NCBI GenBank assembly: GCA_947561715.1
Contig: OX387202.1
Location: forward strand, 15,141,001-15,205,000
DNA from: Ascidia mentula
Taxonomy: Eukaryota > Chordata > Ascidiacea > Phlebobranchia > Ascidiidae
Length of the DNA stretch: 64,000 nucleotides
Direction of reading: 5' to 3'
How positions within the stretch are numbered: the stretch's first letter is position 1; each line of letters begins with the position of its first letter. Below the pieces are notes generated by a model, which was given only the letters and a program-made list of their open reading frames with translations, was not told where the DNA came from and made no database searches. Shown here in pieces: positions 1-64,000 of this stretch. The position numbers and the translations under genes are program-made.

Positions 1-285
1 GTTTGAGTTCACAACAACGCCATCATAGCAAGGCTCGTCAGTCCGAGGTCACGTGGTTGCAAACTAATCGAGCAACGCTCGAATCGATACTACAATTGGC
101 GCCGAGCTCCAAGCACAAGCGCGTGCTCGATTATATTTTGTTCGCATATTCTGGCCGTTGTGTTTTGATAATAAAACCTTGTTTTAACCACATTTTGTTG
201 CAAACAACACAAATTTGACCATGACTTTCGATATGCCTGCTTTTTGAGATGTATACATGATTGAATAAAGGTTACCGCAGTTTGT
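1..285 (+). other. 3' end of an unidentified upstream gene (partial)
   Basis: The window opens inside what looks like the last exon and 3' UTR of a + strand gene. One frame stays open from base 3 to a stop at 216-218 (about 71 codons, with SSKHKRVLDYILFAYSG inside), but another frame stops at 26-28, so the true coding end is not certain. Poly(A)-type AATAAA signals lie at 170-175 and 264-269. AIMP2 begins only about 70 bp after the second signal. I do not recognise the protein. Confidence 0.3.
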
Positions 286-324
286 TTATTTGGTTAAATC
301 ACTGTTTATGATAGTCTTACTGAA

Positions 325-339
325 CCAATTGTTTTCAGG
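325..339 (+). promoter_or_regulatory. Candidate 5' UTR splice or trans-splice acceptor for AIMP2
   Basis: A pyrimidine-rich acceptor (attgttttcag) ends at 338, about 50 bp before the AIMP2 start codon and about 70 bp after the upstream gene's AATAAA. Tunicates add a spliced leader to many mRNAs and resolve closely spaced operon genes in this way. The spacing fits that use, but an ordinary 5' UTR intron acceptor cannot be excluded. Confidence 0.35.
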
Positions 340-387
340 CTGTTGTACACATATTTTTTGCTCTCTTTGTGTTCTTCTGACAATAAC

Positions 388-2619
388 ATGTCGGCTTTAG
401 AAACAATGTACAAGGTGGCTCCATTTTTCAAGTTCACTTCTGCTAATGTTCAATTGCCTGATGTAATGTACAAAGCACCAACATACATAGACCAAGGACA
501 ACATTCAAAAGTATTCTATCATATTTTTTCATAAAATATAACAATAAAGCTTTGACACAAGTTTTTTGTGTCAAAATACATTCTATGTCTATCAAAAAAC
601 TTTTGAAATGAGTAATGAAAGTAAGTTTTTGAAGGTGTCTGAAGAACTGCAAGGATTGAAATGGCGGCAGGAAAAGCTTTTACAAGATTTGGATGCTTTA
701 ATTAAGAAGGTTTCTGGTGCCGCTCAGGAGAGTAAAGCAGTCAAACAAATTGCTGCTCCCAAAGTGGTAGCACAACCAAAACAACAGGTTAAAGCCCTTT
801 TCTAGTAAACGTTCACTGTGTACTTTTCATTAAAATGTGGTAGTGGTTAGCATAGTTGTTTTAAGTAAACAAAAACAGCAACCACTGGCACCACAAGGAG
901 ATATCCAATGCTCTGGGACACAAGCCTTAACTTACCAATTTGCATCTTGCTGTTCCTTTTATATCAAATCAATGTTGATTTTTAGGGAACATGTGATATT
1001 GTAGAAGATGTGGTGGTTCATGCTGACCCCAGCTGCCCTCCTCATTCAATTAAATACTTCTATCCATTGTTGAAGCAGGTATAAACTAGTCCTATATAAA
1101 AGAGTATTTCATTTTATTTTAATCCATTTCTTAGTGATGATTGCTTTTAGCTTGTAAAGGTTTGTTACCATTTAAAACTTTATTGAATTTGTGTGGAATG
1201 TAAACTTGTTGTAAAAATTGGTATGTCTAAACAGTTTATTAGTGTTTTTAATTGTTTGTGCTGTACAAATGTAACATAATACTCTGTACGTTTCTAGAAA
1301 TTCAATGTTGCTGTGAAGGTGCATTGTCACTCTTCTCTAATTCAACCGTTTTCAGTGGATTCAACTTTTAAGAGTGAAGTTTGTGATAGGAACAAACAGA
1401 AACTAATCATAACAATTATCTGGAAAGCAGGTATGTATATGTATATATATAAAAGTTTTCTGTAAATTTATATTGCGAAGAGTTGGGGGTTTGTTCACAA
1501 AAAACTTTGAAATGTTGTTGCTTTCATAAACAAAGTTTAAAATTTTTTAGCCACAAGTAGTGTAAGTTCAATTACACTGGTCCAGTGGTTCCCAACCTCA
1601 AATCGATTGCATACCACTTAAAAGTCCTCACAGTTGTTGTGAACCACCTATTTATTTTATTAAAACAAATTATGGCACAAATGAGTGATATACCATCTTT
1701 TAACCTTGCTTTAGTTGAGCACCAGACCATATATAATTGCATGATATTTAAATAATTTTAACTGTTTGTTAATGCAAATGTTTTCATGTATCAACTAAAT
1801 GTAGTGATGTTCCCAGTTCCAAATTATCCGGCCCGGCCGGATCCAGATAGTTATCAATCAAATCTTGCTGGATAATTTGGTTCCAGCAGTTTGTAACACT
1901 GATTCAAGCGTGTATTTCACCGGTATGGCAAAAATGTTTGATTGCCAAACAGAATGCTATGTTAAGGTTAGCTTAACATGAGTGGAACAAATCAGCATGG
2001 GCATTTATTAATATGGTATAACATGTCACAAAAAACCTTCCGGCACAAGACATCACTACCTAAATGCCTTTTGCGTACCAATGATTAGAAACCACTGCAC
2101 TAGACACAGTTCATAATCACACCACAAATTATCTTTCTTCAAACACCTGGAGTTTTAATGCAAATACTGCCAATGTTCATATAGTTGTAGACTTATTTGT
2201 TTAAATTATTTTCTCTCAGCACACTTATTTTGCACTTTATTGTAGTTCCAGATGGATTGCTTGTATTTACCTCACCCTCTCAAACCATACCCTTAAAGGG
2301 CGAAGGCAACTTGGCTCGACTCCTTGGGCGCTTTCTTGGAGTTTACGCCAGTGGTCCAGAAACACTGTCAACGACCACAACAACCGATTTTTGTTTAGAT
2401 GCCTGTGATGTCATAATGTCACCAGTGACTAGAGCACAAGAAAAAACTGTTGCTCTGGAAGGTTTAAATACTGTTTTAGGAAAGCAACAGTGGTTTGGGG
2501 GTACCAAACCATCAATGGCTGATGCTGTCACCCACTCTGCACTAGCAAGCTGTGAAAAAATTGGAAAATACAAAAATTTGAAGCTTTGGTATCAAAACGG
2601 CCAAAAGTTTCTTGAATAA
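388..2619 (+). CDS. AIMP2: AIMP2, scaffold subunit of the multi-aminoacyl-tRNA synthetase complex
   Basis: Five coding exons are modelled: 388-510, 635-787, 986-1078, 1298-1430 and 2246-2619. They give about 291 aa (human is 320). The N terminus keeps the AIMP2 pattern (MYKVAPFF, then VQLPDVMYKAP), followed by a short coiled coil (SEELQGLKWRQEKLLQDL) that in the family contacts the synthetases. Exon 3 carries VVVHADPSCPPHSIKYF. The last exon is the GST-C-like domain (IPLKGEGNLARLLGRFLG ... LGKQQWFGGTKPSMADAV). AIMP2 acts in the cytosol as a scaffold holding synthetases such as Lys-tRNA synthetase. Splice phases close through exons 3-5. The exon 2 acceptor is the least certain, with other AGs close by, and an earlier in-frame start is possible. 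Intron 4 holds two nested MITEs. Confidence 0.9.
1583..2097. mobile_element. hAT-type MITE in AIMP2 intron 4
   Basis: The left end reads CAGTGGTTCCCAACC and the right end, reverse complemented, reads CAGTGGTTTCTAATCATT. This is the CAGTGG-type terminus common to hAT transposons. Imperfect 8-bp flanking duplications are visible: cactggtc at 1575-1582 and cactagac at 2098-2105 (6 of 8 match). There is no transposase reading frame, so the element is non-autonomous. It is interrupted by a second MITE at 1802-2058. Confidence 0.7.
1802..2058. mobile_element. Second hAT-type MITE nested in the first
   Basis: The termini are TAGTGATG at 1802 and CATCACTA ending at 2058, a perfect 8-bp inverted pair that extends to 10 bp if the next base is included. 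They are flanked by actaaatg (1794-1801) and cctaaatg (2059-2066), matching at 7 of 8. TAGTGATG ends with 8-bp duplications are a known hAT signature. The interior holds GC-rich inverted segments (ccggcccggccgg) but no coding potential. The nesting shows that this one inserted later. Confidence 0.7.
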
Positions 2620-3243
2620 ATAATAATCTGCTTGTGACAAGTAAAGAAAGTTGTTCGCATGATGCAAAATATTATTTATTGACTGAAATTATGCTATGTT
2701 GCATATTACCAGAACTGTAGACAGTTACAGTGTATCATAACCAGGTGTTCCACTCTGTGGAAAGTAAAACAAATTGAATGAAAGGTACTGATACTGTTAC
2801 AACAAAGTACGCAGTTCATCGTAAGACATGGCACAAGGTAGATGATTGGCGAAAATGGGCAAATTTGAGTATGAGGCTAGTCAACATCCACAAAACATCT
2901 TGCGAATAAATGGAGATGTTAGTACAAGTAACATGAAAACACTGCAATTGACAAGAAATGAATTACGAAACAAACATACACTGAACTGAACCCTTAAAAT
3001 ACTGCAATCGATGGCAAATGAAACAGAACACTCTTTTAGAATTTGATTGTCGTTGTGTAATAAACTAGAGAAATATTTGTATTGAAACTTGCAACTGGCA
3101 AAACAAACTAATAAACAACATTGAGGCGAACAATACACATGCTTGAGATAACACAATAACGAGACAATAAAAATGGGCGAAAAAGATTTTTACAGCAAGA
3201 AATGTTTTTGAAACAACCTGCTAGTCCATAAACCTCTTAAGAA
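2620..3243. other. Convergent 3' UTR region of AIMP2 and the GLTP-domain gene
   Basis: No gene is seen here. AATAAA-type signals occur just at and after the AIMP2 stop, and a reverse-strand AATAAA (TTTATT at about 2675) could end the minus-strand GLTP gene. If so, the two 3' ends nearly meet. Confidence 0.5.
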
Positions 3244-5060
3244 CTACGTCTCAATATTCCATTTTGCATACATGTCATATATGATTGTAATCACTCCTTC
3301 CATTTCACTGCTGTACAATAAACCCTGTCTTTCAACTTCTTCTTCAATCAATTGTTCCCAGTTTCGATTTCCAGATGTCTTTACCTGTTCCAATGAATCT
3401 GGCATGATCATACTTGTCTTAAAGTCCTCAAAGGGGGGCAACATCATAAGGCTTGCCCTGAAAAAAGGCAATTGTGTGAATTATTTTCCACACAAATAGC
3501 ATTTTTAATTTCCTTCTATTCATAACTTAATAGCACAAAGGATAGTTGCACAAACTATCATATTTCTGTTGTGGCTGAAAATGCCTCTTTTGAAACTGAT
3601 TACCCTGTAGCATAATGTAAATGTACTTATAGTCTTTACATAATGTACCAGTATTTAAAGGCCACATTCTCAATCATGGACAGTACACTAAACAAAAAGT
3701 TAAAAATATTATTTTTTGCAATAAGCAACAATGTTTCAGATCTTTTTCATGTATTTATTTACAATTACCTTATACTTAAACTAGCAATAAAATAAAAATG
3801 CTTCCTACTTGAAGAATTTCCGTACTACCCAGCTATGATGCATGGATAAAAACTTTTCATATGAATTGACTAGTGAGGTGACTGTATCATGCTTGGAGTC
3901 ACTGCCATCGCTGAGTAAATTTTTCAGAAACTGGCTGATAACCCTCAGTCCACGTGTCATCCACAGGAGTGCCTGCGTCCCTGTGTCTGGACCAGTGTGT
4001 TGATTGGCTGCTATTTCAGTATTTAAAATGTCCTGGCAAAAAAACACTTTGTTTTTTCTTTTATACATGTGTCTTTTGTTACAATTTTAGCCATACCATA
4101 GATAAATTTCAAAGCATTTAACTAGTGTCCAAATTTCCTTCTATTTATGGATATCAATATGGCTTATTTGCTTCTTAAGGCATGAATTTTAGAAGCAGTT
4201 GAGCCATAATGATCAGTGAGCTGATCAGCGTGTCATCACTGATAAGACCTGATAGGTAAAAACAGTGTGTACTGGATGATGCCTAAACCGCTAACAACAC
4301 TTACCTGCAAGTATTTGTATTCAGGATTACTTTGCAGGACTCTTTGTATCTTGTCTATATTACCAAGTATGTCGGAATTGAGTGGGGATAAAAGCTTGCC
4401 ACCGAATCCCTCTAAAACTGTTGTATAACACTGACAAGCTTCGAGAAAAACATCAATTGGAATAAGACTGACACTGTCACGATCAACAAATCCTGCAATA
4501 ACATCCCCAAAGTCGGTTTCACAGGTAGTAAATAAGGTTCCTACATGATTTGCTTGTATGTTTTGTTCCAAAATTTTAACACTTCTATGTGGAGACTTGT
4601 CATGTTGTACTTTCTGAATCTGAAAAACATGAAAGTGAAAAGTGGTCTGGTATAAATTGAGAAAGCTATGAAATATCACAAGACTGTAAAATTAAGTATT
4701 ATTCAAAATTCAGTATGTTGCTGTCAAAATCCAGTATTTTACATGCTAAAAAGTATGGAATGGTGGCATAAATATGGCCCAATTTGCCAAGGGCTAATCA
4801 TGAATAAATTGCGGTGACTATAAGCAAATATTAACGACCAGACGCTACAAAATAAACAAATATATTGTCGTTCTTACCTGATCAACCCTGGATGTGACGT
4901 TTTCAGCATGCCTACTGTGCGTGCGGACATTCTCTTCCACAAAGCAGAACAGTGCAAAAAGTAGCACAAAGCTCATGAATTGTATTACTTTCCGTCTTGA
5001 GAAATTAATACTCGACAAATTAGCGCGAAAACGACCCCAAACGGGCCAAAAAGCAACCAT
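3244..5060 (-). CDS. Membrane-anchored GLTP-domain lipid transfer protein (GLTPD2-like)
   Basis: Four exons are modelled: 4878-5060, 4305-4619, 3809-4032 and 3244-3457. All phases close, giving 311 aa. Residues about 25-41 (VIQFMSFVLLFALFCFV) form one membrane segment or signal anchor just after a basic stretch. The rest is a glycolipid-transfer-protein fold: LFTTCETDFGDV, then SDILGNIDKIQRVL (the Asp/Asn/Lys lipid headgroup motif), LLWMTRGLRVISQFL (Trp plus two Arg) and MHHSWVVRKFF (the conserved His). The two Arg in the TRGLR segment resemble ceramide-1-phosphate-type members (CPTP, GLTPD2) rather than classical GLTP. That substrate call is an inference. Exons 3 and 4 have exactly the same lengths (224 and 214 bp) as in PLEKHA8 at 26.0-29.0 kb, so the two genes are tandem duplicates with different N-terminal exons. 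The start codon is 42 bp from the left end of the giant foldback element. Confidence 0.85.
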
Positions 5061-5094
5061 TTCAGCCCAGGAGGAAACAGGTTTCCATCATAAC

Positions 5095-5102
5095 AGATTC
5101 GA
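5095..5102. repeat. Left 8-bp target-site duplication of the giant element
   Basis: AGATTCGA stands directly before the left terminus and is repeated exactly at 25305-25312, directly after the right terminus. Confidence 0.85.
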
Positions 5103-5335
5103 ACCACCCTCATTCTGGCAGAATTCTGGCAGAATAATTTTGCAAATTAGCCACATTTTAAAAGGTACAACAGGCATTTACTCAAAAATTGGTTTCTTTT
5201 GGATTAGAATCAAATCACAGAGATGAGCAAGCAGTTCAAACCTCAAAAAACATTTAAACAAATTTTTTCGCAGCTGTATCAATCAAAAAAATCGCGAATT
5301 AAAAAAATCGCCTGGTTTTGCGATTCAGCATAATG
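5103..5335 (+). repeat. Left outer terminal inverted repeat (unique part)
   Basis: About 233 bp are inverted at 25068-25304 with roughly eight mismatches, mostly in the first 80 bp. The tip carries a short direct repeat (attctggcaga twice). The inner part contains an A-run/CG pattern (aaaaaaatcgcg) and runs smoothly into a diverged first 205-bp unit, showing that the array grew from sequence belonging to the end itself. Confidence 0.85.
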
Positions 5336-8300
5336 GCGGCATGCAAAAAACTTCCCTAATACAAAGAATTCTGCTCGGCGTTCTTGCAATAGGTGCCAAT
5401 ATTGACCAATATCACGAGAACGGAAATTTAATGCTCTACCACATGCAATTAACAAATTTGAAATTAAGGTGCCGGATGACCTTCAAATCGCCCATCGAAG
5501 ACGACCCGCTTTTTGCGAATCAGCAGCATAATGGCGTAATGTCGGCATGCGAAAAACTTCCCTATTAAAACAATTCTTCTCGGCGTTCTTGCAATAGGTG
5601 CCAATATTGAACAACATCACGAGAACGGAAATTTAATGCTCTACCACATGCAATTAACAAATTTGAAATTAAGGTGCCGGATGACCTTCAAATCGCCCAT
5701 CGAATAAGACCCGCTTTTTGCGAATCAGCAGCATAATGGCGTAATGTCGGCATGCGAAAAACTTCCCTATTAAAACAATTCTGCTCGGCGTTCTTGCAAT
5801 AGGTGCCAATATTGAACAACATCACGAGAACGGAAATTTAATGCTCTACCACATGCAATTAACAAATTTGAAATTAAGGTGCCGGATGACCTTCAAATCG
5901 CCCATCGAAGACGACCCGCTTTTTGCGAATCAGCAGCATAATGGCGTAATGTCGGCATGCGAAAAACTTCCCTATTAAAACAATTCTGCTCGGCGTTCTT
6001 GCAATAGGTGCCAATATTGACCAACATCACGAGAACGGAAATTTAATGCTCTGCCACATGCAATTAACAAATTTGAAATTAAGGTGCCGGATGACCTTCA
6101 AATCGCCCATCGAATAAGACCCGCTTTTTGCGAATCAGCAGCATAATGGCGTAATGTCGGCATGCGAAAAACTTCCCTATTAAAACAATTCTGCTCGGCG
6201 TTCTTGCAATAGGTGCCAATATTGACCAATATCACGAGAACGGAAATTTAATGCTCTACCACATGCAATTAACAAATTTGAAATTAAGGTGCCGGATGAC
6301 CTTCAAATCGCTCATCGAAGACGACCCGCTTTTTGCGAATCAGCAGCATAATGGCGTAATGTCGGCATGCGAAAAACTTCCCTATTAAAACAATTCTGCT
6401 CGGCGTTCTTGCAATAGGTGCCAATATTGACCAACATCACGAGAACGGAAATTTAATGCTCTACCACATGCAATTAACAAATTTGAAATTAAGGTGCCGG
6501 ATGACCTTCAAATCGCCCATCGAATAAGACCCGCTTTTTGCGAATCAGCAGCATAATGGCGTAATGTCGGCATGCGAAAAACTTCCCTATTAAAACAATT
6601 CTGCTCGGCGTTCTTGCAATAGGTGCCAATATTGACTAACATCTCGAGAACGGAAATTTAATGCTCTACAACATGCAATTAACAAATTTGAAATTAAGAT
6701 GCCGGATGACCTTCAAATCGCCCATCAAAAAAGACCCGCTTTTTGCGAATCAGCAGCATAATGGCGTAATGTCGGCATGCGAAAAACTTCCCTATTAAAA
6801 CAATTCTGCTCGGCGTTCTTGCAATAGGTGCCAATATTGACCAATATCACGAGAACGGAAATTTAATGCTCTACCACATGCAATTAACAAATTTGAAATT
6901 AAGGTGCCGGATGACCTTCAAATCGCCCATCGAAAAAGACCCGCTTTTTGCGAATCAGCAGCATTATGGCGTAATGTCGGCATGCGAAAAACTTCCCTAT
7001 TAAAACAATTCTGCTCGGCGTTCTTGCAATAGGTGCCAATATTAACCAACATCACGAGAACGGAAATTTAATGCTCTACCACATGCAATTAACAAATTTG
7101 AAATTAAGGTGCCGGATGACCTTCAAATCGCCCATCGAATAAGACCCGCTTTTTGCGAATCAGCAGCATAATGGCGTAATGTCGGCATGCGAAAAACTTC
7201 CCTATTAAAACAATTCTGCTCGGCGTTCTTGCAATAGGTGCCAATATTGACTAACATCTCGAGAACGGAAATTTAATGCTCTACAACATGCAATTAACAA
7301 ATTTGAAATTAAGATGCCGGATGACCTTCAAATCGCCCATCAAAAAAGACCCGCTTTTTGCGAATCAGCAGCATAATGGCGTAATGTCGGCATGCGAAAA
7401 ACTTCCCTATTAAAACAATTCTGCTCGGCGTTCTTGCAATAGGTGCCAATATTGACCAACATCACGAGAACGGAAATTTAATGCTCTACCACATGCAATT
7501 AACAAATTTGAAATTAAGGTGCCGGATGACCTTCAAATCGCCCATCGAATAAGACCCGCTTTTTGCGAATCAGCAGCATAATGGCGTAATGTCGGCATGC
7601 GAAAAACTTCCCTATTAAAACAATTCTGCTCGGCGTTCTTGCAATAGGTGCCAATATTGACCAACATCACGAGAACGGAAATTTAATGCTCTACCACATG
7701 CAATTAACAAATTTGAAATTAAGGTGCCGGATGACCTTCAAATCGCCCATCGAATAAGACCCGCTTTTTGCGAATCAGCAGCATAATGGCGTAATGTCGG
7801 CATGCGAAAAACTTCCCTATTAAAACAATTCTGCTCGGCGTTCTTGCAATAGGTGCCAATATTGACTAACATCTCGAGAACGGAAATTTAATGCTCTACA
7901 ACATGCAATTAACAAATTTGAAATTAAGATGCCGGATGACCTTCAAATCGCCCATCAAAAAAGACCCGCTTTTTGCGAATCAGCAGCATAATGGCGTAAT
8001 GTCGGCATGCGAAAAACTTCCCTATTAAAACAATTCTGCTCGGCGTTCTTGCAATAGGTGCCAATATTGACCAATATCACGAGAACGGAAATTTAATGCT
8101 CTACCACATGCAATTAACAAATTTGAAATTAAGGTGCCGGATGACCTTCAAATCGCCCATCGAAAAAGACCCGCTTTTTGCGAATCAGCAGCATTATGGC
8201 GTAATGTCGGCATGCGAAAAACTTCCCTATTAAAACAATTCTGCTCGGCGTTCTTGCAATAGGTGCCAATATTAACCAACATCACGAGAACGGAAATTTA

Positions 8301-11147
8301 ATGCTCTACCACATGCAATTAACAAATTTGAAATTAAGGTGCCGGATGACCTTCAAATCGCCCATCGAATAAGACCCGCTTTTTGCGAATCAGCAGCATA
8401 ATGGCGTAATGTCGGCATGCGAAAAACTTCCCTATTAAAACAATTCTGCTCGGCGTTCTTGCAATAGGTGCCAATATTGACTAACATCTCGAGAACGGAA
8501 ATTTAATGCTCTACAACATGCAATTAACAAATTTGAAATTAAGATGCCGGATGACCTTCAAATCGCCCATCAAAAAAGACCCGCTTTTTGCGAATCAGCA
8601 GCATAATGGCGTAATGTCGGCATGCGAAAAACTTCCCTATTAAAACAATTCTGCTCGGCGTTCTTGCAATAGGTGCCAATATTGACCAACATCACGAGAA
8701 CGGAAATTTAATGCTCTACCACATGCAATTAACAAATTTGAAATTAAGGTGCCGGATGACCTTCAAATCGCCCATCGAATAAGACCCGCTTTTTGCGAAT
8801 CAGCAGCATAATGGCGTAATGTCGGCATGCGAAAAACTTCCCTATTAAAACAATTCTGCTCGGCGTTCTTGCAATAGGTGCCAATATTGACTAACATCTC
8901 GAGAACGGAAATTTAATGCTCTACAACATGCAATTAACAAATTTGAAATTAAGGTGCCGGATGACCTTCAAATCGCCCATCAAAAAAGACCCGCTTTTTG
9001 CGAATCAGCAGCATAATGGCGTAATGTCGGCATGCGAAAAACTTCCCTATTAAAACAATTCTGCTCGGCGTTCTTGCAATAGGTGCCAATATTGACCAAT
9101 ATCACGAGAACGGAAATTTAATGCTCTACCACATGCAATTAACAAATTTGAAATTAAGGTGCCGGATGACCTTCAAATCGCCCATCGAAAAAGACCCGCT
9201 TTTTGCGAATCAGCAGCATTATGGCGTAATGTCGGCATGCGAAAAACTTCCCTATTAAAACAATTCTGCTCGGCGTTCTTGCAATAGGTGCCAATATTAA
9301 CCAACATCACGAGAACGGAAATTTAATGCTCTACCACATGCAATTAACAAATTTGAAATTAAGGTGCCGGATGACCTTCAAATCGCCCATCGAATAAGAC
9401 CCGCTTTTTGCGAATCAGCAGCATAATGGCGTAATGTCGGCATGCGAAAAACTTCCCTATTAAAACAATTCTGCTCGGCGTTCTTGCAATAGGTGCCAAT
9501 ATTGACTAACATCTCGAGAACGGAAATTTAATGCTCTACAACATGCAATTAACAAATTTGAAATTAAGGTGCCGGATGACCTTCAAATCGCCCATCAAAA
9601 AAGACCCGCTTTTTGCGAATCAGCAGCATAATGGCGTAATGTCGGCATGCGAAAAACTTCCCTATTAAAACAATTCTGCTCGGCGTTCTTGCAATAGGTG
9701 CCAATATTGACCAATATCACGAGAACGGAAATTTAATGCTCTACCACATGCAATTAACAAATTTGAAATTAAGGTGCCGGATGACCTTCAAATCGCCCAT
9801 CGAAAAAGACCCGCTTTTTGCGAATCAGCAGCATTATGGCGTAATGTCGGCATGCGAAAAACTTCCCTATTAAAACAATTCTGCTCGGCGTTCTTGCAAT
9901 AGGTGCCAATATTAACCAACATCACGAGAACGGAAATTTAATGCTCTACCACATGCAATTAACAAATTTGAAATTAAGGTGCCGGATGACCTTCAAATCG
10001 CCCATCGAATAAGACCCGCTTTTTGCGAATCAGCAGCATAATGGCGTAATGTCGGCATGCGAAAAACTTCCCTATTAAAACAATTCTGCTCGGCGTTCTT
10101 GCAATAGGTGCCAATATTGACTAACATCTCGAGAACGGAAATTTAATGCTCTACAACATGCAATTAACAAATTTGAAATTGAGATGCCGGATGACCTTCA
10201 AATCGCCCATCAAAAAAGACCCGCTTTTTGCGAATCAGCAGCATAATGGCGTAATGTCGGCATGCGAAAAACTTCCCTATTAAAACAATTCTGCTCGGCG
10301 TTCTTGCAATAGGTGCCAATATTGACCAATATCACGAGAACGGAAATTTAATGCTCTACCACATGCAATTAACAAATTTGAAATTAAGGTGCCGGATGAC
10401 CTTCAAATCGCCCATCGAAAAAGACCCGCTTTTTGCGAATCAGCAGCATTATGGCGTAATGTCGGCATGCGAAAAACTTCCCTATTAAAACAATTCTGCT
10501 CGGCGTTCTTGCAATAGGTGCCAATATTGACCAACATCACGAGAACGGAAATTTAATGCTCTACCACATGCAATTAACAAATTTGAAATTAAGGTGCCGG
10601 ATGACCTTCAAATCGCCCATCGAAGACGACCCGCTTTTTGCGAATCAGCAGCATAATGGCGTAATGTCGGCATGCGAAAAACTTCCCTATTAAAACAATT
10701 CTGCTCGGCGTTCTTGCAATAGGTGCCAATATTGACCAATATCACGAGAACGGAAATTTAATGCTCTACCACATGCAATTAACAAATTTGAAATTAAGGT
10801 GCCGGATGATCTTCAAATCGCCCATCGAATAAGACCCGCTTTTTGCGAATCAGCAGCATAATGGCGTAATGTCGGCATGCGAAAAACTTCCCTATTAAAA
10901 CAATTCTGCTCGGCGTTCTTGCAATAGGTGCCAATATTGACCAATATCACGAGAACGGAAATTTAATGCTCTACCACATGCAATTAACAAATTTGAAATT
11001 AAGGTGCCGGATGACCTTCAAATCGCCCATCGAAGACGACCCGCTATTTGCGAATCAGCAGCATAATGGCGTAATGTCGGCATGCGAAAAACTTCCCTAT
11101 TAAAACAATTCTGCTCGGCGTTCTTGCAATAGGTGCCAATATTGACC
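5336..11147 (+). repeat. Left array: about 28 tandem copies of a 205-bp unit
   Basis: The landmark GTCGGCATGC recurs exactly every 205 bp from 5541 to 11076. Units share blocks such as CTGCTCGGCGTTCTTGCAAT and AATGTCGGCATGCG. Variants mark unit types: actaacatctcgag with catcaaaaaag; accaatatcacgag with gcattatggc; attaaccaacatcacg with catcgaataag. These three follow one another repeatedly from about 6.6 to 10.5 kb, giving a 615-bp higher-order repeat, while both flanks of the array are less regular. Reading frames exist in single units but are not kept across variants. Confidence 0.95.
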
Positions 11148-12299
11148 AAATTTGACCATATTGACCAATAAGCCTTCTAAATTTATAACTTTGGCAGTAT
11201 GCAAGTACAACATGTGTTCAATCATGTACATTTGCACATATCAGCAAACTTGGCAATAATACACAACTTTATTTGTAAAAAATTGTATTTGTTGACTTCC
11301 GGGGCCGGGCCACGTAGCAGCCTTCGACATGCTACAAAATGTTGATTTGCGGACTGCAGTTTGTACACCCTTGGTGTAAACAAATACAAAACATTTTTGC
11401 TATATGTTTAGATGATGGATTGCTTTCCACATTTCTTTTTCATGTGCTCTTTGGATAAAATGGCAACAAATTTTAGAGATATGTGTCATATATAACGCTA
11501 AATACTATTTTTTCCAATACACACAAACATATGTATTTACTGTTTATCCTGTGACATGTGTTACATAATTGATTTCTGTGACAAAATACTGTAAAAAAAA
11601 TATGCTCTATTTTCTGTGCAGGTCGTACTCAGTTCGAAAAAAAGGAAAAGTTGAATTGTGATGGTTACTTTTGAGGGAAAAGAAAATTGAAAATGTAGTG
11701 TAGTTCATACTACACCTGACAAATTCCTGCAAATATGTCATTGGTAGGGGAGTCAGGAGATAAATTTTCATGTTAGGTACCACGAATCCATACGAGTTGA
11801 TAAACCCTTCGGTATCTGAGATCAAATCCTAATAGAATGCAACAGTACAGTCAAACGATAACGCGTGAAATATGTCCACATCAAAGTCATTGCGTCATAA
11901 GGGACAAACAGAAAGAAAGGCAATCTTCGACCAAAACGAATTTCAATGCCAGGACCAAACTTTATTTTATCAAAATAGGACTAAAGACCGCATATCAGTA
12001 ATTCTATTAAAATAGTTTTGCCCGCGGGGAATGCCCGTCTTGTACTCCTGCGTCATAGAGAGTCTCAGTTTCGTCACTGAGACTCTCTATGGTGATGCAT
12101 TGGGGTCAATTTTCTGTTTTAATGAGCAAGAAGTCACGTGGTGTAGCCAGGGCGATTTTCAGCGTGTTTGGTGCAGTTTTAGTGCATTTTTTTGCTCTTC
12201 TCAGTCAGTCAGACGTTTGGTGCAGGGTGCTGTGAAAAGTTTAGTTGAAAAACCATCAAAATGTTCAAGGGGATGAAGCACAAAATTGAATCTTTTATT
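11148..12299. other. Non-repetitive core of the giant element
   Basis: About 1,150 bp separate the two opposed arrays. The core includes a GC-rich patch (ccggggccgggccacg near 11300) inside AT-rich sequence, a perfect 15-bp hairpin at 12054-12091, and only short reading frames (72 and 81 codons) without recognisable domains. I see no transposase motif. It could be captured host sequence or the remains of an older internal element. Confidence 0.7.
12054..12091. repeat. Perfect 15-bp stem hairpin in the element core
   Basis: CATAGAGAGTCTCAG (12054-12068) is followed by an 8-base loop (tttcgtca) and its exact inverse CTGAGACTCTCTATG (12077-12091). It lies 208 bp before the inner edge of the right array. 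It may be the tip of a small palindromic insertion or a structured RNA element. Function unknown. Confidence 0.8.
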
Positions 12300-15200
12300 G
12301 GCACCTATTGCAAGAACGCCGAGCAGAATTGTTTTAATAGGGAAGTTTTTCGCATGCCGACATTACGCCATTATGCTGCTGATTCGCAAAAAGCGGGTCT
12401 TATTCGATGGGCGATTTGAAGGTCATCCGGCACCTTAATTTCAAATTTGTTAATTGCATGTTGTAGAGCATTAAATTTCCGTTTTCGTGATATTGGTCAC
12501 TATGGGCACCTATTGCAAGAACGCCGAGCAGAATTGTTTTAATAGGGAAGTTTTTCGCATGCCGACATTACGCCATTATGCTGCTGATTCGCAAAAAGCG
12601 GGTCTTATTCGATGGGCGATTTGAAGGTCATCCGGCACCTTAATTTCAAATTTGTTAATTGCATGTTGTAGAGCATTAAATTTCCGTTCTCGTGATATTG
12701 GTCAATATGGGCACCTATTGCAAGAACGCCGAGCAGAATTGTTTTAATAGGGAAGTTTTTCGCATGCCGACATTACGCCATTATGCTGCTGATTCGCAAA
12801 AAGCGGGTCTTATTCGATGGGCGATTTGAAGGTCATCCGGCACCTTAATTTCAAATTTGTTAATTGCATGTTGTAGAGCATTAAATTTCCGTTTTCGTGA
12901 TATTGGTCACTATGGGCACCTATTGCAAGAACGCCGAGCAGAATTGTTTTAATAGGGAAGTTTTTCGCATGCCGACATTACGCCATTATGCTGCTGATTC
13001 GCAAAAAGCGGGTCTTATTCGATGGGCGATTTGAAGGTCATCCGGCACCTTAATTTCAAATTTGTTAATTGCATGTTGTAGAGCATTAAATTTCCGTTCT
13101 CGTGATATTGGTCAATATGGGCACCTATTGCAAGAACGCCGAGCAGAATTGTTTTAATAGGGAAGTTTTTCGCATGCCGACATTACGCCATTATGCTGCT
13201 GATTCGCAAAAAGCGGGTCTTATTCGATGGGCGATTTGAAGGTCATCCGGCACCTTAATTTCAAATTTGTTAATTGCATGTTGTAGAGCATTAAATTTCC
13301 GTTTTCGTGATATTGGTCACTATGGGCACCTATTGCAAGAACGCCGAGCAGAATTGTTTTAATAGGGAAGTTTTTCGCATGCCGACATTACGCCATTATG
13401 CTGCTGATTCGCAAAAAGCGGGTCTTATTCGATGGGCGATTTGAAGGTCATCCGGCACCTTAATTTCAAATTTGTTAATTGCATGTTGTAGAGCATTAAA
13501 TTTCCGTTCTCGTGATATTGGTCAATATGGGCACCTATTGCAAGAACGCCGAGCAGAATTGTTTTAATAGGGAAGTTTTTCGCATGCCGACATTACGCCA
13601 TTATGCTGCTGATTCGCAAAAAGCGGGTCTTATTCGATGGGCGATTTGAAGGTCATCCGGCACCTTAATTTCAAATTTGTTAATTGCATGTTGTAGAGCA
13701 TTAAATTTCCGTTTTCGTGATATTGGTCACTATGGGCACCTATTGCAAGAACGCCGAGCAGAATTGTTTTAATAGGGAAGTTTTTCGCATGCCGACATTA
13801 CGCCATTATGCTGCTGATTCGCAAAAAGCGGGTCTTATTCGATGGGCGATTTGAAGGTCATCCGGCACCTTAATTTCAAATTTGTTAATTGCATGTTGTA
13901 GAGCATTAAATTTCCGTTCTCGTGATATTGGTCAATATGGGCACCTATTGCAAGAACGCCGAGCAGAATTGTTTTAATAGGGAAGTTTTTCGCATGCCGA
14001 CATTACGCCATTATGCTGCTGATTCGCAAAAAGCGGGTCTTATTCGATGGGCGATTTGAAGGTCATCCGGCACCTTAATTTCAAATTTGTTAATTGCATG
14101 TTGTAGAGCATTAAATTTCCGTTTTCGTGATATTGGTCACTATGGGCACCTATTGCAAGAACGCCGAGCAGAATTGTTTTAATAGGGAAGTTTTTCGCAT
14201 GCCGACATTACGCCATTATGCTGCTGATTCGCAAAAAGCGGGTCTTATTCGATGGGCGATTTGAAGGTCATCCGGCACCTTAATTTCAAATTTGTTAATT
14301 GCATGTTGTAGAGCATTAAATTTCCGTTCTCGTGATATTGGTCAATATGGGCACCTATTGCAAGAACGCCGAGCAGAATTGTTTTAATAGGGAAGTTTTT
14401 CGCATGCCGACATTACGCCATTATGCTGCTGATTCGCAAAAAGCGGGTCTTATTCGATGGGCGATTTGAAGGTCATCCGGCACCTTAATTTCAAATTTGT
14501 TAATTGCATGTTGTAGAGCATTAAATTTCCGTTTTCGTGATATTGGTCACTATGGGCACCTATTGCAAGAACGCCGAGCAGAATTGTTTTAATAGGGAAG
14601 TTTTTCGCATGCCGACATTACGCCATTATGCTGCTGATTCGCAAAAAGCGGGTCTTATTCGATGGGCGATTTGAAGGTCATCCGGCACCTTAATTTCAAA
14701 TTTGTTAATTGCATGTTGTAGAGCATTAAATTTCCGTTCTCGTGATATTGGTCAATATGGGCACCTATTGCAAGAACGCCGAGCAGAATTGTTTTAATAG
14801 GGAAGTTTTTCGCATGCCGACATTACGCCATTATGCTGCTGATTCGCAAAAAGCGGGTCTTATTCGATGGGCGATTTGAAGGTCATCCGGCACCTTAATT
14901 TCAAATTTGTTAATTGCATGTTGTAGAGCATTAAATTTCCGTTTTCGTGATATTGGTCACTATGGGCACCTATTGCAAGAACGCCGAGCAGAATTGTTTT
15001 AATAGGGAAGTTTTTCGCATGCCGACATTACGCCATTATGCTGCTGATTCGCAAAAAGCGGGTCTTATTCGATGGGCGATTTGAAGGTCATCCGGCACCT
15101 TAATTTCAAATTTGTTAATTGCATGTTGTAGAGCATTAAATTTCCGTTCTCGTGATATTGGTCAATATGGGCACCTATTGCAAGAACGCCGAGCAGAATT

Positions 15201-18200
15201 GTTTTAATAGGGAAGTTTTTCGCATGCCGACATTACGCCATTATGCTGCTGATTCGCAAAAAGCGGGTCTTATTCGATGGGCGATTTGAAGGTCATCCGG
15301 CACCTTAATTTCAAATTTGTTAATTGCATGTTGTAGAGCATTAAATTTCCGTTTTCGTGATATTGGTCACTATGGGCACCTATTGCAAGAACGCCGAGCA
15401 GAATTGTTTTAATAGGGAAGTTTTTCGCATGCCGACATTACGCCATTATGCTGCTGATTCGCAAAAAGCGGGTCTTATTCGATGGGCGATTTGAAGGTCA
15501 TCCGGCACCTTAATTTCAAATTTGTTAATTGCATGTTGTAGAGCATTAAATTTCCGTTCTCGTGATATTGGTCAATATGGGCACCTATTGCAAGAACGCC
15601 GAGCAGAATTGTTTTAATAGGGAAGTTTTTCGCATGCCGACATTACGCCATTATGCTGCTGATTCGCAAAAAGCGGGTCTTATTCGATGGGCGATTTGAA
15701 GGTCATCCGGCACCTTAATTTCAAATTTGTTAATTGCATGTTGTAGAGCATTAAATTTCCGTTTTCGTGATATTGGTCACTATGGGCACCTATTGCAAGA
15801 ACGCCGAGCAGAATTGTTTTAATAGGGAAGTTTTTCGCATGCCGACATTACGCCATTATGCTGCTGATTCGCAAAAAGCGGGTCTTATTCGATGGGCGAT
15901 TTGAAGGTCATCCGGCACCTTAATTTCAAATTTGTTAATTGCATGTTGTAGAGCATTAAATTTCCGTTCTCGTGATATTGGTCAATATGGGCACCTATTG
16001 CAAGAACGCCGAGCAGAATTGTTTTAATAGGGAAGTTTTTCGCATGCCGACATTACGCCATTATGCTGCTGATTCGCAAAAAGCGGGTCTTATTCGATGG
16101 GCGATTTGAAGGTCATCCGGCACCTTAATTTCAAATTTGTTAATTGCATGTTGTAGAGCATTAAATTTCCGTTTTCGTGATATTGGTCACTATGGGCACC
16201 TATTGCAAGAACGCCGAGCAGAATTGTTTTAATAGGGAAGTTTTTCGCATGCCGACATTACGCCATTATGCTGCTGATTCGCAAAAAGCGGGTCTTATTC
16301 GATGGGCGATTTGAAGGTCATCCGGCACCTTAATTTCAAATTTGTTAATTGCATGTTGTAGAGCATTAAATTTCCGTTCTCGTGATATTGGTCAATATGG
16401 GCACCTATTGCAAGAACGCCGAGCAGAATTGTTTTAATAGGGAAGTTTTTCGCATGCCGACATTACGCCATTATGCTGCTGATTCGCAAAAAGCGGGTCT
16501 TATTCGATGGGCGATTTGAAGGTCATCCGGCACCTTAATTTCAAATTTGTTAATTGCATGTTGTAGAGCATTAAATTTCCGTTTTCGTGATATTGGTCAC
16601 TATGGGCACCTATTGCAAGAACGCCGAGCAGAATTGTTTTAATAGGGAAGTTTTTCGCATGCCGACATTACGCCATTATGCTGCTGATTCGCAAAAAGCG
16701 GGTCTTATTCGATGGGCGATTTGAAGGTCATCCGGCACCTTAATTTCAAATTTGTTAATTGCATGTTGTAGAGCATTAAATTTCCGTTCTCGTGATATTG
16801 GTCAATATGGGCACCTATTGCAAGAACGCCGAGCAGAATTGTTTTAATAGGGAAGTTTTTCGCATGCCGACATTACGCCATTATGCTGCTGATTCGCAAA
16901 AAGCGGGTCTTATTCGATGGGCGATTTGAAGGTCATCCGGCACCTTAATTTCAAATTTGTTAATTGCATGTTGTAGAGCATTAAATTTCCGTTTTCGTGA
17001 TATTGGTCACTATGGGCACCTATTGCAAGAACGCCGAGCAGAATTGTTTTAATAGGGAAGTTTTTCGCATGCCGACATTACGCCATTATGCTGCTGATTC
17101 GCAAAAAGCGGGTCTTATTCGATGGGCGATTTGAAGGTCATCCGGCACCTTAATTTCAAATTTGTTAATTGCATGTTGTAGAGCATTAAATTTCCGTTCT
17201 CGTGATATTGGTCAATATGGGCACCTATTGCAAGAACGCCGAGCAGAATTGTTTTAATAGGGAAGTTTTTCGCATGCCGACATTACGCCATTATGCTGCT
17301 GATTCGCAAAAAGCGGGTCTTATTCGATGGGCGATTTGAAGGTCATCCGGCACCTTAATTTCAAATTTGTTAATTGCATGTTGTAGAGCATTAAATTTCC
17401 GTTTTCGTGATATTGGTCACTATGGGCACCTATTGCAAGAACGCCGAGCAGAATTGTTTTAATAGGGAAGTTTTTCGCATGCCGACATTACGCCATTATG
17501 CTGCTGATTCGCAAAAAGCGGGTCTTATTCGATGGGCGATTTGAAGGTCATCCGGCACCTTAATTTCAAATTTGTTAATTGCATGTTGTAGAGCATTAAA
17601 TTTCCGTTCTCGTGATATTGGTCAATATGGGCACCTATTGCAAGAACGCCGAGCAGAATTGTTTTAATAGGGAAGTTTTTCGCATGCCGACATTACGCCA
17701 TTATGCTGCTGATTCGCAAAAAGCGGGTCTTATTCGATGGGCGATTTGAAGGTCATCCGGCACCTTAATTTCAAATTTGTTAATTGCATGTTGTAGAGCA
17801 TTAAATTTCCGTTTTCGTGATATTGGTCACTATGGGCACCTATTGCAAGAACGCCGAGCAGAATTGTTTTAATAGGGAAGTTTTTCGCATGCCGACATTA
17901 CGCCATTATGCTGCTGATTCGCAAAAAGCGGGTCTTATTCGATGGGCGATTTGAAGGTCATCCGGCACCTTAATTTCAAATTTGTTAATTGCATGTTGTA
18001 GAGCATTAAATTTCCGTTCTCGTGATATTGGTCAATATGGGCACCTATTGCAAGAACGCCGAGCAGAATTGTTTTAATAGGGAAGTTTTTCGCATGCCGA
18101 CATTACGCCATTATGCTGCTGATTCGCAAAAAGCGGGTCTTATTCGATGGGCGATTTGAAGGTCATCCGGCACCTTAATTTCAAATTTGTTAATTGCATG

Positions 18201-21200
18201 TTGTAGAGCATTAAATTTCCGTTTTCGTGATATTGGTCACTATGGGCACCTATTGCAAGAACGCCGAGCAGAATTGTTTTAATAGGGAAGTTTTTCGCAT
18301 GCCGACATTACGCCATTATGCTGCTGATTCGCAAAAAGCGGGTCTTATTCGATGGGCGATTTGAAGGTCATCCGGCACCTTAATTTCAAATTTGTTAATT
18401 GCATGTTGTAGAGCATTAAATTTCCGTTCTCGTGATATTGGTCAATATGGGCACCTATTGCAAGAACGCCGAGCAGAATTGTTTTAATAGGGAAGTTTTT
18501 CGCATGCCGACATTACGCCATTATGCTGCTGATTCGCAAAAAGCGGGTCTTATTCGATGGGCGATTTGAAGGTCATCCGGCACCTTAATTTCAAATTTGT
18601 TAATTGCATGTTGTAGAGCATTAAATTTCCGTTTTCGTGATATTGGTCACTATGGGCACCTATTGCAAGAACGCCGAGCAGAATTGTTTTAATAGGGAAG
18701 TTTTTCGCATGCCGACATTACGCCATTATGCTGCTGATTCGCAAAAAGCGGGTCTTATTCGATGGGCGATTTGAAGGTCATCCGGCACCTTAATTTCAAA
18801 TTTGTTAATTGCATGTTGTAGAGCATTAAATTTCCGTTCTCGTGATATTGGTCAATATGGGCACCTATTGCAAGAACGCCGAGCAGAATTGTTTTAATAG
18901 GGAAGTTTTTCGCATGCCGACATTACGCCATTATGCTGCTGATTCGCAAAAAGCGGGTCTTATTCGATGGGCGATTTGAAGGTCATCCGGCACCTTAATT
19001 TCAAATTTGTTAATTGCATGTTGTAGAGCATTAAATTTCCGTTTTCGTGATATTGGTCACTATGGGCACCTATTGCAAGAACGCCGAGCAGAATTGTTTT
19101 AATAGGGAAGTTTTTCGCATGCCGACATTACGCCATTATGCTGCTGATTCGCAAAAAGCGGGTCTTATTCGATGGGCGATTTGAAGGTCATCCGGCACCT
19201 TAATTTCAAATTTGTTAATTGCATGTTGTAGAGCATTAAATTTCCGTTCTCGTGATATTGGTCAATATGGGCACCTATTGCAAGAACGCCGAGCAGAATT
19301 GTTTTAATAGGGAAGTTTTTCGCATGCCGACATTACGCCATTATGCTGCTGATTCGCAAAAAGCGGGTCTTATTCGATGGGCGATTTGAAGGTCATCCGG
19401 CACCTTAATTTCAAATTTGTTAATTGCATGTTGTAGAGCATTAAATTTCCGTTCTCGTGATATTGGTCAATATGGGCACCTATTGCAAGAACGCCGAGCA
19501 GAATTGTTTTAATAGGGAAGTTTTTCGCATGCCGACATTACGCCATTATGCTGCTGATTCGCAAAAAGCGGGTCTTATTCGATGGGCGATTTGAAGGTCA
19601 TCCGGCACCTTAATTTCAAATTTGTTAATTGCATGTTGTAGAGCATTAAATTTCCGTTTTCGTGATATTGGTCACTATGGGCACCTATTGCAAGAACGCC
19701 GAGCAGAATTGTTTTAATAGGGAAGTTTTTCGCATGCCGACATTACGCCATTATGCTGCTGATTCGCAAAAAGCGGGTCTTATTCGATGGGCGATTTGAA
19801 GGTCATCCGGCACCTTAATTTCAAATTTGTTAATTGCATGTTGTAGAGCATTAAATTTCCGTTCTCGTGATATTGGTCAATATGGGCACCTATTGCAAGA
19901 ACGCCGAGCAGAATTGTTTTAATAGGGAAGTTTTTCGCATGCCGACATTACGCCATTATGCTGCTGATTCGCAAAAAGCGGGTCTTATTCGATGGGCGAT
20001 TTGAAGGTCATCCGGCACCTTAATTTCAAATTTGTTAATTGCATGTTGTAGAGCATTAAATTTCCGTTTTCGTGATATTGGTCACTATGGGCACCTATTG
20101 CAAGAACGCCGAGCAGAATTGTTTTAATAGGGAAGTTTTTCGCATGCCGACATTACGCCATTATGCTGCTGATTCGCAAAAAGCGGGTCTTATTCGATGG
20201 GCGATTTGAAGGTCATCCGGCACCTTAATTTCAAATTTGTTAATTGCATGTTGTAGAGCATTAAATTTCCGTTCTCGTGATATTGGTCAATATGGGCACC
20301 TATTGCAAGAACGCCGAGCAGAATTGTTTTAATAGGGAAGTTTTTCGCATGCCGACATTACGCCATTATGCTGCTGATTCGCAAAAAGCGGGTCTTATTC
20401 GATGGGCGATTTGAAGGTCATCCGGCACCTTAATTTCAAATTTGTTAATTGCATGTTGTAGAGCATTAAATTTCCGTTTTCGTGATATTGGTCACTATGG
20501 GCACCTATTGCAAGAACGCCGAGCAGAATTGTTTTAATAGGGAAGTTTTTCGCATGCCGACATTACGCCATTATGCTGCTGATTCGCAAAAAGCGGGTCT
20601 TATTCGATGGGCGATTTGAAGGTCATCCGGCACCTTAATTTCAAATTTGTTAATTGCATGTTGTAGAGCATTAAATTTCCGTTCTCGTGATATTGGTCAA
20701 TATGGGCACCTATTGCAAGAACGCCGAGCAGAATTGTTTTAATAGGGAAGTTTTTCGCATGCCGACATTACGCCATTATGCTGCTGATTCGCAAAAAGCG
20801 GGTCTTATTCGATGGGCGATTTGAAGGTCATCCGGCACCTTAATTTCAAATTTGTTAATTGCATGTTGTAGAGCATTAAATTTCCGTTTTCGTGATATTG
20901 GTCACTATGGGCACCTATTGCAAGAACGCCGAGCAGAATTGTTTTAATAGGGAAGTTTTTCGCATGCCGACATTACGCCATTATGCTGCTGATTCGCAAA
21001 AAGCGGGTCTTATTCGATGGGCGATTTGAAGGTCATCCGGCACCTTAATTTCAAATTTGTTAATTGCATGTTGTAGAGCATTAAATTTCCGTTCTCGTGA
21101 TATTGGTCAATATGGGCACCTATTGCAAGAACGCCGAGCAGAATTGTTTTAATAGGGAAGTTTTTCGCATGCCGACATTACGCCATTATGCTGCTGATTC

Positions 21201-24200
21201 GCAAAAAGCGGGTCTTATTCGATGGGCGATTTGAAGGTCATCCGGCACCTTAATTTCAAATTTGTTAATTGCATGTTGTAGAGCATTAAATTTCCGTTTT
21301 CGTGATATTGGTCACTATGGGCACCTATTGCAAGAACGCCGAGCAGAATTGTTTTAATAGGGAAGTTTTTCGCATGCCGACATTACGCCATTATGCTGCT
21401 GATTCGCAAAAAGCGGGTCTTATTCGATGGGCGATTTGAAGGTCATCCGGCACCTTAATTTCAAATTTGTTAATTGCATGTTGTAGAGCATTAAATTTCC
21501 GTTCTCGTGATATTGGTCAATATGGGCACCTATTGCAAGAACGCCGAGCAGAATTGTTTTAATAGGGAAGTTTTTCGCATGCCGACATTACGCCATTATG
21601 CTGCTGATTCGCAAAAAGCGGGTCTTATTCGATGGGCGATTTGAAGGTCATCCGGCACCTTAATTTCAAATTTGTTAATTGCATGTTGTAGAGCATTAAA
21701 TTTCCGTTTTCGTGATATTGGTCACTATGGGCACCTATTGCAAGAACGCCGAGCAGAATTGTTTTAATAGGGAAGTTTTTCGCATGCCGACATTACGCCA
21801 TTATGCTGCTGATTCGCAAAAAGCGGGTCTTATTCGATGGGCGATTTGAAGGTCATCCGGCACCTTAATTTCAAATTTGTTAATTGCATGTTGTAGAGCA
21901 TTAAATTTCCGTTCTCGTGATATTGGTCAATATGGGCACCTATTGCAAGAACGCCGAGCAGAATTGTTTTAATAGGGAAGTTTTTCGCATGCCGACATTA
22001 CGCCATTATGCTGCTGATTCGCAAAAAGCGGGTCTTATTCGATGGGCGATTTGAAGGTCATCCGGCACCTTAATTTCAAATTTGTTAATTGCATGTTGTA
22101 GAGCATTAAATTTCCGTTCTCGTGATATTGGTCAATATGGGCACCTATTGCAAGAACGCCGAGCAGAATTGTTTTAATAGGGAAGTTTTTCGCATGCCGA
22201 CATTACGCCATTATGCTGCTGATTCGCAAAAAGCGGGTCTTATTCGATGGGCGATTTGAAGGTCATCCGGCACCTTAATTTCAAATTTGTTAATTGCATG
22301 TTGTAGAGCATTAAATTTCCGTTCTCGTGATATTGGTCAATATGGGCACCTATTGCAAGAACGCCGAGCAGAATTGTTTTAATAGGGAAGTTTTTCGCAT
22401 GCCGACATTACGCCATTATGCTGCTGATTCGCAAAAAGCGGGTCTTATTCGATGGGCGATTTGAAGGTCATCCGGCACCTTAATTTCAAATTTGTTAATT
22501 GCATGTTGTAGAGCATTAAATTTCCGTTTTCGTGATATTGGTCACTATGGGCACCTATTGCAAGAACGCCGAGCAGAATTGTTTTAATAGGGAAGTTTTT
22601 CGCATGCCGACATTACGCCATTATGCTGCTGATTCGCAAAAAGCGGGTCTTATTCGATGGGCGATTTGAAGGTCATCCGGCACCTTAATTTCAAATTTGT
22701 TAATTGCATGTTGTAGAGCATTAAATTTCCGTTCTCGTGATATTGGTCAATATGGGCACCTATTGCAAGAACGCCGAGCAGAATTGTTTTAATAGGGAAG
22801 TTTTTCGCATGCCGACATTACGCCATTATGCTGCTGATTCGCAAAAAGCGGGTCTTATTCGATGGGCGATTTGAAGGTCATCCGGCACCTTAATTTCAAA
22901 TTTGTTAATTGCATGTTGTAGAGCATTAAATTTCCGTTTTCGTGATATTGGTCACTATGGGCACCTATTGCAAGAACGCCGAGCAGAATTGTTTTAATAG
23001 GGAAGTTTTTCGCATGCCGACATTACGCCATTATGCTGCTGATTCGCAAAAAGCGGGTCTTATTCGATGGGCGATTTGAAGGTCATCCGGCACCTTAATT
23101 TCAAATTTGTTAATTGCATGTTGTAGAGCATTAAATTTCCGTTCTCGTGATATTGGTCAATATGGGCACCTATTGCAAGAACGCCGAGCAGAATTGTTTT
23201 AATAGGGAAGTTTTTCGCATGCCGACATTACGCCATTATGCTGCTGATTCGCAAAAAGCGGGTCTTATTCGATGGGCGATTTGAAGGTCATCCGGCACCT
23301 TAATTTCAAATTTGTTAATTGCATGTTGTAGAGCATTAAATTTCCGTTTTCGTGATATTGGTCACTATGGGCACCTATTGCAAGAACGCCGAGCAGAATT
23401 GTTTTAATAGGGAAGTTTTTCGCATGCCGACATTACGCCATTATGCTGCTGATTCGCAAAAAGCGGGTCTTATTCGATGGGCGATTTGAAGGTCATCCGG
23501 CACCTTAATTTCAAATTTGTTAATTGCATGTTGTAGAGCATTAAATTTCCGTTCTCGTGATATTGGTCAATATGGGCACCTATTGCAAGAACGCCGAGCA
23601 GAATTGTTTTAATAGGGAAGTTTTTCGCATGCCGACATTACGCCATTATGCTGCTGATTCGCAAAAAGCGGGTCTTATTCGATGGGCGATTTGAAGGTCA
23701 TCCGGCACCTTAATTTCAAATTTGTTAATTGCATGTTGTAGAGCATTAAATTTCCGTTTTCGTGATATTGGTCACTATGGGCACCTATTGCAAGAACGCC
23801 GAGCAGAATTGTTTTAATAGGGAAGTTTTTCGCATGCCGACATTACGCCATTATGCTGCTGATTCGCAAAAAGCGGGTCTTATTCGATGGGCGATTTGAA
23901 GGTCATCCGGCACCTTAATTTCAAATTTGTTAATTGCATGTTGTAGAGCATTAAATTTCCGTTCTCGTGATATTGGTCAATATGGGCACCTATTGCAAGA
24001 ACGCCGAGCAGAATTGTTTTAATAGGGAAGTTTTTCGCATGCCGACATTACGCCATTATGCTGCTGATTCGCAAAAAGCGGGTCTTATTCGATGGGCGAT
24101 TTGAAGGTCATCCGGCACCTTAATTTCAAATTTGTTAATTGCATGTTGTAGAGCATTAAATTTCCGTTCTCGTGATATTGGTCAATATGGGCACCTATTG

Positions 24201-25067
24201 CAAGAACGCCGAGCAGAATTGTTTTAATAGGGAAGTTTTTCGCATGCCGACATTACGCCATTATGCTGCTGATTCGCAAAAAGCGGGTCTTATTCGATGG
24301 GCGATTTGAAGGTCATCCGGCACCTTAATTTCAAATTTGTTAATTGCATGTTGTAGAGCATTAAATTTCCGTTTTCGTGATATTGGTCACTATGGGCACC
24401 TATTGCAAGAACGCCGAGCAGAATTGTTTTAATAGGGAAGTTTTTCGCATGCCGACATTACGCCATTATGCTGCTGATTCGCAAAAAGCGGGTCTTATTC
24501 GATGGGCGATTTGAAGGTCATCCGGCACCTTAATTTCAAATTTGTTAATTGCATGTTGTAGAGCATTAAATTTCCGTTCTCGTGATATTGGTCAATATGG
24601 GCACCTATTGCAAGAACGCCGAGCAGAATTGTTTTAATAGGGAAGTTTTTCGCATGCCGACATTACGCCATTATGCTGCTGATTCGCAAAAAGCGGGTCT
24701 TATTCGATGGGCGATTTGAAGGTCATCCGGCACCTTAATTTCAAATTTGTTAATTGCATGTTGTAGAGCATTAAATTTCCGTTCTCGTGATATTGGTCAA
24801 TATGGGCACCTATTGCAAGAACGCCGAGCAGAATTGTTTTAATAGGGAAGTTTTTCGCATGCCGACATTACGCCATTATGCTGCTGATTCGCAAAAAGCG
24901 GGTCTTATTCGATGGGCGATTTGAAGGTCATCCGGCACCTTAATTTCAAATTTGTTAATTGCATGTTGTAGAGCAATTAATTTCCGTTCTCGTGATATTG
25001 GTCAATATGGGCACCTATTGCAAGAACGCCGAGCAGATTTCTTTGTATTAGACTAGTTTTTCGCATG
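12300..25067 (-). repeat. Right array: about 62 inverted copies of the 205-bp unit, mostly as 410-bp dimers
   Basis: This array is the reverse complement of the left unit, with GCATGCC landmarks from 12352 to 25063 (62 periods of 205 bp plus one base). It is far more uniform than the left array. Almost all units belong to two types that differ at two sites, gttttcg with gtcac versus gttctcg with gtcaa, and these alternate strictly over most of the length. The alternation slips near 19.3-19.5, 21.9-22.3, 24.0-24.2 and 24.6-25.0 kb, where second-type units occur in runs. The last unit is diverged and merges into the outer terminal repeat, mirroring the left end. Confidence 0.95.
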
Positions 25068-25304
25068 CCGCCATTATGCTGAATCGCAAAACCAGGCGAT
25101 TTTTTTAATTCGCGATTTTTTTGATTGATACAGCTGCGAAAAAATTTGTTTAAATATTTTTTGAGGTTTGAACTGCTTGCTCATCTCTGTAATTTGATTC
25201 TAATCCAAAAGAAACCAATTTTTGAGTAAATGCTTGTTGTGCCTTGCAAAATGTGGCAAATTTGAAAAATTATTCTGCCAGAATTCTGCCAGAATGAGGG
25301 TGGT
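25068..25304 (-). repeat. Right outer terminal inverted repeat (unique part)
   Basis: This is the inverse of 5103-5335. The terminal inverse reads ACCACCCTCATTCTGG, and the same A-run/CG block (as cgcgatttttttgat) is present near the array edge. Confidence 0.85.
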
Positions 25305-25312
25305 AGATTCGA
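25305..25312. repeat. Right 8-bp target-site duplication
   Basis: AGATTCGA is identical to 5095-5102. Confidence 0.85.
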
Positions 25313-26008
25313 AGTTGCGTCACAAAACATTTGTCACGCATGATTGATCACGTTGATGTTTTTTTGCAACATCAACAGTTTTTCGAGTTTTGCCCAAAGC
25401 TATTTTGACCCGGTCACTGCGAAGCTCTTCGTTTCTCTGTATTTTGTTTCAGCATCCAAAAGGCCACCTTTTATTCACTGCAAACACATCTGTTAGGCAA
25501 CAAAATTGTTCAGTCTGCATCAAAAAGGCACATGATAACAACAGGGAAAGTACCATACATGGCTTGCATAAAAACAAAAGTAAACACACGATCACCTAAA
25601 TGAAAGATGGATTAGATCAACAATCCAAATTTTCGGACGTAAGTTTCTGAATAGGTGTGACAAGATATCGCAAGTTATAAAGCTTTGTGTAAGGGAGTAG
25701 TGCTTTTTGTGAATTATTAGCCAATTTAGACATGAAAATATCTTGATACAACGAAGCAGGGTATTGACAGTCTGACCACACATATCAGCAAGTTGTTAAT
25801 ACAATGGTTACAATAAAAAAATGGTTACAAATGAAAAATAGACACATATAATATAGTACAAATGAAAAAATAGGAACAACACAATGGAACAACATGATTT
25901 ATCTGTTTGCGCTATAAAGCCTACAAAGTCGATTATAATAATAACAAAATCATTGTTAAGTCATTTAACCAATACATACATATACAGTACATGCGTAAGT
26001 GCATTAAA
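25313..26008. other. 3' UTR and spacer downstream of PLEKHA8
   Basis: No coding exon is seen. A reverse-strand AATAAA (TTTATT at 25470) is the likely end of the PLEKHA8 message, leaving about 150 bp to the giant element. Without that element, PLEKHA8 and the GLTP gene at 3.2-5.1 kb would be only about 740 bp apart, stop to start. Confidence 0.5.
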
Positions 26009-28990
26009 TTACATTTGAATATTATTTTGTTGGTACATGTCATAAATTAAAAGGGTGACTTTTTCCATTCTATCAGAATACAATAAACCCTGCATCATAA
26101 TTTCTTTTTCAATCAGCTGTTCCCAGTTTAAACTGCCAGAGGATTTCAATGCTTCTAAGGAATCGGGATTGGTCATACTGATCTTGAATGCATCATAGGC
26201 TGGTATCATCTTCAGGCCCATTCTATAAACAAAGACTTGTGCAATAAGAAAACATAATGGTTGGATATTAACAGGGCTGTTATTATAATTTATTTGAGTA
26301 AAAAAGGCAAATATTATGTATTCCTTGGTGTTAAATTGGAGCTTTTCATTGAGTTTGTCAAGAAAATCCGCGTATTACATTTTCAACACTACACACCAAA
26401 TTTGTTCACTTTAACACATCAGCAACCCATTAACCATACAAGAGTTTTTATTAGAATACAACCATACAAACTAACTTGAAGAGCCTCTGGACCATCCAGT
26501 TGTGGTGTTTGGAGAGCAAATTGTTATAGGATGTAACCAGGGAGGTTGACGTATCGAACCTGGAGTCACTATCCTCACTGAGCACATTTCTTAAAAACTG
26601 GCACATTACCCTGAGCCCGCGTGTCATCCAAAGAAGAGCTTGTGTACCCGTGTCAGGGCCAGTGTGTTGCTTGGCCGGTATTTCGGTGTTCAAAATATCC
26701 TGCCAAAAATCAAGTGTTTTTTATATATATTTTTGATATGTACCACCTGTAATTACAAGCCTAAACAATGTAAACACAACTTAGAAACCAAAAGTTTTTA
26801 AACTGCAGGACTACTTCTGCATAAACTTATTCAAATGAGAAATTTTGTATATATATACACAAAATTACACAAAGAATTGAAATTTAAGCTATTTATATGA
26901 GTTATTTATTCTGTAGGGAAGATTTACCTCCAAATACTTGTAACCTGGGTTGATCTTCAAAACTTTTCTTATCTTGTCGATGTTACCCTGTATATCTGAT
27001 TTTAGTGGCCCCATAAGAGTGCCAGCAAACCTTTCAAAAAAATTCATGTAACACTGGCAAGAGTCAAGGAAGAGCTCCGTTGGAACAAGGTTCTTTTCAC
27101 CACACTTTACTATTGCAGATAAAACGTCACCAAAATCAGTTTTGCAACTGTTAAAAAATGTCCCGACACATGGCCCTTGATCAATGGTCTTGGGGGTTGA
27201 AGTTTTTAGACCATCGGGCTCTAAACTTTCCACACTGTTTTCCATAGAAATATCATCTCCATATTCTTGTTCAGTGCCAGTCATTTCAGACGGATCGGAA
27301 AGCAAGGCTTTGCAATCTCCCATTAATTTGGAGAGAGTCTTAACAGAGTTTTCAACAAGCTTTATCCTATCTTCTACATGATTTGAAGAATGCTGGCCAT
27401 CCAGACATTGTTGCAGTTGCCTAATCTGCAAGATATAGAGTACATAAAATATCTTATAATGTTTTACTACAAAGAAAACAACAGCAGAAGTACACAAGTC
27501 AATAACATCCTGGCTTTGTCAACATTTGCAGCATACATAAAATGCCATATGTAAATAGCACGTACAATGAGCAAACATTGTTTGAATTGTCATTGTAGTA
27601 GGAATGCGAGCTACTCATTTGAACAAAACAAAAGCGTTGTTGTTTATTAGCCTCCAGATATAACATTGACAGCTTTATGGGAGAATAAACCAACGCATAA
27701 AACAGTTGGTTGTGAATAGGCCAACCAAAAGGATGACATTCTTATTTAAAATCCTGCTTTAGGCAACATGAACATTACTGTGTTGCATGATTTTTTGTTT
27801 ATTTTCAGTTAACAATAGCAAAATGCATGTAAACATAGAGACTTGGTGCAGACAATATGATTCCATGAAATCTAGAGATAACTGGTCACTTACATTTTCC
27901 ACAGTTTTTTCGCATTGACTGGAAAGTTTGTTCATGTGGTTGGTCTCTTCAACATTGCAATTAGAGTTTACAAAGCTTGATGTGTCACTTGTCAAAAGCA
28001 AGTTGTTTAAACTCCCATTGCCTTCAACAAAATATCAAATGGTTTGGAATGCAGAACCACAAGAACTGGCTTAGAAAATTGCAATGCTGTTATGTCAGAG
28101 CCACATGTTACCATAGTACAAAACAGTGACGAACAAGTGGCATTAAATGTTTAATTATATAGAAATGCTTGCAAAACAAGTGCAATAATTGTTAACAACA
28201 ACTTGGACGAACGTCCTGTTTTATTTTCAATGGATATAAATTTCAAAATATAAGGATCAATGGAAACTTACCAGAGTCATTGGTTGTTTGTAAATCCACC
28301 CGAATTGGGTCAAAGTACATAGATCCATTTACAGAAAAGCGTTCCAGATGATCTGTTGAAGGTTGGTCAACTGACAACAAGCGACTTGAACTCTCAACGG
28401 ACACACTGCGGGAGAAATTACCCAAAGAAGAAGTGTCTAACAGACATGCTTTGGCAGAACCTTCAAAAAACAAAAATAACATTGCAGTAGCAAGATTACG
28501 AAGTTACATATACCAAGTTTGAATGCTAGGTTTTTTTGTTTTTTTTTTGGACAAGCTGTCATTTTAATAATTACAGAAATATTTTGCAATTATACCCAAA
28601 GCCTTTATCCACTGGTGCCTTTCTGGAGCAGAATCGGTTCGCAAATGCCACACTTTTGATTCAACAGTGTTGCGCAATTCCCACTGGCCGGGCACATGTT
28701 GATCGACCACGATTTCGCATAAACCCATATTGAATGTTTCCACAGCTGGTTTGTTGGTTTCGCGATCCGACTGTATTCAAAGGAGTAGTCTTGTAAAACC
28801 AGGTAAATGTATGTAGGCCGATACAGGTACTGTCTATCAATCCAAAAAGAGGCTTTCACAGTACAAATGCATTTTGCAGCAATAAACTTACCTTGCTGTT
28901 GTAGTAACATACAGAACCGTTGTGCAGAACGAAGTACTTTAACGTCCATCCACTGAAGTAACCATGCCATTTGTACAGCGCTCCCTCCAT
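26009..28990 (-). CDS. PLEKHA8: PLEKHA8/FAPP2: PH domain plus GLTP domain lipid transfer protein
   Basis: Seven exons are modelled: 28892-28990, 28596-28770, 28272-28460, 27894-28021, 26928-27425, 26476-26699 and 26009-26222. All phases close, giving 508 aa (human is 519). The protein starts MEGALYKWHGYFSGW, the FAPP-type PH domain that reads PI4P at the Golgi; the Lys7/Trp8/Tyr11 cluster is kept. The PH domain ends in HQWIKALG then GSAKACL as in human FAPP2. A Ser/Asp-rich linker follows, then a GLTP domain with SDIQGNIDKIRKVL, LLWMTRGLRVMCQFL and KHHNWMVQRLF, the headgroup Asp/Asn/Lys/Trp/His set. The family carries glucosylceramide from Golgi membranes for complex glycolipid synthesis. The two Arg of TRGLR could shift specificity, which is an inference. 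It is divergent from AARSD1 and a tandem paralogue of the gene at 3244-5060. Confidence 0.92.
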
Positions 28991-29631
28991 ATGTTTTAAC
29001 AACTAATACGGTTTTCTTGCTGCAAAACTTGTTATAATATTCAGCATTCGAACCACAACTCTTCCATCCGCGAGTCCGTATGCGAACGTATGCTCGGGTA
29101 TCTTCAAGCAACTGTCAAACAATTACGTCATCTATTGTGAGTCGCCCAATTCTGAAACTTTTCTCCTTTTTGTCGTTTGTATTGTCAGTCCTCCCGCACG
29201 TACACCTTTACGTTCTGAAATTCAACACTTTAAAGTCACGCGAGTTAATACCACTATTTCCATTGTTACGGCGTTTTATGGCGTGCTATTACATTTTGAC
29301 GTAATTAAGTCGTCATAGTTTGAGACCTCGCATAAATTTGCAAAACAATAGAACCGGCCATCTATGAAGTTCTTAGGCTTTAATACAACATTATGTTTGC
29401 AATACTTTTTTCGATTATTCAAATATTTCAGTTTTGTATGAAGCAAAACAAACAAACAAACATGGTTTAAACATATTTCTATGTGAAAAAACTAAACGTG
29501 ACGCAACTGTTTTCATGGGAATCTCCCTGTTACGTTATAAACGAAAACTCATAACTCACCAATTGACTTGCGTGTTTTTGCTTTTGAGACCAATTTTCTC
29601 TTTATCTGTACGGTCATTAGCCAACGGAGCC
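28991..29631. promoter_or_regulatory. Divergent PLEKHA8/AARSD1 promoter region
   Basis: This 641-bp gap lies between two outward-pointing start codons. I see no clear TATA box. It must contain the promoters and 5' UTRs of both genes. No other gene is supported. Confidence 0.5.
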
Positions 29632-32600
29632 ATGGTGTTTATGTGTCAAGCTGACAGTTACCTAAAGCACTTTAAAACTACGGTTGTTGCATGTCAACCT
29701 GCAGAATGCAAAATTGAAAATGAAAACGGAAAGCTTCAAAAAGCGAAAGGGTATAAAATTTATCTGGTTGACGTCACGACGTGTTTGGAAATATTATGAA
29801 TACCTTTTTTAGTATTTCGAGAGAATTAATGAGAAAACAAATGAATCAATAGTTACTGATCATGAGGTTTTCAGGCTTGGCAGCCTAGCTGGATTTTTCA
29901 AATCTCGCTCCGACTTGTCAGGAAAAAGTGGCTGATCCAGCTAGCCTGCATTGCCTGGGCTGCCAAGCCCGAAAACCTCATGATCATGATACGTTAGCTG
30001 TGATCGCCAAGCAAGGACCCGCGCAGTAGGGCGATCCTGCCTATCATACCATTGCATGTAATATTACTGTGTCAATAGTTACTGTTAAGGTTTTTTTGTA
30101 ATTATCTTCTTGAAATTGCCATTTTGTATTCATTGTTTGCTTTGTGACTGCTGTTGGAGTCTGTTGAAGTTTGTTTTGCTAAATGTTTTTACTCATAATG
30201 TTTAGGTACAATGTTGAACTGGAAGACACAATCCTGTTTCCAGAGGGAGGGGGTCAACCAGATGACAGAGGCAGAATCAATGACCATGAAGTAAAGAGAG
30301 TCATTAGAAAAGCCGACAAGGTGTGATAAGGCAGAATGTGTTTCTAAAAGCAAATTGATATCGTGAAACTTCAAATACTCCACATATTCCACTTTTGCAT
30401 ATCACCCGTTTGCTTCCATATAACAAGATAACTACAATTATCGAAATTTTTTGCAACTGTGCACCCCAGGTTTTTCCAACAAGCTGTTATCCTACTGTGA
30501 TAATGTGTATTTAAAAACACTATGTAAGCGAAAACCGATTTTCTGCATAAATCTGTGGATATAAACTAGTGGCTTGTTGCTTCATAAGATACGCCCATTG
30601 TAGTAATTTGCTTCATAAGATATGCCCATTGTAGTAATTTGCTTCATAAGATATGCCCATTGTAGTAATTTTGCACTGTAGTGCCTGTTGGAGTCAATTT
30701 GTGGCTCTTATCTTTTTCTTCAGGCACTACATTTTGTCGAGAAAGAAATAGACATTGGACAGGTTGTTGAACTGGATGTAGATTGGGGTAGAAGGTTTGA
30801 TCATATGCAGCAACACAGGTAAAATAATGCTCTTGAAAAGAATCAATGTGACAATTATTTGATTTTTGTTTTACTGCCATTGTAGCTCACAGCACCTAAT
30901 TACAGCAATAGCTGATGAGAATTACGGATATAAAACAACATCCTGGGACTTGGGAAAAAACATCTCTTTTATTGAACTTGACACCGCAACTGTGACTGAT
31001 GTGCAGATAAAAAATGTTGAGAGGTTTGTGTTGCAGAAATGTTTTCAACAATGTTAAAGAATGAAAAAGCCATGAATAGTTAAATTCTACAGGTTTAAAT
31101 TATTGGATGTATTTTTACTTGGCTTTTACTATTTAAATTTTCCTCACAAACAATTCATAGTTGTTTATGATTCTGTTTTTTAAGCAAGTGCTTTTTTTGT
31201 TTGTGTCCATATGAAAGGGCAGTTATGGCCAGACTTTTGCCTGTAGTTTATGGTCAAGATCCTTCAGATCAAATGCTGGAATATGTTTATATGTAATGTT
31301 TTTTCTTGGTTGACAGACTTGCTAATGAGGCTATACAAGCAAGTACCCCAGTGGTGGTTCATGTAACACAGGTGGGGTCACCTTTGCTTGAAACAGTTAG
31401 AACAAGAGGACTTCCCGAAGACCATGTTGGTGATGTCAGGTAGGTTTCTACCTAAATAAATGTATAGATGTGCCTTTGACTATGCCTTTCATGAGCTACA
31501 AACGAACCAAAATTTAGGGATATATCTTGTTATCTTTGACCAGACCAGAAGTGTAAAGTAAAGTTGGCAAAACTCCACTACCCAAACAATAACTTTAATA
31601 ACAGCTTACGCAAAGAGATGTGACTTACAGATTGCTTTATTATAACTTAACAAAAAAGAGGTGAAGTTTATTGAACCCCAGGTGCTTTGTAGAATAGTGG
31701 AAATGAAAGGAATTGAGGCCAACATGTGTTGTGGGACACATGTTTCCAACTTGTCACATCTCCAGTGCATAAAGCTGTTGGCAGCAGAAAAGGGGAAAAA
31801 GGGAAGAACCAACTTGTTCTTTCTGGCTGGAAATCGTGTTTTGTCGTATGCGGGAAAGTGTTATAACACAGAGAAGGACCTCACCAAGCAATTAAAGGTT
31901 GAGCATTTAAAGAATCCTATCTAAGAACGTTTTTTCAGTTAAAGTTTATCAATATTTTTTTGTGAACAGACCAGCAGTAATTGCTCTTTTCTGGTATTCA
32001 GCTTTCCATATAATTTGCTGGTAACTTAAAGTTGTTGTTTCACTTTGTAGTGTGGTCCAGATCAACACTCTGTCGCTGTAGAGAGATCTCTGAAGCAGCT
32101 AAAAACAATGCAGAAAAACTGCACAAATTTGCTAAGAGATCTGGCTGTACTGGAAGCTGGTCTGTTCAAAAACACAGGGGAGAGGTGGATAGTTTGAAAT
32201 ATGGTTGATCAGGTTTTACTGCTAACAAAAAAAGTAACACACTAACTTTGCGATTTCAGTTTTCTGTCGCTGCATAGAAAGGAGGGCACTGTTGAGTTCA
32301 TGAACATTATCTCCAACGAACTTCCAGACAATGTGAGTAAACGTTATTATCCTGTTTAATTTCATTTTCTGATTTGATGTCTGGTAAAGATCTAATCCCA
32401 ACACTAAAGGTTAGACATAATATACCCTATAAAACTGTGTCACATGCTTAGTAAAATGCAATCCTAAAGTCTTTAGATTTTATACAGTTTTCTTGAACAA
32501 TAGTATATATTTTTGTGATCATATTTCACCAATGAATTGGCAAGAATTTCTTGTGAATATTGGTATATTCCTATTTTAGTTGCATCAATTCATTTGTTTA

Positions 32601-32935
32601 TTTGCTGAAGTGTCAAAATTAATAGCATATTTTAAATAAATAAATAAAGCCAATTAAACGCTTCAAAAGCCTATTTATTTTTTGGAAATCTAAAAAAAAA
32701 GATTTTGGACTAGATCTTCCTTTTTCTTACTGTTGGCGATGAGAAAGGTGAAGGGATGTTTCTGTTGAGGGGCCCAGGCTCATTTATCGAAGATTGTGGT
32801 TCATCTGTTGCTGAGATAGTACTTGGCAAGGGCATGGCCAAGAACAACAAAATGCAAGGAAAAGCTGAAAAACTGCAACGCAAAGACCAGGCAGTGAATA
32901 AAATCAAGGAATATCTATCCAGGAATATCTCCTGA
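29632..32935 (+). CDS. AARSD1: AARSD1, alanyl-tRNA editing protein (AlaX type)
   Basis: Nine exons are modelled: 29632-29750, 30206-30320, 30724-30818, 30886-31023, 31317-31439, 31693-31897, 32051-32184, 32260-32332 and 32714-32935. Phases close to 407 aa (human is 412). The enzyme hydrolyses mischarged Ser-tRNA(Ala) in trans. Visible signatures are LEDTILFPEGGGQPDDRG, the zinc-binding HMQQH motif in RFDHMQQHSSQHLITA, and the second metal motif CCGTHVSN, all needed in AlaX editing domains. The C terminus (TVGDEKGEGMFLLRGPGS, then a basic KMQGKAEKLQRK tail) matches the AARSD1 extension. Exon 1 could be read on past its donor, but the GG|gtataa donor joined to exon 2 restores the conserved GYNVELED. 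Intron 1 holds a 213-bp insertion and intron 2 a 31-bp tandem repeat. Confidence 0.95.
29859..30071. mobile_element. 213-bp insertion with snapback arms in AARSD1 intron 1
   Basis: The segment is bracketed by a perfect 13-bp direct repeat, TCAATAGTTACTG at 29846-29858 and 30072-30084. Inside, TGATCATGAGGTTTTC... (29857-29894) pairs with its inverse at 29935-29992, with one substitution and a 14-base bulge. A second small stem (gatcgcc/ggcgatc) lies near 30001-30035. The long duplication suggests a SINE-like insertion, while the arms suggest a MITE. I do not recognise the family. Confidence 0.6.
30579..30671 (+). repeat. Three tandem copies of a 31-bp sequence in AARSD1 intron 2
   Basis: The unit starting GCTTCATAAGATAYGCCCAT occurs at 30579, 30610 and 30641, almost without change. 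It is a short intronic minisatellite just before the exon 3 acceptor. Confidence 0.85.
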
Positions 32936-33674
32936 TATTTTGTTGATGTTGCAGTTAAATTGCCACAAGTTCATCCAAATTGCAAAATATCATTTGAAAT
33001 GTCAAATTTGTTTTATCACAACCAAATTGGCCAAAAAATGTTAAACTTTCAACTAACGCTAAAAAAAAAAAATTAGCAGGTTATAAATCAATTTTAGCTG
33101 ATCAAGCACTTTTGTATCAATAAATAGGCAAACACAAGTTCCAAGAACTTCCACTAAATGTACTTTCCTTTCATCTCTGTTGACTTTTGGTTTTCACGCT
33201 CTCATTTTATTGTTATCGTCATTTGTGTAAAATTGGTTGCAATCGTCAAGAAAACATTTAAAATACACTCCAAAACACTTGTAGATCGATATATGCATAT
33301 TCTTACACAAATATCAAAATATTAAGTGTGGGTTAGCTTTTTATTTTTAAACATAATGTAAACATCAGACAAGTGACAATGGTTCAGTAAAAAAATGCTT
33401 TGAAGTGTCAAAAACAACACTATGAAGTATTGTTTTGCATAGAAGAGAAAAAAATAAGACAGGTTGAATGTATATGGAGTAAAGTGACAACAGATTAGTT
33501 GTTGCTCATTGCAAATATTTAGAAAAATATATGAAGAAATCAACACTAGACAAAATGAATGTTAAGGCAGAAGCAATGTAATTAGAATGGCGTTTAAAAT
33601 TGTTATTTAAATTAGAAACAAAAACTTTATACTGCATCATAAAGCAACAAAAAATTATTCCTTATGCATCTGCC
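32936..33674. other. Convergent 3' UTRs of AARSD1 and the coiled-coil gene
   Basis: An AATAAA at about 33119 can end AARSD1, and a reverse-strand AATAAA (TTTATT near 33340) can end the minus-strand gene. The sequence is AT-rich with homopolymer runs. No further gene is seen. Confidence 0.5.
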
Positions 33675-34298
33675 TTATCCAGCTCCCTGTATCAAAGCTG
33701 GGTTCCTTTGCCATTCAGTGAACTGCTTCAGTCTGCTGTGTTCTTCCTTAAAAGTAACCTGGAGAAATTCATACTGCTCTTTCATTGCCATTAGACCTTG
33801 GTTTGGTGCTTGATCCTGTGGTGGAATGGGGGTCCTGGTTAAAATTTCCAAAGCGGAAAAGACAGTTTCCCTCATAGAGACTATCTCAAACAGGCCGACT
33901 GACGTCTCATCGCGATCAGTCCGCGCTGCATCAAGGTAAGTCTCTGGTACTTCTTTATCTTTGACAGCCCCCTTGAACATTTCCACTGCCTCCTGCTTGC
34001 CAAGAACTTTGTTCCGCAAAACCTTTTCATCGTTTTCTATTTCCTGTAAAAGCTCCTGTAAAAATGTTGCACCTAAATGGGCAAAAACCTGATGGTTTTC
34101 ATTTTCATAAAGACGTTCGATCTGTGTGACTAAAACAGAGCGATCTTTTTGCAGTTCTTCCTCCAAGTTTTTCACTCTTTCAAGTTGTTGTTTTACCATT
34201 TGGTCAACGTCGACCTCATTGTTTATGTTTCTGACTACTCTGGCTGGTAAAATATCTCTTGTATACAGAGTCTGTTTCCTAGTGACCCTTGCATCCAT
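33675..34298 (-). CDS. Unidentified 207-aa coiled-coil protein, single exon
   Basis: This is an uninterrupted 207-codon frame from ATG (34296-34298) to TAA. It is rich in charged residues with long heptad-like helices (VDQMVKQQLERVKNLEEEL; LLQEIENDEKVLRNKVLGK; a C-terminal EEHSRLKQFTEWQ). The middle has a short loop with TRTPIPPQDQAPNQG. There is no signal peptide, membrane segment or metal motif. Codon use and the absence of internal stops support a real gene. A small coiled-coil subunit of a cytoskeletal or trafficking complex is possible, but I do not recognise the family and assign no function. It is convergent with AARSD1. An intronless coding region is unusual among its neighbours. Confidence 0.7.
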   Translation of the reverse strand: MDARVTRKQTLYTRDILPARVVRNINNEVDVDQMVKQQLERVKNLEEELQKDRSVLVTQIERLYENENHQVFAHLGATFLQELLQEIENDEKVLRNKVLGKQEAVEMFKGAVKDKEVPETYLDAARTDRDETSVGLFEIVSMRETVFSALEILTRTPIPPQDQAPNQGLMAMKEQYEFLQVTFKEEHSRLKQFTEWQRNPALIQGAG

Positions 34299-35728
34299 AA
34301 TGCTTTGTTTGACACAGTACTGAGGAGATTTTTAAGGATTCTCTTCTTATGATGTCACCTCCATTGGTCCAAATAACATTTAAATGCCAAAAATTTAAGT
34401 TTTTTGTTCAAAAAAAATCCTTATAACCTTAACACTATATATTAACAAAACAATGTATATGTTAGAAATAGAACTACACAATATAACCTTCTGGCCAGTT
34501 TAGCTACTGTATGTCTGCGATTTACTGTTCGAGCAGTGAAAATTTTATAAACACTTGCGGTAGTGGATGTCTCAACCAGAAAGCGAAAGTGAAATATATA
34601 TTTTGCTTGATTGTCAAGCGACTCGAAATTCGTGCTCATATATTTGTTTTTTTCCCAACATTTAGAATTTAAAGGTAATCAAAAAGTAGCTGGTGCATTT
34701 GACGTTACCAAAGGATGAATGCACACCTAGCGCCAAACGCAAATGAGCTGTGCAAATAGGTCTTGTGGTAACCGATTCTCACGAACACGACCCAAAACCC
34801 GTTCTTGTCTTCAAGGTTCGTGAATTTGGCAAACTGAAAACTTGACAAAACACTGTATTTTGCCATTTCACGAGAAAGTGTAATGTTATATGTCGCCTTA
34901 TACTTATAGAATCCCGAAACTGTTTTAGTATTCTGTGATTACTAATGCGCATGACTGCTGGTTCCTGTCGAAAAAACACGCGAACTTCAAACCATTTTAT
35001 ACAGTCGAAAATAAACGCGCGAATGTGAACTTAAATCCATTTACATTGCGAACTTCAACTGTAAATACTACTATGGAATGCAGTTTGAATGAAACAACAC
35101 AAAATGAAAACAATGGCTAATATAGTACCTTTATATGTATGGTGGAAATAGCTGACAACTATGCGCCGCATTCAGCGCAAACCGTGGTGCGGATTAGGAG
35201 TACATCTGAGAATTAGTGTCGCCTGTTTCGCTCAGGAAATATCTACTAACCGCCGCGGGCGTCACAGTGGCAGTTCATTTGACTGTTTTACGAACAGTGC
35301 AATACAATAGCAGCAGCGTGTATTACTGCGAGACAGACATAGGTTAAGAAAGAATGTTCAGATCAGAACTATCTAATACATATAATTTCTTCGACGTCGT
35401 AGCTAGTGTTACGCGAGTTTTTTGATCGATTTCACAGTGCGTAATTCTAATGAACTGCAGACGTTACCAGTCGGAATTAGACACATTGCTTATATGCCTA
35501 TACACAGAATGGTTACATAGCGAAAGGGTAATAATTAAGTATTTAGGCCTATATTGTTCGTGGCGCGGGTATTTGAAACTTTGTATAGTATCGTATTTAC
35601 CAACGGCTGCAAGGCATTCAATTTTTACCAACAGCTGTAAGACAACAATGAATTAAAGCACATTGAGATTTAATCAAGCGGAAAACCAGGCAAACAACAG
35701 CGCAAAAGCGGAAAGCTTAAATACCTTT
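34299..35728. promoter_or_regulatory. Divergent spacer between the coiled-coil gene and the transporter gene
   Basis: About 1.4 kb hold the two outward promoters and 5' UTRs. Only short unsupported frames are present. The 35150-35420 part is slightly richer in CG dinucleotides (ccgccgcgggcg near 35251), a plausible 5' UTR or promoter of the transporter. Nothing else is recognised. Confidence 0.4.
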
Positions 35729-37675
35729 ATGAACTTACCAGCCATGGAGGCAGACAGCAAACCACACCACTCCTTGGCATTGATGATTTTTGCCGCCATC
35801 TTTCATGGAACCTGTTCAGCATCCATGAACTTTTTCAACAAGTTCCTGTTAAGCTCATGGTCTTTCGATTTTCCGGAGGTTGTTATACTTGCGCAGTTGG
35901 TGGTGATGTCCTTGGTTCTGAAATCACTGAAAACGTTCAGATTTGTGAACTTAACCCCGTACAGCTACGCCAACGCTCGAACGTGCGGCCTTCTGAGCAC
36001 TTACTTTTTCACGAACACGCTGATGGGTAACAATAATTCTTGTATGTATACAAAACACTTTGGGCCTTAGCCTATTAATAAATGCAGATGCTTTCAAATT
36101 AATTGTGCTTTATAGTAATATTGTCATACATTCCTTGCCCTTTGCAAGGCGTTGCAAGGTTTTAGCCCATATGCCACAGGCTCGGGTTACAATATCCTGT
36201 GGTAATAACTTCTATTTTTTAGCATTATTCGCATTAGAGGGAATGAATGTTCCAATGTACAACTCGCTGAGGCGTTGCGTCCCGATGGCCAGCATGATAT
36301 TGGGCTATTTCTGGCTCACCAAACGTCCTACGAAACTGGTCGTTTGGTCAATCATCATCATTACAACGGGAACAGCCATTGCAGGTCAGTATATACAGGA
36401 TACAGCTAACAAAACAAACACGGTGACAAGAAAATAATCTTTCTGAAACAACTTATTTTACATCAAATTAACGGAGTTTTGCCGTAAATTGGTAAATAAT
36501 GTTTATACATTATCGGTTTGAAAACTCACTGTACTTTGCAACTTAAAGATCAATATTTATGCTGAAAATCAAGAAGCCACCCGTTGTGTTGGAATAAACA
36601 GCAAATTATTTTACCTGGCGTTTCCCATACAATGGTCAAGGGTTTGAAATTAACCTTATCTTTTTTTTCATTATAGCCACAGGGGATTTGCAGTTCGACG
36701 CCAAGTCGTACATTTTTGGAACAACAAGTGTATTTTTGATGGCTCTGTACGTCGTAACGCTACAGCTAAGCGGCACAGAAAAACATCTTACAACCCTAGA
36801 CCTTGTGTACATAAATTCGATTAACTGTATACCCGTGGCTTGCTTGCTTTGCATGTGTAAGTCTGAAATATCTGATTTGAATTGTTTGTTTATTTATTGC
36901 AGTTTTACTTTATTTCAACCACATATATGTTGCATTTTTTATTTGAAACAAATGTTGGTTTTCCAATTTTTTTCATTTACCGGTTTATATTTATATTACT
37001 TACAATTTCAACTCACGGTTATTTTCCAGTTACGGCAAAAAACATTGTTGCCTACGAAAACTACAACGATTGGAAGTTCGTACTCAGCTTCTTCTTGGTA
37101 TCAGTAGCTGGATGCGTCCTTAACTACTCCATGTTTCTCTGTACAACCGTCAACTCTGCGCTCACTACCACGTGTGTTGGAGTCATCAAAAGTGTCTTTA
37201 CGAGCGTCATAGGTGGGTCATTGTTAGGTAATACACATAAGTGTTAAGTTCACAGACAGACATATTCTACTATTCTATTTATTATCTTATTGTTGACGAT
37301 AATGCTGCTCTACAAATACAGCACAAATTCTAACAAAGATACAGTGTTCTAATGGAAGTGCCGTTACTTTAATTATGCCATCTTAAATTTTGCATAGGCT
37401 ACATGCAGCTGTATAGCTTTTTTTGGATTGGAACAGCGTATAATTTGAATCTCAAAGTTTTAAACAGCTTTTAGCAAACAGTTTATCCAAAGAAAGATTT
37501 TTATCTGAAATTTTCCTCTTCAGGCATGTTCGTGCTGGGAGGCGTCACACCTACAATCCCTTTCCTAGGAGGTCAACTCATTAACTTTTTAGGCGGGGGA
37601 CTGTATGTGTATGGGAAGTACTTGGAGAAGAAACAAGAAGACCAAAATAATGCCCAAGAGCTGCTAAAAGCGTAA
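35729..37675 (+). CDS. Nucleotide-sugar transporter, SLC35D family (SLC35D3-like)
   Basis: Five exons are modelled: 35729-36026, 36223-36384, 36677-36856, 37030-37212 and 37524-37675. Phases close to 324 aa, typical of SLC35 antiporters of the Golgi/ER membrane that exchange nucleotide sugars for nucleoside monophosphates. Several hydrophobic helices are evident. Family marks include MYNSLRRCVPMASMILGYF, GDLQFDAKSYIFG, NYSMFLCTTVNSALTT and VGVIKSVFTSVIG. The LRRC-P and VGV-KS wording is closer to SLC35D3 than to SLC35D1/2 as I remember them, so the subfamily is less sure than the family. The C terminus is short (YGKYLEKKQEDQ). The start is chosen at the first ATG of the open exon; a second ATG 15 bp on is also possible. 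Confidence 0.85.
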
Positions 37676-39622
37676 CGTGCATTGAAATTACCTGAATTGC
37701 CTCTCAGGATTAGTGTTGCTGCAGAATGCCCTCAAGGTCCGTGATGATTATTTTTTCAATTGTAGGCAGTTATATAAACCCGAAATACCAGTCTATCCTA
37801 GAATTGTATTTATTAGTCCATAGTATAGAGTTGCATTTTTTGGCAAGAAACGCATGAGCACAAAACGCGAAAGAAAACTATTGCGACAAGTTTAATGAAA
37901 AACGTTAAGTTTACTTGACATTTCCTGACATTTGAGGGGTTCATTGTCAATTGAATGATTGGAGGGTTTCGCGGATAAAAAAAAACAATTATAAAAAAAC
38001 TTGCCCATTGTACATGAAAGCTATGTCACGTTTTGTCAACTTCGCTTTTAATCTTGTTTTAAATTATATTGATGCAATTTTAATTACTTTTCCGTATAGG
38101 CAATTTCAAAAAGCACGCATGCGTGCCTAATTCCTATATTTATTTTGCTTCGGTGTTGCATTGAATGCGTAATGTTCGTTTTTACATTGTAAACATTTTG
38201 TGTTGATTGTGCTACCAAAACCTAAAAATACCAATTTTTAAAGCGTACCCCCGTCACGTAGCCTACACGTCACGCTATACTTGACAATCATTTATTTCTT
38301 AGGCAATTGTTTGCATTTTTTGTTTCGAGTTGTAATATAGGTTGCTATATTATCAAAAAAAAAGTGTCCGCTGTACGTTTTTAATACGAACGCATTCGAA
38401 ATTTTCGCAAATCGTTTACGAAACCATTCAGTATAAAAATAAAGTTCGCGTGGACATCCGATGGACAATGTGAATATTTCAATTCTCTCCAGCATTGGCC
38501 TATGCTCTTTGTACAATTACTTTATTTAATCTATATGGTAACCAATTGGAACAAAGCACTACAAATCCAGCACTATCAAAACAGTTCGGTCATAAAAAAA
38601 TACCTCCAAAAAAGTCAAAGGGTTCAGTCTCAGATTTTATTCCAAAACTAACAGTGTCGTATACTATAAAAAAAAAAACGGAAAATAACGAACAAGTTGC
38701 ATTGCGAGACACAAAACATCCATCAGGATTGATAAAATATCAGTGCGCCCTGCAGATTCGCCGAAGGCTTGCGCATAAACAACGGAATACCGCATAGTGA
38801 GCATGTGGGAGACAGCCATCGTTAAATATGTTAACAAACCTAACAGGCGTGGAAGATGTAAAGATTAAAAACGTGGAATAACAATTTGTGTCAAAAGTAC
38901 AAGACTTATGGTATACACAGAATAAAAAGCATTGACTGTCGTGTTTTTCGACTGAAGTCACAATAAAGAAAAATAATTTCACCTATAGCTTAGAATTCTT
39001 GCAGAGCACCGTAAAAATAACATGTCACTATAAAAACAAATGCAATAAAATACATCTCTCTGGCATAAAATTGAGCTAAACAGGTTGGACAAGTTCCGCA
39101 TCGGTCTGCAAAGATTTCTGAGAACATCGCACGATTTCGGTCGACCGCAGGAGAAAGTTCAAACCCATCAGTATACGCCAGAGGGGACTCTTCAGTCTGA
39201 AGTCATTAAAACCTGCAAATACAGCGATGCGAATTGTGTATCTTGCGGTACAAGTTTTCGGGCTCAACGAATTCAGTGGTTATAGAAAATAGCAAAATCC
39301 TCCTGGCTCGGAAGGCACTCACTTTCTATGCGAATTGGTAAAATGGTTATGGATTACATGGTTGAGAAAAATATAAAATATATATGTATGGGCTGCAGGT
39401 TCTTAGGTCAGGCACCGTTTATTTATTGTTTAAAATGGCAAAATCGAGAGGAAAATCTTTTTTGCATGCAGGTTTGTTTCATTAATAACCCAAACCGACT
39501 TTAGTATTTCTAAACAATAAATATAAATAACCAATTTCAGTAGCTGCGCCATATCGTTACTCAACAAAAAAACAAAAAAAAGACAAGTAAAAACCCTTTT
39601 CGCACTCACCGCAGAGCTACGT
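37676..39622. other. Convergent spacer: 3' UTRs of the transporter and SCLT1
   Basis: About 1.9 kb of AT-rich sequence lie between two stop codons. A reverse-strand AATAAA pair (TTTATTTATT at 39418) about 200 bp past the SCLT1 stop is the likely SCLT1 poly(A) signal. Frames of 60-100 codons occur on both strands but have no splice or domain support. Confidence 0.45.
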
Positions 39623-42600
39623 TCATTGAAGGTCGTGCAATGTAAAGGAATTGTGTAAACCCTGAACCTCCCCCAGTCTCTGGGTCGCATTCAGGAGTTT
39701 GTACTCGGAAGCGTGAAGGCGAGCCCGCAGTTGTCGATTTGTCTCTTCCAGTTCGGGAATCCGTGGATCTGACCTCGCTTGAACTCGCGTTGTGTTCTGG
39801 AGAAATACGAGGCTATCGTTACCATGACGACAAGGGTTAAGTACAAAATAGATGAAATCCACGTTGCACATATTGCAAACAGGAACGGGTTCGATAGAGT
39901 CAAAAGGGGGCGATCCCCCTACATCTCAGAACATGTTATAATTCTTTCAAAAGATGCTGCAATGGCAGACAAAAGGGATTGCCTAACAATAAATTTCGTT
40001 CATTACTATATAGTGAGCGTGATTTGTCTGGAGCACGCGTCAAATGATCAAGATCCCCATAATTGCGATACAACGAGTTTCGGAAAAGAGAAATGTTCTT
40101 CCGCCCCTGGTTGCAAATTGCAAAGATTCGCAAGATGCGAATATATAAAACCTGATGATGCTGTCTAACTCAACATCATGCACACGACAATGTCAAGAAA
40201 AAACTACCAAGTTGGGTTAAATAATGAAACAACAACTGCAAAATCACACTACGCCAAGGATGAGATGCAACAATTAGACTTTTGTTGTCTACGATTATGT
40301 TAAAACAACAAACTTTCAAAACCTAAAAGCCTACGCTTTCTATACGCTTACGTAATCCTGCCCCGGTGGCACATTTTCAGCCATGACCGCAGGATCACAG
40401 CTTGCCTGTTTAAACTGAAACAAGATAGTTGAAAATCAACAACAGTCGGTCGTTCCTTCACCAGAGGTAATTCACCTGTAGTTTGTTTGTGAGGTCGTGA
40501 CATTTCCGCCTGTTTTGCGAAAGTTGAGACTCAAGGTCTTTTATTTTGCTCTCGTATCTTTCCACGGCGCTTTTGGTCTCTTCTTTCCATCTGTAGCGAG
40601 AAATTAGGCCGTGTTAATGTTCTTTAGGCAACTTTTTCGACTGCAACAAGTATATGACCAAAATCTTTCCATAGAAATGACGAATTTAAAATATCACTTT
40701 TCTGCCGTGTGAGTTAATGGTAAAGTAAAACACTTCGCATTGTGATGTATAAGAACTGCTTAGGAACATAACTTACGGCTTTATATTCTCCAGAGGCCTA
40801 ACAATATAGCCCAAACAACTGCTTCGACATTCATTAGCAAACGTTTCCATTGCATCCACAATCATTTTCAATGCGAAATGCGATTGAGTACACAATCGGA
40901 AAGTTTGCCAATGAATTTCTAAGCAGCTATTTGGGTCATATTCTTCGTATGTTTCTTGAAAAATAGAAATACGTTCGTTACTATAGTAAGTAAAGGTGCT
41001 GTTATCGAAACGCATATTCCAACTGCGCTTGCATTGGAATGAAGTCTGCCACACCCATACTTAGGACCTTTTATATCAATAGGTTTTTTCGCCTGGCAAA
41101 CTATCAAGTATACGCTCACTTATATTCTAGTTAATTTAGCGCTCGTCTGCCAACCTCACCTTGCATTGATTCGCTGTTGGTCGGCGAGCATTTTATGCAA
41201 CTGCCTCACGCTGTTTCGGTTTGTGTCGTCGATGCTTTTTAACCGGCATTCCAACTGTTTCTTTTCCCGTTGCAGTGTGTCCTTGCTCGTGGTAAACTCC
41301 TTGGCAGCGAGGAGACGAGCCGACCTCGCTTGTTCTTCCAATCTCTGGCAATTTAACAGCGCAATTTTTAGATATTGGGGATTGGTATGAACTAAGACGA
41401 GAGAAATTAAAAGAAGGAAAAAGAAGAGAAATAAGAAAAAAGGTTGAGTGGAATTGTTAAAAGATCGAAGCTAATATGTGAAAGTAACAAAACGTAAGAA
41501 GTTGAAGACATACCAGTGTTCGGGGCCTATGTCACGAGCAGAGTCCACACTGACTGAGTTATAACAAAATTTATTAAAAATATTTTTGTCTGGCCAGTTT
41601 TAGGATTCCATTTATGTTTTTGTGGACGAGCAGTGGGACACGGTCCCTTGAATTTTACTGTAGGAAGACCACGGAGCATTAAAGATTGGAAACCACTAGT
41701 ACTATACAATGCAAACATTGAAAAAGTCATAGATTTAGATCATACACAGTTTAAATTTTCCGACCAATTACAAAACACAAAAAATCAGGACAAACTATCC
41801 AATATTTCACTATATGCGTATTACAACAGTCGCAAAACAGCTCGCACAGTCCCGCATATTAAACAAGACGCGCTCTGGGTCCATCTGTACATTTTGCCCA
41901 CCTGTATGTCGTGCTTGCACTGGTTTAGAGACTCGAGCAGATGTAGACGCTCGTGTTGCGATTCATCCGTTTCCCTCTGCAACCTCTGTACTCTCTGCTC
42001 CAGGGATTGGTTGGATGAGAGGAGTCGCATCTTCTCATCTTCGCTCTCCATTTGTGTCCTCTTCATGCGATCCTCCATCGACTGTGCAAAGAGAATGTGC
42101 AATTTTGTGTATGACATAAAGACGTATTTAATAACGAAGTACTGGTATTACTTTTTGGACAATAGAAATTTTTTTTCCGTCCCTGGTTGCAACTTGCAAA
42201 GATTCGCAAAATGCAACTGTAAAAACCGCTATGGTGCCTAAATCTTGATCATGCACACGAAAAAATCAAGCAAAAACTACCAAGTTAGGTTGAAAAAATC
42301 AAACGAAAGTGATGTACAATTTTGAGGATGACATGGGGACGTATTTAATAACGAGCACTGGTATTTCACTGATAATTGCTCGGGTGATGTACAGCAGAGG
42401 TGGCCAAACTTACGGCACATTGCACGAATAAGCGCCGTATACCGCAAGTTGTACAAAGAAAAAGCAGTACAGTTTATAAAAGAAAATACAACTACTTTTC
42501 CAGAAAAGCTCAAATTAATTTTGAAAAAACTCATAGTTAAAAGTGAGTTTTACCGAAATTAAATATAATTCAAAATTTTAACAGAAAAAAGCGGGAAATG

Positions 42601-45600
42601 TTGTGGCGCATCAGAGTTAAAAGTGTAACAAAAGAATGCGCACATAGCACAAAAAAGTGACTGCATATGCTTATGTTAATTAACAAAACGACCAACCTGT
42701 ATTGTGATGAGAGCGTCGTCTCGCGCGCGTTCGGCATTGATCGCTCGCCTCTGGAACTCCTCGAGCTTGGATTGGTTTTTGTCCTCTGACCTCTGTCTGC
42801 TCACAGCATCCAGTTCGTTCTCAGCAGTTCGCTTCGCCCTCTTTGCGCGTTCTGCCTCCGATCTAAGATTGGCTGCTTCCAGTTCGAGTGTCTGAACGGA
42901 GGTCTTGTTTTAGCATCACGATGCGGACGCGTCCATGCTTAGTAAGCGGTGTCATTGACCCGTGTTCAACATGCGCAATTTTTCCTGTTTGTTTGTTTGT
43001 TTGTTTTTGCTCGGAAACAGGATTACGCGACACCAACACTAGCGAATATGTACACGAATACGATATTGAAATCCAATCATGTCCGTAGGAAACAGTAATA
43101 AGTTGAAAACTGAAAATAGGTTTTGGCCACCAGGTAACATGATGAATTTTCGTTCTTCCGGTGGAAAACAACAAATCTACACCTTTTGTTTAAAAAGATT
43201 GTATTTTTCTGACGTTTCGCCTGTACAGTAAGAAGTTGTTTTATACAACTACAATGGAAAATTATGATATTATAAGATAATGACTTTTCGTATGGAAAAA
43301 GTGTGTCTGAACCACATACTACAGACGATGACCTGACGACCACTGTTCTTTCGTTAATAACACAGACGCAAAGGACTCAGCCATTATACCAGGCTGATCC
43401 TGGTATTAAAGCAAGTGCTTTTTATGTAATGTGAATATATATTTTTTACATAGGTCCGTTTTTGGACGAATTACTTGCTAGCACCTATAATTTAAAAATT
43501 CAAGGCCATACCTCAATTTCCTCGACGAGCCGTTGTATCTTGGCGCTCGCGTGTGCGTTCACTTTATCCACTTCGGTTTTAATGCGGTCCGCAACCTCCT
43601 CCACCAGGGTTTCCATGGCAACCGACGCCTTTTCCACGTCTTCCTGTCGCTGCTTTTCACGGATGAGCGCTGAGTCGCGAGCGAGCAGAGCGTCGTCAAG
43701 CAGTTGTGCGCTTTCGCGTATCTGAAAACGTACGTGGGTTTTCCGATTGTTTTAGGAATGATCGTTCAATTTACAGTATTTACTATGTTTTATTTTGTCA
43801 TTTAATCATCGTTTTTGTTGTGATCAGCGAAGTGTAACATTCGCACACAGATTGTATAGGAATGTGATTAGTCCCTACATAATCACGGTTGTTTTCTCTT
43901 TCGGGTAGTCTTAATTTGTAAGTGCTATTGCCTCATGCATAAATAAAAGAACAGTCTCGCTTCCAGATACAGTTATGTGCCTTCCTATTGTTGTAATGCT
44001 CAAAGCTGCCAGAGCGAAGGCCTTTTAGTTTTTTTGATCTAGTTTCGAGAAAAGTCAATCTGGAAAACTGTTGTCATTTCCATTCCTCCTGTCTATCATA
44101 CCAAGTAAAACGTATTTTATTCGTTCGGATGACCGTGAAGCTACCTTTAATAACCAAATTGGTTATACCTATGTAGGAAAGACTAACCTGCATTAAATAG
44201 TTCATTTCTTTTCCCTCTATCTCTCCGTTCGTCTTCTCCAAAGCAACGATTCGTATCTTCAACGTGTCGATTTGAGATTGGGCGTTCGTGCTTTGCTGGA
44301 AAATAAATGTTTCAGTTCAAAAAACAGTTTCTTTGTTTGTAGAAATTGAGAAAGTAAGGTCGCCCGTCTAGGTAACCTTTGTTCTTTTTTCTGTAACAGG
44401 ACAGAGCTTGATCAAGTGCAAAAGTGGTTAATTGTTTACCTGCAACGCTTGTGCAAGCCTTCCCTCGGTTTCAATGGCGCCATTTTCCAGTTGCTGAATA
44501 GTGGTTGCGCTCATCCGATCTTTGTGTAGCAAATTCTTTTTTTCCTCGTCCTGGTAATGTATTGAATTTTGACCGTCACATACATTTGCGTACAATGGTT
44601 TTGTGGGTAACTCAAGCCCTGTGTGTCGGTAGTCACAATTAAGCCCTTTGTTACTTCAAACAATGTTGACAAGGAAAACATTTCACAAAAATCCGTCAGG
44701 TATCATTGAACCAGTGACGGACTCATCCCAAACAATATGTTTTAAAGACGAGCCTAACCCATGTTGACCGTTTTTTAGTGTCAGTAAAACAACTTTTTAT
44801 AGTGTTGACTTTTTAAGAGACGAATTTGCTTGCGTAGTGCGATAAATCGTTTTTTATCACTTTAACGGCAAAAGGGTTACGCAGTGTGTAATGGAAATAG
44901 AATTCGTAAAGCATCCAAGTAAGCCTGCCACGACCCAATAACATTAAAACGACAAACCAGCTAAAAACCTCTGACTATATAAGTTGCCACCATGGACATT
45001 AGAATAAAATTTCTTACCAGTTGTGCAACTTGCCGCTTTAAATTATCCACCAGTTTTTTTAGATCTTCTTCGCGTTGGTCGCTTTGGCGAAGATTGGTTT
45101 TCGAATCGCGGACTTGGTTTTGGAGTTGTTTAATCTCATTCATCTAAATTGTAACAAGCGTAAATAAGCAAAGTTTGCTGAAATATGGACAAGTAAATGT
45201 AGATTGAGCTGATACTCTGGAAACACAGCAGAAACATCACATCAAAAAAACAACTACTCAACAAAAAAAAATATGTTTGTGTCTCTTGGTTGAATAAGTA
45301 TATCATGGCCACAAGCAAAAGCATGAAAATAGTGAAAAATGCTGTATTTCACATAATTTGGAAATTACACCTGAGTTACATTAAATTGACCTGTTGGGTG
45401 GTGGCTTGTCCATAAGCTTGATTTTCCTTGTGCAGAGATTCCAATGATTGCTGCATTCGCAGGGTAACATCTTCCAGTTGTTCATTCCTGGCCTTGGTTT
45501 GCACATACATTCTTTCTTGCGATCTCATATGAGAAGCCCCTGCCTTGCTTTCAAATCGCATTCTGCAAAATGTCGGTAAAATATAATTATGTATGCAAGT

Positions 45601-46967
45601 GAATTGTGGCGACAAATTGAAAATATTGTTTAAGTTTAATTTTACACGTCTATATGTCAAAGTCGCTATAGTATTGCAGTCACAGCTTGATCAAAGGGAC
45701 TCAATAAAGCCACAATATATCACAAATTTCTAATAATTTGTATAAGATTTTGAAAAAATTCAAATATAACAGCTGTATGTTATTGATAAACCCTTATTCT
45801 ATGATAACAAACCAGATATAATCTTTATTCTAGTGTTTTATTAAAGAGTTTAGTCATGTCACAGTTTCAGTAAAACACAACTTTTGGTGGCTTACTTATC
45901 GAGTAACTGAACTGTCTCCTTGTTCATTTCCACGGCAGCATCGCGCTCCTTGTACGCCAGTTCCAACTGTGACTGTAGATTTTTAAGCATAGCATCATCC
46001 TGGGGATTTGCAAGCTCTGTAAAAAAAATGATGTTCAAAAACTAAAAAGTCACATGGCCGGAGGCGGCAAAAGTACAGACCTGAGATTTCGTTGTCCTGT
46101 ATCTGCTGCTGCACAAGTTCTTTAAGTTCTGAATGTAGACGTTTGTTTTCATCTCGTAAAATCTGAAAAAAAATCACTATGACTGATACATAACAGTAGA
46201 ACACTGAACAAAAAATATATTTTACCAATAGTGGAAAAATCGCATGTGACAAATTTTTAAATTCGCATACATCATGAGTCTAACAAACAATTTGAAACTT
46301 TGTACCTGTAACTTTGCATTGGATTCTTTGTTTTCCTGGGTCATGGTGGTAAGCTGGGCCACCAATTCTGCCAGATGTGTCTCATATTCATGAATAAGTG
46401 GAGATAAAGTGAGAGGATTTGACAACCATGGCGCCACTGGTAAGTTTTCATCTGTTAGCTGAAAATACATCACCAAATAATGTATATATACATATATAAA
46501 CAACATTTGAAGACAATTTGATCAGGTAAAAGCACAAGGAAACTAGACAAATGAATGTATTTAAAAGCCACAATGCTGCAGACGTAACAAACATATTCAT
46601 GTTTTTGACATATCACAAGGCCAGTTAAGAAAGTTTGGTCAATAGGTAATTTGCACAGGAAATTTTTTGGGCGACTATTGATTTACCTGGACAATGCATG
46701 TCCAGCAAATGGTTTATGTACAATACTGTGTCACTTAATTTTTCACGCAGATTACTAACAAAATTTTGCAATTGTGCATTTTCAAGTGAAACACAGTCAA
46801 CTTTCCACTTAATCATGTACATATATTTTTTAAATATTCACAAGTATGCTTACTGTTGGTTCTGAGGACAGTGCATCAACTCCTTGGTACTTGGATAAAG
46901 CAGCGTTCAATTTATGCACAGTTTGTCTCAGGAAAACAATTTCATCTATTGCAGACTTGCCCTCCAT
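39623..46967 (-). CDS. SCLT1: SCLT1, centriole distal-appendage coiled-coil protein
   Basis: Fifteen exons are modelled: 46854-46967, 46306-46458, 46081-46162, 45896-46016, 45391-45562, 45018-45143, 44440-44550, 44188-44295, 43512-43721, 42697-42891, 41902-42081, 41160-41344, 40476-40590, 40352-40414 and 39623-39796. All phases close to 702 aa (human is 688). Nearly the whole chain is heptad coiled coil. Diagnostic stretches are the start (MEGKSAIDEIVFLRQTVHKL), LSPLIHEYETHLAEL, and SIDDTNRNSVRQLHKMLADQ followed by RWKEE, which match human SCLT1 blocks in order. SCLT1 sits at mother-centriole distal appendages and is needed for membrane docking and cilium formation; it was first named as a clathrin/sodium-channel linker. 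A 5' UTR acceptor (ctacacag, 46990) lies just before the start. The small exon 40352-40414 is the least certain. It is head to head with CCP110. Confidence 0.92.
40098..40218. repeat. Dispersed repeat copy 1 in an SCLT1 intron
   Basis: The segment around CCCTGGTTGCAAATTGCAAA, continuing to AAAAACTACCAAGTTGGGTT, recurs in diverged form at about 42176-42292 in another SCLT1 intron. No termini or target duplication could be fixed. Confidence 0.5.
42176..42292. repeat. Dispersed repeat copy 2 in an SCLT1 intron
   Basis: This matches copy 1 (CCCTGGTTGCAACTTGCAAA ... AAAAACTACCAAGTTAGGTT). Next to it, gacgtatttaataacga is repeated at 42121 and 42341, suggesting a larger composite element. Family unknown. 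Confidence 0.5.
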
Positions 46968-47732
46968 CCCCGCTTTTATAAGATTAAAGCTGTGTAGAAA
47001 GTTAAATGTGAGCAAAATTATGAAAATTTTTGCATTCAACTACATAGTAACTGTAGCTTACAACATCAGACACTACTCTACAAGCTCAGACAATCATTAA
47101 ACATATAAACAAAAAAACTCAAATAAATAGAGCTACCGGCAATTAATATTTCATCCTATTTAACGTTTCAAAATGTAATGTACATGACTGGTTCAAGTAA
47201 TTGGATGTAATTAGGAATAATACAAACACAAAAGTCAAATTTACAATCAACTGATAACTTTCAAACTTAACAAATTGTTGACGAACGAAGTCATTCATGT
47301 GTAACGATCCGTGAAGGATGTTAAGTTATGACGTAATTTTATCATAAAGGGTGATATGGGTTTGTGACGAACCTTAAAACAAAATCTGTTGCATTAACAC
47401 TTGCAACTAAAAGTTTGATTTATATCTTTAATGTCTTAAAAATATTAAAAAATAATAATTGCACTGGACAGTCAAAAGATAAAAACAAAATTTAGGAAAG
47501 TGCATGGTCTACCTTTCACCTTTCAAGGCTTGAGCAAACACAGATTTTCGAACCAACGGTTGAATGGCGTCAGTTGCGGGAAATAATGAGTCGTTTAACG
47601 GATATCTTTTTTGTTCTTGGCCTTTTGTCGGGGAGTTTTAGTAAATCTGTGTGGTTTGATACAACTTTTTTTTACATTTTATTGTTCAGAAAATGAGTAG
47701 ACCTTCATTGTAATGATAAAAGTTGCAACAAA
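46968..47732. promoter_or_regulatory. Divergent SCLT1/CCP110 promoter region
   Basis: These 765 bp separate the two start codons of oppositely transcribed centriole genes. They include SCLT1 5' UTR sequence with an acceptor at about 46990 and the CCP110 leader (about 47580-47732). No TATA box is obvious. A shared or bidirectional promoter is inferred from the geometry. Confidence 0.5.
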
Positions 47733-50700
47733 ATGGAAATTGAGAAAATTTTAGACCAGTTGTTGATGCCCCCGCCTGTTCTTCCAATTTCAGACTCACT
47801 CAAAGTAAGTATATATTTGTACTGCACATAGCTTGTATTCATAACTTTCACCAATCATTTATATGTAAAATTAAAGAAAAATTTGTGTGACAAGCTCAAC
47901 AAAGTGTGTCTTTTTTGCAGGATGTAAGTGGTGCAAGCTTGGATCGGAGCCATGGGTCGTCAACTACGAACAGCAGCAACTCAAGCTGGCTCTCTGAATC
48001 ATCTTGCGGGTGTCATTCACCACGAGCTGGCATGAAAAAATCCAACATCAAGTTTTACAGAAAGTCAATCCTTCCACCCCTGGTAAACATATATAACCAA
48101 CATATTTGTATTTTTTTATTGGCAGGGGGTCAAGTTATAAAAGGATATAGTGATTCAGAAAATTGTCACATTCCAAGTGTTTTAGAGTTCTATCAACAAT
48201 AAGATTTGTGGTAATGGTAAGGGATTAAGGGTTAAACATTGCTTAGTAATGCATTTGCACTGCAGTATATTATAGGGCATAATCTAAATAGATGTTATGG
48301 ATTCTGTTTTTTAGTTATGTGGCACAACAAGATCTGAAATGCTTTCATACAAAACGAAGGCGCTTGAAAAAGAAAAAAGGAGACAACAGAACTCAAGAAG
48401 CAAACTGATAACGAGAGTTGAAGCCATATTATCAAGTGTAGATGTATGTATAACGCCTGCATTGCATGTCGCGTTAGCCACTAAAAGTAGGACTTTACGT
48501 ATATTGCAAAATCATGTTTTTTCAGGTGCCTGAAACTATGCCAATATCCAGCCAGGAGAGCTCACCAAAAATTCCACTTGCAAATAGTACAGCATGTGAA
48601 GAGACTGATTCTATTACTGTAGAAACAAGTCAATTGGCTGTCGATGAAAATGAAAATTTAATAAAAGAGACCGAAGAAATTGCTGAAACGAATACAGGTT
48701 GGCAATGGACAAAATGTAATTTTCTTATCTTTGCATGCTGATTAACTTGGGACCCCAGCACTTTTTACAAAACTAATATGGTTAATTTTTTTACAGATCA
48801 TATTTCTCATCATGATGAAACAAATATCCAGTTAACTCCTGAAAAATCTCCAATGCTCAAAGAGCAATCAGATAGTCCAACGTCGTCGTCATCATCAGAT
48901 TCAGAAGCTGGATTTCAAAATGAAGCATACAGAAAGAGCTTGCAGAAGCTTTTACAAAAGTCTATAAATTCCAGTTTGAACGACACATTCACAATGCCTG
49001 ATATGACGAAGCCTGAACCCACTATTTCAGGTTGTTAGTGCAAAAACTATGATAAGGTTGATGTTATAACCACTAAATAGAAAATGTCATGCCAATCAGA
49101 TGTTTTAGTTAAATTTAGTATGCAATATTGTAAGCGTAAGTCTGCTACCTCAAGGTAGACTTACCAAGTAAGTGAATCCTAAGACCAGCTATGGGCATTA
49201 ATTACAACCATATTAAATCCAATAGCTAATTTTTTTGATCTAAATTTAATTAACTAAATGAACCACCAATATTGTGAAATTTCTGTCTAGGGTTCTGCTG
49301 GTTTCCATTGTTTTGTAATGTAATCACTAACCTTATTTGACTTTCCTTATTAAGTTCCCTTATGCAAGTGTTGAATCTTCACCACCTGTTTTTGTGATTG
49401 GTAATGTAAAAATTGTTGCTTAAGTAACCATATTGTTGGCAGGTTCTACATCATCGACAACAACTTCTTCAACCACCACTGAGAATGTGTGGGCAGACAA
49501 TACCCAAGCCACAGTAATTCAAACGAACCGAAGCACTAAGACTGATGCATCTTCGTTGGCGTCACTTTCTACAAGTGCGGGACATAATGAAAAAGGAAGG
49601 GAGTCCCCCTTTGGGGAATGTTCAGAAGCAGATGCTGTTGCCGATTCTCTTGTGGATTCTGTTTTGGAAGAAGTACGCAGTGAGATGACAATGTATGCCT
49701 CCTTCCGACTTGGCCCTGGTTCAAACAACAGTGAAAGAGAATCCGTCAGCAATACTCCAAATCCAGAAGATTTTTTAACATCGAGTAGTTCGAAAAATGT
49801 CTTGGATAGTATACCTAAAAGCGAATCCTCGAAATGTTCCACAGAATGCATTGATGAAGCCCTTAAAACAATCGGAAGTCAGTTGGTTAACAGCTATGAA
49901 GACAACTCTGTCGAAAAAGGGAAGAACCAGATTTCTCATTCGTCGAATGAATCTGACCAAGATGATGATTTGTCGTCTACACATACAGAGGGGTCAAGTT
50001 TTGGGGAAATAGGAAAAGATGTTTCTAGAATGTCCTCTGCTACTCCAGAAACAGCAGCACTGATTTCATCCTACAAAAATGCACTAGAATCAGATGAGGC
50101 AAGCTAGGGTTTTAATGTCTTGTTTACTGCTATAACTATTTAAATTAATTGCATTTCTTGTTTTTTCGTAATCTCAATGTTGGTATACATGCTCTGTTTT
50201 CATTAAGTTTGTAAATGGTGTATTTTATATTGGTAAAGTACCATCTCAAGCAAACTAATAAATAATTCAGGTACCACCATCACAACTATCAGAGATAGCT
50301 GACAACTCTTCTGTTGCTTCTGAAATCAGTCAAGGTACATTTACATTTTAGAACTAACACGATTTATTTTTCAGTGTTATGTGTAAGTCAATATATTTGT
50401 TTGTTGCTGATGAAGGTTTGTTGTATAACGTCGAACAAACAAGTTTTTCTTTTGCCAGACGAGCTTTTCATTACCAAATCAATATATTTGTCATCAGATA
50501 AAGATGTCTTTGATCCCGAAAATGATGCCATCATTAACAGCACCGAAGTCTTCAGTGAAACAGGTAGCTATAAGTTTTTATATCACTAATTTTAGCAGTT
50601 TTATATAGCCCAGTAGCATAGACAATTACAGCAACGTTCACAATGGTTGGTCTTTAAAGATATTGCTGCGGAACCTGAAATTTCTGAGGAGACGGCAATC

Positions 50701-53700
50701 GCAGCCAAAGAAAAGCGACAGAGTGAAGGACGAAAAAGAAGTAATTCCTATTCAACTCACGCTCCATCTCCATTGCTTGTGAACTCCAGAGAAGAGCATA
50801 CGTAAGCACATTGACAACTTTCTACAAAAAAACAAGCCATGTGCCAGAAAAGTGTTATTTGTGCCATTGTTTTTTCCATATCCTGTTTTCGCGGACAGTT
50901 TCATTGATAAAACCAATGATGCCACAAAGCAGTGGGTTTTTAGAGTCAGAAACCTCCGGTTTTTTTAACCAATACCAGTATTTTACAATCTTTTTTTTTT
51001 CGATTAACACCCATGCAAAAAGCTATGATTGCTAATAACTAATTGCAATTAGCTGGTAACTAGTAGAACTTGTTTCAACTAGAAGTGAATACTTCATGCC
51101 TATTGGCTGGCCAGGCAACCAACTTTCAAAAACTTTCAGGGGGCACCTATAGGCCTCCCGCATTTACACTCTTAGAAGTGTTTTTTTTTTTCTTGCAGCA
51201 TATATTCAACTGATGCTGATGATGGTAATTGCTCGGAAGTTGCAAACGACACCGTGTTTGGCCGTGACGTCAAACGCAGACTAGAGATGCCCTCCGATTC
51301 GGAAGATAGCACTGTGTCACAGCCTCGAAACAAAGCAAAAGATCCAAACGTCCCGAGAAAATGTTAGACTGTTTTCTATTATGACATAACCAATCATGGC
51401 CAAGGTGTTACTGAAAGCTTTTTGTTGCAGTGAGTACAGGAAGGGAGGAATATCGCAGGAAGTTGGAAGAACAACACAAGGTGGAGTTGATGGAGTTACA
51501 GCGACAACACGAACTTCAGCTACGCAAACTTCAGGAGGTTGTTTTGTTTAAGCATTACGGCACGTGTTCACTGTAATTTAATATTGGTGCCATGAGATAT
51601 TTGGTTTTACACCTATGTTTTTATCCATGGTTTGGTTCTTTGTGTGAATATGGATAAATTGACTGTTCTGTATGTCTATCACTGCAAATTAGTTATTTTC
51701 TTTGGTTTTAAAATGTATTTCTGCAACATGTATTATGGGCTGTGTCAACCGCTCAAACACCTCAAAATTCAGCTAATTTGAATTTTTTTTTTTTTTTTAC
51801 AAAAAACATTTAACTTATATTTGTTTTACAGCAACTACTTCAGGGGAACCCCCAGCTGGTAAATTCCCTGGGCTTAGTTGGTGGCATCAACCTCGATCAG
51901 CTGTTATCCAGTAGCTGTGGTGAAGAAGCGAAGTTAAACCCTCCTTTGCCATGCCCTATACCAGTGACAGTGAGTATGTCCGTACATATCCATGATAAGC
52001 AATATACCTGCCCTATGTTGTGACTTGCTACCTCAGAATGATCAACATTATTTTGTGTCAAAACTTACTCACAAAGAGTGATTGACAATCAGCGTCAGTA
52101 TATTAATTTCCCCGAAATGGCATCATCAGTGTCGGTACTTATGTACATAGAATCTTAAATGTTTTCCTTGTCTTATTGGTGCTGCTAAAGGTTGGTAAAT
52201 CATAAAGCAATATTTTTAGCATGAAAGTGGAAAGATGCATCTGGGGTGGTGCAAGTTGTCAGCCTTGGTCAAAGGTCATCTCACTCGACAACTTCTCGGA
52301 TCAAGACCTGTTCAATCCATTATGCAGACCATAAGGGTAAGTGTGGAAGCACCATTGCAAGCATGCAACTTTTTTCATTTGTACAAATTCACAGCCTTCT
52401 GAACAGGCAACTGTGCCTATAATAATTTAGTTCAAATTCGGATACTACACTTATTTTTGGCCAATTTTCATGTATTTTTGTTTAGTAAGTATTATTTAGG
52501 ATATCTGAATGTCCTGTAAACGTCGTGGCGATATTCAAATTCTAATTCCCACATTTTTTCGTTAGGACACAAGTCGCACCATTCTCTCAATGACAAGCGA
52601 AGAATTGGGAGCGCAGACCAACATGAAAACCATGCAGGACGCGACGTTATTTGACCGACTCTTTCTACAGGTTCTGATACTGTTAAGTTTTGTAGATTTG
52701 TACCATAACAGAAATAAGAACGTTGATAATTGCTTGAACTGCACAAAGCCTAATACTGTAATTTTAAGATAATCGAGATAAATAGGGTGATTTTATTTCG
52801 GTTTATTGTGTGCTTTAATGGTTATTGAGGTGTTCAATTTTACCTAGGGGACATCCTGGTAAAAACCGACTAAATGGAAATGAAATTTTTAAAGATTTCC
52901 ATGAAGAAGGCCTTTGCAATCAAAGTTACTTCAAAAGTATAGATCAATTCTTATAGGCCTTTAACGTTGTTTACACCGAATTTACAGCTGCGTGCCTCCA
53001 TGTATGAGTTCCACGCCACGTTTTTCGACACCACGCTACAAGAGAGATTGAAGATTATTTCCCAGTCGAGAGAAATGGACAGGAATGAGTTACTCGGCGT
53101 AAGTGCGCTTTTTTATGTTCCCTCCAAAACACTACATTGTAACACTTCAATTGTGTCCCTTTCAGTCACAAGAGCAAAGACAAGGTCACAGGCTTTCCTC
53201 GGCAACGCTGAAGGCTTTGCAAAGAAAACAGTCAGAGAGGTAAACAAAAGCTGTTCACTACAAACCGTATGTAATGTTTGTTAAATGTGTACAAAACACC
53301 ATACCTCTAGCTCCACAAACAGCAGCAACGAACCACAAGGTCAAGACAATACTGGGAAAAGGGCAAAATCACTGATGCATGACATTGTGTGTTATTTCTT
53401 TAAGGGGAGGGGTACCACTTAGACATAATAGTTAAAACCGTTCACATTACTTCATGCCAACTTTTATCAATTTCACACTTTTCAGGAGAAACAGGAAATC
53501 GACACTAAGTGGAAACAACAGTCGGTAAGTTTTGTTGATAAAACAGCACTACTTGTTCAATAGAAACCACCCTTTACCAAACCACAAAAATACGCATGCT
53601 TTTATGCAACAAAATACAAATTTCAACAAAGCAAAATTTTTTTTCAGGGACTTAAAAGCAACTGGGCACCGTCCAACGAAAGAGGTGACCGATAATTTCT

Positions 53701-54024
53701 CATATAAACCCATGTTGTTTATAAATCACTATTGAAAAGTTTAAACGTTCTTCTTCCATTAATGCTAGTTACAATGTTTATTAAAAAATAATATTTCAAA
53801 GCTGTCCGCTTAAATGCTTTATAATCATAATTCATAACCTCTATGTTATTCAGATCAAGAGCAAGATTTCGTACTTGTGGAAAACTGGCGCCAAAACCAG
53901 CAGTGCGAGACAACCGGCCAAGCATGACGAGAAAAAGAAAAAAGGCAACAAGAGTCCTTATGGCACCGCAAAATCTCTCGTTGCTGTGCACAGATCTGGA
54001 ACCATGACTCCCAGCATTCGTTGA
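47733..54024 (+). CDS. CCP110: CCP110 (CP110), centriolar distal-cap protein
   Basis: Nineteen exons are modelled: 47733-47804, 47921-48082, 48315-48443, 48526-48697, 48797-49030, 49443-50098, 50271-50334, 50459-50563, 50660-50801, 51199-51362, 51431-51537, 51832-51969, 52220-52336, 52566-52670, 52988-53098, 53166-53239, 53486-53524, 53648-53684 and 53854-54024. Phases close to 932 aa (human about 1,000). The N terminus matches CP110: KSILPPL, then RRQQNSRSKLITRVEAIL. A long Ser/Thr/Glu-rich linker follows, then a coiled coil (ELMELQRQHELQLRKLQE). The conserved C-terminal block is LSALVKGHLTRQLL, LQLRASMYEFHATFFD and RLSSATLKALQRKQSER, ending in a basic tail. CP110 caps distal centrioles, limits their length and blocks cilium formation until removed. 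Intron 6 has a GC donor (GATGAG|gcaagc) that restores frame before an in-frame TAG. Confidence 0.92.
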
Positions 54025-55128
54025 TCTCCTAAAAGAGTTGACTCGGACACCTCTGTTCCATTTTGGGTGCTCAGCAGTGTTTCATATTATTTTTACGAAG
54101 TTCTGTCGACCTACAGTTGCTTCCGTGCATAGAAAATGATATGCACGTCAGTGGTGGACGACATTTAGTGTAATACCAAGTTTTTTTGTGTGTAACTTGT
54201 GATAAATGGACCATTGATTAACACCATTTCGTTTTTTTAGGAATTGACACTGTGTTGTTCGTCCCAATGTTTTGTAATGGCTCAGTTCTAAATGGAAGAA
54301 AACAGTAGCGTTTCAAATACGAACTTACTGTTTGTGGTGTGTTGTTACCAATTACGTCAACGTTCCCGTAGGGGTTGAGCAACGCAGGTCACACTGCTAA
54401 GCCCAATGTACGAGTTTAATCCGCTCAAATGCAGATGTTCGCCTTGCCAAATTAGATGGAATATTACCTTGGCTACACTCACTCACTTGATCAATCATCC
54501 AATATTCTCGTATATTGCTGCTAACCCTTTCCAAACGGAATGATGAAATTCCCAATCCGCATTTAGGGGAAGCCCCTCAGAGTAAACTTGCTGCTACGAC
54601 GAAAACGTGATTTTTTAACTGATTGCATCGCCCGTATTGCAAAGATATCTCATGCTGGCTGTGGTGTTTCACTGTACGTATGGTGTTGTTCCTGATGTTG
54701 CGTACTCCAACTCGGGTCTACGGTGTAAACGCGGGTCGATACATTTGTTTGCGTTTCGTTATTCAACCTTGTTGTGTTTTGTGTAGCGCATATACCGTTT
54801 TTGTGATATTTTTGTAGCTAATGTGGAAACCAAAGTTACTAATTTTACGAAAAAACTTCGTGTCGAGTTGTCAGAAACCGCAATGCAGTTCAGTTTTTGG
54901 GTGAAACGGGTGTAGATGTGGGAGGCAGAGGCGTAAAACTATCGGAAATTATACTCTCTCCGCACGCGTTGTCAGTAAAACTGTTTGTTGTACCAGCAGA
55001 CTAGGTTTAACTGGGTTTGGTCTGGCCGTTGCGTGTTTAAATTTTTCATAACTGCAGCTCATTGCAAGTTTATTTTAGTTATGGTTAATTCATAAACTGT
55101 AGTGTAAGCACTCTTCGTCCAAATTTTT

Positions 55129-55134
55129 AATAAA
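55129..55134 (+). terminator. Candidate CCP110 poly(A) signal
   Basis: An AATAAA stands about 1.1 kb after the CCP110 stop in AT-rich sequence, just before a tRNA-like fragment. It may end the message, although earlier variant signals are possible. Confidence 0.4.
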
Positions 55135-55159
55135 TTCTTGCCCGTGGGCCCCATAAGTT

Positions 55160-55210
55160 TGCCCACACATGCGTTACACGAAAGGTCACTGGTTCGAATC
55201 CTGTGAAGGA
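55160..55210 (+). repeat. tRNA-derived fragment (SINE-like)
   Basis: GCGTTACACGAAAGGTCACT followed by GGTTCGAATCC (55191-55201) is the 3' half of a tRNA-like sequence with a perfect pol III B box. No complete cloverleaf or A box is convincing, so this is a fragment or old tRNA-SINE, not a functional tRNA gene. Confidence 0.4.
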
Positions 55211-57833
55211 CCCTCGATCGCACAAACGACTGCTTGTTTTTCGCTTGTATTTTTGAACTTTTTTGCAAATTTTTCGAACGAACGCAATAGCATGAGAAGG
55301 GTGCAGGAAGATGCGAATACACAACCAAATAAGGAGAAAATACGAACAACGCGCGCATGCGCAGAAGGGCGGTCTGACGGCGCTGACTATATGACGTCAC
55401 GGGGCAGCTTGTACAGCAACAGGCATGAACAGATGGAAAAAAGGGGGAAGGAGAGATGGAGGAAAAAAGGCGCTCAACACGTCACGCGGTAAAAACGAGA
55501 GAAGAGCACGAAAAAGGCACCGCAGTGGGTGGCCCTTTTTTCCTCTGTGCACTTTGCACAAATAAAAGAGAAGCAAGGTAAGGTCGTTTTTCGAGTATCT
55601 GCAATGACTTTTGGGCGTGAAAAAGGACGAATGTTTGAATAAAGCAGTTTTTTGCTTCATTATAGACCGTAAACGTAGCAGAATGGTTCATGCAATTTTG
55701 AGTAAAAATGTCAAACCTTGCGCACTGAATTTGGAGTGTACACACAAAACAAATCGTTCTTTGGGCAACGGAGAACTCTTAACACCGAAAAAAACACCGC
55801 AACCGCCTTGTTTTTCCACCATAGTAAACCCTAACATCGCACGTAATCAAAATTCATTTGTTAAAGTTCATTCATTACATTAAAGCTATGGCGTTTGGAC
55901 AAAGCGAGCAAATCAGCAAAAAGGTATTTTTTTGAAATGTTGAACCTTCATACACAGATATTTGATTATAAATAATTTTCCACTAATTTCTACTGTTCAA
56001 AAAACGTCTACGTATTATTTAATTTCGAGCAGCGAAGACATATTTGGCGTTTCGGAAAATATTTGGGAAGCGGACATGTGTTGTACAGCGGGCGTGGTAT
56101 GGGGTTAACGAATCTACAACAAAAATGCCATCACGGAACAAACGCCGCACACTCTCAAAAAATGCAAACACAGAAAACACATACATTTCGATGCTATTAT
56201 TAAACTGAGCAGGGAATCTCATGCGAATATTGTCAGAATTTGGAAGAAAATGCAATAATTTGACTTGACTTGATGTCAGGAAACTTAGGTGCTCATTCGC
56301 GCCATCTACCGGATACACCTTTTCGACGAAACGGCATTTAGCTGGTCTTGTGAAACACAGTGCTTATTTGGTTGTGACAGGAGACGGGCGTGCGACATTG
56401 TGCCGGGAAAATGGGTTGACGACAGGTGAAGGTTTGACAGTAATGTAGTTCACAATCTATGGCGTATATGGTGAGAATTGCTTGGGTGAGAATGCAGACT
56501 CTTATGGCATATTGACGAAAATAGTTTTGGGAAGGAGAAACTGGGGCAAACGTGAAGAAAAGTTTGGCATAAGGGGAACACATGGCTAAGGAAATCCTCG
56601 TTAATTTCTGTGCCTGCTTTACAGACGAAGGAATTGAGATTTTGGGAAATGTGAGCAATGTTCAGCGGATCATGGGCAACACGGAAAAGGGAACAGCGTT
56701 GTTTTTTTTGGCAGCCGAACGCTACAGCAAGAAACTGAAACACTTGAAATGAAACGAAAACAACAGAAGAAGGAAAATCGGTGCCAGGAGTGGACACCTT
56801 GAAAAAAAAACAAGCCGAAAGACACAAATGTCAGGATTAATTCAGGATGCGTTGCTTAGTGTACGAGGTACTCCCTTTGGAGTATTGTAACATAGCACCA
56901 CCTTTTGTCATCGTGCACCACATTTTGATCGTGTTGTTTTACCATATGTAAGCGTGCTTGCATAATTTACGTAATCGGCGCAAGAGAGGGTACTTTGACG
57001 GAGCGCTGAGGCGTTCATGTTGTTGCAAATTAAAAAACCTTTGGTTATCCAGAATCTCAATATTGAAATCGCACGAAACGTAGCAATAGTCGAAATAAAT
57101 GAATGCAATGGGCCTGTTTTTTTTGTTCTTGGTTGATCAATGCTATATTGTGTGCTTCGAACGTCGCGGAAAAACGTCGGAAAATGATCAAAAGGTTTAT
57201 AAGGAGAGGGTTGCTACCCCGTGAAAGGCGACTGCAATTGAAAAAGGGAGATTGTCCCGAAGAGCTAGGTCAGAAGAAATATGGCTGAATGTCGGAAAGA
57301 ATGGAAATCGTGGTGATGACCTTCGCAGTGATTGTAATTTGAAAGGCGTTTTTTGGAGGTGAATTTTTAAAGACTGCATTTTTATTGTTGGTTTTGCTAT
57401 CGAAAATCGCGCCGAACAATCAACGACCTTACGACGGAATAACAGGCGGAGGGCTATAAAAGTATGGCAGCCGCCGAAGATATGAAAAGTAGGAAATATC
57501 AGACCGAAATTCGTCCGCAAACGACCTTCACCGCTCGGGGTGTGTGTGAAGACAGGTGCGACAGAGCAGAAGGCACACAGCCCTTAACACTGCGTTCTGG
57601 TAAAAAACAACACGAATGTCTGACCGGGACTATCTCGGCGGGTGGCGCTGCTGGGCGGATTTTTTTGTTCCGGGGGTAATGTTGTTGTTGTTGCGCTGGG
57701 AGCTGCCGTCGCCCTGTTTGGAGTTTGCGGCGCGTTTGTGGTTCTGTAATCACAAAAACAGTTGTGGAGCATTCGGTATTGACGCTATGTTTGTATATAT
57801 ATGAGTAAGAGCTTATGTAAAGGTTATTTACAG

Positions 57834-57930
57834 CAGTGGTCCCAACCGGGGTTCGGGGAACCATTTTTTGTTCATGGAAATATGCAAATTGTTTCGTCAC
57901 AAAAACCGAAGGTTAATTTTGCGTGGGGAT
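57834..57930. mobile_element. One end of a hAT-like repeat (fragment)
   Basis: CAGTGGTCCCAACCGGGGTT resembles the CAGTGGTTCCCAACC terminus of the MITE in AIMP2. The opposite end was not found, so extent and family are tentative. Confidence 0.35.
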
Positions 57931-58056
57931 AAAAGGGCTACAATAGAACTACTTACTGCGTTTTAATAATTCCAGCGCAAAAAAAAACAACAAAAAGGTG
58001 CACATTTTCCCCACAGCAATAGAACGGAAAATAGCCGAAGATATGAGATGACTTAC

Positions 58057-64000
<5,944 letters not shown>

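Follow-up and report, generated by a model that had tools for sequence, protein, structure and literature searches.

The question raised by this locus is whether the 20,202-bp segment with inverted ends at 5103-25304 of the window (the whole stretch of 64,000 nucleotides analysed here, which lies on chromosome 6 (21.17 Mb) of Ascidia mentula) belongs to a mobile family and whether, as was originally predicted, it has become or seeded a satellite. The segment, located at C70:15146103-15166304 of the genome, is bracketed by the 8-bp duplication AGATTCGA, which the window contains at 5095-5102 and at 25305-25312 and nowhere else, and the terminal sequence ACCACCCTCATTCTGG is found once at 5103 on the plus strand and once at 25289-25304 on the minus strand. 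Both arms are tandem arrays with a period of 205 bp, the left with 28.4 copies (97% match) and the right with 62.3 copies (99% match); the 28 full units of the left arm comprise 14 distinct sequences. The anatomy given in the original prediction, namely 8-bp duplications, inverted ends, opposed arrays of about 28 and 62 copies and a 1.15-kb core, proved exact when rechecked, and the roughly eight mismatches reported between the outer ends are eight when counted over their first 228 bp (Table 1). An Rfam search of the window gave no match. The flanks of the insertion hold two minus-strand frames matching the glycolipid transfer protein family (4236-4688 and 26889-27515 of the window), which are probably exons of tandem genes.

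Table 1. Features of the foldback element in the window.
Feature	Position	Strand	Observation
Left target site duplication, AGATTCGA	5095..5102		exact copy of 25305-25312
Left outer end, terminal inverted repeat of 228 bp, starts ACCACCCTCATTCTGG	5103..5330	+	8 mismatches vs right end
Left arm, 28.4 tandem copies of the 205-bp unit	5331..11149	+	within-arm divergence 2.3%
Core, type A; no coding function recognised	11150..12295	+	genome-wide core matches
Part of core from a dispersed ~770-bp repeat	11985..12292	+	repeat also stands alone and itself receives insertions of the family
Right arm, 62.3 copies of the 205-bp unit, inverse, alternating AB dimer	12296..25076	-	unit order
Outermost (junction) unit of right arm	24872..25076	-	variants including 1A and 7G
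Right outer end, terminal inverted repeat of 228 bp	25077..25304	-	terminus match; 8 mismatches vs left end
Right target site duplication, AGATTCGA	25305..25312		exact copy of 5095-5102

The genome of A. mentula that was searched comprised 195.8 Mb in 79 contigs. COX1 on its mitochondrial contig requires the ascidian mitochondrial code, in which AGR is glycine, and the sites with AGR are what we take to be conserved glycine positions. The published assembly kaAscMent1.1 is slightly larger (197.0 Mb, 95 scaffolds), with nine chromosomes and a 19.46-kb mitochondrial genome according to the excerpted genome report (PMC11109543), so that a small part of it is absent from the sequence searched; the report also names an alternate haplotype, GCA_947561685.1. 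The 16-bp terminus of the element has 57 forward and 60 reverse copies genome-wide (reversed control, 0 and 0), and the 235-bp outer end has at least 41 genomic matches at 95-100%, itself included, with 40 of 165 candidates scored. Pairs of convergent ends were compiled from the first 100 listed places of the terminus, the search with the 235-bp end and one diverged end in a fetched locus; these sources yielded at least 50 pairs, from 1,086 to 26,407 bp in length (median 5.7 kb, 381 kb in total), present on all nine chromosome-scale contigs. Both flanks were read in 48 of the 50 pairs, the two on C73 being left out. Exact duplications were of 8 bp in 36 pairs and of 9 bp in four (one of them within a GT repeat), one further pair has 8 bp with one mismatch and another 8 bp with one extra base, so that 42 of the 48 carry a duplication of 8 or 9 bp when one-base variants are included; the remaining six lack a matching duplication, one of them (C67:4380590) agreeing at six of eight positions. 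When left and right flanks of different elements among the 48 pairs were combined, agreement over 8 bp was seen in 1 of 2256 cross-combinations, and this one joins two elements within one dispersed repeat. Since the terminus is abundant in the genome and absent from its control, and flanks of different elements agree so rarely, chance is excluded.

Target preference is weak, near GAAWWTTC with both strands pooled. The elements C2:2473159 (duplication GAAAATCG) and C2:2918988 (duplication TGAAAATC) are both inserted, one base apart, in copies of the dispersed ~770-bp repeat, and the uninterrupted target, in which the site stands only once, is present in the core of the window element and at C70:3645400-3647600, which are thus related empty sites. 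A third element on C2 is also located in this repeat and has no clean duplication. For the six pairs that lack a duplication, reciprocal exchange was considered and set aside, since no convincing partner was found and the only exact match joins two elements in one dispersed repeat. The check proposed along with the original prediction, a search for dispersed copies with varying array length and 8-bp duplications, has thereby been carried out genome-wide, and the reading of the locus as a bounded insertion of foldback type held up, many dispersed copies having duplications of their own. On the strength of the compiled pairs, their duplications and the two related empty sites, the window element is a member of a real, apparently non-autonomous family of foldback DNA transposons, with structural features of a foldback-type TIR transposon: inverted arms with tandem repeats, dispersed copies with duplications and arms of variable length.

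Two main cores are found within the family, A, as in the window, and B, of about 2 kb. With 40 of its 843 candidates scored, core A has at least 20 genomic matches, counting itself, that cover 1145 or more of 1147 bp at 93-100%. Core A, core B or parts of them are present in 47 of the 50 pairs, as judged from loci read and from coordinates, and C69:11163300 has both. The exceptions are C1:8015222, in which 20 bp separates the arms, C1:14579434, with a nested LTR retrotransposon frame between the arms, and C2:2513146, an element with an unread interior. Some copies contain an inverted duplicate of core B (e.g., C52:3328168/3329660 and C71:4003554/4004874). Because a diverged core-B relative, L104, contains a reverse transcriptase remnant by Pfam match, core B includes putative LINE-like debris, "LINE" being our own label. 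Two frames, one from core B and one from an arm, had no Pfam match.

The Mutator superfamily is the usual home of foldbacks, and the genome of the species was searched with Pfam domains for MULE, P-type RNase H, Merlin (IS1595), KDZ and hAT transposases. None of the genome matches lies inside a compiled pair, be it those to MULE (49 matches; four loci were read and had dissimilar ends), P-type (21, one of them 2.6 kb outside C67:10845298), Merlin (50; the ends of three loci were unlike those of the family), hAT (39) or KDZ (Zisupton; six matches, two loci read, ends dissimilar), and three older-looking pairs are likewise without a match to any of the five domains. At C72:10858642-10862797 there is a P element whose TIR, CACTGATCTCTATA, is its own and unrelated; an old core-B relative is found about 6 kb away. 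Merlin elements are characterised by terminal GG and 8-9-bp duplications in the excerpted source (PMC8101967); the duplication length does fit, but the ends of the family are ACC...GGT, and assignment to this superfamily by terminal GG was rejected. Because no transposase domain match lies inside any compiled pair, we infer that the family is mobilised in trans.

In the 15 copies that were read, the shortest arm has less than one unit and the longest 63, and the two arms of a copy are often unequal; by coordinates alone, with interiors unread, the largest reach 16.0 kb (C2:2918988), and the arm of C72:10850500 meets the edge of the fetched stretch. Three diverged relatives, presumably older, carry about one unit or a fragment of one per arm (L029 and L102) or about 1.5 (L104), and for this reason the long arms look derived, although short arms are also found in copies with little-diverged ends and cores (such as C70:9434010 and C69:16946560). 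Ends of the old type also form a 5.5-kb pair at C52:16647748-16653213 and occur singly elsewhere. An origin of the array from the outer end was rejected, as unit and end have only a short junction in common. This near-complete dissimilarity would also suit the capture of a pre-existing independent satellite that the transposon merely carries, a history for which the single units of the diverged relatives are awkward, less so given the short arms of the two little-diverged copies. It is also at odds with the whereabouts of the unit. An 18-mer of the unit has 1362 exact copies genome-wide (control, 0), of which 438 are within the copies on C1 and the window, at 0.96 per unit. The 924 that remain would make up about 965 units, or 198 kb, and the other 35 pairs span 258.6 kb, which leaves 169-208 kb of array after subtraction of the ends and of cores of 1.0-2.1 kb. 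The first 100 listed places of the 18-mer, all on C1 up to 8.0 Mb, fall within known elements. Since the element pairs account for the unit count, there is no sign of an independent satellite: by exact 18-mer count no free-standing array of the 205-bp unit was seen in the assembled genome, and the unit is not a satellite in the strict sense. We therefore regard capture as highly improbable. The suggestion that the transposon had become or seeded a satellite stands in so far as amplification is satellite-like, and falls as regards an independent satellite; within the element, the arrays show the behaviour of satellite DNA.

How the arrays grew was addressed with 444 full units cut from the 15 copies. 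The right arm of the window is built of two unit types in the order ABAB, 55 of 60 neighbours being different, a value reached in 0 of 100000 shuffles, and the 61 units inward of the junction unit show no variant besides those of the A and B types. The core of the window element differs from that of C72:19519839 by 7 substitutions in 1146 positions and from that of C1:26808228 by 8 in 1132, and around these near-identical cores the arms count 28 and 62 units in the window, about 10 and about 11 in the C72 sister (by coordinates) and 11 and 43 in the C1 sister. If the window array had kept its full 12.5 kb ever since the copies split, the window lineage would be expected to carry about 38-44 private changes in it; as none is seen, the burst that made the dimers seems far more recent than the split, unless ongoing turnover erases variants, and it is against this split, and not against insertion, that growth is dated here. 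Units do not alternate as AB in the arm of the C1 sister, and the six units beside the C72 core differ from those of the window by 2, 0, 2, 0, 4 and 1 positions, as expected if they are not AB. Other arms are similarly uniform: C1:13353096 has an arm of 50 units with three distinct sequences and a scattered 104C on a different consensus, and C1:26799116 an arm of 43 units with five distinct sequences and a scattered 33T. The outermost unit carries 1A and 7G, unlike the inner units, in 13 of the 13 arms listed, and because of this distinction growth seems, from unit sequence, to be internal to the ends. Divergence within an arm falls weakly with the number of units (Spearman -0.32, p = 0.16, 21 arms).

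The same data bear on the alternative that long arrays were inherited intact from one long-armed source, with length differences produced by later deletion only. Shared consensus sequences speak for such descent: the right arm of the window and the left arm of C1:26799116 have an identical consensus with a mean divergence of 0.7%, and the arms of C1:7522109 and C1:6914427 have one common consensus, from which those of C1:8015222 are one or two positions off. We nevertheless think it unlikely, given that the three largest near-identical arrays differ privately, by the AB dimer in the window, 33T in C1:26799116 and 104C in C1:13353096, and that the window array lacks the private changes to be expected were it as old as the split.

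The two arms of an element may also come to resemble each other. In C1:19981852 there are zero mismatches between the arms over 228 + 16 x 205 bp (3.5 kb), and the eight outermost unit types are identical in mirror order, with eight inner units in one arm and ten in the other; the nearest arms of another element are 1.9-2.1% divergent from these. In C1:10480890 the ends have 0 mismatches, the outer six units differ by 1-4 positions per unit and the next six by 8-13, and mirror copies of part of an arm are present in other copies too. The arms of the window element differ from each other by 2.9%; the arm nearest to its right one is that on the same side of the C1 sister (0.7%), and its left arm is about equally distant (2.5-2.6%) from several arms. 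Since C1:19981852 is mirrored but the arms of the window element have diverged, arm copying is episodic and not general. The AB dimer and the mirror arms are known from the assembly alone, and a near-identical dimer array of 12.8 kb is hard for any assembler, which leads to the suspicion that both are artefacts. This we hold to be most improbable: the published assembly was made from 74-fold HiFi data with a QV of 64.9 (PMC11109543, as excerpted), the mirror arms of C1:19981852 have unequal numbers of units and enclose an asymmetric core, all within an 8-bp duplication, and many other arms are not homogeneous.

We are thus fairly confident of an apparently non-autonomous foldback family whose arms grow by bursts and are sometimes copied from one arm to the other. 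A transposase acting in trans would move the element by its ends. In several copies one monomer or dimer has been multiplied in bursts, which altered the length of the arm and left the outermost unit and the end distinct; such bursts could stem from unequal exchange or from rolling-circle or break-induced replication within the array. Mirror arms may arise by foldback template switching, or by conversion of one inverted arm by the other, perhaps in the course of repair that follows excision or the collapse of a replication fork. A special secondary structure of the unit was rejected, its single-stranded DNA fold being no better than that of shuffles.

Growth may be biased toward one arm. Among 26 copies that have a long match to core A and both of their ends, the arm 3' of the core is the longer in 18 (p = 0.08) and, in copies of at least 10 kb, in 7 of 8 (p = 0.07), with a Wilcoxon p of 0.04 for the 26 copies. 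The sole large exception, C69:11163300, has core B within its longer arm, and without it the values are 18 of 25 (p = 0.04), 7 of 7 (p = 0.016) and a Wilcoxon p of 0.017. Copies with a partial core A or an end not known were left out (C1:2679037, C1:12280257, C1:26853805, C67:10987940 and C69:17360815, and also C71:19857113, C72:4144321, C72:6944711 and C73:6210530). Given the relatedness of the copies and the several tests carried out, we take growth biased toward the side 3' of core A as no more than a suggestion. A bolder version, in which the family is a self-contained mobile satellite with bursts confined to the space between transposon ends, preferentially in the arm 3' of core A with its captured repeat piece, and with the mirror actively rebuilt by arm-to-arm copying, is put forward tentatively and we would sooner doubt it than accept it.

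The foldback (FB) of Drosophila and TU of sea urchin vary in length, have inverted ends of composite structure that contain tandem repeats of short units, and make target duplications of about 8-9 bp. The original prediction held that known foldbacks have much shorter units than the present one, and here it was mistaken, since the excerpted reports describe repeats of about 210 bp in Galileo F and about 220 bp in Tetris (PMC3573991, PMC4079207); foldbacks with internal repeats of about 210-220 bp are, on these excerpts, already known. Tetris of Drosophila virilis is alike in several respects, as a non-autonomous foldback with a flanking domain and ~220-bp tandem repeats in its inverted arms, a variable non-coding middle, 8-10-bp duplications, no transposase found and amplification to dozens of copies; satellite arrays with as many as 66 copies have originated from its units, and in the excerpt it is billed as the first foldback element to generate a satellite (Dias et al., 2014; PMC4079207). 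According to the same excerpt it differs in having only three structurally complete copies, TIRs of up to 1,735 bp, and long arrays that are satellite-like and possibly disrupt the element (PMC4079207). Comparable arrays in A. mentula, in contrast, stay within bounded elements; pairs are spread over all nine of the chromosome-scale contigs, and a free satellite was not observed. Galileo subfamily F of Drosophila mojavensis likewise has long inverted ends with ~210-bp direct tandem repeats, variable in number and unequal between arms, and chimeric copies, but with two or three repeats per arm, 7-bp duplications, membership of the P superfamily and known transposase sequences in the excerpted account (PMC3573991), whereas the A. 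mentula family has 8- or 9-bp duplications and no P-type match inside compiled pairs. Tm1 of root-knot nematodes shares composite inverted ends, internal tandem repeats, variable length and 9-bp duplications and differs in its motif of ~14 bp, again as excerpted (PMC3169594). Among the best literature matches for ascidian or tunicate foldbacks or satellites and for A. mentula, the family is not described in the titles or the opening parts of the abstracts. What is new here is the occurrence of arms of tens of units in bounded elements, together with a record of amplification and of arm copying.

The dozens of dispersed, bounded copies show array expansion in a chordate at successive grades. 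With sisters whose cores are near-identical and whose arrays differ greatly, it can be tested how an array passes abruptly from a few units to dozens, and with the perfectly mirrored copy, how foldback arms keep their symmetry. The elements look like movable satellite DNA, and if the bolder version set out above were true, transposons would be where satellite arrays are born and kept, and not just a source of fragments.

On either side of the insertion, the window has a minus-strand frame with similarity to glycolipid transfer proteins; the two frames are probably exons of tandem genes. A short tandem repeat lies separately.

Among the 50 compiled convergent pairs of foldback family ends, the longest (26.4 kb) contains one core A, the ~1.15-kb middle of the window copy, together with core B, the other main core of ~2 kb, within one arm, and is therefore composite. 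In some copies core B is an inverted duplicate and looks as if it had snapped back onto itself. Part of core A is derived from a dispersed repeat of ~770 bp (96.6-96.9% similarity among three copies), into which the family has inserted at least three times.

The P-superfamily element on contig C72 has the TIR CACTGATCTCTATA, is flanked by the 8-bp duplication TGTTATTC, carries a THAP-like frame and is nested in a BEL/Pao-like retroelement (both labels are an interpretation of the frames rather than database matches). Because Merlin-type transposase matches sit as divergent minus/plus pairs spaced 1.6-2.8 kb apart, they suggest a separate family with a large inverted duplication. Four MULE matches on C69 form a same-strand row with 6-8 kb between neighbours, perhaps a tandem array of a single element or gene.

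Finally, a convergent pair on C52 has old-type ends, which match at 83% (+) and 79% (-) the end of L102, a diverged and presumably older relative of the foldback family; this pair is a candidate older or autonomous relative.

Features in the window and in the Ascidia mentula assembly (C, contigs; L, genome stretches read)
Feature	Location	Strand	Details
Glycolipid transfer protein frames	window 4236-4688; 26889-27515	-	
Short tandem repeat	window 30577-30671		3.1 copies of 31 bp
Longest compiled pair	C69:11163300-11189706		
Inverted-duplicate core B	C52:3328168-3330736; C71:4003554-4005869; C67:9959334-9960659		
Dispersed repeat	L120 928-1694; L121 607-1372; L122 614-1380		
P-superfamily element	C72:10858642-10862797		read in L123, L124
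Merlin-type pairs	C67:901883/904707; C69:20459405/20461437; C70:13360173/13362619; C72:6932638/6935084; C1:15138481/15140127	-/+	
MULE row	C69:12465382-12487404		
Old-type pair	C52:16647748 and C52:16653213	+ and -	5.5 kb
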